From the NCBI GenBank assembly GCA_937868765.1, contig CALMNL010000003.1:186001-250000 (forward strand): a stretch of DNA of 64,000 nucleotides. Reading direction: 5' to 3'. Shown piece by piece: positions 1 to 64,000 of the stretch. The translations under genes and the position numbers were made by a program. Numbering within the stretch: position 1 is the first letter of the stretch; each line of letters begins with the position of its first letter. This stretch comes from an uncultured Desulfatitalea sp. Its GTDB lineage: Bacteria > Desulfobacterota > Desulfobacteria > Desulfobacterales > Desulfosarcinaceae. Below the pieces are notes generated by a model that searched no databases, had not been told where the DNA came from, and saw nothing but the letters and a program-made list of their open reading frames with translations.

Positions 1-1
1 T

Positions 2-781
2 GTGTTGGGTTGCGATTTCGGCCGCATCCAGTTCACCCCCGACCTGATGCCGGCCGATATCATCGGCACGCACGTATTTAACATGCAGAAGCAGAATTTC
101 GCACTGGTCAAGGGGCCCGTCTTCACCACTTTCCTGCTGGCCGACGAAATCAATCGGGCACCGGCCAAGACTCAGTCGGCCCTGCTGCAGTGCATGCAGG
201 AGCGCACCGTGACCATCGACCGCTACACCCATCCGCTGCCCGACAACTTCACGGTGTTCGCCACCCAGAACCCCATCGAGCAGCAGGGGACCTATCCGCT
301 TCCCGAGGCCCAGGTAGACCGCTTCATGCTCAAGATTCCCATGTTCCACCCCGACCGGGACGAGGAGATGCAACTGGCCCAGCGCATGTTGGGGGATCAG
401 GCACCTGAGGCCGTGCTCAAGAGTGGCGCCGTGCGGGCGGTGCTCAACGCCCAGACCCTGGTGGAGCTGCGACGGCAGCTGACCGCCATCCACATCAAGG
501 ATGAACTGGTGGCCTACCTGGTGGATATTGTGCGCCAGACCCGTCGCCACCAGGGAGTGCTGGTGGGGGCCGGGCCCCGGGCCACCCAGGCGCTGTTGCT
601 CAGCAGCCGGGCCGCGGCGGCCCTGGCCGGTCGCGATTTCGTGACCCCCGACGACATCAAGGGGCTGGCCGTGCCGGTGCTGGGCCACCGCATCATCCTG
701 CGGCCCGAATATGAAATCGAAGGCCTGGCCATCGACGAGGTGATTACCCAGATTCTGCAGGAAGTGACCGTGCCGCGATGA
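2..781 (+). CDS. MoxR-family AAA+ ATPase (5'-truncated by window edge)
   Basis: C-terminal part of a MoxR-type AAA+ ATPase, a chaperone-like family thought to help assemble or activate partner proteins, often with VWA or DUF58 proteins. The Walker B segment [12 protein letters not shown], the sensor region [19 protein letters not shown] and the following DRF arginine-finger region are all visible. The reading frame is open to the first bases of the window, and the Walker A region is not present, so the true start lies upstream; the GTG at position 2 is not the real start. The stop overlaps the next gene's ATG (ATGA), which indicates translational coupling with the DUF58 gene, the usual MoxR partner. 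Confidence 0.93.
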
Positions 782-2169
782 TGGTGCCCCGACCGCGACT
801 GATCGTGCTCACCGCGCTGGTGCTGCTGCCGGCCACGCTGGCCGCCGCTCTCGCCGCGCCCCTGACGCCGGTGGCATGGGCCGCGGCGGTAGCGTTGCTG
901 CTGGCCGCCGGCCTGGATGCAGCCTCCGGAGGTCGTCGTTTCGCCGGCCTGGAGGTCACGGCGCCCGAGATCGTGCGGCTCACGGTGGATCAGCCGGCCC
1001 GGGTACAGCTATATCTGCGCAAGCCCGGTCCCCTCGATCTGGAACTGCAAGTGGGATTGGCCCTGCCCGAGGCACTGGTCAGCGAGGCGCCGGTTCAGCG
1101 ATTGCATCTTTCGGCCGGACAAGAACGGCTGGCCCTGGGATGGCCTTGTCGGGCCCTGCGACGGGGACGATATTCCCTGACGGCCTGCCACATCGAACTG
1201 CCCTCGCGCTGGGGTCTGTGGGGTGTGCGCCGCCGTTTCGCCTTGGGCAGCGAAGTGCGGGCTTATCCCAATCTGGTGGCCGGCCAGCAGAGCATACTGG
1301 GGTTGTTCAGCCGCCGGGAGTGGGGCTGGCGCACCATGCGCAAGGTGGGCAAGGGCAGAGAGTTCGAACAGCTGCGGGAATATCTGCCGGGCGACAGCTA
1401 CGAAGATGTGGACTGGAAGGCCACTGCCCGGCGGAACGCGCCCGTGACGCGGGTCTACCAGGTGGAGCAGTCCCAGGAGATTTACGTGGTGCTGGACGCC
1501 TCGCGCTTGAGCACGCGCAGCGCCGAGTTCGGTCGGGACCGCCGCCGGCGCGACCGATCGGGTGCCCGGCCCGAATTCCAAACCGGCCCGACGGCGCTGG
1601 AAAGCACCATCTTCGAACGGTACGTTACGGCAGCCCTGGTCATGGCCCTGGCCGCCGACCGGGCCGGAGACCGTTTCGGACTGGTGATTTTCGGCGCCCG
1701 GCCCGACTGCGTGCTCAAGGCGGGGCGGGGCAGGGCGCATTACAATGCCTGCCGCGAGGCGCTTTACAACCGCATGCCCCAGATGGTGTCCCCGGATTTC
1801 GACGAACTTTTCAGCTTCCTCGGCACCCATCTGCGCAAGCGGGCCCTGCTTCTGTTTCTGACAAACCTGGACGATCCCCTGATGGCCGAGGGGTTCGTGA
1901 ATGCCCTGCGCGCCTGCGCCCGCCAGCACGTGGTGCGGGTCAACATGTTCCGACCGGCCGGGGCCTACCCCCTGTTTTCGTCGCCGGACGTGCACTCGGC
2001 CCAGGGCATTTACGAGCATCTGGCAGGGCACATGGCCTGGAGCGCCCTGAGCGATACGGGCCGCCGGCTGCGGCAGTGCGGGGCCGAACTCGCGCTGCTG
2101 GACAAAGAGCAGTTGTGCAGCCAGCTGATCGGGCAGTATATGGAGATTAAGCAGCGGCAACTCTTATGA
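778..2169 (+). CDS. DUF58 domain protein
   Basis: Membrane-anchored DUF58 protein of 463 residues. Two hydrophobic segments lie in the first ~50 residues. The family signature is the stretch [20 protein letters not shown] near residues 197-216, followed by a VWA-like fold beginning at [12 protein letters not shown]58 proteins are almost always encoded beside MoxR ATPases, as here, and are presumed to be their clients; the cellular role is not well defined. Two consecutive ATG codons (778 and 781) are possible starts; 778 overlaps the moxR stop. Family assignment is firm, function is inferred only from context. Confidence 0.9.
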
Positions 2170-2185
2170 TTCAGATTCTGCTATC

Positions 2186-3229
2186 ATGATTATCGACCTT
2201 CAAAAATTCATCGTCGCCGAGCAACCCTTCTGGAGCGAGCTGGAAAGGGTATTGACGCGGCAGGAGCAGGACCCTTACCGGCGCATGTCCTTCGACGAGA
2301 TCGGGCGGCTGCACTATCTCTACCAGCGTGCTTCGGCCGATCTGGCCAAGATCAATACCTATTCGTCCGAACGCGCCATGCGGGACTACCTGGAGGCCCT
2401 GGTGGGGCGTGCCTACAGTTTCATCTACGGCGCCCGGCAGGAAACGGTGCGCTTCAAGCCCTGGCGATGGTTCTGGCGCACTTTTCCGTCCACCTTTCGC
2501 AGACACCGGCGCGCTTTTGCCTTGAGCCTGGCCGTGATGCTGACCGGTGCGATCTTCGGGGCCGCGGCCATCGTCATCGACCCCGAAGCCAAGGCGGTCC
2601 TGATGCCCTTCGAACACCTCCAGGGGGACCCCTCCGAGCGCGTGGCCAAGGAAGAGCGCGGTGCCAACGAAAAGCATCTGACGCAAGGTAAAAGCACTTT
2701 CTCGGCATTCCTGATGACCCACAACACCCGGGTGTCGGTTTTCGTGCTGGCCCTGGGCATGACCTGGGGCATCGGCACCGTGCTGCTGCTTTTCACCAAC
2801 GGCGTCATGCTGGGGGCCGTGGCGGCCGACTACATCCGGGCCGGCGAGAGCGCTTTCCTGGTCGGCTGGCTGCTGCCCCACGGCGCGGTGGAGATCCCCT
2901 CGATCTTGGTGGCCGGCCAGGCCGGGCTGCTGCTGGCCGCGGCGCTCATCGGCGGCGGCGCGGCCAAACCCATGGGCGAGCGATTGCGGGCCGTGGTTCC
3001 CGATGTGGTTACCCTGATCAGCGGTGTGGCCGTGATGCTGGTGTGGGCCGGCCTGGTGGAGGCTTTCTTCTCCCAATACCATCAGCCCACGATTCCCTAT
3101 GCCGTGAAGATCGCTTTCGGCGTGGTGGAATTGATGTTGCTGGTGCTTTTCCTGCGCTATTCCGGACGCCGGGAGATAGGGCTGGCCATGCGCAGACGCC
3201 TTCGTGGACGATGGAGCAAAAGCCGATGA
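2186..3229 (+). CDS. SpoIIM/DUF95-like integral membrane protein
   Basis: Membrane protein of 347 residues resembling the stage II sporulation protein M (DUF95) family. A soluble N-terminal ~95 residues is followed by a transmembrane helix near residues 110-130, a polar loop, and three to four further helices with the conserved segment GWLLPHGAVEIPSILVAGQAG. In non-sporulating bacteria this family sits in MoxR-DUF58-RDD operons, exactly the arrangement here, so the sporulation name should not be read as function. The stop overlaps the ATG of the RDD gene (ATGA at 3226). Confidence 0.85.
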   Translation: MIIDLQKFIVAEQPFWSELERVLTRQEQDPYRRMSFDEIGRLHYLYQRASADLAKINTYSSERAMRDYLEALVGRAYSFIYGARQETVRFKPWRWFWRTFPSTFRRHRRAFALSLAVMLTGAIFGAAAIVIDPEAKAVLMPFEHLQGDPSERVAKEERGANEKHLTQGKSTFSAFLMTHNTRVSVFVLALGMTWGIGTVLLLFTNGVMLGAVAADYIRAGESAFLVGWLLPHGAVEIPSILVAGQAGLLLAAALIGGGAAKPMGERLRAVVPDVVTLISGVAVMLVWAGLVEAFFSQYHQPTIPYAVKIAFGVVELMLLVLFLRYSGRREIGLAMRRRLRGRWSKSR

Positions 3230-4005
3230 ATCCCGAAGCCGCCTTTTCTGCCCGGACCCATGCTCGCACCATTCGAACCCCCGAAGGCGTCCGCTTTTCG
3301 CTGCCCCTGGCCGGTCCGGTCAGTCGCTGCCTGGCCTGGCTGATCGACGCCCTCTGTCTGGTGGCTTTCGCCCAGACCATCCAGGTGGCGGCGGCCCTGC
3401 TCGGTATCGTCAGCCGGGATCTTTCCCAGGCGGTCACCATTTTGCTCTATTTCATTTTTTTCCTCGGCTATGCCATGGCGCTCGAATGGTACTGGAACGG
3501 GCAGACCATCGGTAAACGGATCTTGGGCTTACGGGTCATGGATGTGCGCGGCCTGCGGCTGAGGCCCAGCCAGATCATCATCCGCAATCTGCTGCGGGCC
3601 GTGGACAGCCTGCCGGCAGTTTATCTTCTGGGCGGCGTGGTCTGCCTGGCGAGCCGGTATGCCCAGCGCCTGGGGGACCTGGCTGCCAACACCATCGTGG
3701 TGCGGAGCACCAGGGTGACGGCGCCGCGCATCGATACGGTGCTGGCCGACAACCGTTATAACTCACTGCGCGCCTACCCCCACCTGGCAGCCCGCCTGCG
3801 TCAGCAGGTGACACCCATCGAGGCCGATACGGCTTTGCAGGCGCTGCTGCGACGGGACGACCTGGACCCCGAGGGCCGGGTGGAGCTTTTCGCCACCATG
3901 GCCCGGCATTTCAAAAGCAAAGTGGTTTATCCCGAAGAGGACCTGGCGGGCATTTCCGACGAGCAGTACGTGCGCGATGTGGTCGATTTGCTGTTCAGGC
4001 GTTAG
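3226..4005 (+). CDS. RDD family membrane protein
   Basis: RDD-domain membrane protein of 259 residues. The Arg of the first RDD element (SRCLAWLIDALCL, Asp in the helix) and the later segment NGQTIGKRILGLRVMD are typical. About three membrane spans precede a soluble C-terminal ~110 residues. The ATG at 3226 is chosen because it overlaps the upstream stop; the reading frame is open further upstream, but that part lies inside the SpoIIM-like gene. It is the fourth member of the moxR operon. The role of RDD proteins in such operons is unknown. Confidence 0.85.
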   Translation: MNPEAAFSARTHARTIRTPEGVRFSLPLAGPVSRCLAWLIDALCLVAFAQTIQVAAALLGIVSRDLSQAVTILLYFIFFLGYAMALEWYWNGQTIGKRILGLRVMDVRGLRLRPSQIIIRNLLRAVDSLPAVYLLGGVVCLASRYAQRLGDLAANTIVVRSTRVTAPRIDTVLADNRYNSLRAYPHLAARLRQQVTPIEADTALQALLRRDDLDPEGRVELFATMARHFKSKVVYPEEDLAGISDEQYVRDVVDLLFRR

Positions 4006-4017
4006 CTTCCTGTTGCC

Positions 4018-6720
4018 ATGGAAACGATTATCTTCACCTACGATGCGCAACAGTCGCGCAAAAACAACCAGTTCACGGTGGTCTTGACGCCGGCCGTGCT
4101 GAGCCGCGGGCGCTGGACGGCCCCCCGGCGCACCACCATCTATTATGTCAAAGACCTCGACACCGTAGCGGCGCGCGTGCTTGACAAGGCACTGTTCAGG
4201 ACAGCCCTGGAAAGCGAGATGACCTTCAGGAAGAACGAGGGCCGCTTTTTCAATCCCGATCAGGAATTCACCCGCCTGCGGATCGCCTCCCCCCATCTGT
4301 TCCGATTTGTCATCGGCTGTCAGAAACGGCGGGTGCTGGTGAATGCCGACGGCTCGCCGGCGGCCTTCCGCATCGACAAGGAGGTGATTCCCGAAATCAG
4401 CGTGCACCCGGACCGACTCGAGCTTCACCTGGGAACCCTTTCCATGGAGAAAGCCGAGATCCTCGTACCGGCCATGCCTGTCACCTTGATCCAGGGCCGG
4501 CGCATCGTCCAGCTGCGAGCAGACATCCCCATCGCATTTCTCAAGGAGATCCAGGCTGCGCGAACCCTGGCTCCGGAGGAGCGAGGCCGCCTGCTCGATC
4601 GCCTTTCCCGCCAGCCGGACAAGGTGCGTATCCGCCGCATCGGCCAGGAGACGGTGCGCAAAATCAGCGATGCCAGGGTCCAGGCGGTGGTGAGCCTGGC
4701 CGAGCAGGCAGCCAAAGCCCGTCTGCACTTCATCTACGAAGGCCACCAGGTCAAAGATAACGACTCGCTCGCCGTGATCGTCGACGTGCACCGGCACCTG
4801 GAAATTCACCGCAACGGTGCGAGGGAGGAAGCGTTCAAAGCGGTGTTGCTGGCCAACGGATTCTTACCGCGGCCGGACCGCGACTTCAACTGGCGCGTTC
4901 CGGAAAAGCCCCTGGAAAACCTGGTGCCCGCCCTTGAAAATCATGGGTTCATGGTGAGGGTCGGACAGCGGAGAATTGCCGAGCCGGTGACCATCCGCTG
5001 GCAGGTCCAGACGCGGGGGCCGCATCTGCAAGTAGGGGCCATGGTTTTTTCAGGCGATCTGCCGGTGGGCGCGCCGGAATTGTTTCAGGCCTTCGGCGAA
5101 GGCAAGCGGTTCGTGGAGCGGCCCGACGGCTCGCTGGGCATCATCTCGGCCGAAGTGCGGCGGGTGCTGGCCGAGCTTTCGGTGAGCGGCTCCCTGGCCG
5201 GCGAATTTGTCGTTTTCAACAAGGCCGATTTTCTCCGGGTGGCCGCCTGCCTGGCAGGGGAAGCCGAAGTCCGCACCGATGCGGATTTCGATGCCCTCTG
5301 CCGATTCGGCGGCCGCATGGCGGGCGTGCAGCGCTACACGGTCCCCCCGGCGCTGCAGCCAGTGCTGCGCCCCTACCAGCAATCGGGCTTCGACTGGCTG
5401 CGGACTTTGAAAACGCTTGGGTTGAATGGCATCCTGGCCGACGACATGGGGCTGGGCAAATCGGTGCAGGTGCTGGCCCTGATCGAAAGCCTGAAAGCCG
5501 AGGGCGCCCTCGAACGCCCGGTGCTGCTCATCGCGCCCAAAACCCTGCTTTTCAACTGGGAGCTGGAGATCCGCAAGTTCGCGCCGGATCTGGTCACCTA
5601 TGCCTTCGCCGGCGCGGCCAGGAAACGGAGTGCGGGATTTCTGAAGAAGTACGATCTCATCCTGACCACCTACGGCATGGTGCGCAACGAGACGCCGCTT
5701 TTGTGCAGCATCGAGTGGGAGTACGTGATCCTCGACGAGGCCCAGGCCATCAAGAATGCCGCCACCATCATCTCCCGGGCCGTCAAACATCTTCCGGCGG
5801 CGTCACGGCTTTCCATCACCGGAACGCCGGTGGAAAATTCGGCGGTCGATCTCTGGAGCCAGTTCGACTTTCTGATGCCCGGTTTCCTCGATCACCAGGC
5901 TGCCTTCAAGGAGACTTACGACGCCCCTGCGCAGCTGGAAAAATTGCGTGAAAAGACCAAGCCCTACATTCTCCGGCGGCTGAAATCCCAGGTGTTGGCC
6001 GAACTGCCGCCCAAAACCGAAGTGACGCTGTACTGTGATTTCACCGACCCGCAGAAGGCCATCTACGACCAGGCCCTGGCGGCAGCCCGCGACGAGATGG
6101 ACACGCTGCAGGGAGCGCGCGCGTTTCACATCCTGCACCTGATCCTGCGGCTGCGGCAGATCGCCTGCCATCCCTTGCTGGCCGTCAAGCGGAGTCGCAA
6201 AAAGCTCTCCAGCGGGAAAACCGAAGAAGTCTTCCAATCGGCCCTGGAGATCCTCTCCGAGGGACACAAGATACTGATCTTTTCCCAGTTCACGCGCCAC
6301 CTGCAGCTGATCCGGGAACTCTTCCAGCGCGTCAAGATCCCCACCTATTACCTCGACGGGCGCACAGCCGACCGGGCCGCGGTGGTCCAGGCTTTCAAGG
6401 ATCACCCCGGTCCATGCCCGTTTTTCATCTCCTTGAAAGTCGGCGGCACGGGCCTCAATCTGAGTGAAGCCTCCTATGTGTTTCTCCTCGACCCCTGGTG
6501 GAATCCGGCCGTGGAAAACCAGGCGATCGACCGCTGCCACCGTATCGGCCAGCACCAGCCCGTCACCGTCTATCGCTTCATCACCCGGGGCTCCATCGAA
6601 GAAAAAGTAAATGACCTGAAGGCCCTCAAAAAAGAGATTGAAGCCTCGGTCATCGACGCATCGGCGCACCCGTACCTGCCCCTGGATGAAGAAAGGCTGA
6701 AAAGTTTGATTGGAACGTGA
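4018..6720 (+). CDS. SNF2/RapA-family DNA-dependent ATPase/helicase
   Basis: 900-residue SNF2-family superfamily 2 ATPase. Motif I is DDMGLGKS (about residue 476), motif II is the DEAQ box DEAQAIKN (~573), motif III is SITGTPVEN, and motifs V/VI are VGGTGLNLSEA and QAIDRCHRIGQ. The N-terminal ~450 residues contain a degenerate, probably nucleic-acid-binding region without a recognised SWIM CxCx motif. Bacterial members remodel protein-DNA or RNA-polymerase complexes; the substrate is unknown here. It starts 12 bp after the RDD stop and may be cotranscribed, but its function is unlikely to be linked. Confidence 0.93.
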   Translation: METIIFTYDAQQSRKNNQFTVVLTPAVLSRGRWTAPRRTTIYYVKDLDTVAARVLDKALFRTALESEMTFRKNEGRFFNPDQEFTRLRIASPHLFRFVIGCQKRRVLVNADGSPAAFRIDKEVIPEISVHPDRLELHLGTLSMEKAEILVPAMPVTLIQGRRIVQLRADIPIAFLKEIQAARTLAPEERGRLLDRLSRQPDKVRIRRIGQETVRKISDARVQAVVSLAEQAAKARLHFIYEGHQVKDNDSLAVIVDVHRHLEIHRNGAREEAFKAVLLANGFLPRPDRDFNWRVPEKPLENLVPALENHGFMVRVGQRRIAEPVTIRWQVQTRGPHLQVGAMVFSGDLPVGAPELFQAFGEGKRFVERPDGSLGIISAEVRRVLAELSVSGSLAGEFVVFNKADFLRVAACLAGEAEVRTDADFDALCRFGGRMAGVQRYTVPPALQPVLRPYQQSGFDWLRTLKTLGLNGILADDMGLGKSVQVLALIESLKAEGALERPVLLIAPKTLLFNWELEIRKFAPDLVTYAFAGAARKRSAGFLKKYDLILTTYGMVRNETPLLCSIEWEYVILDEAQAIKNAATIISRAVKHLPAASRLSITGTPVENSAVDLWSQFDFLMPGFLDHQAAFKETYDAPAQLEKLREKTKPYILRRLKSQVLAELPPKTEVTLYCDFTDPQKAIYDQALAAARDEMDTLQGARAFHILHLILRLRQIACHPLLAVKRSRKKLSSGKTEEVFQSALEILSEGHKILIFSQFTRHLQLIRELFQRVKIPTYYLDGRTADRAAVVQAFKDHPGPCPFFISLKVGGTGLNLSEASYVFLLDPWWNPAVENQAIDRCHRIGQHQPVTVYRFITRGSIEEKVNDLKALKKEIEASVIDASAHPYLPLDEERLKSLIGT

Positions 6721-6742
6721 TAAAAAGCAATAGCGTTCCTAC

Positions 6743-6882
6743 ACGCCATCTCAAAATAATGATTTTGGCTCAAAATCGCGGCGGAGGCAACTGTTACGCC
6801 GGAGACATATGATAATATTTCGGGTATTTAACATTTGCCTCCAACAAAGCGTTTAGGCCAAAAGATTAGTTTGAGATGGCCT
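6743..6882 (+). repeat. Dispersed palindromic repeat, copy 1
   Basis: About 140 bp, AT-richer than its surroundings, with outer inverted repeats GCCATCTCAAA (6745-6755) and TTTGAGATGGC (6870-6880) and inner arms GGAGGCAA / TTGCCTCC flanking an AT-rich centre. A second copy, in opposite orientation, lies at 25503-25642 and is recognisably the same along its whole length by eye. It has the form of a MITE or REP-like nested palindrome. It ends ~36 bp before the start of the S8/M4 protease gene, so it could carry or interrupt that gene's promoter. Confidence 0.85.
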
Positions 6883-6917
6883 GTAATGTCCTCGAAAGAC
6901 AAGCAAAGGAGGTGCTT

Positions 6918-9900
6918 ATGGAGAACAGGCAGAAAGTTTCCATGGAAGCCAACCGCCTGCTGGTCAAAATGCGGCCGTCGAACGCACTGCGGGCTGCCGC
7001 TTCACGGGTCAACCTGCGGCCGCTGCACGAAGCCCCGGCGGCGCCGGGGCTGGCTCTGGAGGCGGAACCACAGTGGTTCATCGCCGATCTGCCCGATCCG
7101 GCGGCGTCGCCCTGGGACCTGGCGCATGCCCGCGTCGCCGCCCAGCTCGGGGTCGCCGAAACCGACCTGCTCTTCGCTGAGCCCGATCTCGTTCACACCG
7201 TGATCTACCAGGACACCAACGAGCCTGAAATCGTCGAGGGTTTCGCCGCCGGTTCGGACTGCGAAGCCATCCGGCAGGACGGAACGCACGGAAAGCCGGT
7301 GGGCCCGGCGGGGGTCTTCGCCTGGCACCTGGGCGATGACTTCACCCAGCTCGATGCAGCCCGCAAGGCCGTCGCTTTCAGCGAACCGCGCACGCGCATC
7401 GCGCATCTGGACACGGGCTATTACCGCGCCCATGTGACCACGCCGGTGCGAGTGCTGCACCACCTGGAGCGCAGCTTTGTCGAAGCGGACAAAGAACGCA
7501 ACAGCGCCGAGGACCCCGACCGCAACCTTTTGCTTTTCGACAACTCCGGGCACGGCACGGGCACCCTCGGCATCCTGGCGGGAAATGGAGCCCCTGCCTA
7601 CGGCAACATCCCCATCGGCGGGGCCCCGGATGCCGCTGTGTTGCCCCTGCGCGTGGCCGACAGCGTGATCCTCCTGCGCACGAGCGCCTTTGCCCAGGCG
7701 TTGCGCTATGCAATGGCGAATCTTTGCGATGTGGTCACCATGAGTATGGGGGGACTGCCTTCCCAGGCCTGGGCCGAGGCCGTGAACGCGGCCTATGAGG
7801 CAGGGGTGTGCATCTGCACCGCCGCCGGCAACCACGTCGGGCCGCTGCCGCCGCGCGTGCTGGTCTACCCGGCGCGCTACCGGCGCGTGATCGCCGTCTG
7901 CGGGGTCATGGCCAACGGCAAACCCTATGCCGATCTCAAAGGGGCCACGCTGGAGGGCAGCTATGGCCCGCAGGCCGCCATGAAGGCCGCCCTGGCTACC
8001 TACACGCCGAACATTCCCTGGCCGCGCTTCCTGTGCCCCGAGGAGATCCGTCTCAACGGGGAGGGGACCTCGGCGGCCACACCCCAGGTCGCGGCGGCGG
8101 CCGCCCTCTGGTTCGAGCGCTATAAAGAAGAGCTGCCGCGCGATTATCGCCGCGTGGAGGCCGTCCGCTACGCCCTCTTCTCCACCGCCAAGCTCAAGAG
8201 CGCCGCAAATGCCGAGTTTTTCGGCAACGGCGTGCTGCAAGCCCGCGCCGCGCTCGATGTCCGGCCGGTCCTGGGGCTGTCCAAGAGTGAGCCGGCCGAC
8301 AATTCATGGGCGTTCCTGCGGGTCATCACCGGCCTGGGCATCGACGCGCCGTCCCCCCGCGAGCAGATGCTCAATCTGGAAATCGCCCAGCGCTGGCTGG
8401 TCAACGACCGGCTGCAGGCGATCGTGTCCGATCCCGAAGCCGCGCCCCCGCTGACAGGCGATGCCTTGCGCCAGTTCATGGAGGCCCTCATTGAGGACGA
8501 AGGCGCTTCGCGGGCCCTGCGCCAACATGCCGCTTCGCGCTACCCGGTGGCCACCGGCCGGGCCGCGCCGCGCGGCGAACTTTCGAAGTCCATTCTCCCC
8601 GAGGTGTTGCCGGCCTGCGAATCGCAGCCCTCATTGGGCGATCCGCCCTACCGGCGCGTGCGGGTGTATGCGGTTGACCCCAGTTTTTCGACGCGCCTGG
8701 ACACCGTGGATTCCAACGAGGTGACCTTGAAGGTGCGCTGGGAGAATCTCGCGCCAGGTCCGGTGGGCGAGTACCTGGCGGTTGAAGATGTGGATGCCGC
8801 CGGAAAGCGGTACGCTCCGGTGGATCTGGACCTTCCCCACCTGCTGGCCCGGGACGGTTGGGCACCCTCGGAGGGCAACCCCCAGTTCCACCAGCAGATG
8901 ACTTACGCGGTGGCCATGAAGACCATCGCGCATTTCGAGCAGGCCCTGGGGCGGCCGGTATTGTGGCGCCCCCGGCCCGACCCGCGAAAACCCTATGACG
9001 ACAGCCATTTCATCCAACGGTTGGCGGTGCGCCCGCATGCATTGCAGCAGGCCAATGCCTTCTACAGTCCCAAGGAGGTGGCCCTGCTGTTCGGATACTT
9101 CGAAGCCTCGGCCGATCAGCCCGGCGACCACATGCCCGGTAGCCGGGTTTACAGCTGCCTCTCCCACGACATCGTGGCCCACGAAACCACCCACGCCATC
9201 CTGGACGGGATGCAGCGGCGGTTCAACGAGCCGACCAATCCGGATGTGCTCGCCCTGCACGAGGCGTTTGCCGACATCGTCGCGCTCATGCAGCATTTCT
9301 CCATACCGGAGGTCCTGGAGCGCGAGATCGCGCGGACACGCGGCAACATCGAGGCCGAGTCGATTCTCGGCAGCCTGGCGGTTCAGTTCGGCCACGCCAC
9401 CGGCAGCCGCGGCGCCCTGCGCGATGCCATCGGCCGCTTTGAGAACGGCGTCTGGAAGCGCATCCCGCCCGACCCCGCCGCCCTCCAGCAGTTGGTGGTG
9501 CCGCATGCGCGCGGGGCCGTTCTGGTGGCCGCCGTCTTCGATGCCTTCATCGCCATTTACAACCGGCGCATCGCGGACCTGCTGCGCATCTATACGGGCG
9601 GCACCGGCGTGCTGCCGAGTGGTGCGATCCATCCCGATCTGGTGCGCCGCCTGGCCGACGAGGCCGCCACCTCGGCCGGCCATGTGCTTGCCATGTGCAT
9701 CCGGGCGATCGATTATCTGCCACCCGTGGACGTGACCTTCTTCGAGTATCTGCGCGCCCTGGTGACCGCCGATTTCGACCTTGTGAGCAACGACCGCTAC
9801 AACTACCGCGTGGCCTTCGTCGAAGCCTTCCGCCGCCGCGGCATTTACCCCATCAATCTGGGCCGACCGACCGCCGATACCTTGCGCTCCCTCTCGCCGG

Positions 9901-10490
9901 ACATGTTGCGCTGGCAGGATTTGAGCAGCGCCGATTTTTCCAGGGAGATCTGGTCGCAGATCGAGGCGCAGTATGCCGGTATCATAGAAGCACTGAAGAA
10001 ATATGCGGATGCCTGCTCGTACATCGAGAACCGCGAGGCCCTCTTCAATACCACGCGGGCCCAGCGGCGGCGGCTGCACAGCCTGATTTCCAAAGCCTTC
10101 AAGGCGGTGCCGCAGTTTGCGGTCGAGCTCGGCCTTGATCCGGCGAGTGATTTCGAAGTCTACCAACTGCACCGCGCCATGCGGGTGCGGCCCGACGGAC
10201 GTCACGTGCCCCAGGTGATCGTAGGCCTTACCCAGGCGCGTGTGATCCCCGCGGATAAGGCCGCAGGCGTGCCGGCCTATACGTTCCGCGGCGGCGTGAC
10301 GCTCGTCGTGGATCTTTCGATCCCCGCCGTGAAGTACAGAATATACAAGCACCTTCTAAGCGAGAGCCGGCAAGAACGTACGGCGGCCTTTATCCGTGCG
10401 GCCGTCGCGGACCCGTTGCGCGCCCTTTTCCTCGCTCCCGACCGGGATGAGCCGTTTGCCGTGCTGCATGCGGTTTCTGATACGCAATGA
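6918..10490 (+). CDS. Two-protease protein: subtilisin (S8) domain plus thermolysin-like HExxH domain
   Basis: 1190-residue protein with two complete protease signatures. Residues ~155-420 form a subtilisin-like domain: Asp165 in AHLDTGYY, His212 in NSGHGTGT, Ser385 in GEGTSAATPQ. Residues ~735-800 contain HETTH (755-759) followed by LHEAFAD with Glu782, the spacing and sequence of a thermolysin-type (M4-like gluzincin) zinc site. No signal peptide or membrane helix is evident, so it may act in the cytoplasm or be exported by another route. The start at 6918 is supported by AAAGGAGG seven bases upstream; an upstream in-frame ATG at 6876 lies inside the palindromic repeat and has no ribosome site. 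The C-terminal ~350 residues are unassigned. Confidence 0.85.
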   Translation: MENRQKVSMEANRLLVKMRPSNALRAAASRVNLRPLHEAPAAPGLALEAEPQWFIADLPDPAASPWDLAHARVAAQLGVAETDLLFAEPDLVHTVIYQDTNEPEIVEGFAAGSDCEAIRQDGTHGKPVGPAGVFAWHLGDDFTQLDAARKAVAFSEPRTRIAHLDTGYYRAHVTTPVRVLHHLERSFVEADKERNSAEDPDRNLLLFDNSGHGTGTLGILAGNGAPAYGNIPIGGAPDAAVLPLRVADSVILLRTSAFAQALRYAMANLCDVVTMSMGGLPSQAWAEAVNAAYEAGVCICTAAGNHVGPLPPRVLVYPARYRRVIAVCGVMANGKPYADLKGATLEGSYGPQAAMKAALATYTPNIPWPRFLCPEEIRLNGEGTSAATPQVAAAAALWFERYKEELPRDYRRVEAVRYALFSTAKLKSAANAEFFGNGVLQARAALDVRPVLGLSKSEPADNSWAFLRVITGLGIDAPSPREQMLNLEIAQRWLVNDRLQAIVSDPEAAPPLTGDALRQFMEALIEDEGASRALRQHAASRYPVATGRAAPRGELSKSILPEVLPACESQPSLGDPPYRRVRVYAVDPSFSTRLDTVDSNEVTLKVRWENLAPGPVGEYLAVEDVDAAGKRYAPVDLDLPHLLARDGWAPSEGNPQFHQQMTYAVAMKTIAHFEQALGRPVLWRPRPDPRKPYDDSHFIQRLAVRPHALQQANAFYSPKEVALLFGYFEASADQPGDHMPGSRVYSCLSHDIVAHETTHAILDGMQRRFNEPTNPDVLALHEAFADIVALMQHFSIPEVLEREIARTRGNIEAESILGSLAVQFGHATGSRGALRDAIGRFENGVWKRIPPDPAALQQLVVPHARGAVLVAAVFDAFIAIYNRRIADLLRIYTGGTGVLPSGAIHPDLVRRLADEAATSAGHVLAMCIRAIDYLPPVDVTFFEYLRALVTADFDLVSNDRYNYRVAFVEAFRRRGIYPINLGRPTADTLRSLSPDMLRWQDLSSADFSREIWSQIEAQYAGIIEALKKYADACSYIENREALFNTTRAQRRRLHSLISKAFKAVPQFAVELGLDPASDFEVYQLHRAMRVRPDGRHVPQVIVGLTQARVIPADKAAGVPAYTFRGGVTLVVDLSIPAVKYRIYKHLLSESRQERTAAFIRAAVADPLRALFLAPDRDEPFAVLHAVSDTQ

Positions 10491-10491
10491 T

Positions 10492-11262
10492 CTACCGATC
10501 CATATCGAGCAGTCCCCGCAAGGCGTCGGGCAACCCGGCGGATTGAAATGTGGTGCTTTCCGCTTCGCCGGGAAGACGGATGGCAAGGCTGTGGGCATGC
10601 AGGGCCAGCCGATGGAAGGCGTGGTGCCGGCGCAGAAAGTTCAGCGAAGCGGGCGAGCCATAGCGGCGGTCGCCTGCAACGGGATGGCCGGCCAGTTTGG
10701 CGTGCCTTCGGATCTGGTGCATGCGGCCGGTGAGGGGCTCGCACTCGATCAGGGAATAGTGCGGGGTATGTCTCAGGACCCGGCAGCGTGTGGCGCAGGG
10801 CATCCGTTTGCCTTTGCCGATGGGATCCTTTCGTCCAGCGGCCGCTTCGGTCAGCGGCCAGCGCCATTCTATCCACTCCTGGCCTGGAGACGGCACCTCG
10901 AGACGGCCATGGACCACTGCCAGGTAGCGTTTGCCGACGGATTTTTCGGCGAATTGAGCGCCGAAATGCGCGAGCATTCCAGCATCTGCGGCCAACAGCA
11001 CGAGACCGCTGGTGTCCCGGTCGATGCGATGAACCGCATGAAGCACGGTCAAGTCGCGGCCCATGGCCGGCAAATGCCCCGCCCGTATCGCCGCCAGGAG
11101 CGCTGAGCGCAAGTCGCTGCCCGGGTGATTGTGAATGCTCATGCCGCTGGGTTTGTCGACCACCAGCCATCGGGAATCGCAAGCGATGACGGTGATGCGG
11201 GCCTCGCCGGCGACAATGGCGTTTTCCGGACTGGTCGGAAATGGCAATGCGCTACCTTTCAT
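10492..11262 (-). CDS. RluA-family RNA pseudouridine synthase
   Basis: RluA-type pseudouridine synthase; isomerises uridine in structured RNA (rRNA or tRNA target unknown). The catalytic motif HRIDRDTSGLVLLA carries the essential Asp, and the later GRMHQIRRHAKLAGHPVAGD is the conserved RNA-binding/active-site segment. No S4 domain is visible. The frame is open upstream to 11505, but the extension (many Cys/Arg, no similarity noted) is not family-like, so I place the start at ATG 11262, giving 256 residues; the ribosome site is weak and this start is uncertain. It converges on the two-protease gene with one base between the stops. Confidence 0.85.
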   Translation of the reverse strand: MKGSALPFPTSPENAIVAGEARITVIACDSRWLVVDKPSGMSIHNHPGSDLRSALLAAIRAGHLPAMGRDLTVLHAVHRIDRDTSGLVLLAADAGMLAHFGAQFAEKSVGKRYLAVVHGRLEVPSPGQEWIEWRWPLTEAAAGRKDPIGKGKRMPCATRCRVLRHTPHYSLIECEPLTGRMHQIRRHAKLAGHPVAGDRRYGSPASLNFLRRHHAFHRLALHAHSLAIRLPGEAESTTFQSAGLPDALRGLLDMDR

Positions 11263-11549
11263 CAGGCAAGTGGGGCGCTGCTCCGGCAGCCTTTCAGGGG
11301 CCGCCCATGCAGGGCTGCGGGCACATGCGGTGAGCTCGATTTTGTAAAAAAGGTGGACGACATGGTTTTTGGCTGTATGTTGGTAGAGGTGCAGCCGGCC
11401 GTTGCCGAAGAGCCGCCCGCAAGATCTCTTCCCATAAAATGGCACGAGAAGGCAAATTTTTTCGTTCTTGCATGGGGCTCTTTCGTTACGGCGGGGTATG
11501 GCCAAGGCGGTCGCCGCATCGAAAACAACTCCCTTTAAAGGAGGTAGAC

Positions 11550-14500
11550 ATGCTTCACCGAGAGCCCCGGACCGCTCCCGAATATATCTATCCCGTGGAT
11601 GAGTGGCGTATCATCGAAAAACGATTTGCACCGCGCTACCTGGAACAGAGCGAAACCATCTTCACGCTGGCCAACGGATACATGGGCATCCGCGGGGTCT
11701 TCGAGGAGGGACGCCCGGCCTTCCAGAACGGGACCTTCATCAACGGTTTCCACGAGACCACGCCCATCGTATACGCTGAAACGGCCTATGGATTCGCGGA
11801 AACCGCCCAGACGATGCTCAACGTGGCCGATGCAAAACTGCTGCGCCTGTTCGTGGACGATGAACCTTTCATCGCCGAGCATGCCAACATCGTACGCTTC
11901 CACCGCGTTCTGGACATGCGCCAGGGATGGCTGGAGAGAACCGTATTGTGGGATACGCCGTCGGGAAAGCGGGTCGAGATCCGCTCCACCCGCCTGGTCT
12001 CTTTCGCCCATCGGCACCTGGCGGCAGTGGATTATGAAGTGGTTGTCCACAACGCCAAGGCCCCGGTGGTCCTGATTTCGGAGATGGCCTTGCCTGCCGA
12101 TGAACTGGGCAACGAAGCCGAGCGTTCGGGCACCCAGGAGCCGGATCACGCCAAGATAGACCCCAGGCGTTCGAGGAACTTCAATCACCGGGTGCTGCTT
12201 GCAGAGTCGCAGCGGTGCGACGCGCAACGGATCATTCTCGGTCACCGCACCCGTCGCAGCGGTATGACCATCGCCTGTGGCATGGACCACGCCGTGCGCA
12301 CGGAGCTGACATATGCCAGCGAATCCCATTGCACAGAGGATCGGGCCGGTATCGTATACACCTTTACCGCAAACCCGGGGCAAAGCTTCCACATCACCAA
12401 GTATATCAGTTATCACACCTCCCATACGGCACCGGTTTCCGAACTGGTGGACCGGACCGTGCGCACGCTGGTGCGCGCCTGCGCGGATGGCTGGCGCAAT
12501 TTGTGCGATTCCCAGCGGCGCCATGTGGAAGATTTCTGGCGCCGCAGCGACGTCAAGATCACCGGCGACCAGCGCGTGCAGCAATCATTGCGCTGGAACC
12601 TGTTCCAGCTCTTGCAGGCCTCGGCCCGTGTGGAGGGCGCCGGCATCGGCGCACGGGGGCTGACCGGCCAGACCTACGAGGGGCACTACTTCTGGGATAC
12701 AGAGACCTACGTGCTGCCGTTTCTGATCTACACGGCCCCGCGCATTGCCGGCAATCTGCTGCGCTTCCGCCACAGCATGCTGCCGGCCGCGCGCCGTCGC
12801 GCGAAACAGGTGGGCGAGAAAGGGGCGCTCTTCCCCTGGCGCACCATCAACGGGGAAGAGGCCTCGGCCTACTACGCCGCGGGCACGGCCCAGTATCATA
12901 TCAATGCCGATATCGCCCACGCCATTCGCAAATACGTCGAGATCAGCGGCGACGCGGATTTCCTCGCCCGTCATGGGGCAGAAATCCTGGTGGAGACAGC
13001 GCGTCTCTGGCTGAGTCTGGGGTTTTACTCCGAGCGCAAGAACGGAAAATTCTGCATCAACGGGGTGACCGGGCCGGATGAATACAACGCGGTGGTCGAC
13101 AACAACCTCTTTACCAACTGCATGGCCCGGGAGAATTTGCGCTATGCCGCCGACGTGATGACGAACTTTCAATCGCAGGCGCCGGAGCGCTATGCGCTCA
13201 TCGTCGACCGGACCGGGTTCCGGCCCGAGGAGGCCGATGCGTGGCGCCAGGCGGCCGAGGCCATGTACATGCCGTACGACGAAACCCTGGGGATCCATCT
13301 GCAGGACGACAATTTCCTGGATAAGCAGCGCTGGGACCTTGAAAACGAGCCATCCGAGAACTTTCCGCTGCTGCTGCATTACCACCCGTTGGTGATCTAT
13401 CGGCACCAGGTGATCAAACAGACGGATGTGGTGCTGGCGCTATTCCTGCTCGGCCATTGCTTCACTGCCGAAGAGAAGCGTCGAGACTTCGATTACTACG
13501 ACCCGCTCACCACCGGCGACTCCTCCCTTTCGGTGTGCATTCAGAGCATCGTGGCCGCCGAGAATGGCTACGGCGAGCAAGCCTTCAAGTACTTCCGATA
13601 CGCCGTGCTCATGGATCTGGCCGACATCGGCGGAAATGTGCGCGACGGTGTGCATGTGGCCTCCATCGGCGGCACCTGGATGGCCCTAACATACGGATTG
13701 GCCGGCATGCGCGACCATGGCGGCATGTTGTCGTTCGATCCGCGTCTGCCCCTGCAGTGGCAGGGGGTGAGCTTTCCGCTCACGGTTCGTGGCCGCGAGC
13801 TCGAGGTAGAGATTACACGCGAACAGGTCACCTACCGCCTGCGACAGGGCGACGACCTGACCATCCGGCATCAGGGCCAGGAGATCCGCCTGCGATCGGG
13901 CGAGCCTGTCACGCGAGCGGTGCGCCGGCCGGAAGAACGGCCAGAGGCGACGCTGGGCGCGCTGATCCCCCGCGAGCGTTTCGATGCTGTGCTCTTCGAC
14001 ATGGACGGCGTGCTCACGGCCACGGCAGAGGTGCATGCCAAAGCCTGGAAGCTGATGTTCGATGCCTATCTCAAGCAGCGGGCCGAACGGCTGGGGGAAT
14101 CGTTCCGGCCCTTCGAGATCGGCACCGATTACCTGCTGCTGGTCGACGGCAAGCCGCGCGAAAACGGAACACGGGATTTTCTGGCATCGAGGGGCATTCA
14201 ACTGCCCAACGGCTCGCCGGAAGACACACCGGGCATGGAAACCATCCATGGCCTGGGCAACCGCAAGAACGAACTGGTGCAGGAAGTGATCCGCAGCCAG
14301 GGCGTCCATGCTTTTCCCGGCTCGGTGCGCGTGCTCGAGCTGCTGCGCCGCAACGGCATCCGCACGGCGGTGGTCACCTCCAGCACCAATGCCACCCTGA
14401 CGCTCGAGGCGGCCGGCATCGACCATTTGCTGGATGCCCAGGTGGATGGCAAGGTGGCCGCCGAGCTTCAGCTGGCCGGCAAACCGGAACCTGACACCTT

Positions 14501-14705
14501 TCTCGAAGCGGCCCGCCGGGTGGGCGCCGACCCGGCCCGCGCCGTGGTGGTGGAAGACGCCCTGGTGGGTGTTCAGGCCGGCAAACGCGGCGGCTTCGGC
14601 CTGGTTTTAGGGGTGGCCCGCAGTGTCAGTCCCGGCGAAATGCAGCGCCATGGCGCCGATGTGGTCGTCACCGATCTGGGAGAAATAGTGCCGCCCGAGG
14701 AGTAA
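11550..14705 (+). CDS. GH65 disaccharide phosphorylase fused to beta-phosphoglucomutase (HAD)
   Basis: 1051-residue fusion. Residues ~1-780 are a glycoside hydrolase family 65 phosphorylase (maltose, trehalose or kojibiose phosphorylase group) with the general-acid Glu in GVTGPDEYN (~residue 508) and the family segment GHYFWDTETY. Residues ~808-1051 are a HAD hydrolase-fold beta-phosphoglucomutase, with the nucleophile motif FDMDGVL, VVTSSTNA and VVEDALVGVQAG. Inverting GH65 phosphorylases release beta-glucose 1-phosphate, which the second domain would convert to glucose 6-phosphate, so the fusion couples two steps. The substrate cannot be named from sequence by eye. The start ATG 11550 follows AAAGGAGGTAGAC. 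Confidence 0.92.
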   Translation: MLHREPRTAPEYIYPVDEWRIIEKRFAPRYLEQSETIFTLANGYMGIRGVFEEGRPAFQNGTFINGFHETTPIVYAETAYGFAETAQTMLNVADAKLLRLFVDDEPFIAEHANIVRFHRVLDMRQGWLERTVLWDTPSGKRVEIRSTRLVSFAHRHLAAVDYEVVVHNAKAPVVLISEMALPADELGNEAERSGTQEPDHAKIDPRRSRNFNHRVLLAESQRCDAQRIILGHRTRRSGMTIACGMDHAVRTELTYASESHCTEDRAGIVYTFTANPGQSFHITKYISYHTSHTAPVSELVDRTVRTLVRACADGWRNLCDSQRRHVEDFWRRSDVKITGDQRVQQSLRWNLFQLLQASARVEGAGIGARGLTGQTYEGHYFWDTETYVLPFLIYTAPRIAGNLLRFRHSMLPAARRRAKQVGEKGALFPWRTINGEEASAYYAAGTAQYHINADIAHAIRKYVEISGDADFLARHGAEILVETARLWLSLGFYSERKNGKFCINGVTGPDEYNAVVDNNLFTNCMARENLRYAADVMTNFQSQAPERYALIVDRTGFRPEEADAWRQAAEAMYMPYDETLGIHLQDDNFLDKQRWDLENEPSENFPLLLHYHPLVIYRHQVIKQTDVVLALFLLGHCFTAEEKRRDFDYYDPLTTGDSSLSVCIQSIVAAENGYGEQAFKYFRYAVLMDLADIGGNVRDGVHVASIGGTWMALTYGLAGMRDHGGMLSFDPRLPLQWQGVSFPLTVRGRELEVEITREQVTYRLRQGDDLTIRHQGQEIRLRSGEPVTRAVRRPEERPEATLGALIPRERFDAVLFDMDGVLTATAEVHAKAWKLMFDAYLKQRAERLGESFRPFEIGTDYLLLVDGKPRENGTRDFLASRGIQLPNGSPEDTPGMETIHGLGNRKNELVQEVIRSQGVHAFPGSVRVLELLRRNGIRTAVVTSSTNATLTLEAAGIDHLLDAQVDGKVAAELQLAGKPEPDTFLEAARRVGADPARAVVVEDALVGVQAGKRGGFGLVLGVARSVSPGEMQRHGADVVVTDLGEIVPPEE

Positions 14706-14802
14706 GTCGGGCAATAACTGCCGCTGCCGGCAACCGCCATTCACAGTAGCTATGGGCGTAAGGATTTCACGGCAAAATAGATTCGAGAGAGGTTCAGCCA
14801 CC

Positions 14803-15270
14803 ATGACGCCAGCCATCAATGCCGCCCGCAAAGCCAAAATCGAGCACCAGGTGCATGAATACGCCCATGATCCGGCCAGTGACGCCTATGGCTTGGAAGC
14901 GGTGGAGAAACTGGGGGTGCCGGCGGAGCGGGTTTTCAAAACCCTGATCGTAAGCCTCGATAACCGGGAGCTGGCGGTGGGCGTGGTGCCTGTCTCCTGC
15001 ATGTTGAGCATGAAGCGTATGGCCAAGGCCGCCGGCGCCAAGAAGGCGGCCATGGCCGACCCTTCGGATGTGGAGCGGGTGACTGGATATGTGCTGGGCG
15101 GCGTCAGCCCCCTGGGACAGAAAAAGCGCCTCAGAACCATCATCGATATCTCCGCCGAAGCCTTTCCGACGATCTATGTCAGTGCGGGCCGCCGCGGCCT
15201 GCAGATCGAATTGAACCCTCGGGATCTGCAAAAGATAACGGGCGGAACCATTTTCGAAATCAGTCAATAG
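14803..15270 (+). CDS. YbaK/EbsC-type aminoacyl-tRNA deacylase
   Basis: 155-residue YbaK-family protein, probably a Cys-tRNA(Pro) deacylase that hydrolyses mischarged tRNA in trans. The conserved FKTLIVS near residue 46, the lysine-rich segment AKAAGAKKAAMADP and GYVLGGVSPLGQKK (~105-118) are typical of the YbaK subgroup. The start at ATG 14803 is preceded by GAGAGAGG; an in-frame upstream extension exists but lacks family similarity. Length matches the family. It stands alone and converges with the CapK-like gene. Confidence 0.9.
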   Translation: MTPAINAARKAKIEHQVHEYAHDPASDAYGLEAVEKLGVPAERVFKTLIVSLDNRELAVGVVPVSCMLSMKRMAKAAGAKKAAMADPSDVERVTGYVLGGVSPLGQKKRLRTIIDISAEAFPTIYVSAGRRGLQIELNPRDLQKITGGTIFEISQ

Positions 15271-15283
15271 CCATCGATCGGAA

Positions 15284-16699
15284 TCAAAAACCTCGCCCCG
15301 CCGGTCTTTTTACCCTGGATTGCACAAGTTTCACTTTGCCCATGGTATGGGGGCCCCGCTCCATATTCTTGACGAATTGAATGTGCATGCCTGGGCAGTG
15401 GACATCAAGGGATTTGAGGCTTTTCGTCAGATTCGCTCTGATTTCCGCGGCTACGCAATCGCCGCTGTCTTCTTTCCGCAGAACCACGCTGATGACCAAC
15501 CCTTCTTTTTCATGCACGACACGGTATTCCCTGATCTGCTGGATGACCCCCAGGGCGGTCGCGAAATGGATGGGGTGCACCGGTGTGTCTCTTCCCCGGG
15601 CGTCCGGGAGATAGATGATGTCGTCATTGCGGCCGTCCACCCTGGCGATCAGCCTGAAGGGACGCCCACAGGGGCAAAGTTCTTTGGACACCGTAACCAT
15701 ATCGGAAACCTCGTAGCGGATCAGCGGCTGGCTGTAGTTGAACAGATTGGTGATCAGAAGTTTATAGCCAGGTGTGCCGTCCGGAACAGGTCGATTCTGC
15801 TCGTCGACCACCTCCATGATGGTCAGGTCCTCGGCGATATGGATGCCATGATGAAAGGGGCAGTCCATGTTAAAGGCGCCGCCTTCGGTCGTGCCGTACA
15901 AATCGAACGGGGTGATGCCCCAGGCGGCTTGAACATTCGAGACCATCTCCGTCGTATGGGTCTCTCCGCCGATGCCGATCATTCTTGGTTGGATGTTCAG
16001 GCGGCCTTCCAGCTGTTCAATGGCCAGCAGTGCGATAATCGATGGGTAGGCGGACAATACTTCAGGCTGGAAGGCGTTCAAGGCCTTGACGTGGGAGTCG
16101 ATGCTGGCGGTCGCGCTCAGCCGTTGTGAGTGCACTTGGAAAAACTGCCCACTGACCTTCATGCGGTAGGAGGCATGCACCGGGTTATCTGCAAAGATCG
16201 TGCTCTCTTTCAACCGATGGGGAAAGCGTGGAAGTATATGGGTGCTCAGACCGCAGCGCATATAACCTGCCAGGATGATGCGCCACGCCTGCCTGCTGAA
16301 GACGAATACGCCTTTGAGGCCCGAACTGCCGCTGGTGGTCAGGACGCGATATCGGCCCAGGTAATAGGCATCGTCGGTGAGCTGGCGAATATGGGCCTGA
16401 AGCTTCGCCAGCTTTAAGCGTGGGTCCGTCACCAGGCGGTCGAAATGGTCCATCATGATGGCTTTGTCGATGATCGGCAGGTCGTTGAGAACCGTCGCCC
16501 GGTCGATTCGGATGTGCTTGTAGAATTCTTTATAAAAGGGCGAGGCGCGCGCTGCATGGGCGAGCAGGGAATAAAGCCGTTGGTGCTGGTAATCCTCCAG
16601 TTTTTTCCGAGTCCATCGCTCGTGCCGCATAAGCCCGATCAGCACCTTCGCGGCGCCTATTACATCGTGGGTTCTTTTGAAGTGATAAGAGATGTTCAT
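15284..16699 (-). CDS. PaaK/CapK-like AMP-forming adenylating enzyme
   Basis: 471-residue member of the phenylacetate-CoA ligase / CapK family of ANL adenylating enzymes. The nucleotide loop TTSGSSGLKG (~residue 110-125), the DLYGTTEGG motif and YEVSDM are visible. It should activate a carboxylic acid as an acyl-adenylate, but the substrate is unknown. The start ATG 16699 is chosen for the upstream AAAGGGGG and because it follows the upstream methyltransferase stop by one base; the open frame reaches further upstream inside that gene. It is the last gene of a small operon with two methyltransferases behind a MarR-type regulator. Confidence 0.85.
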   Translation of the reverse strand: MNISYHFKRTHDVIGAAKVLIGLMRHERWTRKKLEDYQHQRLYSLLAHAARASPFYKEFYKHIRIDRATVLNDLPIIDKAIMMDHFDRLVTDPRLKLAKLQAHIRQLTDDAYYLGRYRVLTTSGSSGLKGVFVFSRQAWRIILAGYMRCGLSTHILPRFPHRLKESTIFADNPVHASYRMKVSGQFFQVHSQRLSATASIDSHVKALNAFQPEVLSAYPSIIALLAIEQLEGRLNIQPRMIGIGGETHTTEMVSNVQAAWGITPFDLYGTTEGGAFNMDCPFHHGIHIAEDLTIMEVVDEQNRPVPDGTPGYKLLITNLFNYSQPLIRYEVSDMVTVSKELCPCGRPFRLIARVDGRNDDIIYLPDARGRDTPVHPIHFATALGVIQQIREYRVVHEKEGLVISVVLRKEDSGDCVAAEIRANLTKSLKSLDVHCPGMHIQFVKNMERGPHTMGKVKLVQSRVKRPAGRGF

Positions 16700-16700
16700 T

Positions 16701-17282
16701 TCATGGCCCCCTTTGCAATGAATATACACCAAACCCCGCAATCTTCTTTTTTTGTTTGATGCGCAGGCCGACGCGTTCGACTTCGCCCTCCAACTCGGGA
16801 AGAATGAACCCCTTGACCGGATGCCCCCATTTGAAGATTTTGTCCCAGGCGGATATGACCCGACCATCGGGTTCTTCGAGAAACATGCGGCCGCCGGGGA
16901 CCAGGAGACGCCGAGCCTCCGCCAGCACCCGGCGCCACGTGGGGATGTGGTGCAGAATTCCGAAGATCACAATGACATCGAAACTGCCATCTTCGAAGCA
17001 GCAAAGGTCGGTGGCATCCAGGACCCTGAAATCGCAGTTCGGAAGCCCGCGGCGCTTTGCCAGCGCTATCTGCTCCGGCATGATATCCACGCCCACATAC
17101 CTGGTGGGTTTGAGATCGCGCATGAGACCGGCACCATAGCCGGACCCGCAGCCGATCTCCAGAATACGCATGCAGGAGCCTGCAAGCCCCATGCGTTTGA
17201 ACAGGGGGTATTCGATCCGTCGCTGGGAAAACCTGCGCAACGGATGGTTCATCGCCTTGAATTCGTTTTGGCACAGTTTCAT
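16701..17282 (-). CDS. Class I SAM-dependent methyltransferase
   Basis: 193-residue Rossmann-fold methyltransferase. Motif I ILEIGCGSGYG lies at ~40-50, the acidic residue ending strand 2 is in YVGVDIMPEQ, and the post-I/IV region is FDVIVIFGILHHIP, as in small-molecule (methyltransferase-11 type) enzymes. The substrate is unknown. The start ATG 17282 follows a GAAAGGAGG ribosome site. It lies 12 bp downstream of the membrane methyltransferase gene and 1 bp upstream of the adenylating enzyme, so the three are very probably cotranscribed. Confidence 0.88.
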   Translation of the reverse strand: MKLCQNEFKAMNHPLRRFSQRRIEYPLFKRMGLAGSCMRILEIGCGSGYGAGLMRDLKPTRYVGVDIMPEQIALAKRRGLPNCDFRVLDATDLCCFEDGSFDVIVIFGILHHIPTWRRVLAEARRLLVPGGRMFLEEPDGRVISAWDKIFKWGHPVKGFILPELEGEVERVGLRIKQKKKIAGFGVYSLQRGP

Positions 17283-17294
17283 CGTATCCTCCTT

Positions 17295-17897
17295 TCACAG
17301 GTAACGCCGGACCTGCGCCGCATAGGCGCGGTAATCGGCTCCGTAACGGTTCGACAAAAAACGCTCCTCCTGCAGTATCTGATAATGGATTCCGACGGCC
17401 GTGATCAGCGCGAAGGCCAGGAAAAAGGGATTGGGCCAGATCAGAGCGGTTCCCCAAAAATACAAATCGATGAAGAGGAAGATCGGGTTGCGTGAGAGCG
17501 AGAAGGCGCCGGAGGTCACAAGCGCGCCGGCATTACGGGTATCGATGCCCACACGCCATGACCTGCCGAACGAGCGCAGCGCCCATATGAACAGGAGAAA
17601 GCCGCCGGCAACGGCGGCGACGCCGACCCAGGCCAGCACGGTGCTTTCAAACAGCGGTTCGTAAAGGAGCGCTGGAAAAAGATGCCGATCCAGGTGCAGG
17701 GCTTCTGAGGCCACTTCCCAGCACCAGACGGCAAGCCCGATCAGAAAAAGGAGTTCAAGTACGGCCCCGGGCAGGCGTTTGCCTTTGCCCAGGACGATAA
17801 CCCGCGTTCCCTGCAGGGTCATGGCAAGCGTCCTGCCCCCGAATACCAGGAGAAACAAGGCCAGCACGGCTATTTGAAACAGGTCTGTGTGTCTCAT
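17295..17897 (-). CDS. Membrane methyltransferase of the isoprenylcysteine methyltransferase / PEMT-like family
   Basis: 200-residue protein with about five hydrophobic helices. The C-terminal motif block SFGRSWRVGID, FSLSRNPIFLFIDL and EERFLSNRYGADYRAY is characteristic of the ICMT/PEMT-like membrane methyltransferases, where it forms the SAM and substrate site. Bacterial members methylate diverse hydrophobic substrates, not necessarily isoprenyl-cysteine. It is the first gene of the operon and is preceded by a palindrome (17919-17934) that resembles the one in front of marR. Confidence 0.86.
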   Translation of the reverse strand: MRHTDLFQIAVLALFLLVFGGRTLAMTLQGTRVIVLGKGKRLPGAVLELLFLIGLAVWCWEVASEALHLDRHLFPALLYEPLFESTVLAWVGVAAVAGGFLLFIWALRSFGRSWRVGIDTRNAGALVTSGAFSLSRNPIFLFIDLYFWGTALIWPNPFFLAFALITAVGIHYQILQEERFLSNRYGADYRAYAAQVRRYL

Positions 17898-17918
17898 GTC
17901 TCTTCTCCGCCAAAAAGA

Positions 17919-17934
17919 TAGTTTAAATGAACTA
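17919..17934. promoter_or_regulatory. Predicted MarR-type operator 1
   Basis: TAGTTTAAATGAACTA, a palindrome with five-base arms (TAGTT/AACTA), lies 21 bp upstream of the membrane methyltransferase start. A closely similar 16-mer (13 of 16 bases identical) lies upstream of the marR gene at 18405-18420. Inferred to be the binding site of the adjacent MarR protein. Confidence 0.65.
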
Positions 17935-17953
17935 AATAAAAGGCTAAAAAATT

Positions 17954-18385
17954 TTACGGATTCATCTTACGAATCACGTTGTTGAGGACTTCGACCAACT
18001 GTCTCTCATCCTCCTTACTCAGGTTTTTGGCGATGGTGTCGGCTATTTTGCGGTGCGTCTGGTCATGCATGCGGGTGATTCGTTCACCCTTTTCCGTCAG
18101 ATGGAGATGGAAGGAGCGGCGGTCCTCGTCGGATTGCGTCTTTTTCACGAAACCCAGGGTCGAGAGCTTGTCGATGATCGCCGTGATCGAGGGCTTGCTC
18201 AGTCCCAACGCGGCGGCCAGTTCCACCTGGTTGGGGTTGCCCAGGGCCTTGATCGCTTCCAGATAGTTGGCCTGTTTGGCGGTCAGCCCGACCTTCTTGA
18301 ATTGCGCGAACATCTCCTCCTCGTAATCGCCGATAAGCCTGGTCAGTATTTCAATTATCTCTACCAGCGTATAAGTGCGGCGCAT
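17954..18385 (-). CDS. MarR-family transcriptional regulator
   Basis: 143-residue winged-helix regulator. The helix-turn-helix region is NQVELAAALGLSKPSITAIIDKLSTLGFVKK, shown here in part as LGLSKPSITAIIDKL, followed by the wing with DEDRRSFHLHLTEKG, the standard MarR signature. It is encoded immediately upstream of, and on the same strand as, the three-gene enzyme operon. Matching palindromes in front of its own start and of the operon suggest that it represses both and responds to a small ligand, perhaps the enzymes' substrate. Confidence 0.92.
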   Translation of the reverse strand: MRRTYTLVEIIEILTRLIGDYEEEMFAQFKKVGLTAKQANYLEAIKALGNPNQVELAAALGLSKPSITAIIDKLSTLGFVKKTQSDEDRRSFHLHLTEKGERITRMHDQTHRKIADTIAKNLSKEDERQLVEVLNNVIRKMNP

Positions 18386-18404
18386 GCATGACCCTCTAAA
18401 AAGT

Positions 18405-18420
18405 TAGTATATGTGAACTA
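18405..18420. promoter_or_regulatory. Predicted MarR-type operator 2 (autoregulatory)
   Basis: TAGTATATGTGAACTA lies 19 bp upstream of the marR start codon and shares 13 of 16 bases with the palindrome at 17919-17934. Its position over the presumed promoter is typical of MarR autorepression. Confidence 0.65.
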
Positions 18421-18484
18421 TATAATCAGATCCCAAAAATTGTCAATCGAAAAAATGGGAGTTAGGGGAGGGCAGGGGCGGATT

Positions 18485-19057
18485 CTATCTTTTGAGATCC
18501 TTACCTGCGCTGAAGGCCTGTGCCAACGGCGCGCCCAAGCCGTAATAGCGCTTTTCTGAACCCGAGCCATAAATAATCGGCCTCACCTTGGTGGCATCCG
18601 GCAGGCCCCCCGTAGTGCACCCTTCGGAGACATGGGTTTCTTCGATCTGTCCGACCACCAGGGCATGGCTGCCCAGGTTCAGGATGTGGACCACCTTGCA
18701 TTCCAGGTTCAGCGGACATTGTTCGATGAGCGGCGCGGTCTTCAACAAACCATAAAAAACAGCGAAACCGCAGTCTGCGGCTTTGTCCTGCTTGGTTCCC
18801 GAGACGATGCCGCAATAATCGGTCTCCTTGACCTGGTTTTCGGTAGGTACGTTGATTGAAAAGGTGCCGTTTTCCTTGATCCCTTTCAGGGTGTGGCGGT
18901 GATGCTGCAAGGCCACGGTGACCATGGGCGGATTGCTGTTGGCGATGCCGCTCCAGGCGGCGGTCATGAAATTGGCTCTGCCGGCCACATTGGCTCCGAT
19001 CAAGAAGGCGGGCATGGGATACAAAAGCGTCTGGGCGCCGAGGGTGACTTTTTTCAT
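18485..19057 (-). CDS. Flavoredoxin / flavin reductase-like FMN-binding protein
   Basis: 190-residue flavin-reductase-like protein, close in character to the flavoredoxins of sulfate reducers, which bind FMN and transfer electrons. The FMN-site segments MTAAWSGIANSNPPMVTVAL and GTFSINVPTENQ and the C-terminal GSEKRYYGLG are visible. The start ATG 19057 follows an AGGAAATTT site. It stands between the MarR region and the stress-protein genes with no clear operon partner. Electron donor and acceptor cannot be deduced. Confidence 0.88.
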   Translation of the reverse strand: MKKVTLGAQTLLYPMPAFLIGANVAGRANFMTAAWSGIANSNPPMVTVALQHHRHTLKGIKENGTFSINVPTENQVKETDYCGIVSGTKQDKAADCGFAVFYGLLKTAPLIEQCPLNLECKVVHILNLGSHALVVGQIEETHVSEGCTTGGLPDATKVRPIIYGSGSEKRYYGLGAPLAQAFSAGKDLKR

Positions 19058-19106
19058 TTTAAATTTCCTCTTGCGGCCCTGCTCCCTGGGGAGCAGGTGC
19101 AGATGG

Positions 19107-19631
19107 TTATTCGACGGGCAGTGGCGGGGCCACGATGACGAGGCGGTCCGAGTGCCTCAAAACGCCTTTTACCACGCTTCCGAACATGGCTTCGGCGAGA
19201 GCGCCACGACGCCTTGAGCCCATCACAATCGCATCACAATTCTGCTCCTGGGCCGTTCGGATAATGGCCTCCACCACATTGCCTTCGGCAACAATGACAT
19301 CGCCCGGACCGACCGATTCGCCGGCATTGTCGAGGTCTTTCAGGGTCACCTCGTAAAATTGCTCCAGTCCGGATTTGATCATGGCCATGTCGCGACGCTT
19401 CCCCAGCAGCGTGGCGCGGGCCTCATCGGCCGCCTGGCGACGGGCGGGCCGGATCGCTTCCAAGTCTATGAAAGCCTGGATATTCGTGCTGACCGCTTCC
19501 ATGACATAGAGAAAGACCACTTGGGCCCTGTAGCGTGCGGCCAGGCTCAAAGCGTATGAAAAAGCATGTTTCGAGGTTTCGGAGAGGTCGGAAGTGAAGA
19601 GTATTTTGCGGATGTCGGGGATCGTCTGCAT
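19107..19631 (-). CDS. Universal stress protein (UspA family), single domain
   Basis: 174-residue UspA-fold protein. It begins KILFTSDLSETS and ends with the nucleotide-loop region VMGSRRRGALAEAMFGSVVKG, then VIV. In ATP-binding Usps the loop reads G-2x-G-9x-G-S/T; here the second Gly is Arg, while the last Gly-Ser is kept, so ATP binding is not certain. Usp proteins help survival in stress or growth arrest. A second, tandem-domain Usp is encoded just upstream on the same strand. Confidence 0.9.
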   Translation of the reverse strand: MQTIPDIRKILFTSDLSETSKHAFSYALSLAARYRAQVVFLYVMEAVSTNIQAFIDLEAIRPARRQAADEARATLLGKRRDMAMIKSGLEQFYEVTLKDLDNAGESVGPGDVIVAEGNVVEAIIRTAQEQNCDAIVMGSRRRGALAEAMFGSVVKGVLRHSDRLVIVAPPLPVE

Positions 19632-19887
19632 ATCGATAGCCTCCGTTCATGGGGTTGCATTCGCAAGTGCTGTCAAAGGAGATATTGCTATGACAATCGA
19701 ATAATCGTTGCGATAGGAGATTGTCAACCTTTTATAGGCAATGAAAGAGGCGAAAGCGGCCTGACCTTTTGGGGGCAACGGCAGTGCGCAGGAAGGACAT
19801 GCGGATGGATGCGGCAAAGCCTTCACCATCTTTAGATGAAAGGTTGGAGGCAAGGCGATCGTCGCATGTTTATCATCTCGTGGGGGG

Positions 19888-20853
19888 CTATGAAGGCACG
19901 CTCTCTGCCCCAATCCTGTCACGTTCTGGTAGGGTAGGTTGGGTTCGTTCGGCGCGGTTGACGCTGACCACCGGGCATGCCGATCGCAACACCACCTGCT
20001 CGACGGTGCTGCCCAGCAGGGCTTTCTCAGGATCGACTTCGTGGGTATGGTGGGCCATGACGATCAAAGAAGCGCTTTTCTGACGCGCGAATTTCAGGAT
20101 CTCGACATGGGGAATGCCTTCGCACACCTCGAATACGACATTGTCGAACCCATCCAATTGGGTAGCATACAAATTCTGCATACGCGACTGAGCCGTGGCG
20201 ATGCGCTGCTCGATATCCTGCTGGACCCGCGCGTTTCCAAAAAGGGTATCGGAGACATCGACGGCGTGGAATAGATAAAGTTTACTGCCGGTATGTCGGG
20301 CCATGCGGCAGGCGAACTTGAAGGCCGCCATGGCGGGCTTGGAGAGATCGGTACCAAAGACGATGTGGTGGGACTTTCCAAAGCAGGTGGCGCACGGTCG
20401 GCTTACGATCAGCACCGGACACAGCGCTCCCCGGGCAACTCGTTGCATGGTGCTGCCGGCCAGCGTTCGGTAACGATAAGCGCCTGCGTCTTCCTCGTTG
20501 GTATGGGCCCCCATGATGATCAGGTCTGCCTTCTCTTTCCAGGCCTTGCGAAGAATTTCGGTGGCCGGTGATCCTACCTCGCATTCGATTTGAACCTTTT
20601 CCATGCCCCGGAGCTGGGTGGCATAGGTGATTTTGATCTCCTCTTTGACCCAGGCTGCGTAATCGTCATCCGAGGTTTCTTCCGCCCCGCTGCGCACATC
20701 GATGATGAAAGGACTCGCACCCCGCGTGGGGATCCCGTAGACATGCAGAACATTCAATGCCGCGTTATATCTTCTCGCCAGATCGAAGGCGACTTTTGCG
20801 GCTTCGTCACAGGTCGGAGAGGCTGTTGTTGCGAAAAGTATTTTCTTGAACAT
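19888..20853 (-). CDS. Tandem-domain universal stress protein
   Basis: 321-residue protein with two Usp domains. The first begins KILFATTASPTCDEAAK and contains MGAHTNEEDAGAYRYRTLAGST; the second begins HIVFGTDLSKPA (~residue 165) and contains MAHHTHEVDPEKALLGSTVEQ. Both end in the usual CPV strand. The first-domain loop is longer than normal. The ATG 20853 has a GGAGGCAT site upstream. Function beyond stress survival is not inferable. Confidence 0.9.
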   Translation of the reverse strand: MFKKILFATTASPTCDEAAKVAFDLARRYNAALNVLHVYGIPTRGASPFIIDVRSGAEETSDDDYAAWVKEEIKITYATQLRGMEKVQIECEVGSPATEILRKAWKEKADLIIMGAHTNEEDAGAYRYRTLAGSTMQRVARGALCPVLIVSRPCATCFGKSHHIVFGTDLSKPAMAAFKFACRMARHTGSKLYLFHAVDVSDTLFGNARVQQDIEQRIATAQSRMQNLYATQLDGFDNVVFEVCEGIPHVEILKFARQKSASLIVMAHHTHEVDPEKALLGSTVEQVVLRSACPVVSVNRAERTQPTLPERDRIGAESVPS

Positions 20854-21217
20854 GATGATGCCTCCTTACCCCAAGGGTCATGTACCTGGCGCGGTACTAT
20901 TTCGCATCGGTCGTTTGATCTGACCTTATCTTGAGCAATAAGTATGCCTCATGGTAAAAAACAAATAAATACAGGCAGAAAACGTGTCCCGAAAGGCCTA
21001 ACACGAAGGAAGATGGGGCACAGGGGCGGAAAAAAAGCGGTTTTGGCGTTTCATTGAAACATGGCTCGGGCTTAACCATCTTGAAAAAATCTCATAAAGT
21101 CAAAATAACAATAAGATAAGAGGTAGCTAAGGCTGAAACACATGAAACATGGTGGAACACCAGGCGCAAAAGGCTTTGGTTTCCGGATGCTTGCAGCTGA
21201 TTGCCCGGGCTGCCCGG
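20854..21217. other. Intergenic region without a recognised gene
   Basis: 364 bp between the tandem Usp gene and the end of the Orp-like cluster, with an AT-richer middle. It must hold the promoter of the tandem Usp gene (leftward) and the 3' end of the cluster transcript. I see no convincing hairpin terminator, tRNA or repeat. Two small minus-strand open frames here lack ribosome sites. Confidence 0.6.
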
Positions 21218-21631
21218 TCATGCGTGGGGCACGCGTTGCAGCAAATCCCAGAGCCGACGGGCGTCCCTTTCACCCGGCATGAGAGGCAACATCGAAAGCA
21301 GCCCCAACCCTTCAGTAAGGTCGTGAAAGATGTCTTCCTCGGCATCACTCAGTATCGAGAGATGCATGAAGGCATCGATTTGGATCAATCGCCTTATCAG
21401 CGCCAAACCGGTATTGTCATCGATGAGATCGTCCACGACGGCCAATATGATCCTGTTGTGTCGGGTGGTTTCCAGCGCCGCCTGGGCTGAAGCGGCGATG
21501 ATCATTTCCGAACCGCTCTGCTTGCGCAGCGTTTCAACAAAAGGCCCCATTTGGGACGACCGCGCAGTAGCCAGAAGGATGACTTCCTTCTGGCCGGGTC
21601 GCAATTGCCCTGTAACGCTTTGGGACATCAT
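21218..21631 (-). CDS. Small receiver-like (CheY-fold) protein
   Basis: 137-residue protein with the alternating pattern of a response-regulator receiver: strand EVILLATA, strand LAVVDDLIDD with candidate acidic residues, helix GLALIRRLIQ, then LSILSDAEEDIFHDL. There is no output domain, and the usual conserved Lys is not obvious, so phosphorylation is doubtful. Start ATG 21631 overlaps the stop of the upstream zinc-ribbon gene (ATGA). It is the last gene of the leftward Orp-like cluster. The open frame extends upstream, but only into the zinc-ribbon gene. Confidence 0.65.
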   Translation of the reverse strand: MMSQSVTGQLRPGQKEVILLATARSSQMGPFVETLRKQSGSEMIIAASAQAALETTRHNRIILAVVDDLIDDNTGLALIRRLIQIDAFMHLSILSDAEEDIFHDLTEGLGLLSMLPLMPGERDARRLWDLLQRVPHA

Positions 21632-21879
21632 CCTGCCCTCCCGCAACAGGAACCCGGGCCTGCGCATCCGGCGTGGGACGGGTGCTGACCGCAGCAACCG
21701 GTGTCTTTCGGCCCGGGAAACGATTGAGGGGGTTTGCCGGTAAGGGTGCTGGTGGCAGAAATGAGTTTTCGGGTATCCTGGCTTCCGCAATTGGGGCAAA
21801 GCAATCCGTCGCTCTGGGCGAGTACCACGATTTCCCCCTGGAACTGACAATTGCTGCAAACAATATCGAAAATGGGCAT
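21628..21879 (-). CDS. FmdB-type zinc-ribbon protein
   Basis: 83-residue small protein starting MPIFDIVCSNCQ with a second pair LLCPNCGSQDTRKLIS, the CxxC...CxxC zinc ribbon of the FmdB regulatory-protein family. The tail is rich in Cys and Gly (CCGQHP, CAGPGSCCG), a feature shared with small proteins of NifX/Orp clusters. Start ATG 21879 is chosen for the upstream GAAGGA; an ATG five codons earlier has none. Function unknown. Confidence 0.8.
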   Translation of the reverse strand: MPIFDIVCSNCQFQGEIVVLAQSDGLLCPNCGSQDTRKLISATSTLTGKPPQSFPGPKDTGCCGQHPSHAGCAGPGSCCGRAG

Positions 21880-21890
21880 GTGAAATTCCT

Positions 21891-22283
21891 TCAATGCTTC
21901 CGTCGGGGCGGTTGCCGATAGCTATCGGCGATCGCCTCTCCGAGGGTATTTACCGCCAGTCTGGCACAATGGCGATGATCTTCCGGCAGCCCGCCCAATT
22001 CCTGTTCTACGTCTTCGGGCTGCAACGACAGGGCCTGTTCCACGGTCCTGCCGAGAGCGAGAGAACTGACGGCTCGTCCACAGGCGACCGTAAAATGGCA
22101 GCCCTTGGGGCAGTATCCAATTTCAGCGATGGTTTCTCCTTGCAGCCGCAAGGTGATTTCAAGGCTGTCGCCACAGCTGCCGACGCCAATGGCGCGACCA
22201 TCGGCATTTTCCAGGCACTTTGCCGAAAGACGGCATTCAGGGATGGTCTCATTTGTTGTTTTCATGGGATATGCTGAACTCAT
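21891..22283 (-). CDS. NifU/IscU-like iron-sulfur scaffold protein
   Basis: 130-residue divergent NifU N-terminal/IscU-like protein. The three cysteine positions of the scaffold are recognisable: GSCGDSLEITL, then GYCPKGCHFTVACGRA, then HCARLAVNTL, with the ENVE-like GRTVEQALSLQPEDV between. IscU scaffolds assemble Fe-S clusters on those cysteines. Its place in a cluster of NifX-domain and ferredoxin-ATPase proteins suggests it builds or carries a metal cluster for that system. ATG 22265 is an alternative start. Confidence 0.75.
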   Translation of the reverse strand: MSSAYPMKTTNETIPECRLSAKCLENADGRAIGVGSCGDSLEITLRLQGETIAEIGYCPKGCHFTVACGRAVSSLALGRTVEQALSLQPEDVEQELGGLPEDHRHCARLAVNTLGEAIADSYRQPPRRKH

Positions 22284-22371
22284 GATGCCAGGTTTTCAAT
22301 ATTAGTAAATCAGGGGGCCACAGGCGCCATTGTCGGATCTTGCGGCTGCAGCCCCTGTCGCAAATCCACTT

Positions 22372-22749
22372 TTAGTGCCCGCCCCCGCAGGTGTGCATCT
22401 GCTGAAAAACAGGTAGTTTGCCATCTATAGCAGCTTGAACCGCTTCGCCCACCGTGCGTGCTTGTCCGCCGTGCAGCACCTGAATGCCCACCTGGTTAAA
22501 CCCCATCAGGGGACGCAATCCCATGCCGCCGGCGATCAACTGGTGCACGCCCTTGGTTGCCAGGTACTGTACCGGCGCCATACAACCTCCCTGTTGGTGG
22601 GGCACATTGGGGATGACGGAAACATCGCGAATGGCGCCTTCCGAAACGGCAACCAGTGTGTACAGATCACAATGGCCGAAGTGTGCGCCAAGTCCGGCTT
22701 CGAGTCCTCCGGGGGTTTCGGATGGGACGGCAATTAGAATCGAACTCAT
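22372..22749 (-). CDS. NifX/NifB-domain (dinitrogenase FeMo-cofactor type) protein
   Basis: 125-residue protein of the dinitrogenase iron-molybdenum cofactor biosynthesis fold (NifX, NifY, NafY, NifB C-terminus, and the orange protein of Desulfovibrio). Signatures are LGAHFGHCDLYTLV, QGGCMAPVQYLATKGVHQLI and the glycine-rich GGMGLRPLMGF. The tail MHTCGGGH could bind metal. Such proteins carry metal clusters; no nif structural genes are present, so the cargo is more likely an Orp-type Mo-Cu or another cluster. Start ATG 22749 follows GAGGAAAT. Confidence 0.85.
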   Translation of the reverse strand: MSSILIAVPSETPGGLEAGLGAHFGHCDLYTLVAVSEGAIRDVSVIPNVPHQQGGCMAPVQYLATKGVHQLIAGGMGLRPLMGFNQVGIQVLHGGQARTVGEAVQAAIDGKLPVFQQMHTCGGGH

Positions 22750-22810
22750 ATTTCCTCCTCATGAAGTGATTTCATTGTTCAAAGAGATAAGTGTGTGTGA
22801 GGGGTCGGTT

Positions 22811-23179
22811 TCAGGCACCCCCGCCTCTGGCATCGCTCAATTTCGCCCAGGTTACGGCACCTTTCTGGAATTTTTCGAGCGCTTCGCGCACCGTGACATT
22901 TTCCAGCCCCTGGGCCACCCGAATGCCCGCAGCCGATAGCGCCTGAAATGCCTTGGGCCCCACATAGCCGGTGAGCACCGACGTGACCCCATGGCGGGCG
23001 ACGGTTTCCGCAGCCTGAATACCGGCACCCTGGGCACGCACTTGTGCTTCCCCATTGTTCACATATTCGAACTTCAGGGTTTGAGGTTCGATGATAATGA
23101 AGCCGGCGGCCCTTCCGAAGCGTGGGTCCACACGGTCCTCAAGGGAGGGGCCCTCGCTGCTGATAGCGATTTTTTTCAT
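22811..23179 (-). CDS. NifX/NifB-domain protein, second paralogue
   Basis: 122-residue member of the same fold: KKIAISSEGPSLEDRVDPRFGRA at the N-terminus (given in part: VDPRFGRAAGFIII) and GVTSVLTGYVGPKAFQAL in the middle. Start ATG 23179 is supported by AAAGGAAC upstream; an in-frame ATG seven codons earlier lacks one. It is one of three such paralogues in the cluster, an arrangement seen in Orp-type loci of sulfate reducers. Likely a metal-cluster carrier. Confidence 0.85.
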   Translation of the reverse strand: MKKIAISSEGPSLEDRVDPRFGRAAGFIIIEPQTLKFEYVNNGEAQVRAQGAGIQAAETVARHGVTSVLTGYVGPKAFQALSAAGIRVAQGLENVTVREALEKFQKGAVTWAKLSDARGGGA

Positions 23180-23235
23180 GATATGTTCCTTTAAAGTCAT
23201 CTGTTCAAGGCGTTCTTCCGATAGGATCGCCCTGA

Positions 23236-23601
23236 TCAGGCGAAAATATTCTCCGGCTTGTAGGGATGGGAACCTTCAATCACTTCCACACCGGCCTTGC
23301 CCCTGATCTTGCCGATCAGAATCTCTTTATGCGGGCAATGGTCGGTAATGCAGGCCGCCACATGCACTTTGGTGATCTTTTCGCCCATGGGTTTGTTCCA
23401 CAAGTTCACCTGGGCCAATCGGGTGACGATGGTCGCACCCGGGCAATCGCCGCAGTTCAGCAGACCGACTATTTGCGCCTCTTGATTTTTATACCGTGCA
23501 AACTCACCATCCCGGCGGTTGAACCCGACGAGGCAGCGCGAGCAGCCGATGCAAACGTCATCCATGGCTCTTTTACATCCGATGATTAGAAGTTTTTCCA
23601 T
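23236..23601 (-). CDS. CGGC-domain putative metal-binding protein
   Basis: 121-residue cysteine-rich protein of the CGGC-domain type: MEKLLIIGCKRA, CIGCSRCLVGF, LLNCGDCPGATIV and ACITDHCPHKE. The eight-odd cysteines in fixed pairs suggest binding of zinc or an Fe-S cluster. Start ATG 23601 is chosen for AAGGAGTGCAAT directly upstream; the frame stays open further, over the end of the upstream ATPase gene. Function unknown; conserved beside Orp-type ATPases. Confidence 0.82.
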   Translation of the reverse strand: MEKLLIIGCKRAMDDVCIGCSRCLVGFNRRDGEFARYKNQEAQIVGLLNCGDCPGATIVTRLAQVNLWNKPMGEKITKVHVAACITDHCPHKEILIGKIRGKAGVEVIEGSHPYKPENIFA

Positions 23602-23657
23602 ATTGCACTCCTTGCGATTTATTCGATTGCGCTGAACGTTTTTCGCAGAGATCGTTC

Positions 23658-24524
23658 TCAAATCCACAACTCCCGCGACACCCTATCCCAGATCTTCTGC
23701 ACCGCAGCTGCCGCCAGACCGTCGCCATCGTATTCGAAAATGGTTTGTCCGCGCACCATGGCTGTCGTAAATACCGGATCGAAAGGAATCCGGCCGATGA
23801 GTGTGACTTGGTTTTTCTGGGCGAATTGTTCGATGGCCTGGGACTGGTCGGGATTGAGATCGAATTTATTGATGCACACCATGGCCGGCACGTTGAAATG
23901 GGTGCTCAATTGAACCACTCGTTCCATATCGTGATATCCGGAGACGGTCGGCTCGGTTACGATCAGCACCGCCGAGGCCCTGCCGACGGAGGCGATCACC
24001 GGACAGCCGATACCCGGGGGGCCATCGGTAAGCAGCAGGTCGAGGTGATTCGCTTCGGCCAGTTTTTTACCCTCCTGGCGGATAAGCGTTACCAGCTTGC
24101 CTGAATTTTCTTCGGCAATCCCCAGGCGCGCATGGACCATGGGGCCGAAACGGGTGTCGGAAAGAAACCATTCGCCGCTGAGAGTGGGGGGGAAGGCGAT
24201 GGCCTTTTCAGGGCAGAAGTAGTAACAGACGCCGCAACCTTCACATGCGATAGGGTCCACCACGAATTCGCCGCTGATCGCCTGCCAGCGGCAAAGATCG
24301 CGGCACAGACCACACTGGGTGCACTTATCCGGATCGATACGGGCGGTATGGCCTGAAAAAAAGTCGTGCTGCTCGCGCACGGCCGGATCCGTGATCAAAT
24401 GCAGATCGGCCGCATCTACATCGGCATCACAAAGGACTTTATTTACTGCCAGGGAAGCGAAGGCCGACACGATGCTCGTCTTGCCGGTCCCACCTTTGCC
24501 GCTGATGACCACCAGTTCTTTCAT
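23658..24524 (-). CDS. MinD/Mrp-type P-loop ATPase with inserted ferredoxin domain (1)
   Basis: 288-residue deviant-Walker ATPase: ISGKGGTGKTSIV at the N-terminus, then an inserted two-cluster ferredoxin (CTQCGLCRDLC and CEGCGVCYYFCPEKAI, residues ~65-105), then TDGPPGIGCPVIAS, the Walker B-like region. These proteins are the paired ATPases of the Orp complex in Desulfovibrio and relate to Mrp/NBP35 Fe-S carriers. It overlaps the preceding paralogue by 4 bp (stop/start), so the two are translated together, probably as a heterodimer. Confidence 0.92.
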   Translation of the reverse strand: MKELVVISGKGGTGKTSIVSAFASLAVNKVLCDADVDAADLHLITDPAVREQHDFFSGHTARIDPDKCTQCGLCRDLCRWQAISGEFVVDPIACEGCGVCYYFCPEKAIAFPPTLSGEWFLSDTRFGPMVHARLGIAEENSGKLVTLIRQEGKKLAEANHLDLLLTDGPPGIGCPVIASVGRASAVLIVTEPTVSGYHDMERVVQLSTHFNVPAMVCINKFDLNPDQSQAIEQFAQKNQVTLIGRIPFDPVFTTAMVRGQTIFEYDGDGLAAAAVQKIWDRVSRELWI

Positions 24525-25423
24525 CTCTTGTCTTTCGGCATTAACGCTGACTCCGGGAAGCCGGACCAGTGAGTATCAGTTGCAGTTCGCGCAATTTCGG
24601 CTTCGATGCGACGGTATAGCGCCGCAAAGCGGCCTTTCCATTCAGGAATCGTTTCCACGAGCATCTCACCCTTGGAATATGCTTCGGCTATTCGACGGTC
24701 GAAAGGGATCTCCATGAGAATCGGCAGATGCGCCTCTTCGGCATAGGCCTTGACGCGATCGTCGCCCATATCCGCCCGATTGATGACCAGGCCGCAGGGG
24801 ATTTCGAGGATCCGCACCGCGCCGACGGCCAGCTTTAAATCATGCAAACCGAAGGGCGTCGGCTCGGTCACCAGGAGGACGAAGTGCGCTCCTTTCATGG
24901 AAGCGATCACAGGGCAGGACGTGCCAGGCGGCGCATCGATGATGGTCAATCCATCTGGTCTTGTCCGTTCACGCACTTTGCGGATCAAAGGCGGCGACAT
25001 GGCTTCCCCTATTCTGGTTTTTCCATGTACGAATTGCAGACCGTTTCTACCGCCGCTTTCAATCACTCCCAACTCGCGCCCCGTTTCGTGGATAGCCTTT
25101 TCCGGACATACTCGCATGCAGCCGCCGCAGCTGTGGCATAACTCCGGAAACGGCAATACCGCGGTACCAAGAACCACGATCGCCTTGTACTGGCATATCT
25201 CGGCGCACTTTCCGCAAAGGGTGCACTTCTCCATCTGTACCTCGGGAACCGGGGTCGTGATGGTTTCGACCTTCCGGATCTCGGGCTTTATAAAGAGGTG
25301 GGCGTTGGGTTCTTCCACATCGCAGTCCAGCAACTGCACATCACCTCCCAGGCTGACAGCCAGGTTGGTCGCGACGGTGGTTTTCCCGGTCCCGCCCTTG
25401 CCGCTGGCGACGCTGATGATCAT
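24521..25423 (-). CDS. MinD/Mrp-type P-loop ATPase with inserted ferredoxin domain (2)
   Basis: 300-residue paralogue of the downstream gene: MIISVASGKGGTGKTTVAT, ferredoxin insert CTLCGKCAEIC and CHSCGGCMRVCPEKAI (residues ~60-105), and IDAPPGTSCPVIAS. Start ATG 25423 is preferred for the family-typical N-terminus and upstream GGGGAG; an ATG nine codons earlier (25450) is possible. Likely part of an Orp-like complex that inserts or moves metal clusters. A palindromic repeat separates it from the upstream NifX-domain gene. Confidence 0.92.
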   Translation of the reverse strand: MIISVASGKGGTGKTTVATNLAVSLGGDVQLLDCDVEEPNAHLFIKPEIRKVETITTPVPEVQMEKCTLCGKCAEICQYKAIVVLGTAVLPFPELCHSCGGCMRVCPEKAIHETGRELGVIESGGRNGLQFVHGKTRIGEAMSPPLIRKVRERTRPDGLTIIDAPPGTSCPVIASMKGAHFVLLVTEPTPFGLHDLKLAVGAVRILEIPCGLVINRADMGDDRVKAYAEEAHLPILMEIPFDRRIAEAYSKGEMLVETIPEWKGRFAALYRRIEAEIARTATDTHWSGFPESALMPKDKR

Positions 25424-25502
25424 ATGGGCTCCCCGTTCACCTATAGGCATGTCTTCACATTTATACTTTTCCGTGCATTAATACATTGGCTCTGAACTCT
25501 AC

Positions 25503-25642
25503 AAGCCATCTCAAAATAATCTTTTGGTCAAAACTCTTTGTTGGAGGCAAATGTTAACGCCTCGAAATATTATAATATGTCTCCGGTTTAACATTTGCCT
25601 CCGCCGCGATTTTAAGCCTAAATCCATATTTTGAATTGGCTT
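25503..25642 (-). repeat. Dispersed palindromic repeat, copy 2
   Basis: About 140 bp inverted copy of the element at 6743-6882: the reverse complement of this stretch aligns with it from end to end by eye. The inner inverted repeat is strong (GGAGGCAAATGTTAA near 25542-25556 against TTAACATTTGCCTCC near 25588-25602), and the outer ends are GCCATCTCAAAA / TTTTGAATTGGC. It lies inside the leftward Orp-like gene run, between the NifX-domain gene and the ATPase pair, so its hairpin would be in their transcript. Confidence 0.85.
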
Positions 25643-25660
25643 GTATAAATAGGGCCTTCG

Positions 25661-25975
25661 CTATGCGTTGACATCGCGGTACTCCTTCAAGTAGTCATCA
25701 AGGACTTCGTCGACATCACCGGAAGAAAAGGGGATCAGTTTAATCCCTTTCGCCTCGATCAGATTGGCGAATGCTTCCGATATGCCGCCGCAAATAAGCA
25801 CATCCACGCCCAGGTCATTCAGTCTTTCGGCCCTGGATAATGCCGAATCGCACTCCAGTAGCTCATAGTGACTTTCAGTCACTTTGCAGTCCTTTATGCC
25901 CGCGACGAGCAGCATCCGGGTGGCATCGAAAAGAGGGGAAATCCGCCCTTCCCAAACAGTCAAAGCAACATGCAT
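25661..25975 (-). CDS. NifX/NifB-domain protein, third paralogue
   Basis: 104-residue short member of the NifX/NifB fold: MHVALTVWEGRISPLFDAT and RLNDLGVDVLICGGISEAFANLI. It lacks the histidine of the other two copies in the first motif. Start ATG 25975 is chosen for GAGGAGA upstream; the frame is open for twelve more codons without a site. It is the first gene of the leftward cluster and follows the candidate sigma-54 promoter at 26094-26110. Confidence 0.82.
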   Translation of the reverse strand: MHVALTVWEGRISPLFDATRMLLVAGIKDCKVTESHYELLECDSALSRAERLNDLGVDVLICGGISEAFANLIEAKGIKLIPFSSGDVDEVLDDYLKEYRDVNA

Positions 25976-26093
25976 GACCGCAGTCTCCTCGCCCATTCCC
26001 CATGGAGCCAATGCTCTCGCTGGTGGCCTTTGTCACTCCGTGCCCCGGAGGGTGTGGGGGCTTGCCGCATCTTCCGAACCAATTTGAAGCCTT

Positions 26094-26110
26094 GAGCAAA
26101 GAACATGCCG
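26094..26110 (-). promoter_or_regulatory. Candidate sigma-54 promoter for the Orp-like cluster
   Basis: On the minus strand CGGCATGTTCTTTGCT keeps the invariant GG and GC of the -24/-12 promoter with ten bases between them. The -12 element TTGCT is perfect, and the -24 element differs at two bases from TGGCAC. It lies ~120 bp upstream of the first cluster gene. Confidence 0.55.
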
Positions 26111-26431
26111 GATTATGCGTGTATATGTGTGGATGCCCCGGCAGTGCGCAGAGGCTTTCGGGACAAGATTAAAAGGTGGGGACCAATTCCAGATCAAAGA
26201 TAATATGCAGAAATCACCGTTCCATTTTTGCGACCGTTTTGAAGGCAAGTCTCGTGGATGCAACTCTCTGAAGTGATACAACTAGAAGAATAAATTGAGC
26301 CGACCATGTACTGCATGCCATGCCTATGGGGTCTGTCTGTCCTCAAAACAGCCGGTAATTCTGTGTGTGTCGCAAAGCAGGCGGCAGTCGTGATTCTACC
26401 TCCATTAAAAAATGGTGGATGACCAGAAGCC

Positions 26432-26448
26432 TTGGCACTGGCCTTGCT
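26432..26448 (+). promoter_or_regulatory. Sigma-54 promoter for the tmc operon
   Basis: TTGGCACTGGCCTTGCT matches the sigma-54 consensus TGGCAC-N5-TTGCW exactly, with correct GG-N10-GC spacing. The start of transcription would be near 26459, ~185 bp before the first gene. A sigma-54 activator gene lies at the far end of the operon. Confidence 0.82.
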
Positions 26449-26643
26449 CAAGCTGAAGGTATGATCGGCGTCGGCGGTGGCGAGGAAATCCGCGGCCCAG
26501 GTGACCACCGCTGCCATAATACAGAATGGTAAAGGCGCACAAAGCCCGGGGGACAGAGGAGGGGCCATTTGGCAGGCGTGGCAGACTGAAAACCGAATGA
26601 GTGGAACCGTATTGAAAGTGCCGGGACGCCACAGGAGGAATGC

Positions 26644-26868
26644 ATGATCACCCAAGAAAGCCGGGGCAGGGGAGCCGGCAGCGGCAAGAGCGGGGGGCAG
26701 CGCAGCCAAGGCCGTGGCCGGATGCTGAGGGGAACCGTGGCCGCTGGCGCCACGGGCGGCTGTGTTTGCCCGCAATGTGGTCATACGGCGCCTCACCACC
26801 GTGGCATTCCCTGCGTAGCGACCGAATGCCCGAAATGCGGGGCAACAATGATCAGGCAGTTTTTATAA
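26644..26868 (+). CDS. Small zinc-ribbon protein
   Basis: 74-residue protein with a basic, Gly-rich N-terminal half and a C-terminal zinc ribbon, CVCPQCGHTAPHHRG...CPKCGATM. It has a strong ribosome site (AGGAGGAATGC) before ATG 26644. Small Cys-paired proteins of this form occur beside NifX/Orp-type genes, and the next gene is a DUF5320-like partner. It is the first gene after the sigma-54 promoter. Function unknown. Confidence 0.78.
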   Translation: MITQESRGRGAGSGKSGGQRSQGRGRMLRGTVAAGATGGCVCPQCGHTAPHHRGIPCVATECPKCGATMIRQFL

Positions 26869-26890
26869 GGCTGAAAAGGGGAAAGTCGAT

Positions 26891-27277
26891 ATGCCAAGAG
26901 GAGATCGAACAGGACCCTTGGGAATGGGGGCGATGACCGGCCATGCGGCAGGATATTGCACGCGCAATGAGGTGTCGGGATATGGTCCTTTCAGGCCTGC
27001 GGGTGGATTCAGAATGGATTCCGGGACCGGCCTCGGCGAAAACAAAAGACAACTCGGTGGAGGATACGGTCGACGCCCTAGCTCCCATCGAACGGGCTGT
27101 CATGGCTGGTGGTGTGGCCGCCGTGTGGCACCATATGGGGGCGGTCCAACGGGAATGGACTCTGATGCGAAGGATGAAAAACAGATGCTCGCGGCTCGGG
27201 TCAAGACACTGCAATCGGAGCTGGAGGCCATAAGAAAAAGGCTGGACGAAATCGCTTCCAGCGGCTCGAGGCAATGA
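26891..27277 (+). CDS. DUF5320-like Gly-rich protein with C-terminal coiled coil
   Basis: 128-residue protein starting MPRGDRTGPLGMGAMTGHAA, the recognisable N-terminus of DUF5320-type proteins (rich in Gly, Met and aromatic residues). The C-terminal ~40 residues (KQMLAARVKTLQSELEAIRK and on) have a heptad pattern and probably form a coiled coil. The family is regularly found beside NifX/NifB-domain proteins in anaerobes. Ribosome site AAGGGGAAAG precedes ATG 26891. Function unknown. Confidence 0.8.
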   Translation: MPRGDRTGPLGMGAMTGHAAGYCTRNEVSGYGPFRPAGGFRMDSGTGLGENKRQLGGGYGRRPSSHRTGCHGWWCGRRVAPYGGGPTGMDSDAKDEKQMLAARVKTLQSELEAIRKRLDEIASSGSRQ

Positions 27278-27421
27278 TCCTGCGAGCCCCATGCCGTTGC
27301 TTGGTTCTCAAATCGCTCCATGTGCCCTGTGTTCCATGATGACTTGGTTTGCCCAATCAGTGTGGCGCCCCATTCCAAGGAGGGCTCATTGTAAGAACCA
27401 ACGAATGTCGGGGATTGTCCA

Positions 27422-28681
27422 ATGAATATTCCGCACCGATGGGACTGGGATACGCCAGAGAAAGTCGTGCCGTTCGATGATTGGCGTCAGCAGCATCAAT
27501 GGGTGGAGCAGCCCTGCGTCAGTCCGGATGGCGAACGGATCGCGGCCATCGTTTCCCTCGGTGAGGAGGGGTTCGGCGTACGGGTAAATGATCAATTATG
27601 GATGCGGCGCTTTGACAAGGCCTGGCACCTTGGCTTCGCTCCAGACGGCCGGCTGACCACTCTCGTCTCCGATTCCCAGTCATGGACGGTCGCCGTGGAC
27701 GACCATTTGTGGGAGCACCGTTTCGATTATGTCTGGCGCCCGATATTCAGCCGGCAGGGCCGCATGTCCATCGCCTTTCAGCAAGAAAGTCGTTACGGAA
27801 TGGCCTTGGAAGACGAACCCTGGGAGAATCTGTTCGCGCATATCTCTTGCATGCGCTTGAGTCCCGACGGCCAGCGAACAGCGGCTTGTGTCCAGACCAA
27901 AAGCTTGGGGGAAGGCGATATTTTCGGGTTCGCCGAAGGCGCCTTCTCGGCAGCCATCGATGGTGCCGCCTGGTGCCGCCCCTTCATGAATGTATGGCGC
28001 AACTGCTTCAGCGCCGACGGGGCGCACCTGGCCGTAGAGGTACGACTGACGCCGGATAAATATTCCATCGCCGTGGATGAAGAGATTTGGCCATATACCT
28101 TCAATGCGGTGTGGGAACCGCAGTTCCATCCAATCGAAGTCACGGTTACCGCGCCCGTGCGCCACAAGGGTGGTTGGACCCTGGCCCAGGATGGCCGACT
28201 TCTCTGGCAGCAAGCGTTCGTCCAATGCTGGCAGCACCGGTACAGCCCGAATGGAGAGCATATTGCCGCGATCGTTTGTCCACAGTTCGGACAGTGGTCT
28301 GTGGCGGTGGACGGTGGCGCATGGCATCTGCGGGCCGATGAACTGGTGACGGACCTGAAATTCAGCCCCGATGGACACCGTGTGGCCGTGGCTTTGAAGC
28401 ACCGTGGCGCCTGGACCATCGCCGTCGATGACCATTGCTGGCATAACTTCTTCGATCGCGTCTGGCCGCCGGTGTTCAGTCCCGACAGTCGCCATGTAGC
28501 GGTCAAAGCGGAACGCCACGGCGTCTATACCCTGGTTGTGGATGATGTCGTGAGCCAATTGCGGGCGGAGAATATGTGGACGCCGGTGTTTAGTCCCCAC
28601 AACGATAAAGTTCTGGTGCCGATGATCGAGAATGGCGTTTATTCACGACGAGTTATACCCCTGTCCGTACTACTGGCATGA
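27422..28681 (+). CDS. tmcD: TmcD-like tryptophan-rich beta-propeller protein
   Basis: 419-residue protein made of repeated blades with the pattern SPDG-x-RVAVAL...WTIAVDD-x-W. I count 23 Trp. There is no signal peptide, so it should be cytoplasmic. In the Tmc (transmembrane) complex of Desulfovibrio, TmcD is a cytoplasmic Trp-rich WD40-like protein; the match in composition and the adjacent tmcC, tmcB and tmcA genes support the name. Here it is the first tmc gene, whereas in D. vulgaris it is the last. Its precise role in the complex is not known. Confidence 0.85.
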   Translation: MNIPHRWDWDTPEKVVPFDDWRQQHQWVEQPCVSPDGERIAAIVSLGEEGFGVRVNDQLWMRRFDKAWHLGFAPDGRLTTLVSDSQSWTVAVDDHLWEHRFDYVWRPIFSRQGRMSIAFQQESRYGMALEDEPWENLFAHISCMRLSPDGQRTAACVQTKSLGEGDIFGFAEGAFSAAIDGAAWCRPFMNVWRNCFSADGAHLAVEVRLTPDKYSIAVDEEIWPYTFNAVWEPQFHPIEVTVTAPVRHKGGWTLAQDGRLLWQQAFVQCWQHRYSPNGEHIAAIVCPQFGQWSVAVDGGAWHLRADELVTDLKFSPDGHRVAVALKHRGAWTIAVDDHCWHNFFDRVWPPVFSPDSRHVAVKAERHGVYTLVVDDVVSQLRAENMWTPVFSPHNDKVLVPMIENGVYSRRVIPLSVLLA

Positions 28682-28705
28682 AAATGAAAACATGATCGGG
28701 AGTCG

Positions 28706-29368
28706 ATGATGCATGAGCTTTACATGATTGTCAGCGGCCCCATGATGTGGGCGACATGCGTGGTATTCAGCGGTGGTGTCATCTACCAATTGGGGAGACT
28801 GTTGCGGCTGCTGCTCAGAAAGGAAAGATCTTTGCTCAGCTACATGAGCCTGCGGTACAGCCTGCGTTCCATCGCACACTGGATCATTCCGTTCGGCACG
28901 CTCAACATGCGCAGAAACCCTCTCATTACCCTGGTCTCCTTCTCATTCCACATTTGTCTCCTGATTGTGCCCGTCTTTTTAACGGCCCATGTGGTTTTGT
29001 GGGAGGAGGCCTGGAATATCAGCTGGTCGTGCCTGCCGGGCCCGGTGGCCGATGGCATCACCCTCGTTGTTCCGGCCGCCTGCATCTTCTTTGCTTGGCG
29101 CCGCCTCAGGCGACCGGAAGTGCGCTTCGTATCCGATCCGGCGGATTTTATGTTTCTGGTCCTGGTCGCCCTGCCCTTTCTCAGCGGATTCTATTGCTGC
29201 CGGCACTGGCCGGGGTATGAGGTGGTGATGATCGTCCACATCGTCTCCGGCCAGGCACTGTTGGTCAGCCTGCCTTTCACGAGGTTGGCGCACATGATCC
29301 TGGTCTGGTTCACCCGCAGTTACATGGGCTCAGAGTTTGGTGCCGTGCGGCATGCACGGGATTACTGA
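28706..29368 (+). CDS. tmcC: TmcC-like membrane cytochrome b subunit
   Basis: 220-residue NarI-like membrane protein with about five hydrophobic helices. Histidines in or near helices (SFSFHICLL, LTAHVVLWE, MIVHIVSGQ, RLAHMILVW) can ligate two b haems. In Tmc, this subunit takes electrons from periplasmic TmcA through the membrane to the iron-sulfur subunit TmcB. Two ATG codons (28706, 28709) follow CGGGAG. It lies 24 bp after tmcD and 38 bp before tmcB. Confidence 0.88.
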   Translation: MMHELYMIVSGPMMWATCVVFSGGVIYQLGRLLRLLLRKERSLLSYMSLRYSLRSIAHWIIPFGTLNMRRNPLITLVSFSFHICLLIVPVFLTAHVVLWEEAWNISWSCLPGPVADGITLVVPAACIFFAWRRLRRPEVRFVSDPADFMFLVLVALPFLSGFYCCRHWPGYEVVMIVHIVSGQALLVSLPFTRLAHMILVWFTRSYMGSEFGAVRHARDY

Positions 29369-29406
29369 TCCGCTGCATTTGACTTTATAGCGAATAATGA
29401 GGCCCC

Positions 29407-30795
29407 ATGGACGCATTAGCTGAAAACAAGGTCCGCATTCCCTCAATGGCCGGTTCCTCGGCCAAACTTCAGGCGGTCGATGCCGGTATCGAAACTGGCT
29501 TGAAAGGATTGACGCCCGCCAAGATCACCGAGGTCATATCGCGGGTATTGTCGGCTGAAACCGGCGCTCGCCTGATGGCCTATTTTTCCGCTTGCACCCA
29601 TTGCGGTCTTTGCTCGGAGGCCTGTCATTTCTACCTTTCGATGGATGGTGATCCCGCGTGGTCCCCCATGGGTAAAGTCAAGCAAACCCTATGGGAAATG
29701 GTCAAAAAGAAGGGGCGTGTGAGTCCGGCGTTTATCCAACGGGCCGCTCGGATCGCTTATACCGAATGCAACCTTTGCCGCCGTTGCTCCCTGTACTGTC
29801 CCATCGGCATCGATGTCGCGTATTTGCTGTCCGTGGTGCGTCGCATATGCCACGCGTTGGGGGTCATTCCCCTCTATCTGCAGGATACGGTCAACAGCCA
29901 TTCGGCCACCTTCAACCAGATGTGGGTCAAAGCAGACGAGTGGGTCGATACGCTTCAGTGGCAGGAAGAAGATGCCCGGGACGAAATACCGGGCCTGCGC
30001 ATCCCTCTCGAAAAAGAGGGCGCCGAGATCATGTATTCCGTGATTGCACCCGAGCCCAAATTCCAGGCCGGGCTTCTATACAAAGCCGCTGTCATCATGA
30101 ACACCGCCGGTGTGGACTGGACCATGCCGGCGCGGCCCGGGTGGGATAACAGCGACATGGCCATGTACAGCGGCGATTTCGAAATCATGGGGCGACTGAA
30201 ACGGCTTTATTTCGAAACGGCTGTCCGCCTGCGGGTAAAAAAAATCGTCATGTGCGAGTGCGGCCATGCCTTCCGCAGCATCTATGATACTGGAAACCGC
30301 TGGCTTGGCTGGCGTATGCCGCCCATCGAAACCCAGCATGCCATCGACTTTTACCACGAACTTCTGGAAAAAGGCCGTATCCGCATTGCAAAGAAATTTC
30401 AGCCGCTCGTTACCCTCCATGATCCTTGCAACATGGTGCGTGGCTTCGGCTTGCATGAACGAGCACGGGATGTGGTCAAGGCCTTGTGTGAGAATTTCGT
30501 GGAGATGACGCCCAACCGGGAGTACAATTACTGCTGCACGGCCGGAGGCGGTGTGATCAACTGCGGCCCCCCTTACAAGCAGACACGCATGCTCGGCGCA
30601 CGGGTCAAGGCTCTGCAGATGCAAACAGCCGGTGCAAAGATCGTCATCGCCCCATGCCACAATTGCCACAGCGGGCTGGAAGATATCAACCAGCACTATC
30701 GGCTCGGCCTGCACATTCGATATCTTGCCGATATCCTATACGAAGTCATGGAGAAGCCCGGCGCAAAAGAGCTATCTGAGCAGGAGGCTGCATGA
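29407..30795 (+). CDS. tmcB: TmcB-like HdrD/DsrK-type iron-sulfur protein
   Basis: 462-residue cytoplasmic subunit with an HdrC-like ferredoxin pair (CTHCGLCSEAC at ~62 and CNLCRRCSLYCP at ~122) followed by an HdrD-type cysteine-rich region (MCECGHAF, HDPCNMVRG, NYCCTAGGGVINCG, APCHNCHSG) that would hold a catalytic non-cubane [4Fe-4S] cluster. It is the cytoplasmic electron acceptor/donor of the Tmc complex; the physiological substrate, perhaps a thiol/disulfide, is unknown. The stop overlaps the tmcA start (ATGA). Confidence 0.9.
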   Translation: MDALAENKVRIPSMAGSSAKLQAVDAGIETGLKGLTPAKITEVISRVLSAETGARLMAYFSACTHCGLCSEACHFYLSMDGDPAWSPMGKVKQTLWEMVKKKGRVSPAFIQRAARIAYTECNLCRRCSLYCPIGIDVAYLLSVVRRICHALGVIPLYLQDTVNSHSATFNQMWVKADEWVDTLQWQEEDARDEIPGLRIPLEKEGAEIMYSVIAPEPKFQAGLLYKAAVIMNTAGVDWTMPARPGWDNSDMAMYSGDFEIMGRLKRLYFETAVRLRVKKIVMCECGHAFRSIYDTGNRWLGWRMPPIETQHAIDFYHELLEKGRIRIAKKFQPLVTLHDPCNMVRGFGLHERARDVVKALCENFVEMTPNREYNYCCTAGGGVINCGPPYKQTRMLGARVKALQMQTAGAKIVIAPCHNCHSGLEDINQHYRLGLHIRYLADILYEVMEKPGAKELSEQEAA

Positions 30796-31181
30796 TGTCA
30801 AAAGCCTTGATTCCGTTGGCGGTGTCGGCGATCGTCTTTTTTTGCCTCGCAATGAGTTTCGCCCAGGAAGATCATGCACGGTTGGATAATTATGTCTTTG
30901 AGAAACCCGCGATGCCGCCGGCCCTTTTTGACCACGATGCGCACAATGAAAAGGCTGGTATCGACGATTGTGCCATCTGCCATCACGTCATCGAAAATGG
31001 GAAGTTGTCCGAATTCGAAACATCCGAGGACCGGCCTTGTGTCGAATGTCACGGGCTGTCGCCCTCGGCAGAAAATGCGATTGCCCTCCGCCGGGCTTAC
31101 CATCTCCGGTGCAAAGGGTGCCATCTTGACCGCGAAAGCGGGCCGATCATGTGTGGCGGATGCCATTCCCGGGGCGTTTGA
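30792..31181 (+). CDS. tmcA: TmcA-like type II tetraheme cytochrome c3
   Basis: 129-residue exported cytochrome with a signal peptide (cleavage probably after SFA, ~residue 25) and exactly four CxxCH haem sites: CAICH, CVECH, CKGCH and CGGCH. Extra histidines such as FDHDAH and YHLRC supply the second ligands. Type II cytochrome c3 receives electrons from periplasmic hydrogenases/formate dehydrogenases via type I c3 and passes them to TmcC/TmcB. Ribosome site CAGGAGG. It is the last gene of the operon and meets the convergent sigma-54 activator gene 11 bp later. Confidence 0.92.
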   Translation: MMSKALIPLAVSAIVFFCLAMSFAQEDHARLDNYVFEKPAMPPALFDHDAHNEKAGIDDCAICHHVIENGKLSEFETSEDRPCVECHGLSPSAENAIALRRAYHLRCKGCHLDRESGPIMCGGCHSRGV

Positions 31182-31192
31182 GCACAGGTCTC

Positions 31193-32599
31193 CTATCGAG
31201 ATGGCTGGCACTCATTTTTTTGGTTTTTTACCCCCTGTCTGCCATCCTCTTTGGGAAGTTGAAGGCCGATGCGCCTGATCTTGCGATACAGCGTGCTTTT
31301 GTGCATGTTGAGCATGCGTGCCGTGGCGAGCCGGTTGTAATGGTTGTGCTGAAGCGCCGCCAGAATGACTTGGCTTTCCGTGTTGCGCAGGGCGACATCC
31401 ATTCCCACTGGTGAAATGGCCGGAACAGATCCGATCCTTAGATGATCTGGCAGACAATGTACGCCGATTTCACCTTCCGGACAGATCACGAATATGCGTT
31501 CGATGATATTTTCCAACTCGCGGATGTTGCCGGGATAATCATGGAACATCAGCAGGGAGAGGGCCTCCTGGCTGATGCCGGAAACGGGTTTGCCGCGCAG
31601 CCGTTTCATGCGGCCGATAAAGTGTTCGACCAGCATGGGAATATCCTCTTTGCGCTCCCGCAGCGGCGGCAATTCCAAACAAACCACATTGACCCGGTAG
31701 AAAAGATCCTGTCGAAAAAGGCCTTTTTGCACCAGATCGGTCAAATCTTTGTTGGTCGCGGCGATGACGCGCACATCGGCCCGTACCGGCTTGGTGGCGC
31801 CCAGCGGCAGGAATGTCCTTTCTTGAAGCACACGCAGCAGCCGCACCTGGAAAGCCGGGCTCAGGTCGCCGATCTCATCGAGCAGCAGGGTACCTCCCTC
31901 GGCGAGCGCAAATTGCCCCGGTTTGTCCTTGGTCGCATGGGTAAAGGCCCCGGCCTTATAACCAAAAAGCTCGGATTCCAGCAGTGTGTCCGGCAGTGCA
32001 CCGCAATTGATCGCGATGAACGGCTTGCCCTTGCGTGGGCTGAGATTGTGGATCGCCCGCGCCAGCAGTTCCTTGCCTGTTCCGGTTTCGCCCTGAATCA
32101 GTACAGTGCTTTCACTATCCGCGACCTGTGGCAGGATCTTGAAAATCGATTGCATGGAAGGGCTGCGGCTGACGATGTCGCCCACTTGGTACCGCCCGGC
32201 CAGCTCCTTGCGCAGCTCTTCTATCTGGCTGACGTCCCGAAAGATTTCCACGCCACCCAATACCTTGCCATCTTCATCCTTGAGAAGTGAAGTGGACACC
32301 ACCAAGGGAATGGGCATCTTCCGGCTGTTCACAATGTATGCCGAACTGTCTACGAACGGCTTGCCCTGTTTCATGGTTCGGCGTAAAGCGCAGTCGCTTT
32401 CGCACATGTTGGAACGAAATACCTCCCAACAATGCCTTCCCAGTGCCTCCTCGCGCGGGATGCCGGTAATCATCTCGGCGGCGCGATTGAAAGAAGTTAT
32501 CCGCCATTCGTGATCCACGGTAAATACGCCATCCGAGATGCTTTCGAGAATGATTTCGGTGACCCGGGCGGGGACCTGATTCAAACGATCACTTTCCAT
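31193..32599 (-). CDS. Sigma-54-dependent activator with PAS domain and GAFTHA loop
   Basis: 468-residue activator. An N-terminal PAS domain (~12-125) contains SISDGVFTVDHEWRITSFN and a Cys pair (MCESDC) that could sense redox or bind a cluster. The AAA+ domain (~150-385) has Walker A GETGTGKE and Walker B GGTLLLDEIGD, but loop 1 reads GAFTHA instead of GAFTGA. A Fis-type helix-turn-helix is near the C-terminus (NHYNRLATARMLNMHKSTLY). It probably drives the sigma-54 promoters at 26.1 and 26.4 kb. The start has an AAGGTG site. Confidence 0.93.
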   Translation of the reverse strand: MESDRLNQVPARVTEIILESISDGVFTVDHEWRITSFNRAAEMITGIPREEALGRHCWEVFRSNMCESDCALRRTMKQGKPFVDSSAYIVNSRKMPIPLVVSTSLLKDEDGKVLGGVEIFRDVSQIEELRKELAGRYQVGDIVSRSPSMQSIFKILPQVADSESTVLIQGETGTGKELLARAIHNLSPRKGKPFIAINCGALPDTLLESELFGYKAGAFTHATKDKPGQFALAEGGTLLLDEIGDLSPAFQVRLLRVLQERTFLPLGATKPVRADVRVIAATNKDLTDLVQKGLFRQDLFYRVNVVCLELPPLRERKEDIPMLVEHFIGRMKRLRGKPVSGISQEALSLLMFHDYPGNIRELENIIERIFVICPEGEIGVHCLPDHLRIGSVPAISPVGMDVALRNTESQVILAALQHNHYNRLATARMLNMHKSTLYRKIRRIGLQLPKEDGRQGVKNQKNECQPSR

Positions 32600-33018
32600 G
32601 GTTTAGGCACCTTTTAACACTTAAGTATGGTTGGCTCGCAGGCAACTTCACAGTCGCATTCGAGGGACAATAATATAGGACACATTTGCATCAATGCGAC
32701 TATATCTTTTCCGCAAACTGGGCACCATGAATATTTTTCAGCCCTAAATTGCCATTCTTTTTGCTCGTGTCAGGCATATCTCGTTCTCTTGGCTTTATTC
32801 CGAAGGGGTGCAGGCAGTAAGGCATATCAAAAGAATTCTAGGGAAGCCCAATTTTTTTTGAAAAATTGTCTGCGAAAATGAGGCTATCTTTGATGCCTGC
32901 TGGAAGACCCGACGGTTCAACTACACACCGCATAAAAGAAAGGGCAGGGGCAGTTGGCCAATGGTACAGATTGCCCCCAAGCAGATGATCGGGGCGAACT
33001 GCCACTTGGGTGTGTTGC
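32600..33018. other. Intergenic region without a recognised gene
   Basis: About 420 bp between the sigma-54 activator start and the terminator of the Hdr operon, lower in GC than its surroundings. It presumably carries the activator's promoter. The small open frames present lack ribosome sites and recognisable products. No repeat or RNA gene seen. Confidence 0.55.
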
Positions 33019-33059
33019 AAAAAGCAGCGCCTGAGGGCGTCGGGTCCCTCAGGCGCTGC
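33019..33059 (-). terminator. Intrinsic terminator of the hmc/hdr operon
   Basis: A perfect 14-bp stem (GCAGCGCCTGAGGG at 33024-33037 pairing with 33046-33059, eight-base loop) is followed on the minus strand by TTTTTG. It lies ~35 bp past the stop of the FrhB-like gene. Confidence 0.88.
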
Positions 33060-33092
33060 CAGATGGAGGAATAGGTATCAAGTTGATTTGAC

Positions 33093-34259
33093 CTAAGCAG
33101 AATCGATGCCAACTAAATGATATGCCGCCCTATCCGTCTTTCTACGGCGGTGGTTGACTTCGGTATTCCTCGAGAAGAAATTGGCGTTCTGCTTTTTCCT
33201 ATCGGACCATTTTATCGCTTTTTTGTAAGCCTCTGAGCGGATGTCTGGGTTACCATTATTGGGATAACGTTCGATGCTCATCACAGAAGCGTCGTCCAAT
33301 AACGACTCCCCCAGAGGGGTGCGGGCTATGATGGTCGTCCAACCTTGCGGCGCGCCTAAACCGCCAAACGACAGATCGGCGAATTCAGAAGTATAATCGA
33401 GGCAGTAATGGCAAGCATGCCGCTTCATGGAATCGAGTTGGTCAAGTGTAATGAAACGGGTCTCATTATTGCACAGATGAACGATAAGCTGCTCCTTGAT
33501 ATTGATTCTATCGACCTGGTGCCACTTGAAATTGCCAATTTGCTCGATTTGCTGCTTTTGTTCAGAATCAAAAACAAAGTTGCCGGTGCAGAATAGCCCG
33601 AAAAGTATTTTGATGGATCGGGCCGGTTCAATATCCATGGCTTGAATTTTTCTAATCGTGTTGACCTGGCAGGGGGTGCCCACAAAGGCCACTCTATTCA
33701 ACGGTTTCCTGCCTATGTGACCGACTTCGAGCACGGAAGGCGAGTAGGTCGAGTAATTGGCATAAAGCTTTGAATATAGCTCCAATCCTTGTGAGGTATC
33801 AAAGTGGAAGCCGGCGGCGTCGATGATTTCTTCCCTCGTTGTAGCGAGCCAGGGCGATCTTTGAAGCAAACCGGTCTGCTTGGTGACAATGGCGCCATCG
33901 ATGCCCCGCTTATCGAGCAGATGCAACAGCAGCGCCGTTACCACGCCGCCATCCGTCCCACGTCGCCGGATGTCATGGGCCGTGGCGCGTGCCACCGAGA
34001 CGTCCCGGACGCACCCTATCGGTGCTTGCCATGCTGCTAATTTCTTGATTTCATCATCCAGTTCATGGGTTTGAGGGCAAATGACATAGCACAGCCCACA
34101 CTCGATGCACTTATCGATATCTTTGAAGCGGGGTGTTCCGTGCTCGTCCAATTCCAAGGCGCCATAGTTAATGGCAGTACAAAAGGTGACGCAGCCGCCA
34201 CAGCGCAGACACCGCCCTGGTTGTTGGACCTCCTTGATCAGATGGATAAATGTTTTCAC
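33093..34259 (-). CDS. FrhB/FdhB-type flavoprotein with ferredoxin domain
   Basis: 388-residue protein of the coenzyme F420 hydrogenase/dehydrogenase beta-subunit family. Two [4Fe-4S] motifs open it (CLRCGGCVTFC ~17-27 and CIECGLCYVICP ~51-62), then the FrhB N-domain (TDGGVVTALLLHLL) and C-domain (VGTPCQVNTIRKIQ, CHYCLDYTSEFADLSFGG). Relatives use F420, NAD(P)H or ferredoxin through FAD; nothing here decides which. The GTG start 34259 is chosen because AGGAGG lies eight bases upstream. Last gene of the operon with HdrA, so it likely brings electrons to or from HdrA's flavins. Confidence 0.9.
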   Translation of the reverse strand: MKTFIHLIKEVQQPGRCLRCGGCVTFCTAINYGALELDEHGTPRFKDIDKCIECGLCYVICPQTHELDDEIKKLAAWQAPIGCVRDVSVARATAHDIRRRGTDGGVVTALLLHLLDKRGIDGAIVTKQTGLLQRSPWLATTREEIIDAAGFHFDTSQGLELYSKLYANYSTYSPSVLEVGHIGRKPLNRVAFVGTPCQVNTIRKIQAMDIEPARSIKILFGLFCTGNFVFDSEQKQQIEQIGNFKWHQVDRINIKEQLIVHLCNNETRFITLDQLDSMKRHACHYCLDYTSEFADLSFGGLGAPQGWTTIIARTPLGESLLDDASVMSIERYPNNGNPDIRSEAYKKAIKWSDRKKQNANFFSRNTEVNHRRRKTDRAAYHLVGIDSA

Positions 34260-34334
34260 TGTGCTTTCCTCCTGGTTTTGAAGTAAGGAAAAGCAATCCG
34301 GAAAATCCTCCGATTTTTTGGAAGCAGCAAAGAG

Positions 34335-34372
34335 AATGGCCTGCCTATTCTGAAAGCAATAAGCAGGCCATT
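34335..34372 (-). promoter_or_regulatory. Stem-loop between hdrA and the FrhB-like gene
   Basis: A perfect 10-bp stem (AATGGCCTGC / GCAGGCCATT) with an 18-base loop lies 45 bp after the hdrA stop. No U-run follows on the minus strand, so it is more likely an attenuator or an RNA-stability element between the two genes than a full terminator. Confidence 0.5.
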
Positions 34373-34416
34373 AACGTTTGAGTTTAAGGAGATGCACCGC
34401 GCTCAATTGAGGTGCT

Positions 34417-37400
34417 TCATAATGCCATGATCTGGGCCATTATTTGATCATTGTCGAACCCCTTGAGCCGGATGGCGCCGGACCGGCACGAGCATACGCA
34501 CAATCCGCATCCCTTGCAAAGGGCCGGGTTGATCGTGGCTTTGCCGGCGTTCATACGGGCAGTCGCTTCGATGAACGAAGGCGCCGAGTACGGGCAGATG
34601 GAAACGCAGACTCCGCAGGCGCTGCACATGCCGGGTACGACTTCGGCGATGGTGCCGCTGGTGTAGATCACCTTGCGTGCCAGTTGTGTGACCGCCCGGG
34701 TGGCAGCTGCCACGGCCTGGGCGATGGATTCGTCGATGGGCTTGGGCGCGTGGGCCAGGCCGCAGATGAAAATGCCGTCGGTGGCGCAATCCGATGGCCG
34801 GAGCTTGGCGTGGGCCTCCATGAAGAAGCCGTCGTCGTTCAAGGTGACCTTGTACTGCTGGGCCAGGGGATTTTCCTCGGGGGGCGTGATGGCGGTGGCC
34901 AGTACCAGCATCTCCGGCTGGATTTCGATCTTACGCCGCAGGCCGGTGTCGATGAAGCGAACCTTGAGCTCCTGCTCCTCGCGATCGACCTCCAGCCCCT
35001 GCTCCGCGTCATAGCGCAGAAAAAGAACGCCCTTCTCGCGGGCTTCCCGGTACAGATTCTCGCGCAAGCCGAAGGCGCGCATATCGCGATAGAGGATGTA
35101 CACCGCCATTTCCGGATTGAGCTTCTTCAGCGCCAGGGCATTTTTGATCGAATGGGTGCAGCATACCTTGGAGCAATAGGGTCTTTCGGGAATCCGGGAG
35201 CCCACGCACTGGATGAAAAGAGCGCTTTTCTTCCGGGAGAGATCCGGATCATTGGCGATGAATTTGCGATCCAGATCGAGACTGGTCAGCACCCGTTCAT
35301 CCTGGCCGTAGAGATACAGGTCCGGCTTTAACTCATGGGCACCAGAGGCGATGATCGCCACGCCGTGCACCAGTTCCTCGGTCTTTTCGCCCGTCTGGAT
35401 GGTGGTCTTGAAATTTCCGAAGAAACCGTCCGTCTTAACGATTTCGGCGTTGGCAAAAATATCGATGTTCGGGTCCCCTTGGACCTCGTCGATCATACCT
35501 TTCAAATTTTTCTGGACATCTTCGGCCTGCCAGGTTTCATGCAGAAGCAGGGCCTGGCCGCCGAGTCGATCGCTCTTCTCAACCAGATAGGTGTGGTAGC
35601 CCTGGTTGGCAAGGGTTTTGGCGGCCGTCATGCCGGCCACGCCGCCGCCGATAACAAGGGCGGCCTGATTGACCTGGAGCTCGGCCTCCTTGAGCGGCTC
35701 CATGAGCTTGATCTTGGACACGGCCATGCGCACCAGATCCTTGGATTTTTCCGTGGCCATGGCCGGGTTGCTCTTGTTGACCCAGGAGCAGTGGTTGCGG
35801 ATATTGGCCATTTCGAAGACATACTTGTTCAAACCGGCATTGGTGAGGGTTTCCTGGAACAAAGGCTCGTGGGTCTTGGGGGTGCAGGCGGCCACCACCA
35901 CCCGGTTCAGTCGGTGCTCCTTGATCAGGGCGGCCATGTTGTTCTGGGTGTCCTGGGAACAGCTAAACATGTTTTTTTCGGCGTAGACCACGTAGGGCAG
36001 GGTCTTCGCATATTCGACCACCGCCGGTACATCCACCACGCCGGCGATGTTGGTGCCGCAGCAGCATACAAAAACACCGATGCGCGGCGGCTCGCCCCGG
36101 GTCTCCACTTCGGGGGCAATCTCTTTTTTCCGAGTCAGGGTCCAGCGGGCCTCGGCGAGGGTGTTGCTGGCGGCTCCAGCCGACGCACTGGCCTCGATAA
36201 CCGAGGAGGGGATGTCCTTGGGGGCCTGAAAGGAGCCGCAGACGAAGACGCCTGGCCGAGAGGTCCTGACCGGTTCGAAGCTGTCCGTGGTGGCGAAACC
36301 ATAGCCATCCATCTGCACGCCGAGCACCTGGGCCAGCTCGGCCGTGGTTTTGCTCACCCCGAGACCGACTGAGAGGACCACCATGTCGAACTCTTCTTCA
36401 ACCCGCCGGCCGGTTTCATCCAGGTAGCGGATCAACTGGTTGCCGCTTTCCGTGGGCAGAATGTGGGTGACCCTTGATTTGACGAAGCGCACTCCGGATT
36501 GTTGTCTGGCGCGATTGTAGTACTTTTCGAAGTCTTTGCCGTGAGTGCGGATATCCATGTAAAAGATGGCTGCATCCAGCCCGTCCTTGCTGTGCTCCTT
36601 GGCCAGCATGGCTTCCTTGATGGCATAGGTGCAGCAAACCGACGAGCAATAGCCTTTGGCGCCGATATGCACATCCCGTGAGCCGATGCATTGCAGCCAC
36701 GCGATCTTCTTGGGTTCGACATGATCGGATGGACGCACCAGGTGGCCGCCGTAAGGTCCGGAAGCGGACAGGATGCGCTCGAATTCCAGACTGGTGACGA
36801 TGTTGGCCGATTTCGTATAACCGTAAGGATCGTGCGCTTTGGGATCATAGGTGGGCGCGCCATTGGCAAGGATCACGGCGCCCACCTTGAGGGTCATCTC
36901 CTTGACCTGATCATTGTAGCTGATGGCGCCCGTGGGGCACAGTTTTTCGCAAGCCCGGCACTTGCCCTTGGTCAGATAAATGCATTGGGTGTCGTCGATG
37001 GCATATTTGAGCGGAACGGCCTGGGCATATTTGACATAAATGGCCTTGCGGTTGGCAAGCCCGCCATCATACTCGTTGCTGACCTTCTTGGGGCACTTTT
37101 CCGCGCATAGGCCGCAGGCAATGCACTTGTCGGTATCCACATAGCGGGGATACTGCGTGAGCGACACTTCGAGATTGCCTGCTTCTCCCGAGATGTTTTT
37201 GACTTCCGAAAGCGTGAGTAACTCTATGTTGATGTGCCGGCCGACCTCGACCAGTTTGGGCGAGATAATTCACATGGCACAGTCATTGGTGGGGAACGTT
37301 TTGTCCAACTGCGACATAAGCCCGCCAATTGAAGAGCTTCTCTCCACCAGGTAGACATAATATCCGGAATCCGCCGCATCCAGGGCCGCCTGCATGCCTG

Positions 37401-37449
37401 CAATACCGCCGCCGACCACCATCACAGCGCCAATTTTGTTCTGAGACAT
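34417..37449 (-). CDS. hdrA: HdrA-like protein with two FAD domains and predicted selenocysteine (UGA codon 60)
   Basis: One gene of 1011 codons read through an in-frame TGA at 37270-37272. The frame before it ends TFPTNDCAM and after it continues [12 protein letters not shown], so Sec60 takes the place of the conserved Cys in the HdrA segment NDCxxC. Domain order: FAD site GGGIAG (~13-18), Sec60, ferredoxin ([12 protein letters not shown] ~109, CRACEKLCP ~164), the HdrA N-type motif [13 protein letters not shown] (~462), a second FAD site GGGVAG (~601), and C-terminal ferredoxin ([12 protein letters not shown] ~942, CKGCGLC ~978). HdrA is the flavin-bifurcating subunit of heterodisulfide reductases. 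Start ATG 37449 follows AGGAGC. A standard caller would split or shorten this gene. Confidence 0.9.
37230..37272 (-). promoter_or_regulatory. UGA codon and presumed bacterial SECIS region in hdrA
   Basis: The recoded TGA is 37270-37272. On the minus strand a GGTC lies 18-21 bases after it, close to where the loop GGUC stands in the E. coli fdhF SECIS as I recall it. A short CTCG/CGAG stem can enclose part of this. The fold was not computed. Confidence 0.55.
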
Positions 37450-37517
37450 TTTCGCTCCTGCTCTAACAAGATTCATTCGTACTTCTATAGAATGGTTTAT
37501 TAAACCTCGGGTTCAAA

Positions 37518-38444
37518 TTATTCCTGCGGTTGAACGTCTGTGGCTGAGGCCTTCGTGCGGCCTGCCGTCTTTTTGGGTTTGGCTGGGGGCTCTGCCACCA
37601 CTTCTTCTTTTATGTCAAGCGTCATCCCCAGGGCATCGCGTTCGAGCCCCATAGCCAGTCCGAGCAGCTGGGGATAGACAATACTGTCCATGCGCGGCGC
37701 CGTGTCTTGTCCTGACACCATTATTTGCCGGACTTTGTCGAATTGCATGTGGCAGTACGGGCACGCCACGCACAGGTATTCGCCGCCGGCCCGTCGGCCG
37801 TCGGCGAATTTTTTGCGGGTCAATTCAACCGATAAATCGTCGTTGACGCCCAGCAGCGGGGCGCCGCAGCATTCGAGCTTCAATGGCCACTCCACGCTCT
37901 TGGCGCCGGTGGCGGTTACCAGATCATCGAAAATAGATGGCGCCACCGGGTTGTCGAATTCGGTGACGTCGCTCGGCCGTAACGCGTGGCAGCCGTAATG
38001 GGTGGCCATTTTGAGCGTTTTGAAGGGCTTGGTGCATTTCTCCTTCAAAGCATCGATACCCAGGTCATGGTGTAGCACGGAGAGCAAATGCTTTACCGCG
38101 AATTTCCCCGAATAGTGCAAACCCTCTTTGGCCAGCAGACCGTTCATCTCTTCTCGAATGGAAGGGAGTTGCCGCATCACATGGGCCGCTTTTTTAAGGC
38201 TGCCGAAGCAGCACATGCAGAGCACCATCAGATCCAATCCTTGCTTTTCCGCCAGGGCGAGGTTGCGGGCCGCCATCAGCAGAAAAGTATTTTGATCTAT
38301 GTTCCGGATGGGATTGCCGCAGCATTTGAACTCGGGATTGTCTTCGATTTCTATTCCGAGCCTGGCGAGCACGGTACGGGCGGAAAGCTCGTATTGCGGA
38401 ACCCGTACGGGAATATTACACCCAATAAATAATGCAAATTTCAT
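37518..38444 (-). CDS. hdrB: HdrB-like subunit with two CCG domains
   Basis: 308-residue HdrB, the heterodisulfide-reducing subunit type. Both cysteine-rich CCG domains are complete: Cys9 in FIGCNIP with KCCGNP and LCMCCFGS, and YGCHALRP with ECCGAPL and ACPYCHMQ. They can ligate the two non-cubane [4Fe-4S] clusters that reduce disulfides. The C-terminal ~35 residues are a charged, Lys/Pro-rich tail not usual for HdrB. It starts 8 bp after the HdrC-type gene with an AGGAT site. In a bacterium without methanogenesis the disulfide substrate is unknown. Confidence 0.92.
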   Translation of the reverse strand: MKFALFIGCNIPVRVPQYELSARTVLARLGIEIEDNPEFKCCGNPIRNIDQNTFLLMAARNLALAEKQGLDLMVLCMCCFGSLKKAAHVMRQLPSIREEMNGLLAKEGLHYSGKFAVKHLLSVLHHDLGIDALKEKCTKPFKTLKMATHYGCHALRPSDVTEFDNPVAPSIFDDLVTATGAKSVEWPLKLECCGAPLLGVNDDLSVELTRKKFADGRRAGGEYLCVACPYCHMQFDKVRQIMVSGQDTAPRMDSIVYPQLLGLAMGLERDALGMTLDIKEEVVAEPPAKPKKTAGRTKASATDVQPQE

Positions 38445-38452
38445 CGTCGATC

Positions 38453-39958
38453 CTATCTGGCAGCGCTTTCGGAACCGTTCTGGGCGGAAGATTGATTGGC
38501 CTCCACGACGGCGAGGTTTTTCAGTTCATAAAAGATATCGGTCACTTTGACACCCTGGGGACAGTGCTCCTGGCACTGGTAGCAGGTCAAACAATACCAC
38601 AGCATTCTGGCCCCCAGGGCCGCGTCCTTTAGCCCGAAGCCCAAAGAGCGGATGATCTGGTGGGGCAGCAAATCCAGCGCTTGTTGCGGCGCTTCGTAAT
38701 TGCCGACCACAGGACACACGGTGGAGCAGTTTTCGCAGGTGAAGCAATAGGCATAGGTGACGGTTCCGCCCGAAAGCACGGCTGTCTTTTTAAATTCGCT
38801 GTTTTGCGGGCCGAGCGGGACTACCTCACCGGTGCTGAAACGTTCGAACGGAGCGGTCAAATCCTTTACGGCATTTGACAGGGGCTGCTTGTACTGATCA
38901 GAAGTCATTTCCTGCCGCTTGAGCCCCCGATAGAAAGAGAAGGGGGTGAGCACCAACGGGGCCGCATGCTCCCGCTGAAGCACCTCCTCGCGGGCATTGA
39001 ACCACAGGTCGCGCAGGTTGATGCCGGCCGGGCAGATGACCGTGCAGCGGTCGCAATTGGTGCACAGGCTGATGCCTTCCTGCAGGGCAGCAAACCCCCT
39101 GGCGCCGATCTCTTTGTAGGCAACGTATTCCTTTAAAACCGCAATTCTTTCCGACGGCAGGATATTGCTGTTGCCAATGATGTCCGAGGCCGCCGCCACG
39201 GAGCAACGTTTGCTGCAGTTCGTGCAGTGCAGACAGGCATCCAGTTCCATTATCTGGCGGGTCTTGACATTGGCAGGATGGGAATTCGCATCCATGACCG
39301 CATTGGCCAGGAGGCTTAACGGTGTCGTGAATACGTGCAAAAATTTGCTGAACGGAAGGTACGCAAGACCCACCATGCAGGCCAGAAAATGGATATCCCA
39401 GAAGATCTGGTAGTGCTCGTAGGAGCTGAGCTTGGTTAACTCCATGGCAATGCCCGAGATCAGGATGACGGCCAGAATGATCAGGACATAGGCATCCATG
39501 GCATTGGTTTTCAGGCGCGGCACCTTCAAGATAAAACGGCGGTATGCGGCAATGGCGATGCCTGCGAGAACCATCGAACCGGAAACCAGCAGAAAGGGAT
39601 TGAGCGCCAGGTAATATTTTTCGAAGAGCGAGGTGATGATGATCTTGTCCAGGGCGTGCATGAAGAAAAGGAAGGTAAATCCGGCAAAGATCAGCATGTG
39701 CATCACCCATCGCAGGGTGTCCTGTCTGCGGAGGTGGTTCTGAAAAAGGACATCGGCCACAAGCACTTTGATCAGGGTGGCCAGCTTCGGGCTGAAAATT
39801 ACCGATAAGATGCCCTGAATGGCGGCCCGGATGCGGACCGAAACGGTCAAGCTTGGATCATATATGCCGATATTGAAGCGAAACCAGCCGGCGACCTTAA
39901 AAAGCAATCCGATTCCAAATACAACCAGGGCCAAGTACAGCAACATCGTGTAGACCAT
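38453..39958 (-). CDS. NarI-like cytochrome b fused to two HdrC-like ferredoxin modules
   Basis: 501-residue fusion. Residues 1-215 hold about six to seven helices, with His87, His101, His190 and His208 placed as in NarI-type di-haem cytochrome b. Residues ~240-310 are an HdrC module (CLHCTNCSKRC, CTNCDRCTVICP), and residues ~405-470 are a second one (CFTCENCSTVCP, CLTCYQCQEHCP), giving four [4Fe-4S] sites. Normal HdrC has two and no membrane part. It should link a periplasmic cytochrome to HdrB in the cytoplasm. It lies between the 16-haem cytochrome gene and hdrB. Confidence 0.9.
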   Translation of the reverse strand: MVYTMLLYLALVVFGIGLLFKVAGWFRFNIGIYDPSLTVSVRIRAAIQGILSVIFSPKLATLIKVLVADVLFQNHLRRQDTLRWVMHMLIFAGFTFLFFMHALDKIIITSLFEKYYLALNPFLLVSGSMVLAGIAIAAYRRFILKVPRLKTNAMDAYVLIILAVILISGIAMELTKLSSYEHYQIFWDIHFLACMVGLAYLPFSKFLHVFTTPLSLLANAVMDANSHPANVKTRQIMELDACLHCTNCSKRCSVAAASDIIGNSNILPSERIAVLKEYVAYKEIGARGFAALQEGISLCTNCDRCTVICPAGINLRDLWFNAREEVLQREHAAPLVLTPFSFYRGLKRQEMTSDQYKQPLSNAVKDLTAPFERFSTGEVVPLGPQNSEFKKTAVLSGGTVTYAYCFTCENCSTVCPVVGNYEAPQQALDLLPHQIIRSLGFGLKDAALGARMLWYCLTCYQCQEHCPQGVKVTDIFYELKNLAVVEANQSSAQNGSESAAR

Positions 39959-40025
39959 ATTTCAGATTCCCTTTATCTATCTCTATCCTTTGATACCGCT
40001 TTCACTGAAAAACATTGTATCCGGC

Positions 40026-41594
40026 TTATTTGGACTTTTCTTTATGGCAATCGGCACAGGCCGCCGGCTTGGCCATACCCATCGCTTTATGGCAGCCCAT
40101 GCATTGAAGGTGATAGGCGCCCATGATGCCAGGTTTGAGCAGATTCGTCGAATCGAGCGGTTTGCCATGGCAATTCGCACAAGCCGGCGGCTTGCTCGAT
40201 GCAGGGCTGTTATGATGGCAACCCTGGCATACCGTATCCCGGTCGGTGTGAAAATAGGCTGCCAGCTTGCTGTCCTGGATGTCGGCCACCAGGGCGTTGA
40301 CGATCCGGCGATGGGGAAAGTCCACGGCCTCGTATTGATCGGAGAGCTTGTTGATGACCACCTTCTCGGGAATTTCCTCCTGGTTGAAGGTAACGGAGAA
40401 CGGTTTCCCGGCTTGGAGCATCTCGGCAGCCATCGCTTTTTCCCCTTCCGGTCCGGCGGGCGCCTCGGCGACCGGCTTCATGTGGCAGGGGGCGCAGGCG
40501 CCGTCCTGCTTCTCCTTGCCGGCACCGATGAACACATGGCAACCCGCGCAATTCTTCTCATTCTGCCTCGAGAGATGGCAGCCCCGGCAGCTTCTGCTGG
40601 AGTCGATTTGGTGCATGGCCTCTTCGAGGTTGACCCCATTTCCCTCTTTGGTTCCTGCCACCGTATGGCAGGTGTTGCATGCTTTGAGCGTCTCATGATG
40701 GCAGCCGCGGCAGGTGTCGGTATACCCCTCGTGTGCTTTGTGATCGAAAGGAACGAAATTCATGCGGGTCAAGATGTCGTTTTCGGTCGGGTTGTTCAAG
40801 GGGGACCGTTTGATCAGCACGACGTCCGGTTGTTTGGCTTCCATCCGGGGGACGGATGTCAGTTTTTCAATTTTCTGTTGAGCTGCGGCATCGTGACATC
40901 CGGCACACTCCACGGGACCGGTGTTACGGTTCTGGGCCAGGTTTTTACGGTGACAATCGATGCAACTGATGTGGGATGCGGCACGCATGGAGATCAGCTT
41001 GTCCCTGGTTTCGGCCTTGTGGCAATAGCGGCAGGTCTCTTCCTCGCCTTTGGCATAGAACAGCTTTTTCGCCTTTTCGTCATACACATGATGGCAGCGG
41101 TCGCATTTTTGTTCCTGGGCCGATGAATGCCTGTAATGAAGGGATTTGTCGAATCCCATCGGTTCTCTTGAAGGTGTGAACCGTCTCTTCTCAGCATGGC
41201 ACTCGTTGCATTCCACTGGGCCCGCTTCGGTACCTGCCGCTCTCATTTCGCCGTGACAGGATATACACTCTTTGTGATAGACGTTCATCACCGAGGTCCT
41301 GTCCGTATCCTCCATGCGCTTGAACTTTATGGATGTACGTTTGTCTTGGGTCAGGTGGCAGGCCGTGCAGTCCTTGTGCCTGTCAGCCAAGGCCCTGGTG
41401 TGCGCATCATGCAGAAACTCAACCGGCGGTTTTTCCAAGGCGCCAAACTGCCGCATCGAATCGATCATTATGAGGTCCGCCCTGGGTCCCTTCAATGCCT
41501 CGGGATTTCGGGCAGAACCATAAAGCCCTGAGGTACAAAGAAAAATAATGGAAGCCGCTAAGATCCAGTACCGACACAGCAGACGATTCCTCAT
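40026..41594 (-). CDS. 16-haem high-molecular-weight cytochrome c (HmcA-like)
   Basis: 522-residue exported cytochrome. A hydrophobic N-terminal segment (ILAASIIFLCTSGL) is a signal peptide or anchor. I count sixteen CxxCH sites, the first CTACH (~residue 75) and the last CADCH near the end; the number and length match HmcA of Desulfovibrio (16 haems). Haems cluster in groups of c3-like spacing with a haem-free stretch at ~385-445. HmcA receives electrons from cytochrome c3 in the periplasm. Here it heads an operon with Hdr genes instead of the usual hmcB-F genes. Confidence 0.92.
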   Translation of the reverse strand: MRNRLLCRYWILAASIIFLCTSGLYGSARNPEALKGPRADLIMIDSMRQFGALEKPPVEFLHDAHTRALADRHKDCTACHLTQDKRTSIKFKRMEDTDRTSVMNVYHKECISCHGEMRAAGTEAGPVECNECHAEKRRFTPSREPMGFDKSLHYRHSSAQEQKCDRCHHVYDEKAKKLFYAKGEEETCRYCHKAETRDKLISMRAASHISCIDCHRKNLAQNRNTGPVECAGCHDAAAQQKIEKLTSVPRMEAKQPDVVLIKRSPLNNPTENDILTRMNFVPFDHKAHEGYTDTCRGCHHETLKACNTCHTVAGTKEGNGVNLEEAMHQIDSSRSCRGCHLSRQNEKNCAGCHVFIGAGKEKQDGACAPCHMKPVAEAPAGPEGEKAMAAEMLQAGKPFSVTFNQEEIPEKVVINKLSDQYEAVDFPHRRIVNALVADIQDSKLAAYFHTDRDTVCQGCHHNSPASSKPPACANCHGKPLDSTNLLKPGIMGAYHLQCMGCHKAMGMAKPAACADCHKEKSK

Positions 41595-41718
41595 GGCTCT
41601 AAATCCTTGAGTTAATGCTATTAAATTAAAAGCGCAGCAGCTTACCTAACAAAGAGAAGTAGGGTGCGCAACAATAAAAGCATCCTTCAGCAGGGAAGGG
41701 GGGCGATCTTTTTTTATC

Positions 41719-42195
41719 TCAATTCGGATTATGCGCCTGCTGTGCTCTGCCGCGTTTGCTGACTGCGTCCATGCAAAGCTTGCAGACGCCATCTACCCGC
41801 ACGGCCACATTTTCGATGTGGCCCGGGAAAACCCGCGCCAGGGGTTGCAGGTCCAATGCGATGGCTTCGGGGCGCAGGCAATCCATGCGGCCGCACCTGC
41901 GGCAGAAGAAGTGAGGGTGCCGTTGGTGGTGCTCATTAGGCGCCAGGCCGTAATAAAAAGCACGGCCGCCGCTAAGGCGTTCCAGCAGACCGTGCTGAAC
42001 CAGGGCATCGAGGATGCGATACACGGTGACCCGGTTGATCGGCGTGGCGCGGCAAACGGTTGCGAAAATCTCCTGAGCATTGAGGGGGCCTGTATTGCCA
42101 CCCACGATCTCCAGCACACGCAGGCGATGAGCCGTGACCTCCAGGCCTGCGTGGGTGAGCAACTGATGGTAGTCGCAATTCTGGCACATGGTCAT
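41719..42195 (-). CDS. zur: Zur-type Fur-family zinc regulator
   Basis: 158-residue Fur-family repressor. The winged helix contains INRVTVYRILDALVQHGLLER, here in part VTVYRILDALVQHGL, followed by HHQRHPHFFCRRCGRMDCL and a C-terminal CKLC, the structural zinc site. Its start overlaps the znuB stop (ATGA), so it is cotranscribed with the zinc transporter; this context, not the sequence alone, points to Zur rather than Fur. A 21-bp palindrome upstream of znuA is the probable operator, giving autoregulation. Confidence 0.88.
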   Translation of the reverse strand: MTMCQNCDYHQLLTHAGLEVTAHRLRVLEIVGGNTGPLNAQEIFATVCRATPINRVTVYRILDALVQHGLLERLSGGRAFYYGLAPNEHHQRHPHFFCRRCGRMDCLRPEAIALDLQPLARVFPGHIENVAVRVDGVCKLCMDAVSKRGRAQQAHNPN

Positions 42196-43043
42196 TTCCC
42201 TTGGGAAAGCGCCATCGGCACATCGGTCCCGGACGGCTTGCGTTTGTGGATGTGTTCCAGCAGCAGGGCAATGAAAAAACCGGCACCTGCCGAAAGGATG
42301 ATGCAGGCCCCGGCGGTCAGATTGTAAAGATAAGCCAGCGTCAGGCCGATTAGGGTGAAAAGGATGTTGAGTCCGCAGGCCACCGCCATCATCTGCAATA
42401 GCGAACGGGTGAATTTTTCGGCGATGAACGCCGGGATGGTCAGCAGGGCGATGACCAGGATCAAGCCTACCACCCGGATGGTGAGCACCACCGCCACGGC
42501 CAGCAGGCAGACCAGCAGGAAGTAGAGGCGCCGCACGGGAATGCCGCGTACTTGCGCGAACTCCTCATCGTAGGAGAACGCCAGAAAGTCGTTGTAGTAA
42601 GCTCCGACCACCAGGGCGATGACGAGCGCCGTGGCCAGCATTACCCATAAATCGGTTCCGGGAACGGTTAAAATGCTGCCGAAGAGATAGCTCATCAGGT
42701 CGACAGGGTAGCCTGGTGATAGATCGATGAAGAGAATGCCCAACGCCATCCCCAGCGCCCAGATGGCGCCAATGACGGTATCGGCCCGATACCTGGCCTT
42801 CAGGCTCACGGCGGCCATGGTGAAGGCCGCCAGAAGAGAGAAGCCCAGCGTCCCTGGCAGGTAGGGCCAGCGCATGTAAAAGGCCAGTCCGATGCCGCCA
42901 TAGGCCGCATGGGCGATCCCGCCGGACAGGAATACAAGGCGGTTGGCGACGGCCAGGGTTCCCATCACACCACAGATAACGCTCACCAGCACTCCTGCCG
43001 CCAGTGCGTGGCGCATAAAAGAAAAATCAAATATTTCCAGCAT
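42192..43043 (-). CDS. znuB: ZnuB-type zinc/manganese ABC transporter permease
   Basis: 283-residue ABC-3 family permease with eight or nine hydrophobic helices. The family segments LVFLSGGIAHAAYGGIG and VVGLILVIALLTIPA are visible. Together with the ATPase and the solute-binding protein it forms a metal importer. The adjacent zur gene and the His-rich loop in the binding protein favour zinc. It starts 42 bp after the znuC stop. Confidence 0.9.
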   Translation of the reverse strand: MLEIFDFSFMRHALAAGVLVSVICGVMGTLAVANRLVFLSGGIAHAAYGGIGLAFYMRWPYLPGTLGFSLLAAFTMAAVSLKARYRADTVIGAIWALGMALGILFIDLSPGYPVDLMSYLFGSILTVPGTDLWVMLATALVIALVVGAYYNDFLAFSYDEEFAQVRGIPVRRLYFLLVCLLAVAVVLTIRVVGLILVIALLTIPAFIAEKFTRSLLQMMAVACGLNILFTLIGLTLAYLYNLTAGACIILSAGAGFFIALLLEHIHKRKPSGTDVPMALSQGK

Positions 43044-43085
43044 GCTCTTACCTTTTTGGATCCCCTGTGACGTTCCTTCCCAGGG

Positions 43086-43865
43086 TTATTCCCGATGTCT
43101 TCTCAGTACCCGATGGGGCACCCCATGGGCCAGCAACTCCACCGGACAAGCCTGTCCGGGTGGATGGTGGTACATCATCTCCATCATCTCGTGGGTCAGC
43201 TCGGGGTGGGGATGATAGTGCAGTTGCCGGTTGACACAGGCCACCGATTTGACATGGGTGGAGATGGCCAGCATGTCGTGGCTGACCATGACGATGGTGA
43301 TGCCGTCGCTATTGAGCTCTTCCAGAAGGCAATAAAGCTCGTTCTGACCCTCGGCGTCGATTCCGGCGGTGGGTTCGTCCAGAAAAAGAATCTGTGGATC
43401 GCCCACCAGCGCCCGGGCGATGAAGACCCGCTGGCGCTGGCCGCCGGAAAGATCGCCCACACGGCGGTCGGCCAGATCTGCCACGCCTAAATAAGCCAGG
43501 GCCTCCAGGCCCCGCTGGCGCTGGATCGGGGTCGTACGGGGCCATTTGATCCCCGGCATGAGACAGCCGGTAAGCACCACGTCCAGGACCGAAACGGGAA
43601 AGTGTGGATTGACCGCGGCGTGCTGGGGGACATATCCGATGCGTTCGGAAACCTGCCGCGGCGGTTGGCCCAAGATGCTCACGCAGCCCCGGGTGGGCAC
43701 GAGCAGCCCCAGCAGAAGCTTGAGGAGCGTGGTCTTGCCGCCGCCGTTGGGCCCGATCATGGCCACGAAATCGTTAGGGGCGATTTCGAAGGTGATAGCT
43801 TCGAGCACGTTATCGTGGTTATAGGAAAACCACAGGTCCTTGGCTTGGATCAGGGGCGACGTCAT
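43086..43865 (-). CDS. znuC: ZnuC-type zinc ABC transporter ATPase
   Basis: 259-residue ABC ATPase: Walker A IGPNGGGKTTL, signature LSGGQRQRVFIARAL, Walker B ILFLDEPTAGID and the H-loop MVSHD. The C-terminal end is His-rich (LHYHPHPELTH, MYHHPPG). Two ATG codons lie at the znuA stop: 43871 (overlapping TGATG) and 43865. I choose 43865 because GAGGTG stands at a proper distance from it. The open frame upstream of these, inside znuA, is not coding. Confidence 0.92.
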   Translation of the reverse strand: MTSPLIQAKDLWFSYNHDNVLEAITFEIAPNDFVAMIGPNGGGKTTLLKLLLGLLVPTRGCVSILGQPPRQVSERIGYVPQHAAVNPHFPVSVLDVVLTGCLMPGIKWPRTTPIQRQRGLEALAYLGVADLADRRVGDLSGGQRQRVFIARALVGDPQILFLDEPTAGIDAEGQNELYCLLEELNSDGITIVMVSHDMLAISTHVKSVACVNRQLHYHPHPELTHEMMEMMYHHPPGQACPVELLAHGVPHRVLRRHRE

Positions 43866-43870
43866 GGTCA

Positions 43871-44767
43871 TCACCTCGCGGCGGATCTTAACGCCCGGGC
43901 CATGTGTAGCAGGGTGGCGGGCAAATCGGCGGCCAGTGGATCGGCTGGAATCACCTGGCCACCGATCTCCGCGGCGATCAACTGGGCGCTGCGCGGGGAA
44001 AACTGGGGCTGGGTGAAGACCACGGTGATCTTCATCTGTCGGGCTTGACGGATCAGGTCGCGCAGTTGGGCCGCTTTTGGCTCCTTGCCCTCGAGTTCCA
44101 CCGGTATCTGGACCAGGCCATAGGTGTCGGCAAAGTAACCCCAGGAGGGGTGCAAAGAGATGAACCGTGCGCCCCCCTTGTCCGCCAGCAGGGTTCGGAT
44201 CTGGGCATTTAGGTCGTCCATTTGACGGGCGAACTTTCTGAAATTCTCTTCGAATCGCGGCGCATGCACCGGGTCGGCCTTTGCCAGGGCGGCCTGGATG
44301 GTCTCTCCCATGGTTATTACCAGGGGGGGCGAGAGCCACACATGGGGGTCCAAAGCGCTTTCCTCCGAGTCGGGCTCATGACCTTGCGCCGTCTCGCGGT
44401 GATGGTGTCCCATGGGCAGCTTGGCAAGGCCCTGATCGGATGCCACGACTTTCAGTTGCGGATTGGCAGCGATGATTTTGGGTAACCACGCCTTCTCAAA
44501 AGAGATGCCGATGCTGAAATAAAGCCGGGCGCCGGCCAATTGGGCCATCTGACCGGGTTTTGGTTCGTAGGTGTGAGCATCGGCACCCGGCGGCACCAGT
44601 GTCTGGACATGGACGAGTTCGGCGCCAATTTGTTGCACGATATACTGCTGGGGTGGGATGCTGACGAAGACCGATATGGGGTCTGCCGCCGCCGGTGTTT
44701 GGGGCACGCCAAAGCCAAGTGCCAGCAGTGCGGGAAGCAGGCGTATGAGTGGACGCAGTGGTGGCAT
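43871..44767 (-). CDS. znuA: ZnuA-type periplasmic zinc-binding protein
   Basis: 298-residue cluster-9 solute-binding protein with a signal peptide (LLPALLALGFGVPQTPAAA). Metal ligands are recognisable in GADAHTYEPKP, ALDPHVWLSP and SLHPSWGYFA, and a His/Glu-rich loop (GHHHRETAQGHE) typical of zinc-binding members lies between. Start ATG 44767 follows AAGGAG; the upstream in-frame ATG 44812 lies inside the presumed operator. First gene of znuACB-zur. Confidence 0.92.
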   Translation of the reverse strand: MPPLRPLIRLLPALLALGFGVPQTPAAADPISVFVSIPPQQYIVQQIGAELVHVQTLVPPGADAHTYEPKPGQMAQLAGARLYFSIGISFEKAWLPKIIAANPQLKVVASDQGLAKLPMGHHHRETAQGHEPDSEESALDPHVWLSPPLVITMGETIQAALAKADPVHAPRFEENFRKFARQMDDLNAQIRTLLADKGGARFISLHPSWGYFADTYGLVQIPVELEGKEPKAAQLRDLIRQARQMKITVVFTQPQFSPRSAQLIAAEIGGQVIPADPLAADLPATLLHMARALRSAAR

Positions 44768-44793
44768 CGGGGCTCCTTCTCGGTCGGGGAACG

Positions 44794-44814
44794 GTATGCA
44801 AATAAGTTGCATAC
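44794..44814. promoter_or_regulatory. Predicted Zur operator
   Basis: Perfect palindrome with eight-base arms GTATGCAA and TTGCATAC separated by ATAAG, 26 bp upstream of the znuA start. Position and symmetry fit a Fur-family site for the operon's own Zur. Confidence 0.78.
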
Positions 44815-44850
44815 GCCCGTCCGAAAAGCAAGTCCCTATACGAAATGGGG

Positions 44851-45198
44851 CTACCGTCGCATCAGCATGGGCCCGAGCTGCCGACCGCCGAAAAGATGCA
44901 TGTGCAGATGGAACACCTCCTGGTTGGCGTCACGGTTGCAGTTGAGCAGCAGGCGATAGCCGCTTTGGGCCACGCCCTCCTGTTCGGCCACTTTCTTGGC
45001 CACGGTAAACATGTGGCCGATGAGCGGCTCGTCCTCGGGAGTGATGTCGTTGATCGTGGGAATCTCCTTGTTGGGCACGATGAGAATATGGGTGGGGGCC
45101 TGGGGGTGGATATCCCGGAATGCGGTCACCTGCTCATCCTGGTAGACGATGTCGCTGGGGATCTCTTTCTTGATAATCTTAGTGAAAATGGTGGTCAC
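44851..45198 (-). CDS. HIT-family (HINT-like) nucleotide hydrolase
   Basis: 115-residue histidine-triad protein of the Hint/PKCI group; members hydrolyse adenosine phosphoramidates and similar AMP conjugates. The triad HLHMHLFGG is at ~97-105, and [16 protein letters not shown] is typical of the N-terminal half. The start is GTG 45198, preceded by AAAGGAGGG; an upstream ATG (45249) in frame has no site and its extension is not family-like. Confidence 0.92.
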
Positions 45199-45211
45199 GG
45201 GGCCCTCCTTT

Positions 45212-46267
45212 TCAGTTATTATTGAGCTCTTCCTGGCGGCGCTGGGCATCCGATCGGCTCAGGCGCTGTCGGCTCCAGAAGGTGTGGGTCGCTTGGTGAT
45301 TGCTGCGCTGGTCGCAGGTGGGGCGGCCGCATATGGGGCACTCTTCGGGGGCGCATGGATCCATATGCACCAGGACGCTGGCATTGCCCACGAAGGCGTC
45401 GATCAGCAAGGCTTCCACGAGCTTGGCTTCCTGGTGGGCAGCTTCTAAGGTTAGATCCGACGGCAATACCAGGTGCAGATCGATGTGGACGATGGCACCG
45501 GCGCGCCAGGCGCGCAGTTGATGAATGTCCACCCAATCCTGGCGGCGGTGCCGCTCGAGCAGCTTGGCGATGCGCGTCAGCAATTCCGGATCCGAGGCGT
45601 CCATGAGCCTGGAAAACGATTGGCGCACCAGGCGGCCGCCTGTTATCAGGATCTGGATGCCCACGATGCATGCAATGACACCGTCCAGACGCAGCCATCC
45701 GGTGAGGCGCACGAGAAGCAGCCCCACCAGTACCGCCGCCGAACTGTACACGTCGGTGAGGATGTGGTGGCCGTCGGCCACCAGTGCCACCGAGTCGGTG
45801 CGACGGCCGGTTCGAATTAAAAACAGGCCGAGCATGAGGTTGATGACCGATGCCGCCAGAAGGATCAGCATGCCTTTTTCCAGGTTGGGCAACTCATGGG
45901 GGATGATGGCGTGCCGGGCTCCGGTGTAGAAGATGCCGGCAGCTGCCACCATGATGAGCGCGCCTTCGAATCCTGCCGAGAAGTATTCGATCTTTCCGTG
46001 GCCGTAGGGATGATCGGGATCGGGCGGCTTGGCCGCCATCCAAATGCTGATGCTGGCAAAGGCGGCAGCCGCCACGTTGACGATGGACTCCAATGCATCG
46101 GATAGCACCGCCGAAGAATTGGTCATTCGGTAGGTGAGAAATTTGAGCCCCAGCAGGAGAATGCCGATGACAAGCGAGAGTCCGATGGCTCTGAGACGCA
46201 ATTTTTGGGAACCGGCCTGCACGGAAGCGTTGGGTTGCTCGGTAATCAAGGTACCTTGGTTTTTCAT
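45212..46267 (-). CDS. Cation diffusion facilitator (CDF) metal exporter
   Basis: 351-residue CDF transporter with about six transmembrane helices. Metal-site motifs are SDALESIVN in helix 2 and [12 protein letters not shown] in helix 5, with [14 protein letters not shown] between. The C-terminal cytosolic domain carries an extra Cys cluster, CPICGRPTC, which may bind zinc. It is encoded beside the znu/zur operon and on the same strand, which suggests zinc export, though iron or others cannot be excluded. The stop lies 13 bp before the HIT gene start, so the two may be cotranscribed. Confidence 0.92.
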
Positions 46268-46330
46268 AGTGGCGGTTTCTTGTGGAAGGTTGGCTGGTGA
46301 GCGATCTTTCGCATTAAACAGCGGTATTCG

Positions 46331-47221
46331 TCAAGCCTCTTGCCGCTGGTTGAGGCGGTCGAGAATTTGGAAGAGCGCCTGGGTCCCCAGATTTTCAGCG
46401 CCCTGTGCCTTGGCAGCGATGTAGAATTGGTTTGCCAGGGCCAGGCCGGGCAAGCTGAGGTTCAGGCGTGCGGCCTGCTCGAGCGCGATGCCCATATCCT
46501 TGACGAAATGCTTGATGAAAAATCCCGGGTTGAAATCGCCACGGGCGATCTTGGGGCCGAGGTTGTTGATGGCCCAGGAACTGGCGGCGCCCCGGCCGAT
46601 GACGTCGATGACGGCTTCCATGCTCATCCCGTTCCGTCGCGCGTAGAGCAGGGATTCCACCACGCCGATCATGGTGCCGGCGATGAGGATCTGGTTGCAC
46701 ATTTTGGTATGCTGGCCGGCACCCGGTGATCCCATATGAGCAATATGCCGGCCCAGGTACTGGAAGAGCGGCATGATGCCATCGAAGGTTTGTCTGTCGC
46801 CGCCCACCATGATGGCCAGGGTGGCCTCCCTTGCGCCCACGTCACCACCCGATACCGGGGCATCCAAAGAAGACGCACCCTTGGCTTTGGCCTGCTCATA
46901 AATCTCGACAGCCAACTGTGGGCTGGAGGTGGTCATGTCCACGAGGACGGCGCCGGCTTGAGCGCCGGCCAGCACTCCCTCCGGGCCCAGGATCACCGTT
47001 TCCACATCCCGGGGATAGCCTACGATGGTGAAGACCACCTGACTTCTCTCAGCTACGGCCCTGGGCGTGTCACACCACTTCGCACCGCGTGCCAGCAGTT
47101 CTTCGGCTTTGGCCCGGGTGCGATTATGAACGAACAAGTGATGACCGGCTTCGATGAGGTGGCCGCACATGGTCCGACCCATAACGCCGGTTCCGATCCA
47201 GCCGATTCGCATGCTGTGCAT
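46331..47221 (-). CDS. 3-hydroxyisobutyrate dehydrogenase-family NAD(P)-dependent oxidoreductase
   Basis: 296-residue beta-hydroxyacid dehydrogenase: nucleotide site [12 protein letters not shown] at the N-terminus, substrate loop [16 protein letters not shown] (~125-140), and catalytic Lys in [11 protein letters not shown] (~175). Members oxidise 3-hydroxyisobutyrate, tartronate semialdehyde, succinic semialdehyde or similar; the substrate cannot be assigned. Start ATG 47221 is chosen for AAAAGGAGCCC; the frame runs further upstream without similarity. Confidence 0.92.
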
Positions 47222-47378
47222 CTGGGCTCCTTTTCTTTTGGACAGATCGGCTCCAACCCGACGGCCTTCCTGTCTGCACACGCGTCTCACATTCCAGCGC
47301 GGGTACATGTAGTTATATAAAGGTAGGATTTGATGTCAAGTTGCGCGTGCGGCTGGCCTGGTGTAGAGTTTAAACACC

Positions 47379-47633
47379 ATGGAAAATATAAAGGTGGAAT
47401 GTTACAGCGGATATCGGGGGGAACAGACGCCCCTGCGTTTCTGGCTGGGGGACTGCAAGGTCGAGGTGCGCCGCACTCTGGATAGCTGGCTGGCCCCCGA
47501 TCACCGCTATTTCAAGGTCCTTGGCGATGACGGGGGCCTGTATATTTTGCGTCATGACCCTTACCACCACCGGTGGGAGATCACCTTTTATCGCAAAACC
47601 TCGCCGGCCGATGGCGTCGACGGCTCTTGCTGA
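47379..47633 (+). CDS. Small conserved-looking hypothetical protein
   Basis: 84-residue protein, not recognised. It reads like a compact soluble beta protein (FWLGDCKVEVRRTLDSWLAP, HRYFKVLGDDGGLYILRHDP), with codon use like real genes here. The 3' 46 bp overlap the convergent lytic transglycosylase gene. Ribosome site is weak. It may be a small regulatory or accessory protein. Confidence 0.6.
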   Translation: MENIKVECYSGYRGEQTPLRFWLGDCKVEVRRTLDSWLAPDHRYFKVLGDDGGLYILRHDPYHHRWEITFYRKTSPADGVDGSC

Positions 47634-50233
47634 TTCGATGGTTTCTCTTCAGTGCCTTGCTCATCCGCGGGGCTGGCGTCGTCGTCCGTGGCTTTTTCGA
47701 CAATGGGAATGATCAATTTCTGGTTGATTTGCAGGGCGGCCAGGTCGGTTTCAGGGTTGCAGTGCCGGAGGAGCCACATGGGAATTTCGAATTTGCTCTG
47801 AGACAAGGTCCAGTAGTTGTCCCCTTCCTGAACGTAGTAATCCTGCAGATCGCCGATGCGGTAGACGGCAAAGAAGTCCTCCTGGAGCCGCTTGTGGAAT
47901 TCATAGCGGCTCTGCTCGAATGCCTCGGCCTTGACCCTGCACAAGGGGATTTTGATTTTCTGATGCAGATGGATCACGCTGTTGAAGCTCAGTCCGTTCA
48001 GATTGCGGATCTGTTGGGTGCGCACATCGGCCCACTCCGCAAAGTGGCCCAGCGTCTCCTCGATTTCCACCTGGATCACGCCCACCAGCTGTCCCTTGAC
48101 TTTTATGGTGCGCTCAAACCCCACATCCGCAGCCACAATTTGATCATTGCTGACCTGTTGCCGCAGCGCCTCCAGGGTCAGAGGTTCCTTGGCAGATTCG
48201 GCCGACGCTACGGGGATAACCGAAGCCAGTATGGGCTGGGGGTATTTTGCCAAAGGCGGTTCATCGACCATGGATTCCGGCTTTGCTTCGGGCGAAGCGG
48301 TTACGGGTGCGACCGCCGCTGCGTCCGCTTTCGCCGACACAGGCGAACCGGCGGGGCCTTTGGGTGCCGCTGGCGGCGCTGCCGGGGCGTTGTCAGTTTC
48401 GACCCTCTGGTCCGGCGCGGCCGCAATCAGCGTTTCAATCGCTGCTGCCATCGGCGCGGGCGCCATGATTGGCATGGCAACATCGCTTTTGGGTTCATCC
48501 CGTCCTGATGCCTGGGGGGAGGCACCAGGTTCGGCGGACGCCAATACGGTTGGCGAGACGGGGCCCACTGCTGCGGTATCGGATTCCACGACCTGTGTTG
48601 AGGGAACCGCTGCTGGAGAGACGCTTTCAGCCTTGGGGGCCTCGTTCTGAGCAGCCGGAGCAGCGGCCAAGGCCACCGTTGGTGCGATCCCCTCGGCGGG
48701 CACTTGCTGCTTTTCCGGGATGGCAGCCGGCGCGGGCGCCGCAGCTGATGGCGCTGACGGCGCTTTCGTATGGCCGGCGGGTGCGGTAGCCGTCACGTCC
48801 GGGATCTCGACTGCGACCGGCGCCGCAGCGCTTTTTGTGCCTGTGGCGTCGACCTTGGCGATCGGCGCACTGGAAGCCAGCAGCGGGATCTCGGGCGTGC
48901 CGGGTTTCTCCCCGCGGGCTGGTATGCGCAGGGTTTGACGTGGCAGGATCGTAGCCTCCTGGTCCAGATTGTTGGCCAGGATCAATTCGTCCGCCTCGAC
49001 GCCATGAGCGCGGGCGATTTTGCCCACTGTATCGCCCCGTCTGACGGTGTAGAATCGCGTCGGTTTCTGATCTTTCTGATAGAGGGTTTCGGGAATGGCT
49101 TCGGCCATCAGTGTAGCTGTGCCTTCGGAGGTCGACGGCAAACGCAGGGCATACCCTTTGGGCACGTGTTTTTGGCCCGTGATCACCGGCTGCCGCAAGG
49201 CCGGATTCAGGCGTTTGAGCGCCTCGGTCGGCACGTTGAAATGCTGACTGAGTTTGGCAAAGGATACATAACCATCCAGTACATGAGTACGATAGGGGAC
49301 CGGTGTGGCCAATGCCAGCTCGCCAAAATACTCCTTGTAGTTTGCGGCTACCTGGCGCGCTGCCAGGAATTCCGAGTAGAAGTTGCGCGAGGCGAATTGG
49401 AACGAGCGGCTCTGGTAGGATTGAAACACCTCGGCATACTCCCCATGCAGTTGCTTGGCGCGCTGCATTCCGCTGGTCCCATGGTTGTAGGCCGTAATGG
49501 CCAAGGGCCAGTCGCCCAGTTCTGCATAATTTTCCCTGAGCAGCTGGGCGGCTGCATGGGTGGCGGAAATGGGGTCACGCCGTTCGTCCACCGTATACCC
49601 CACCTGCATGAATCGCTTTCCGGTGCCGGAAGTGAATTGCCACATGCCCGCCGCCCCGGCTTTGCTATAGGCATTTGTATTGAAAGAGGATTCCACATGA
49701 GGCAGATAGGCCAGATCCTCGGGGAGGTTGTAGGATTTGAAAATGGCGCGGATTTGGTCGATGTAGGCACCGGATCGTATCAGTCCCTCACGGAACCGGT
49801 CCATCTGGCCGATCTGGCAGCGCACGCGATCGACCGCCTGCCGAAATTGATAGGCCGTGTGGGGCTCTGGAAAGAGGGCTGCCACGCGCCGGCATTCGGC
49901 GTCGCCATCATCGGGGGCGCTGGCCAGGCGTTTCAGAATCTGCTCATATCTCTCGTTGGCCTTCTTCATGCGCTGCCGGTTTATCCTGGTGGCATTGGGC
50001 GCATTGTATGGCAGCAGATCGATCACCTCGTAGACGATATTCAGGTCGAGGCTGTCGTGCACGATCCCCTGGCCGGTAGTGTATGAGGCATACACCTTGG
50101 TCCAGAAAGCCACATTGGGGGCGATCACCTCGGGAACGGGAAAAGGGTCTGTATCGGCCCGGGAGCTGGAGACGCTTGAAAAAATCAAAAGGGCCAGAAG
50201 CCCCGCCGCCTTTACCATACGCGCAGATTTCAT
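47588..50233 (-). CDS. MltD-like membrane-bound lytic transglycosylase with LysM domains
   Basis: 881-residue exported protein. Signal peptide (LLALLIFSSVSSSRA), then a goose-lysozyme/SLT-type catalytic domain with Glu~180 in LPHVESSFN and AGAAGMWQFTSGTG, ITAYNHGTSGM. A LysM domain follows (FYTVRRGDTVGKIARAHGVE, ~395-440), then a ~230-residue Ala/Pro/Glu-rich linker and a C-terminal LysM-like domain (YYVQEGDNYWTLSQSKFE). It cleaves peptidoglycan without hydrolysis. The linker is unusually long and low in complexity compared with MltD. Confidence 0.92.
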   Translation of the reverse strand: MKSARMVKAAGLLALLIFSSVSSSRADTDPFPVPEVIAPNVAFWTKVYASYTTGQGIVHDSLDLNIVYEVIDLLPYNAPNATRINRQRMKKANERYEQILKRLASAPDDGDAECRRVAALFPEPHTAYQFRQAVDRVRCQIGQMDRFREGLIRSGAYIDQIRAIFKSYNLPEDLAYLPHVESSFNTNAYSKAGAAGMWQFTSGTGKRFMQVGYTVDERRDPISATHAAAQLLRENYAELGDWPLAITAYNHGTSGMQRAKQLHGEYAEVFQSYQSRSFQFASRNFYSEFLAARQVAANYKEYFGELALATPVPYRTHVLDGYVSFAKLSQHFNVPTEALKRLNPALRQPVITGQKHVPKGYALRLPSTSEGTATLMAEAIPETLYQKDQKPTRFYTVRRGDTVGKIARAHGVEADELILANNLDQEATILPRQTLRIPARGEKPGTPEIPLLASSAPIAKVDATGTKSAAAPVAVEIPDVTATAPAGHTKAPSAPSAAAPAPAAIPEKQQVPAEGIAPTVALAAAPAAQNEAPKAESVSPAAVPSTQVVESDTAAVGPVSPTVLASAEPGASPQASGRDEPKSDVAMPIMAPAPMAAAIETLIAAAPDQRVETDNAPAAPPAAPKGPAGSPVSAKADAAAVAPVTASPEAKPESMVDEPPLAKYPQPILASVIPVASAESAKEPLTLEALRQQVSNDQIVAADVGFERTIKVKGQLVGVIQVEIEETLGHFAEWADVRTQQIRNLNGLSFNSVIHLHQKIKIPLCRVKAEAFEQSRYEFHKRLQEDFFAVYRIGDLQDYYVQEGDNYWTLSQSKFEIPMWLLRHCNPETDLAALQINQKLIIPIVEKATDDDASPADEQGTEEKPSNQQEPSTPSAGEVLR

Positions 50234-50461
50234 GTAGCTGTGTCCCTCGGAACAAATGATTCGTTAGTAACAATGGGATTCAGGAAAGCAAATTATGTAC
50301 CATGAGGTATTAGAGCTAAGATTGGTTAATTTCAGCGTCTTGAGAGCATTCTAACCGACAACGGCCGCGTCGGTCCATAGATAAAAGCGTCAAAAAGCGG
50401 TCGTCGCCAAAAGGCCAGACCGTATGGACCGTCCGTCGGCCGGCAGCCCCTGAATCTTGCC

Positions 50462-50490
50462 TTGCAATCGGAATATTTCGGTTCTAAATT
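50462..50490 (+). promoter_or_regulatory. Possible sigma-70 promoter of the yceD-like gene
   Basis: TTGCAA (50462-50467) and TAAATT (50485-50490) are spaced by 17 bp and lie 24 bp upstream of the start codon. Each hexamer matches four of six consensus bases. Sequence-only prediction. Confidence 0.35.
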
Positions 50491-50513
50491 CAGGCGCAAT
50501 GGGAGAGGGAACC

Positions 50514-51086
50514 ATGAAAATCCAGATTCAGCATATTCCTGCCGAAGGAATCACCCTGACTTACAGCAAGGCGGCCAAGGAGTTTCCGGTCCTCACAGCC
50601 TTGATGAAAGAAGAGGGGGGCTGCTTCCAGGGCCCGCTGATCATCAAATTGGCAGTGGTGCCGGAGCGTGAGCTGTTCAAAGTCAGTGGTGTGGTGGAGG
50701 TCGATGTCCAACTGGATTGCAGCCGCTGTTTGAAGCAGATCCAAGACCGGCTCTCACGGCGCTTCACGCTGCGCTTTTCCAAGGAGATCCCCCAGGATCT
50801 TCACGGCGGTGACAACGAGGAAGTTGAGCTGACTGCCGAACAGATCGGCTTGATTTTTTTCAGAGGAGAGGAGATCGATTTCAAAGACGCGGTACAGGAG
50901 CAGGTGGTGTTGGCCATGCCTTTCAAACCACTGTGTAACGAAGCCTGCAAGGGGCTCTGCCCGCATTGCGGAACCGATCTGAATGTGGAAAGCTGTGCGT
51001 GCACCAGCGAACGCTCCGGGAGTCCCTTCGCGGTGCTGAAAGATTGGCGCGCCTCGACCGAGGGGAAGCGCAAAACCAAGCCCTGA
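50514..51086 (+). CDS. YceD/DUF177 family protein
   Basis: 190-residue DUF177 protein; the family is tied to 23S rRNA maturation/ribosomal protein L32 expression in several bacteria. The Cys motif LDCSRCLKQI in the middle and the C-terminal NEACKGLCPHCGTDLN are typical. Start ATG 50514 follows GAGAGGG. In most genomes yceD is followed by rpmF (L32); here rpmF is absent and a 59-residue coiled-coil protein follows instead. Confidence 0.9.
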   Translation: MKIQIQHIPAEGITLTYSKAAKEFPVLTALMKEEGGCFQGPLIIKLAVVPERELFKVSGVVEVDVQLDCSRCLKQIQDRLSRRFTLRFSKEIPQDLHGGDNEEVELTAEQIGLIFFRGEEIDFKDAVQEQVVLAMPFKPLCNEACKGLCPHCGTDLNVESCACTSERSGSPFAVLKDWRASTEGKRKTKP

Positions 51087-51094
51087 CGGATGCC

Positions 51095-51274
51095 ATGTCT
51101 ATAAAATTATTAGCCAAGGATCTGTATCGCTATCAAAAGGAGGTGGCGCGGCTGGAGCGAGAACTGGCGGCAGCCCCTCATGAAAAACAAGCGTCCATCG
51201 CCGAGCGCCTGCGCCAGGCCCGGGCGGAACGGGATATGCTGCGACGTGCCCTGGATGGGGAGATCGATCGATAG
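51095..51274 (+). CDS. Small coiled-coil protein
   Basis: 59-residue, strongly helical protein (YRYQKEVARLERELAAAP, RLRQARAERDMLRRAL) with a heptad pattern interrupted by one Pro. It lies 8 bp after the DUF177 gene, so it is probably cotranscribed. Ribosome site is weak. Not recognised; occupies the place usually held by rpmF. Confidence 0.6.
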   Translation: MSIKLLAKDLYRYQKEVARLERELAAAPHEKQASIAERLRQARAERDMLRRALDGEIDR

Positions 51275-51276
51275 TC

Positions 51277-52260
51277 CTACCCTTTTCTTTGCAACAGCAG
51301 ATGGTAGTACTGTGTCAGCCGTCGAAACGTTTCGGCGTCGCCACCCTTATCAGGATGATGTTTGAGGGCCAGCCTGCGATAGAGACGACCGAGTGAGCGG
51401 CGGTCGAGTTTCTTGAGCTCCTTCCATGGTATGCCGAACAGATGCCCGGCCTCTTCCAGTTTTACCGTGACCGAAGCCGGTGGATGGTAGGCTCGATGGC
51501 GGTTGATGAAATCCTCTACATAGGCCTGCCACGGCGATTGTCGAGGCGCCTCGAAGTCGAAATACATGACGGCATATTTGATCAGGTAGGGGTGCAGGCT
51601 GGCGGCGCCGGTCCCTTTCTCCCGAAAACGGCTGTCGGAATTGATCCGACAAAGCCTCGAAACGAAATAGGCATCCATCTGCTCGCGCAGGCTGCGGTCG
51701 GAAGGAGTCTCCGGTACGAATCTCTTGAACTCGAAGATGAGCGATACATAAACCGGCTTTTCGTGGCTGCGCAGCAGTCGCTCGGCGGATAGGAAATATT
51801 GTTCCAACTCGTCCCGCGATTTGGCGTGCAGTGTGCGGAATACCTTTTCGGGCACCCGGTCGATGTGGCGCTGATCGCTCAGCCCAAACCTCAGATAATG
51901 GAAGCGGCGTTTGTCGAAATCCCAAAGAGCGGTTTCCGTTTCGGCCGCAACGATCGCTTTGCTGGCCGATCGGCGGCGATTGCGGTCAAAGCCGTCAATA
52001 ACCCGCCGGATGTGCGGCTTCAGAAAATCGTAAAAAATCTCGTCCAATTGGGCCTGGTCCGCCGGCGTCCCGGCTGCGGTCAGCGCTTCCTCGACTTCGG
52101 CCGTGTAGTAATACCCGCTGTTCCCGGCATAAACGATGTGCCGTGCGGGATCATCGCCCAGGTCGAATAGATCTCTGCTCTCGAAGCCCCTGCCGGTGGA
52201 GTAGGATTGGCGTATGATGTAGCGGGTTTTGCCTTTTTCGGAGATGCGAGCTAGATACAT
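51277..52260 (-). CDS. Protein with C-terminal J-domain
   Basis: 327-residue protein. The last ~55 residues are a DnaJ domain (LGRLYRRLALKHHPDKGGDA), with HPD near residue 308, which would stimulate an Hsp70. The N-terminal 270 residues are of unknown type, mostly polar with many aromatic and basic residues. J-domains at the C-terminus are uncommon in standard DnaJ. Start ATG 52260 is preferred over the TTG at 52287. A small open reading frame ends 4 bp upstream of it. Confidence 0.8.
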   Translation of the reverse strand: MYLARISEKGKTRYIIRQSYSTGRGFESRDLFDLGDDPARHIVYAGNSGYYYTAEVEEALTAAGTPADQAQLDEIFYDFLKPHIRRVIDGFDRNRRRSASKAIVAAETETALWDFDKRRFHYLRFGLSDQRHIDRVPEKVFRTLHAKSRDELEQYFLSAERLLRSHEKPVYVSLIFEFKRFVPETPSDRSLREQMDAYFVSRLCRINSDSRFREKGTGAASLHPYLIKYAVMYFDFEAPRQSPWQAYVEDFINRHRAYHPPASVTVKLEEAGHLFGIPWKELKKLDRRSLGRLYRRLALKHHPDKGGDAETFRRLTQYYHLLLQRKG

Positions 52261-52264
52261 GGTC

Positions 52265-52444
52265 CTATGTATTTTCAATATCGGCAAGGAGTTGGAAACA
52301 ACGCCGAAGGGCGGTCACATCCCCACCCTTCGGCAATGCGCAACACGGCAGGACGATGCCTTTTAATCTTATGCCGGATTCGGCCTGTCGGAAAATGAGG
52401 GCTCCCTCATCTTTTTCGATCTCCTGTCGGAGGAATGCAATCAT
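52265..52444 (-). CDS. Possible small hypothetical protein
   Basis: 59-residue frame (MIAFLRQEIEKDEGALIFRQ at the start), ending 4 bp before the J-domain gene, which suggests an operon. An ATG three codons further upstream (52453) is an alternative start. Not recognised and with a weak ribosome site; could be spurious. Confidence 0.4.
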   Translation of the reverse strand: MIAFLRQEIEKDEGALIFRQAESGIRLKGIVLPCCALPKGGDVTALRRCFQLLADIENT

Positions 52445-52567
52445 AATACCCATCCTAGGGCGTTTGGTGCATCAAGAATGATCACCAAATCTTTTCCCGC
52501 AACATTTTTCCCTGCTCCACAATCTGATTGACGCCGGCTGTCGCATCGACTATGAGGCCCTTAGTGG

Positions 52568-52597
52568 TGGTTAACGTAAAACAATAATTGGTTAACG
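52568..52597. promoter_or_regulatory. Predicted BirA operator upstream of bioB
   Basis: Two TGGTTAACG elements, each with the palindromic core GTTAAC, are separated by 12 bases, 20 bp upstream of bioB. BirA sites consist of two GTTAAC-like halves spaced by ~14-16 bases, so this is a plausible biotin-responsive operator. Confidence 0.55.
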
Positions 52598-52616
52598 ATA
52601 TCAGAAAGGAATAGGC

Positions 52617-53612
52617 ATGTTCAACTCAACGATCCTGAATATCGCAGAGAAAATAGCGACCTATGACGATTGGCGTATTTCCCGCGAGCAGGCGTTGGCG
52701 CTGATTCCGGAAAATCCCGAAGCGGCTATGGACCTGATCAGCTGCGCCAACAAGATCCGACAGTGGTTCCATCATCAGCAAATCTCCAAATGCGGGATCA
52801 TCAATGCCAAAAGCGGGCGGTGCCCCGAAAACTGTGCCTTTTGTGCCCAGTCGGCCCATCATCAGAGCCGCATTGAGGAGTATGACCTGCGTGATATCGA
52901 TGCGCTCGTGCAGAATGGGTTGCGGCTGGCCGCATCCGGTGCCAACAATTACTCCATGGTGACCAGCGGTACCACCCTGGATGATGCGGAAGTCGATACC
53001 GTTTGCCGCGCCACGGAAATTCTGCGTGCCCAGAGCGATCTGAAGGTGTGCGTTTCCCTGGGGATGCTCACCGACCGCTCGGCGCGCAAATTGAAATCAG
53101 CTGGCGTGACGCGCTACCACCACAATCTGGAGACGGCCCGCAGTTACTTTCCCAACATCTGCACCACCCATGACTATGAAGAGGATATCCAGACATTGCT
53201 GACCGCCAGGCAGGCCGGCCTGGAGGTATGCAGCGGCGGCATCTTCGGCTTAGGCGAGTCCTGGGAGCAGCGCGTGGAGATGGCATTTTTGCTGAAAGAA
53301 TTGGATGTGGATGCCATTCCCATCAATTTTTTGAACCCCATCGAAGGCACTGCTCTGGGGAAGCGCCCATTGATGCCGCCCATGGAAGCCTTGGCCTGCA
53401 TCGCCCTCTACCGTTTCATCCACCCGCGCAAGGAGATCATGGTCTGCGGCGGTCGTGAAGTCACCCTGGGCGATTTTCAATCCTGGGTCTTTTTTGCCGG
53501 CGCCAGCGGGCTGATGGTGGGCAACTACCTGACCACCCATGGCCGCGATATCGAGATGGATCTGCAGATGATTTCCCAGATGGGGTTGAACGACGGCGCC
53601 CAAGAGAAGTGA
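52617..53612 (+). CDS. bioB: Biotin synthase
   Basis: 331-residue radical-SAM enzyme that inserts sulfur into dethiobiotin. The radical-SAM triad is CPENCAFCAQSAHH (~residue 69-82), with YHHNLETARSYFPNICTTH, here in part YHHNLETARSYF, and NFLNPIEGTALG as further BioB signatures, including the conserved Cys residues for the auxiliary cluster. Ribosome site AAAGGAATAGGC. No other bio genes are nearby. Confidence 0.95.
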   Translation: MFNSTILNIAEKIATYDDWRISREQALALIPENPEAAMDLISCANKIRQWFHHQQISKCGIINAKSGRCPENCAFCAQSAHHQSRIEEYDLRDIDALVQNGLRLAASGANNYSMVTSGTTLDDAEVDTVCRATEILRAQSDLKVCVSLGMLTDRSARKLKSAGVTRYHHNLETARSYFPNICTTHDYEEDIQTLLTARQAGLEVCSGGIFGLGESWEQRVEMAFLLKELDVDAIPINFLNPIEGTALGKRPLMPPMEALACIALYRFIHPRKEIMVCGGREVTLGDFQSWVFFAGASGLMVGNYLTTHGRDIEMDLQMISQMGLNDGAQEK

Positions 53613-53849
53613 CCTGAAAGTTTTCCCATTCCTTCCTATTGCCTTTTTGTTCATTGGTGATTACAATTTCAGCCTTGCAAACTCGACCGGGTGCGATAAA
53701 ATTTTTCGTGCCCGGTTATTTTGCGCATCTGGCATCGACCTCAATTCCATAGGACCTCTCACATTTGTCAGTTACCCTGATCGCGTTGTTTGCGGGCATG
53801 TCGCCACGCCAGGATCAGGTTCTTTTTTTAGCAAAGAAAGGAGAATTTT

Positions 53850-55016
53850 ATGGCAGCAAAGAAGCTATTCGGAATGGTGTTTTTGGTGGCCCTGATATTC
53901 GGGTTGGTCGGATGCGCGACGCAGCCGATGTCGCAGCCGGCGCCTTTTACGCCCCAGCCCATCGCCAAGGGGGCCTGGGTTCAGAAGGCAGATAATCTGG
54001 TGTTTGTGCTCGATTCCTCTTCTTCCATGCTCGAAGGTTACAAAGATGTCGAGAAATTCGCCCTGGCGCGCAATGTGGTGGCCAATTTCAATCAGACCAT
54101 GCCGGATCTGAACCTGCAGACCACCCTGCGCACCCTCGGGCATGACCCGGCTGTTTCGTTGGGCAACACCATGCTGGCGTACGGTCCGGCGGCCTATTCC
54201 CGCACCGGACTGGCCGAGTCGCTCAATAAGGTTTCCCGTGCAGGCGGCCCCAGCCCCATGGGCGCGGCGCTGACCGCGGTGGCCAATGATCTCAAAGCGG
54301 CCCAGGGCAAAATCGCCGTCGTCATCGTCAGCGACGGCAAAGACATGGCGGCCGAGGCGCTGCCTGCGGCCGAAGCCTTGAAAAACACATATGCCGACCG
54401 GCTGTGCATTTACACGGTCTGTGTGGGCGATAATCCCGCCGGTCGCGACTTGTTGGCCAAGATGGCCTCGCTGACCGGATGCGGCAAAGCCGTATCGGTG
54501 GATGATGTGGCCACCGGCGCCGGCATGGCCGACTTCGTGAGAACCGTTCTGATCGCCGGCGAGAAGGACAGCGATGGCGATGGTGTGTACGATTCAGTGG
54601 ATCGTTGCCCGGGCACACCCAAAGGCACTAAAGTCGATCAATACGGCTGCCCGATCGCTAAAAAAATCCAGGTCGGCAAGACCTATGTCTTCGAAGGCGT
54701 GCAATTCGAGGTCAACAAAGCCGACTTGAAAGCCAGCGCCTTCCCGATTCTGGATCAGGTAGCAAATGCCCTTAAAGCCGAACCAGACATTAAGGTGCTC
54801 ATCAGCGGCCATACCGACAGTACGGGAAAACGGGATTACAACATCGATCTCTCCCAGCGCAGGGCCGAATCGGTGAAGAACTATCTCGTCTCCAAAGGTG
54901 TCTCCGCCGAGCGCCTGACCGCCACTGGTTATGGCCCGGATCGGCCGGTAGCCTCCAATGATACCACAGAAGGGCGCGCACAAAACCGCCGGGTTGAGTT
55001 CGTTCCCGTTCAGTAA
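53850..55016 (+). CDS. Lipoprotein with VWA, thrombospondin-type-3-like and OmpA domains
   Basis: 388-residue lipoprotein: lipobox LVGC with Cys22 at the lipidation site. Residues ~45-230 form a von Willebrand A domain with a MIDAS start FVLDSSSSM. A calcium-binding TSP3-like repeat follows (KDSDGDGVYDSVDRCPGTP, ~232-250), then an OmpA C-terminal peptidoglycan-binding domain (ISGHTDSTGKRDYN, LSQRRAESVKNYL). It probably bridges the outer membrane and the cell wall. A hairpin follows the gene. Ribosome site AAAGGAGAA. Confidence 0.93.
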   Translation: MAAKKLFGMVFLVALIFGLVGCATQPMSQPAPFTPQPIAKGAWVQKADNLVFVLDSSSSMLEGYKDVEKFALARNVVANFNQTMPDLNLQTTLRTLGHDPAVSLGNTMLAYGPAAYSRTGLAESLNKVSRAGGPSPMGAALTAVANDLKAAQGKIAVVIVSDGKDMAAEALPAAEALKNTYADRLCIYTVCVGDNPAGRDLLAKMASLTGCGKAVSVDDVATGAGMADFVRTVLIAGEKDSDGDGVYDSVDRCPGTPKGTKVDQYGCPIAKKIQVGKTYVFEGVQFEVNKADLKASAFPILDQVANALKAEPDIKVLISGHTDSTGKRDYNIDLSQRRAESVKNYLVSKGVSAERLTATGYGPDRPVASNDTTEGRAQNRRVEFVPVQ

Positions 55017-55043
55017 CCCGGTAGATATCCTGCCTATTTGAAA

Positions 55044-55074
55044 GGAAGCGGGCCGGCTGTGCCGGCCTGCTTCC
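55044..55074 (+). terminator. Hairpin after the VWA-OmpA lipoprotein gene
   Basis: A 14-bp stem with one G-T pair and a three-base loop (GGAAGCGGGCCGGC, TGT, then its complement) lies 27 bp after the stop. No T-run follows on the plus strand, so it may be a weak terminator or protect the mRNA end. Confidence 0.55.
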
Positions 55075-55189
55075 GCTTGCCCAAGCAAACGTATGCCATC
55101 CCTTCAAAAGGGTTGAAATATTACCCTGCTTCGCCTATATTCCGCCGCGTTTCAATGATCCGAAATCTCGCGTGAAAGGAAAGGGCGCC

Positions 55190-55750
55190 ATGTATAAGAT
55201 CGTTCCCAAACAGATGTTTTTCACCAAGGGGGTGGGGTACCACCGCAACAAACTCCAGAGCTTCGAGCTGGCCTTGCGCGATGCCGGCATCGAGAAATGC
55301 AACCTGGTGACCATTTCCAGCATCTTTCCGCCGGACTGCAAGATCATCTCCAAGAGCGAAGGTTTGCAATGCCTGGTTCCCGGCCAGATCACGTTCGTCG
55401 TGCTGGCCCGGGAGAGCACCAACGAGCCGAGCCGTCTCGTCACTGCGGCCGTGGGACTGGCTCAGCCCAAGGATAAAAAGCAGTATGGATATATCTCCGA
55501 ACATCATGGTTATGGCCAGAATGCACGGCAATCGGGTGATTTCGCTGAAGACTTGGCGGCCACCATGCTCGCCTCCACCCTTGGTATGGAGCTGGATCCC
55601 GACCAGGCCTGGGACGAGCGCAAACAGCATTATGTGGCCAGCAAGGATCGTCTCTTCGTCAGCCGCAGTATCGCCAAAGCGGCTCATGGGCATAAAGACG
55701 GGCTGTGGACCACCGTGGTGGCCTGTGCCGTGATGTTGATCGTAGAATAG
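55190..55750 (+). CDS. pdaD: Pyruvoyl-dependent arginine decarboxylase
   Basis: 186-residue arginine decarboxylase of the archaeal/pyruvoyl type; it makes agmatine. It self-cleaves between two serines in TISSIFPP (~residues 43-44), creating the pyruvoyl group. [19 protein letters not shown] and the C-terminal AVMLIVE are also typical. Start ATG 55190 follows AAAGGAAAGG; a GTG at 55172 in frame is less likely. First gene of a polyamine operon. Confidence 0.93.
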
Positions 55751-55770
55751 CCGAAGCCAAGAAGATCTCA

Positions 55771-56832
55771 ATGAAATCCTTGTTCAAAGACGCACCCGAT
55801 ATCGTCCCCGAGCGGTTGAAGAAGGGCGCAACCATCGCCGAGCTCATCGAAATTATGGGGCGAACCTGCTTCGAAGCCCGCAACGTGAACCGGGCGGCCA
55901 AGTTGTACGGCCGCATGATCGATGAGGGGGATACCATTTGGTTGGGCATCGCCGGCGCCGGCATTGCCGGCGGCATGGGCGGCATGGTCATTTCCCTGCT
56001 GGAGGCCGGCTTCATCGATGTGATCTGCTCCACTGGCGCACAGGTGTATCATGATTTGCACTTTGCCTTTGGCCTGCCGGTCAAGGCGATTCATCCCCAT
56101 TTCGATGATGACGTGCTGCGGCACCATGGCGACACGCGCATTTACGATATCGGCATCCGCGAGAAAGAAACCCTGGAAGCCCAGGACGAGATCGTTCGGC
56201 GCTTCGTCAAGGATCGGCATGCCGCGATCGGTTCCGCACCCATTTCCAGCTGGGAATTCAATTTCCAGCTGGGCCTTTGGGCCGGCGAGAACGCACCGCA
56301 TCCGGAGCGCAGCTTCACCATCACAGCCGCACGCCAGGGCGTCCCGCTCTTCTGGGACTCGCTATCCAATCACTCCATCGCCATGAATCTCGTGCGTACG
56401 GACGCCGAGGGGTATCCGGTGCAGTTGTCCGCCCAGAAGGATATTCTGCATTCGGCGGCCATCGCTTATGGTTCGGCCAAGACCGGGTTTCTGGAGTTGG
56501 GGGGCGGGGGACCGAAAAATTTTATCCAACAGACCGGCCCTACCATCAGCCAGATCCTGGGGGTCAACTTCGAAGGCGCCGATCGGGGCATCCAGATCGG
56601 CACAGCCGTGGAGAGAGAGGGCAGTCTCTCCAGTTGCACCTTCGGGGAAGCGGTCACCTGGGGCAAGTATCACCATGCCGATCAGGCCAACCTGGTGCAG
56701 GTGTGGGGGGAGTACAGCATTATCTTTCCGCTGCTGGCAGCATACGCTCTGGATCGCTGTGCCCCCCGAAGTCCCAAAGAACTTTCCGCCCGGATGGAAG
56801 AGCGGGTTAAAAAGCTGGAGTCGGCCGCTTGA
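55771..56832 (+). CDS. Deoxyhypusine synthase-like protein (probable homospermidine synthase)
   Basis: 353-residue deoxyhypusine synthase family protein. The catalytic Lys region EAVTWGKY (~residue 300) and NAD-binding segments GIAGAGIAGGMGG and ELGGGGPKNF are present. Bacteria lack the eIF5A substrate, and bacterial homologues have been shown to act as homospermidine synthases; the neighbours that supply putrescine support that here. Start ATG 55771 lies 20 bp after the decarboxylase stop with an AAGAAG site; the frame extends upstream but into that gene. Confidence 0.9.
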   Translation: MKSLFKDAPDIVPERLKKGATIAELIEIMGRTCFEARNVNRAAKLYGRMIDEGDTIWLGIAGAGIAGGMGGMVISLLEAGFIDVICSTGAQVYHDLHFAFGLPVKAIHPHFDDDVLRHHGDTRIYDIGIREKETLEAQDEIVRRFVKDRHAAIGSAPISSWEFNFQLGLWAGENAPHPERSFTITAARQGVPLFWDSLSNHSIAMNLVRTDAEGYPVQLSAQKDILHSAAIAYGSAKTGFLELGGGGPKNFIQQTGPTISQILGVNFEGADRGIQIGTAVEREGSLSSCTFGEAVTWGKYHHADQANLVQVWGEYSIIFPLLAAYALDRCAPRSPKELSARMEERVKKLESAA

Positions 56833-57713
56833 AAGCCAATCCAATTCCCTTTTTGGCCCCACCGCCCGAGTTCAGCGATTTAGAGCATGCCAGGGCCGTG
56901 GTGATACCCTTCGGCTATGAAGGCGGCGTATCATACGGCCGTGGGGCGGCTGGAGCGCCCCGGGCCGTGCTCGAAGCTTCCCAGCAGGTGGAATTCTACG
57001 ATGACGAATTGGATGCGGAACCTTTTCGCGTCGGCATCGCTACCCTGCCCGAGCCGGCGATTCCCGCCGCCCCCGAGGAGATGGTCGCACTGTTGCACGA
57101 TGTGGTCGAACCACTCCTGGCCCAGGGGCGCTTTCCCATCGTGGTGGGCGGCGACCACTCCATTACCAGCGGGTATGTCCGTGCCTTGGCCAGCCATTAC
57201 GACCCCTTCGGCGTGATTCAGCTGGATGCCCATGCTGATCTTCGGCCTGCCTACGACGGCAGCCCATTGAGCCACGCCAGCGTCATGGCCCGCATCCGCG
57301 AAATCACGCCCCACACGCTTCAGATCGGTATCCGCAGCATGGACAGGGAGGAGGCCCGCCTGGTCCACGAAGCGAGACTGCCCTTCTGCACCATGCGTCA
57401 TTGGCGTCAGGGCCGTTTTGACCTCAAGGCCGCTCTGGCCGCCCTGCCCGAGAATATCTTCATTACGCTGGATGTGGATGTATTTGATTTGAGCGTCATC
57501 GCCAGCACCGGAACTCCGGAACCGGGCGGACTGGGTTGGTATGAAGCCCTGGAATTGCTGCGAACCGTCTTCGAGACCAAAACCGTGGTGGGCTGCGATG
57601 TGGTGGAATTGGCCCATCGGCCGCACGATGCCAATTCGCCTTTTGCGGTGGCCAAACTGGTCTACAAGCTGATCGGGTATAAATTCGCCCGGCAGTTGCA
57701 TGCCCTTGGCTAA
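56829..57713 (+). CDS. speB: Agmatinase
   Basis: 294-residue ureohydrolase-family protein that hydrolyses agmatine to putrescine and urea. Manganese ligands are conserved in GGDHSITSG, QLDAHADLR and LDVDVFDLS, followed by TGTPEPGGLGW. The start is TTG 56829, overlapping the upstream stop (TTGA), so translation is coupled. Together the three genes give arginine, agmatine, putrescine, homospermidine. Start choice is fairly sure from the overlap. Confidence 0.93.
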   Translation: MKANPIPFLAPPPEFSDLEHARAVVIPFGYEGGVSYGRGAAGAPRAVLEASQQVEFYDDELDAEPFRVGIATLPEPAIPAAPEEMVALLHDVVEPLLAQGRFPIVVGGDHSITSGYVRALASHYDPFGVIQLDAHADLRPAYDGSPLSHASVMARIREITPHTLQIGIRSMDREEARLVHEARLPFCTMRHWRQGRFDLKAALAALPENIFITLDVDVFDLSVIASTGTPEPGGLGWYEALELLRTVFETKTVVGCDVVELAHRPHDANSPFAVAKLVYKLIGYKFARQLHALG

Positions 57714-57775
57714 AGCTTTCTCCTCGTTCCCACAAGTTCGGGCGGTCGCATGCCTGCCCATGACATCCACCGTTA

Positions 57776-58543
57776 TCAGAACTGGTACTGCCGATCACTT
57801 TGTGCCTGCGGGGCATCCACCGCCGGTACCCAGGTGCGCTCCTCGAAGCGCACGCCACCCTCTTTGTCCATGAGCAGTACCGATGAGCTGCGGGTGCCAT
57901 AGTGCGGGCTGGTGATGAAAATGGCGCTGAGCATTTTTTCCCACTCTCTGGGCACACCGGTGTCGGGCAATTGATCGTCGGGGGCGAGGGCCTGGTCCGC
58001 GAGCAGCGAAAAGAGCTTTTCGGAGGATAACTCGTCCTGTGCCGCTATTGCCTGGGCCAATCCTGTCTTGCCACGGCGTGTCTTGGGCCAATCTGTGTCT
58101 AATAAGTGGTTGCTGATCCCATAGAGGCCCGGGATCAATGCCCGAGGCGGGCCGCCGCGGTTGGATAAATAAAATAGGCCATGGCGATCGCCCACCAATA
58201 GGTTGAATCCGTTGTAATCGCCTGCAACGGCGCTGACCTCTTGGAGGTATGCCGAGGCGGGCAGCGTGCCGGTCAAGAAATTGGAGACCAGATGGCCTCT
58301 CGAGGGTGCATCCGGTTTTATATGCTTCGGATCGCGATAGTTGGTGATGGCGGCCAGGCGGCCTTGGCGGGTAACCCCCAGCCAGGTGCCTTGCTGCGCG
58401 AGGTCTCGGCCGGCAAGCACCTGGGGATAATCGGCCCAAAAATCAAGCGGCGCTGTGGGGCGGTCGTAGAATTCGTCCCGATTGGCTGCCAGGATCAGCT
58501 GAAAGCGCGGGTGGCGCTGATAAGCAAACAGAATGAGGCACAT
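57776..58543 (-). CDS. NRDE (TANGO2-like) family protein
   Basis: 255-residue protein with the defining NRDE motif in ILAANRDEFYDRP at the N-terminus and the early Cys2, probably a catalytic N-terminal nucleophile after Met removal. QGTWLGVTRQGRLAAITNYR is also typical. The family includes eukaryotic TANGO2; its bacterial role is unresolved, with haem handling proposed. It is divergent from the thiolase gene across ~170 bp. Confidence 0.9.
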   Translation of the reverse strand: MCLILFAYQRHPRFQLILAANRDEFYDRPTAPLDFWADYPQVLAGRDLAQQGTWLGVTRQGRLAAITNYRDPKHIKPDAPSRGHLVSNFLTGTLPASAYLQEVSAVAGDYNGFNLLVGDRHGLFYLSNRGGPPRALIPGLYGISNHLLDTDWPKTRRGKTGLAQAIAAQDELSSEKLFSLLADQALAPDDQLPDTGVPREWEKMLSAIFITSPHYGTRSSSVLLMDKEGGVRFEERTWVPAVDAPQAQSDRQYQF

Positions 58544-58714
58544 AACAATCCAATTAAAGGTTTGCAGGTCATGCTGATAAGTTGAAGTGAAGGTCCGTTT
58601 ACATATTTATCAAAATAGCCTGCTGTGCTATACAAACCTCTCTTAAAAGACGAAAGCTTCATGACAACTATTTTAAATTAGCCGTTGAAGTTAATCGGCG
58701 CAAGGGGGCATCGC

Positions 58715-60004
58715 ATGAATAAGGTCGTGATCGTTGGTGGGGCCCGTACCCCGGTGGGGGCTTTTGGCGGTTCATTGAAGGACGTTTCGGCAGTTGATTT
58801 GGGAGCTTTGGTAATGCGTGCCGCCTTGAAGAACGCAGGGCTAAAGCCGGTGGCCGATGATCGCATGCGCGCCGTGGCTGCGGACAAGCTCAAGGACCAA
58901 GGGCAGATCGCTCTGGAGAAGGCGGCCGGCGAGTGGCAAGGAGATCTGCGTCCGGTAGCGGTGGACGAAGTGGTCATGGGCAATGTGCTACAGGCCGGTC
59001 TGGGACAGAATCCGGCCCGCCAGGCGATGATCAAGGCCGGATTGCCCAAAGAGACACCGGCTTTCACCATCAACAAGGTGTGCGGTTCCGGTTTGAAAGC
59101 CATTGCCCTGGGAGCGCAGTCGATCATGACCGGCCAGGCGGAAGTGGTGGTGGCCGGCGGCCAGGAGAACATGTCTCAGGCCCCCATGGCGCTGCAAAAG
59201 GCACGCTGGGGCCACCGCATGGAGTTGACCGGCAAGGGGGAAATCACCGATCTGATGGTGTTCGACGGCCTCTACGAGATCTTCTATGGCTACCATATGG
59301 GCATGACCGCCGAGAACATCGCCTCCCTTTACGGTATCAGCCGCAGGGAGCAGGACGAATTGGGCGTGCTGAGTCACCAGCGCGCCATGGCCGCAATCAA
59401 GCAAGGCCTGTTTTCCCAGGAGATCGTGCCGGTGACCATCCAGGGGCGCAAGGGTGCCACCGTAGTGGATACGGATGAACGCCCCATGGAAACCGATATG
59501 GAAAAAATGTCCAAGCTTAAACCGGCTTTCAAAAAGGATGGCACGGTGACCGCCGGTAATGCTTCCGGCATCAATGACGGCGCCGGCGCCGTAGTGCTGA
59601 TGAGCGCCGACAAAGCCAAATCCTTGGGGCTGGCCCCCATCGTGGGCATCCGTTCCTTTGCATCCGGCGGCCTCGATCCGGCCTATATGGGGCTCGGGCC
59701 CATCCCGGCGGTGCGCAAGGCTCTGGCGGCAGCCAGCATGACCATCAACGACATCCAGATGATTGAACTGAATGAAGCTTTCGCTTCCCAAGCCATCGGC
59801 TGTATGCGGGAACTCGGCATCGCGGTCGACAAGCCCAATGAATTGGGATCGGGAATTTCGCTGGGGCACCCCATCGGCGCCACCGGTGCCCGTCAGATGG
59901 TCAGCGGCATGAATCAGATGCGGCGCCAAGGATATGCTACCGGCCTGATCACCATGTGCATCGGTGGCGGCATGGGGATGGCCATGGTGATCGAACGCCC
60001 TTGA
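58715..60004 (+). CDS. Acetyl-CoA C-acetyltransferase (thiolase)
   Basis: 429-residue thiolase. The acylated Cys is in NKVCGSGLKA, and NEAFASQA, SLGHPIGATGARQ and the second Cys in CIGGGMG complete the active site. It joins or cleaves acetyl-CoA/acetoacetyl-CoA; direction unknown. An insertion of ~30 residues near positions 50-85 (polar, lysine-rich) makes it longer than the usual ~393. Start ATG 58715 follows AAGGGGG. A strong hairpin terminator follows at 60090-60130. Confidence 0.93.
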   Translation: MNKVVIVGGARTPVGAFGGSLKDVSAVDLGALVMRAALKNAGLKPVADDRMRAVAADKLKDQGQIALEKAAGEWQGDLRPVAVDEVVMGNVLQAGLGQNPARQAMIKAGLPKETPAFTINKVCGSGLKAIALGAQSIMTGQAEVVVAGGQENMSQAPMALQKARWGHRMELTGKGEITDLMVFDGLYEIFYGYHMGMTAENIASLYGISRREQDELGVLSHQRAMAAIKQGLFSQEIVPVTIQGRKGATVVDTDERPMETDMEKMSKLKPAFKKDGTVTAGNASGINDGAGAVVLMSADKAKSLGLAPIVGIRSFASGGLDPAYMGLGPIPAVRKALAAASMTINDIQMIELNEAFASQAIGCMRELGIAVDKPNELGSGISLGHPIGATGARQMVSGMNQMRRQGYATGLITMCIGGGMGMAMVIERP

Positions 60005-60089
60005 TATCGAAAGGAAAGAACAGCGTTTTTCGCTTTACATTTAAGACAGTTATTGTTAATAACGACCTGCCTGAGAATGCGACGGAAAC

Positions 60090-60130
60090 GGCCGGAAAGC
60101 CCATCCAATGCCAGGGCCCTCCGGCCTTTT
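60090..60130 (+). terminator. Intrinsic terminator after the thiolase gene
   Basis: GGCCGGA...GCCC pairs with GGGC...TCCGGCC and is followed by TTTT at 60127-60130, ~85 bp downstream of the thiolase stop. Confidence 0.8.
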
Positions 60131-60193
60131 CAACTGCTCCTTGAACACTGCGATGCCAACGGGCAAAGCACTTTAAGAAACGGAAAATCAGTC

Positions 60194-60349
60194 ATGGATA
60201 CAAGTCGACGTCTGGCGATTTTAGTCTTCTCGGCCGTCCCTGCCATCGTAGGCGGCGGCATTGTTTACGCCATTTTCGGCAGCCTGACCCCCATGTGGAT
60301 CTATGAGGCGCTTCTTCTGGTGACGATGGGAGCCCTGGTCAGCCGGTAA
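60194..60349 (+). CDS. Possible small membrane protein
   Basis: 51-residue frame with two hydrophobic segments (LAILVFSAVPAIVGGGIVYA and MWIYEALLLVTMGALV). The ribosome site is weak. It lies alone after the thiolase terminator and before the PerM-like gene. Not recognised; moderate coding character only. Confidence 0.45.
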   Translation: MDTSRRLAILVFSAVPAIVGGGIVYAIFGSLTPMWIYEALLLVTMGALVSR

Positions 60350-60489
60350 CAATCCCCATTCGCATGGGTGCTGTTCGAATATCCCGGCCGATCAAATGTG
60401 GGAATAAGGCCTGAGGATGAAAAACAATCCCCCCCGGTCAACGGCGTTCCCGGGTCGCCTCCTGAGCCGATGCATTCCGAGGAGCCGCC

Positions 60490-61569
60490 ATGGGTGATGT
60501 GAACACCCGAAATCCAACATTATGGTTTTTTCTGGCTTGTTTCCTGGTCACCATCTTCATGCTCGGATGGTTGCTGTGGCCGTTTTTTTCCATCATGGTT
60601 CTGGGGGCCGTGATCAGCAGCGTCAGCCGTCCGGTTTATCGGGGCTTTCGCAAGCACCCGAAGGTAGGCGGCCCCATAGCCGCATTCGCCACCTGTTTCC
60701 TGATATTCCTGCTGCTCTTCGTGCCCACGGTCTTCTTCGTCGGCAGTCTGACCCAACAGGCGCTTGAGCTTTATCAGATGGCCAGGGGCGCGGTATTAAA
60801 CGACCAGATCAACGAATTGCTGAGGAATACGAGGATCCTGGAGCGCCTCAATGCGGTGCTGGCCAATTTCAATTACACCTTGACCGGCGAGGAACTGAAG
60901 AATGCCGTCACCGGCATCTTCAAGTTCGTCGGTTTGTTCCTATATGATCAGGCCAGGGCGATCGCCTCCAATACTTTGGCGTTTGTCGTCAATTTCGTGT
61001 TGATGCTGCTGGTAATTTACTTTCTGTTGTTGGATGGCGACCGGCTGATGGCATACATCATGGATCTTTCTCCTTTGCCCGAAGAACAAGACCGCATGCT
61101 CATCGGCAAATTCAAGGAGATGGCCGGCGCGATTTTGATAGTCAATGGTCTGGTGGCGGTCGTCCAGGGCGGCTTGGGGGGGCTACTATTCTGGATCCTG
61201 GGATTCGACTCGGCATTCCTGCTAGGGGTCGTACTAGGAATTCTGGCCTTCATACCCATCATCGGCATCGGTTCGCTGCTGGTGCCCATGTCGATCTATT
61301 TTTTCCTCAAGGGCAGCATCGGCATGAGCATCTTTTTAATCGTGTTTTATATTGCCGCTGGCGGTGCGGAATATGTGCTCAAGCCCCATTTCGTGGGGCA
61401 GCAGGTGGAAATGCACCCCTTGCTTGTTTTTTTCGCCATTATCGGCGGCCTCAAATTGTTCGGCATATTGGGAATCATTTATGGCCCATTAGTGGTCACC
61501 GCTTTTTTGACGCTGGCCGATATCTACCGTGCCAGTTATCAACATGCCGTCGAGGACCGCCCGCTTTAA
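60490..61569 (+). CDS. AI-2E/PerM-family membrane protein
   Basis: 359-residue protein with about eight transmembrane helices. The family signature includes the C-terminal GLKLFGILGIIYGPLVV and AFIPIIGIGSLLVP. Members are called AI-2 exporters or permeases; the substrate varies and is not inferable. The soluble loop ~110-155 is polar. Start ATG 60490 lies after GAGGAGCCGCC. Confidence 0.9.
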   Translation: MGDVNTRNPTLWFFLACFLVTIFMLGWLLWPFFSIMVLGAVISSVSRPVYRGFRKHPKVGGPIAAFATCFLIFLLLFVPTVFFVGSLTQQALELYQMARGAVLNDQINELLRNTRILERLNAVLANFNYTLTGEELKNAVTGIFKFVGLFLYDQARAIASNTLAFVVNFVLMLLVIYFLLLDGDRLMAYIMDLSPLPEEQDRMLIGKFKEMAGAILIVNGLVAVVQGGLGGLLFWILGFDSAFLLGVVLGILAFIPIIGIGSLLVPMSIYFFLKGSIGMSIFLIVFYIAAGGAEYVLKPHFVGQQVEMHPLLVFFAIIGGLKLFGILGIIYGPLVVTAFLTLADIYRASYQHAVEDRPL

Positions 61570-61653
61570 AGCGTGCGCCTCTTTGTCGCGGCACTGAAGA
61601 TAAGTGGCGTAACGCTGTAAATCAATAAACGGAGATGGATCGATAGACAACCT

Positions 61654-64000
61654 ATGGAAGATAATACCATACCTACAGCCAGCACGCATCCCGTGGTGAG
61701 TATCGAGAAGGAGATGAAGAAATCCTACCTCGATTACGCCATGAGTGTCATCATCGGTCGGGCGTTGCCCGATGTGCGGGACGGCCTCAAGCCGGTTCAT
61801 CGGCGGGTGCTGTTCGCCATGCGCGAATTGAAGAACGACTACAACAAGCCTTACAAGAAATCGGCACGCATCGTCGGTGATGTGATCGGTAAGTACCATC
61901 CCCATGGCGATACCGCCGTGTACGACACCATCGTGCGCATGGCCCAGGATTTCTCCATGCGCTATACCCTGGTGGACGGTCAGGGCAATTTTGGGTCCAT
62001 TGACGGCGACTCCCCGGCGGCCATGCGTTACACCGAGGTTCGCATGACCCGTCTGGCGCATGAATTGCTCGAAGACCTGGATAAAGAGACCGTTGATTTC
62101 CAACCGAACTACGATGAGTCGCTTACCGAACCAGCCGTGCTTCCGGCAAAAGTGCCGGCCCTGATCATCAATGGCTCCGCAGGCATCGCCGTGGGGATGG
62201 CCACCAACATCCCGCCCCATAATCTGTCCGAAGTGGTGGACGCCACCTGTGCCTTGATCGATCAACCCGAAATTTCCTGGCAGGCGCTGATGCAGTATCT
62301 CCCCGGGCCGGACTTTCCCACCGGCGGGATCATCTACGGCACCCACGGCATCAAGGAGGCCTATGGCACCGGGCGAGGCATCATTCGGGTGCGGGCCCGC
62401 GTCATGGTGGAAAAAGACCGCAACGAGCGCGAAACCATCGTCGTCACGGAGATCCCCTACCAGGTCAATAAGGCCAAACTGGTGGAGCGGATCGATGAAT
62501 TGATGAAGGAAAAGCTGCTCGAAGGCATCAGTTACGTGCGTGACGAATCGGACCGCCAGGGCATGCGCATCGCCATGGGGGTAAAAAAGGGGAGTGTCGC
62601 CGGTGTCATTATCAACCAGCTGTACAAACACACCCAGATGGAGAGCAGCTTCGGCATCATCTTCCTGGCGGTGGTGCGTCAACGACCGCAGGTGTTGACG
62701 CTCAAGGAGATCCTGGTCAATTTCGTCGATCACCGCAAAGAGGTGATCATCCGGCGCACACGTTACGATTTGAAGAAGGCCGAGGAAAAAGCCCATATCC
62801 TAGAGGGGCTCAAGATCGCCCTGGACAACCTGGATGCCGTAGTGCAGATGATTCGGGAATCCAAAACGCCATCCGAAGCCAAGGAGCGCTTGATCGCCGC
62901 TTTCGGCTTATCGGCCATCCAGGCCCAGGCCATTCTCGATATGCGCCTGCAGCGCCTCACCGGCCTGGAGCGGGATAAGATCATCGAAGACTACCAAGCA
63001 GTACTCAAGGAGATCGAACGCTTCAAGGAGATCCTTGGCAGCGATCAGATTGTGCTGGGCTTGATCAAGGAGGAGTTGCAGACGCTCAAGGAGCAGTTCG
63101 GCGACCGACGGCGGACCGAAATTGCGGAAAGCGCCAGGGAGCTGACCATCGAGGATATGATCGCCGAAGAAGATATGGTCGTGACCATCTCCAACTCGGG
63201 GTATATCAAGCGCAATCCCATCACGCTGTACCAGTCCCAGCGGCGCGGCGGCAAAGGCAAAACCGCCATGGGGATGAAAGATGAGGATTTCGTCTCTCAC
63301 CTGTTCATCGCGTCGACCCACCATACCTTCCTTTTCTTCACCAACAAAGGCAAGGTGTACTGGTGCAAGGTTTATGATATTCCCCTGGCTGGACGCGCCA
63401 GCCGGGGAAAGGCCATTGTCAATCTGCTCAACTTCGAGGAGGGCGAGCACATGACCACGGTTCTGGCCGTGCCGTCCTTTGAGCCGGGGCATTATGTGCT
63501 CATGGCCACCAAGGCCGGCACGGTCAAGAAGACTGAACTGATGGCTTTCTCCCGACCGCGCAGCGGCGGCATCATTGCCTTGGGGCTGGTCGAGGGCGAT
63601 GAATTGATCGCCGTGCGCATTACCGACGGCACCCAGAACGTCTTCCTTGGATCAGCCATGGGCAAGTCGATCCGTTTCCATGAATCGGATATCCGGCCCA
63701 GCGGTCGTATCTCCCGAGGCGTACGCGGCATGAGTCTTTCAACCGGGGATCGTTTGGTGGGCATGGAGGCGGTGCGTTTCGGTCAAACCCTTTTCGCCGT
63801 CACCGAGAACGGTTACGGCAAACGCACCTCTATCGATGAATACCCGCTGCACGGACGCGGGGGCAAAGGGGTGATCACCATCAAGACCAGCGAGCGCAAT
63901 GGACAGGTGGTAGGCCTTCTGGAAGTACAAGAGGAGCACGACATAATGCTGGTCACCGACCGCGGCAAGATCATCCGTATGCCGGTGAGCAACATCTCGG
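61654..64000 (+). CDS. gyrA: DNA gyrase subunit A (3'-truncated by window edge)
   Basis: First 782 codons of gyrase A; the frame is open to the window end. The N-terminus reads [20 protein letters not shown], the active-site Tyr126 is in MRYTEVRM, and the quinolone-region segment is [11 protein letters not shown], with Thr87 where E. coli has Ser83 and Asp91 where it has Asp87. The ~505-782 part shows C-terminal beta-pinwheel repeats and the GyrA box-like QRRGGKGK. It could in principle be ParC, but that box supports GyrA. Start ATG 61654 has no close ribosome site. Confidence 0.93.

Follow-up and report, generated by a model that had tools for sequence, protein, structure and literature searches.

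Tmc has been viewed as a slimmed version of Hmc, and in QmoC an HdrC is fused with a b-type membrane domain, a likeness to the NarI-HdrC fusion described here. How sulfate reducers route periplasmic or syntrophic electrons into the low-potential chemistry of the cytoplasm is an open question. The accessible text of PMC4215793 describes the partner that Hmc and Tmc have in the cytoplasm as not known, with electron export from the cytoplasm proposed for Hmc and uptake for Tmc. Here we analysed a stretch of 64,000 nucleotides from a sulfate-reducing bacterium, referred to as the window, in which a genuine HmcA is tied by its operon to the disulfide site of HdrB and the flavin of HdrA, and which bears on electron routing in sulfate reducers. 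The locus is a new variant built from known modules, and its products probably form an Hmc-type transmembrane conduit in which NarI-HdrC, HdrB and HdrA make up the cytoplasmic arm instead of HmcE and HmcF. No complex of HmcA, NarI-HdrC, HdrB and HdrA is described in the accessible portions of the open-access literature examined, in keeping with the preliminary description, which knew of no named complex with a matching gene set.

Layout and components of the locus

The locus comprises five minus-strand genes, with frames intact except for the selenocysteine codon and motifs kept (Table 1). The spacings in gene order are 67, 8, 68 and 157 nt, the third shrinking to 41 nt if HdrA starts at 37476. 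This arrangement had been proposed from the sequence alone, together with a strong terminator at the operon end; both were confirmed, and Pfam agrees for each gene. A sequence scan found no sigma-54 promoter within 400 nt upstream of the window hmcA and this candidate was dropped. Among nine relatives, the same scan gave one site with 10 matches at L047 and two sites with 8 matches at L079. A 9-match site precedes the window FrhB gene in the stem-loop region, one of 13 such sites across the whole window. A complete Tmc set adjoins the locus in divergent orientation, with 4/4 subunits over their cut-offs, and the same genome also holds another set of HdrA, HdrD-like and FrhB genes.

Table 1. 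Positions of the genes and sequence elements of the hybrid locus in the window.
Feature	Position	Strand	Remarks
hmcA cytochrome	41594-40026	minus	522 aa, 16 CxxCH; Pfam
NarI-HdrC fusion	39958-38453	minus	501 aa, four CxxCxxC; Pfam
hdrB	38444-37518	minus	308 aa, two CCG domains; Pfam
hdrA	about 37449-34417 (start alternatively 37476)	minus	one in-frame TGA; Pfam
FrhB/FdhB-like gene	34259-33093	minus	388 aa, two N-terminal [4Fe-4S] motifs; Pfam
hmcA/NarI-HdrC gap, 67 nt	39959..40025	minus	spot occupied in relatives by hmcB, hmcC and hmcD-like ORF
In-frame TGA read as selenocysteine	37272-37270	minus	within hdrA
SECIS-like hairpin CUGGUC-GAGGUC-GGCCGG	37237..37254	minus	downstream of hdrA TGA
Stem-loop, 15-bp, possible attenuator	34372-34335	minus	between hdrA and FrhB gene
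Intrinsic terminator hairpin	33060-33023	minus	-33.9 kcal/mol, then TTTTT

The cytochrome was identified as HmcA by NCBIfam NF045713 (618.1 bits, curated cut-off 400), and the solved HmcA 1gws aligns to its residues 4-522 with an E-value of 7.8e-140. Judged by eye, its N-terminus resembles a signal peptide. The NarI-HdrC fusion consists of a membrane domain followed by two dicluster ferredoxin domains, the second of which is HdrC-like. Across 30 sequences His 87, 101, 190 and 208, which we take as the b-haem ligands, are invariant, as are the cluster cysteines. The fusion reaches 28.9 bits against the HmcF cut-off of 750, and in the NCBIfam profile search HmcE does not appear among its best 25 families out of 28; plain Hmc membership was rejected on these two results. 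Nor does it reach the QmoC profile (79.8 bits, cut-off 300). Its structural model is of moderate quality, with a poor C-terminal, cytoplasmic half, and gave no significant fold match in a structure search, so we used it for rough helix placement alone.

HdrB contains ten cluster-type cysteines that align by eye with the solved HdrB 8rvv_B, with both cluster sets present, and scores 239.6 bits on the CoB-CoM HdrB equivalog, below the cut-off of 345.15. HdrA is made of two fused halves, the first carrying selenocysteine at the Cys197 position without the N-terminal domain, the second carrying the N-terminal domain without Cys197. The FAD site, the N-terminal domain and the Cys197 equivalent are all present, spread over both halves. 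The protein does not reach the cut-offs set for archaeal HdrA, its best result being 959.4 versus 1100 bits. The role of Cys197 is described in the accessible text of PMC9012536.

The selenocysteine codon is accompanied by the features expected of a bacterial selenoprotein: a TGA, a downstream hairpin and, over its cut-off, SelB in the genome. Taking the named loci and the window together, TGA occupies the site in 54 of 68 cases, and HdrA carries it in most complete hybrid loci. Of 52 distinct sequences with TGA, 51 preserve all six pairs of the hairpin, against 2 of the 14 in which a Cys codon takes its place; L223, with a Cys codon yet an intact SECIS-like hairpin, is an exception. Because Rfam gave no match anywhere in 32600-42200 and the fold is not unusually stable (z -0.17), the selenocysteine case leans on these comparative counts.

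The FrhB-like protein scores 144.2 bits on the FrhB equivalog (cut-off 331.5). Its nearest solved folds are the F420 enzymes 8riu and 8rja, and FrhB/FdhB-family chains are also found in the solved Hdr complexes 8rvu and 7bkb. A profile search of the genome found none of the tested F420-synthesis genes over cut-off, the controls for these genes passing theirs in 3 of 14 genomes in each case. Two CofH-type matches (311.4 and 247.1 bits, cut-off 374.1), neighbours on contig C6, are presumably menaquinone-pathway relatives, and the single CofD match reached 29.5 bits against 257.45. With these matches below cut-off, F420 was rejected as the partner of the FrhB-like protein and is considered an unlikely one. 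Since the 157-nt gap ahead of it holds a stem-loop, the FrhB gene may be expressed apart from the upstream genes.

Conservation and reduction of the locus

We compared the complete, non-redundant loci with this form of NarI-HdrC, which number 11 with the window. HmcA, HdrB and HdrA accompany the short NarI-HdrC in the same order in 10 of the 10 others, and chance co-location was rejected; the linkage of these four genes is conserved in other genomes, as the preliminary description had required of its proposal. That description had also placed HmcA away from hmcB-F. This stands for the window, where HmcB, HmcC and HmcD are not found in the operon and a 67-nt gap takes their place, but not for the relatives, in all ten of which the space between HmcA and NarI-HdrC is taken by HmcB, HmcC and an HmcD-like ORF. 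At one of these, L046, HmcB and HmcC both exceed their NCBIfam equivalog cut-offs. The window is the sole locus of the 11 without hmcBCD, and we read the gap as a derived deletion and the five-gene set as a derived, reduced version.

The FrhB-like protein is less constant. It is present in 2 of the 10 other loci, a Flx-like trio follows HdrA in 3 and neither is nearby in 5. Of 30 loci with the FrhB family of the window, 17 have it beside an HdrA, window counted. As a constant subunit it was rejected on its presence in 2/10 loci, and the five-protein set originally put forward does not extend to it; judged by gene neighbourhood, it is a putative variable adaptor of HdrA.

The window NarI-HdrC is a short form without a haem-c insertion. 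Of the 71 long or partial forms, 70 have a CxxCH motif, at a shared position before the last NarI helix in 69, whereas none of the 9 short forms has one. The short forms make up one clade (100/100 support). With the own-genome paralog L063 as outgroup this clade nests among the haem-c-bearing long forms, a placement that hangs on an unsure root, L063 being a long branch. As the motif of the long forms is missing from the short clade, HmcA seems to stand in for their built-in haem c. The HmcB and HmcC trees require at least two changes, and the HmcA tree fails to resolve the hybrid copies as a single group (14% of bootstrap trees); HmcABC therefore do not have a single simple history shared with NarI-HdrC. 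For the four genes dN/dS is 0.10-0.15 between the window and L044, no higher than the 0.13-0.19 between L044 and L045, which both retain HmcBCD. Compared with L044, the window sits on a longer branch in the trees of both HmcA (0.29 versus 0.20) and NarI-HdrC (0.23 versus 0.13).

Electron path and alternatives

In the conduit that we favour, HmcA would trade electrons between its 16 periplasmic haems and the periplasmic cytochrome c pool, and the NarI-type membrane domain would move them across via two b haems. The fused HdrC-like ferredoxin domain would hand them to HdrB and HdrA. HdrB would provide a disulfide/thiol site, with DsrC, which is encoded in the genome, as its likely partner, and HdrA would act as a double flavoprotein able to divide or combine electron pairs. 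The FrhB-like protein could be an exchangeable port of HdrA for a soluble low-potential partner, taking the spot of the Flx-like NAD(P)H unit found in other genomes. With HmcBCD missing, the contact between HmcA and NarI in the window copy is assumed. Historically, the locus probably goes back to a complex of NarI-HdrC, HdrB and HdrA that carried a haem c of its own. Once this domain was lost and HmcABCD had been recruited, the lineage of the window would have dropped HmcBCD, in parallel with the proposed paring down of Hmc to Tmc. The operon suggests a direct wire from the cell exterior to low-potential chemistry. A bolder reading, which we offer tentatively, is a membrane-bound flavin-bifurcating or confurcating complex that takes electrons directly from a periplasmic multihaem cytochrome, reduces the HdrB disulfide and thereby drives a second stream of electrons to a low-potential FrhB- or Flx-linked carrier. 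Such a complex, if real, would act as a respiratory bifurcase driven by electrons from the periplasm or from outside the cell, and the window version would be its minimal form, without the NrfD module.

We favour electron uptake toward HdrB only slightly over export. Export is a fair possibility: HdrA would then oxidise a reduced cytoplasmic donor, either NADH by way of Flx or a low-potential donor by way of FrhB, and electrons would leave via HdrC and the b haems to HmcA, the direction put forward for Hmc in syntrophy. The Flx-like trio after HdrA in 3 of 10 loci would fit this direction, as would the Hmc mutant phenotypes, which in the accessible text of PMC4215793 indicate flow from cytoplasm to periplasm. 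Against it, all 10 complete loci retain HdrB, pointing to disulfide chemistry.

It is also conceivable, if rather doubtful, that HmcB, HmcC and HmcD are lent to the hybrid from elsewhere in the genome and that the working complex keeps its NrfD module. Contig C5 (canonical hmc operon, G000) holds the HmcE and HmcF that are over cut-off, with an HmcB (532.8 bits) and HmcC (679.1 bits) that also exceed theirs and share 67% and 72% identity with the hybrid-locus proteins of G006. In the trees, however, these C5 proteins cluster with canonical copies of the same genus and not with hybrid ones, so they belong to another partner.

Less probable is that there is no single complex, HmcA serving the adjacent Tmc or the c pool, NarI-HdrC-HdrBA forming a separate membrane Hdr and FrhB belonging to another HdrA. 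The neighbouring Tmc set, the genome's other HdrA, HdrD-like and FrhB set and the stem-loop ahead of FrhB would all be compatible with this, but HmcA is tied to NarI-HdrC in every other complete locus and the short NarI-HdrC lacks the haem-c motif of the long forms. That hmcBCD went missing through an assembly error and the true locus is complete, as the solitary position of the window among 11 loci might suggest, is very unlikely, given that the site lies inside a 773-kb contig, the gap looks like ordinary intergenic sequence and the genome's best matches to HmcB and HmcC are those of the canonical operon on C5. Least credible is a decaying remnant following hmcBCD loss, for although the loss and the longer window branches would fit, the frames, motifs and low dN/dS speak against it, an average that would shift little under recent decay.

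For the favoured conduit, the family provides natural experiments in the apparent swap of haem c for HmcA, the exchange of FrhB and Flx and the loss of HmcBCD; the electron-routing question is therefore testable by comparing cultivable relatives.

Comparison with known complexes

The hybrid shares with Hmc (HmcABCDEF) a genuine HmcA and a NarI plus ferredoxin in the HmcE/F position, but has NarI-HdrC, HdrB and HdrA for HmcE and HmcF, and the window version is in addition without HmcB, HmcC and HmcD. The reduced window version resembles Tmc (TmcABCD) in combining a cytochrome, a NarI and a disulfide-type arm with no NrfD module; TmcA, in contrast, has 4 haem motifs, the CCG site is on TmcB and there is no HdrA flavoprotein. 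Compared with QmoC the domain order differs, the NarI part coming first in the window fusion, and NarI-HdrC has an extra ferredoxin domain. Soluble HdrABC, with Mvh, Flx or formate dehydrogenase partners, offers homologues of HdrB and HdrA, an HdrC-like domain and FrhB/FdhB-type or Flx-like units, whereas here HdrC forms one protein with a membrane domain and is operon-linked to a 16-haem cytochrome.

Three further systems are compared from the accessible parts of their sources. HdrF of the sulfate reducer Desulfobacterium autotrophicum also fuses membrane helices to an HdrC-like domain, but includes an HdrB-like domain and adjoins glycerol-phosphate dehydrogenase or Etf genes (PMC2702500). 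For HotSeep-1 the authors propose transfer from cytochrome c to DsrC or ferredoxin via HdrA, in that case with HdrA and one haem-c/CCG protein, and the accessible text does not mention a 16-haem cytochrome (PMC10553843). The ANME HdrA3/4 and Moorella MetFV-HdrABC proteins (PMC9012536) share with the window HdrA a pair of halves in which Cys197 and the N-terminal domain complement each other; the order of the halves in ANME HdrA3/4 is opposite, and, unlike in the fused HdrA of ANME and of Moorella MetFV-HdrABC, the Cys197 position in the window is occupied by selenocysteine.

Gene content and conservation of the hybrid operon

The five genes of the preliminary description, encoding HmcA, NarI-HdrC, HdrB, HdrA and FrhB, were all found on one strand, and the strong terminator placed at the end of the operon was located after the FrhB gene. 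The cytochrome carries the 16 haem sites claimed for it, with 16 CxxCH motifs, and scores 618.1 bits against the NCBI HmcA equivalog (cut-off 400); the solved HmcA structure, 1gws, aligned to residues 4-522. NarI-HdrC comprises one NarI-like and two dicluster ferredoxin domains (Pfam), the second of which aligns with solved HdrC. In HdrB the cysteines of both cluster motifs match up by eye with those of the solved protein in the alignment, while FrhB matches the FrhB_FdhB N and C models and contains two cluster motifs in its N-terminal part. The genes are separated by 67, 8, 68 and 157 nt, and the last gap contains a stem-loop, so FrhB may or may not share the transcript.

Features of the window and of a further locus in the same genome
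Feature	Position	Strand	Observation
Hybrid operon, hmcA to FrhB gene	window 41594-33093	minus	
In-frame TGA, first HdrA half	window 37272-37270	minus	
PAS and sigma-54 activator gene	window 31193-32599		downstream of hybrid operon
Tmc set, TmcD, TmcC, TmcB, TmcA	window 27422-31181	plus	4/4 above NCBIfam cut-offs; beside hybrid operon
Adjacent protein pair, 288 and 309 aa	window 23658-25450		P-loop and ferredoxin motifs (by eye)
Locus L041	G000 (window genome), contig C4, about 536.9-542.9 kb		second HdrA (52%), TmcB/HdrD-like and FrhB (52%) set

A genome scan for relatives of NarI-HdrC kept 80 of 165. Nine of these are short forms, which like the window protein have no haem-c insertion; one (L083) is cut at a contig end, and the other eight loci carry HmcA, HmcB, HmcC, NarI-HdrC, HdrB and HdrA in that order. 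Counting once the five loci that were met twice in the genome sets, and with G209 confirmed by sequence, we obtained, in addition to the window, ten loci that are complete and non-redundant (G001, G006, G010, G046, G125, G200, G209, L079, L081 and L082). HmcABC, HdrB, HdrA and a small HmcD-like ORF are present in all ten. The linkage of HmcA with NarI-HdrC and HdrA is thus kept throughout, and of the proposed five-gene set HmcA, NarI-HdrC, HdrB and HdrA are constant, but FrhB occurs in just two of the ten loci (G006 and G200). Three (L079, L081 and L082) carry a trio of genes which we take to be Flx-like, on the basis of the Pfam domains of the L048 proteins, to which they are 50-70% identical; within the stretch read, five have neither FrhB nor the trio. 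The PAS/sigma-54 activator also recurs, as a copy with 83% identity after HdrA in the related locus L044.

The NarI-HdrC family was found in 25 of 97 relatives' genomes (E <= 1e-60) and, scoring the best three candidates per genome, in 91 of the 389 genomes of a class-wide sample (E <= 1e-100), nine of which, the window included and one partial, have the short form. Gene content and linkage are strongly supported, and the hybrid operon is a real and conserved, apparently unnamed variant of known modules, with the window holding a reduced form. Clusters of NarI(haem c)-HdrC, HdrB and HdrA also make up a large family (L084-L154) in Desulfobacterota, Eth-SRB genomes among them, and a number of these clusters carry Flx-like genes.

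The short NarI-HdrC and the absence of hmcBCD

The long forms hold an insertion with a CxxCH site inside the NarI domain, which, by the helix positions of a structure model, would lie on the periplasmic side if the ferredoxin domains are taken as cytoplasmic. A CxxCH occurs in 70 of the 71 long or partial forms (the exception, L153, is a fragment that begins past its place) and in none of the nine short forms. In 69 of the 70 it sits 30-110 residues ahead of YLPxSK in the last NarI helix, a motif not found in the remaining one (L130). The short forms make a single clade (support 100/100) in a 31-sequence tree. With the own-genome paralog L063 as outgroup they nest within the long forms; the root is unsure because this outgroup is a long branch. 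These sequences make it likely, but do not prove, that an ancestral NarI-HdrC/HdrB/HdrA had its own haem c, later replaced by HmcABCD. The HmcB and HmcC trees need at minimum two changes between hybrid copies and canonical, ordinary Hmc copies, and the HmcA tree does not resolve the hybrid ones, so HmcABC has a different history, above all in the Desulfocapsa-type loci. One row labelled canonical in these trees, L199 (G042, contig C88), is another natural Hmc mosaic, with HmcA, HmcB and HmcC followed by TmcD, TmcC and TmcB-like genes.

The window operon has no hmcBCD, which in relatives lies between HmcA and NarI-HdrC. That an assembly error removed it is improbable. A separate Hmc on contig C5 of the window genome has HmcB, C, E and F above cut-offs plus a 16-haem gene, and its HmcB and HmcC cluster with canonical same-genus copies; they are therefore not relocated copies of the lost genes. 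A second, Hmc-type locus is also present in each of the hybrid-bearing genomes G001, G006, G010 and G046. Across four genes (FrhB excluded) dN/dS between the window and L044 is 0.10-0.15, not above that between L044 and L045, both of which keep HmcBCD.

HdrA and a probable selenocysteine codon

The window HdrA fuses two HdrA halves. The first has no N-terminal domain and contains the in-frame TGA, taken as a selenocysteine codon; the second has the domain and no equivalent of Cys197. HMMER aligns query 35-404 with residues 147-511 of 5odc_A, which puts the TGA on Cys197; this placement presumes a gap-free alignment upstream, and no gap is printed there for 8rvu or 8rvv. The text of PMC9012536 gives Cys197 of M. 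wolfeii HdrA as ligating the N-terminal cluster of its partner HdrA, and describes ANME HdrA3/4 as complementary halves too, with the N-domain half leading; in the window this order is reversed. Over the relatives' loci and the window, the codon is TGA in 54 of 68 and Cys in 14. The hairpin CUGGUC-GAGGUC-GGCCGG keeps all six pairs in 51 of 52 distinct TGA sequences versus 2 of 14 Cys sequences, and SelB is encoded in the window genome. Against selenocysteine, the SECIS-like hairpin is not out of the ordinary in stability (single fold), an Rfam search of the operon region gave no match to it, and the hairpin is intact in hybrid locus L223 despite a Cys codon there. On contig C9 of the window genome (L043 and L158) a TmcB-like gene lies next to a large frame that contains HdrA-like regions (1429 aa, truncated at the edge of the stretch read).

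Predicted electron path and known systems

HmcA, NarI-HdrC, HdrB, HdrA and adaptor proteins may form one complex, in which two b haems would pass electrons between HmcA and HdrC; His 87, 101, 190 and 208 of NarI-HdrC are invariant in 30 sequences. HdrB would work on a disulfide, plausibly that of DsrC, which the window genome encodes, and HdrA could reach a soluble partner via FrhB or Flx. The solved Hdr complexes 8rvu and 7bkb include FrhB/FdhB-type chains, and in 30 loci, window included, FrhB family genes adjoin HdrA in 17, a TmcB/HdrD-type gene in six and neither within about 1.5 kb in seven. F420 is an unlikely partner because the CofH- and CofD-type matches to F420 synthesis genes in the window genome all fall under cut-offs, despite the closest solved folds to FrhB being F420 enzymes. 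Published phenotypes in the text of PMC4215793 suggest that Hmc exports electrons and that Tmc takes them up.

We found no description of the hybrid operon in the open-access search listings or in text passages of PMC2702500, PMC10553843, PMC5109826, PMC9012536, PMC4046663, PMC4215793, PMC13343851, PMC13416013 and PMC7382037; Murali and colleagues, by their text, place HdrA neighbourhoods in a supplementary figure. Two ideas in these texts come nearest to the operon: a complex proposed for HotSeep-1, pairing HdrA with a haem-c/CCG protein (PMC10553843), and HdrF, a group of membrane proteins in D. autotrophicum (PMC2702500). The operon is not Qmo, as NarI-HdrC scores 79.8 bits against QmoC (cut-off 300), and its FrhB scores under the equivalog cut-off for F420-hydrogenase FrhB. 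Judged on HmcE and HmcF the operon is not an Hmc either; it is predicted to work like one that has an Hdr arm.
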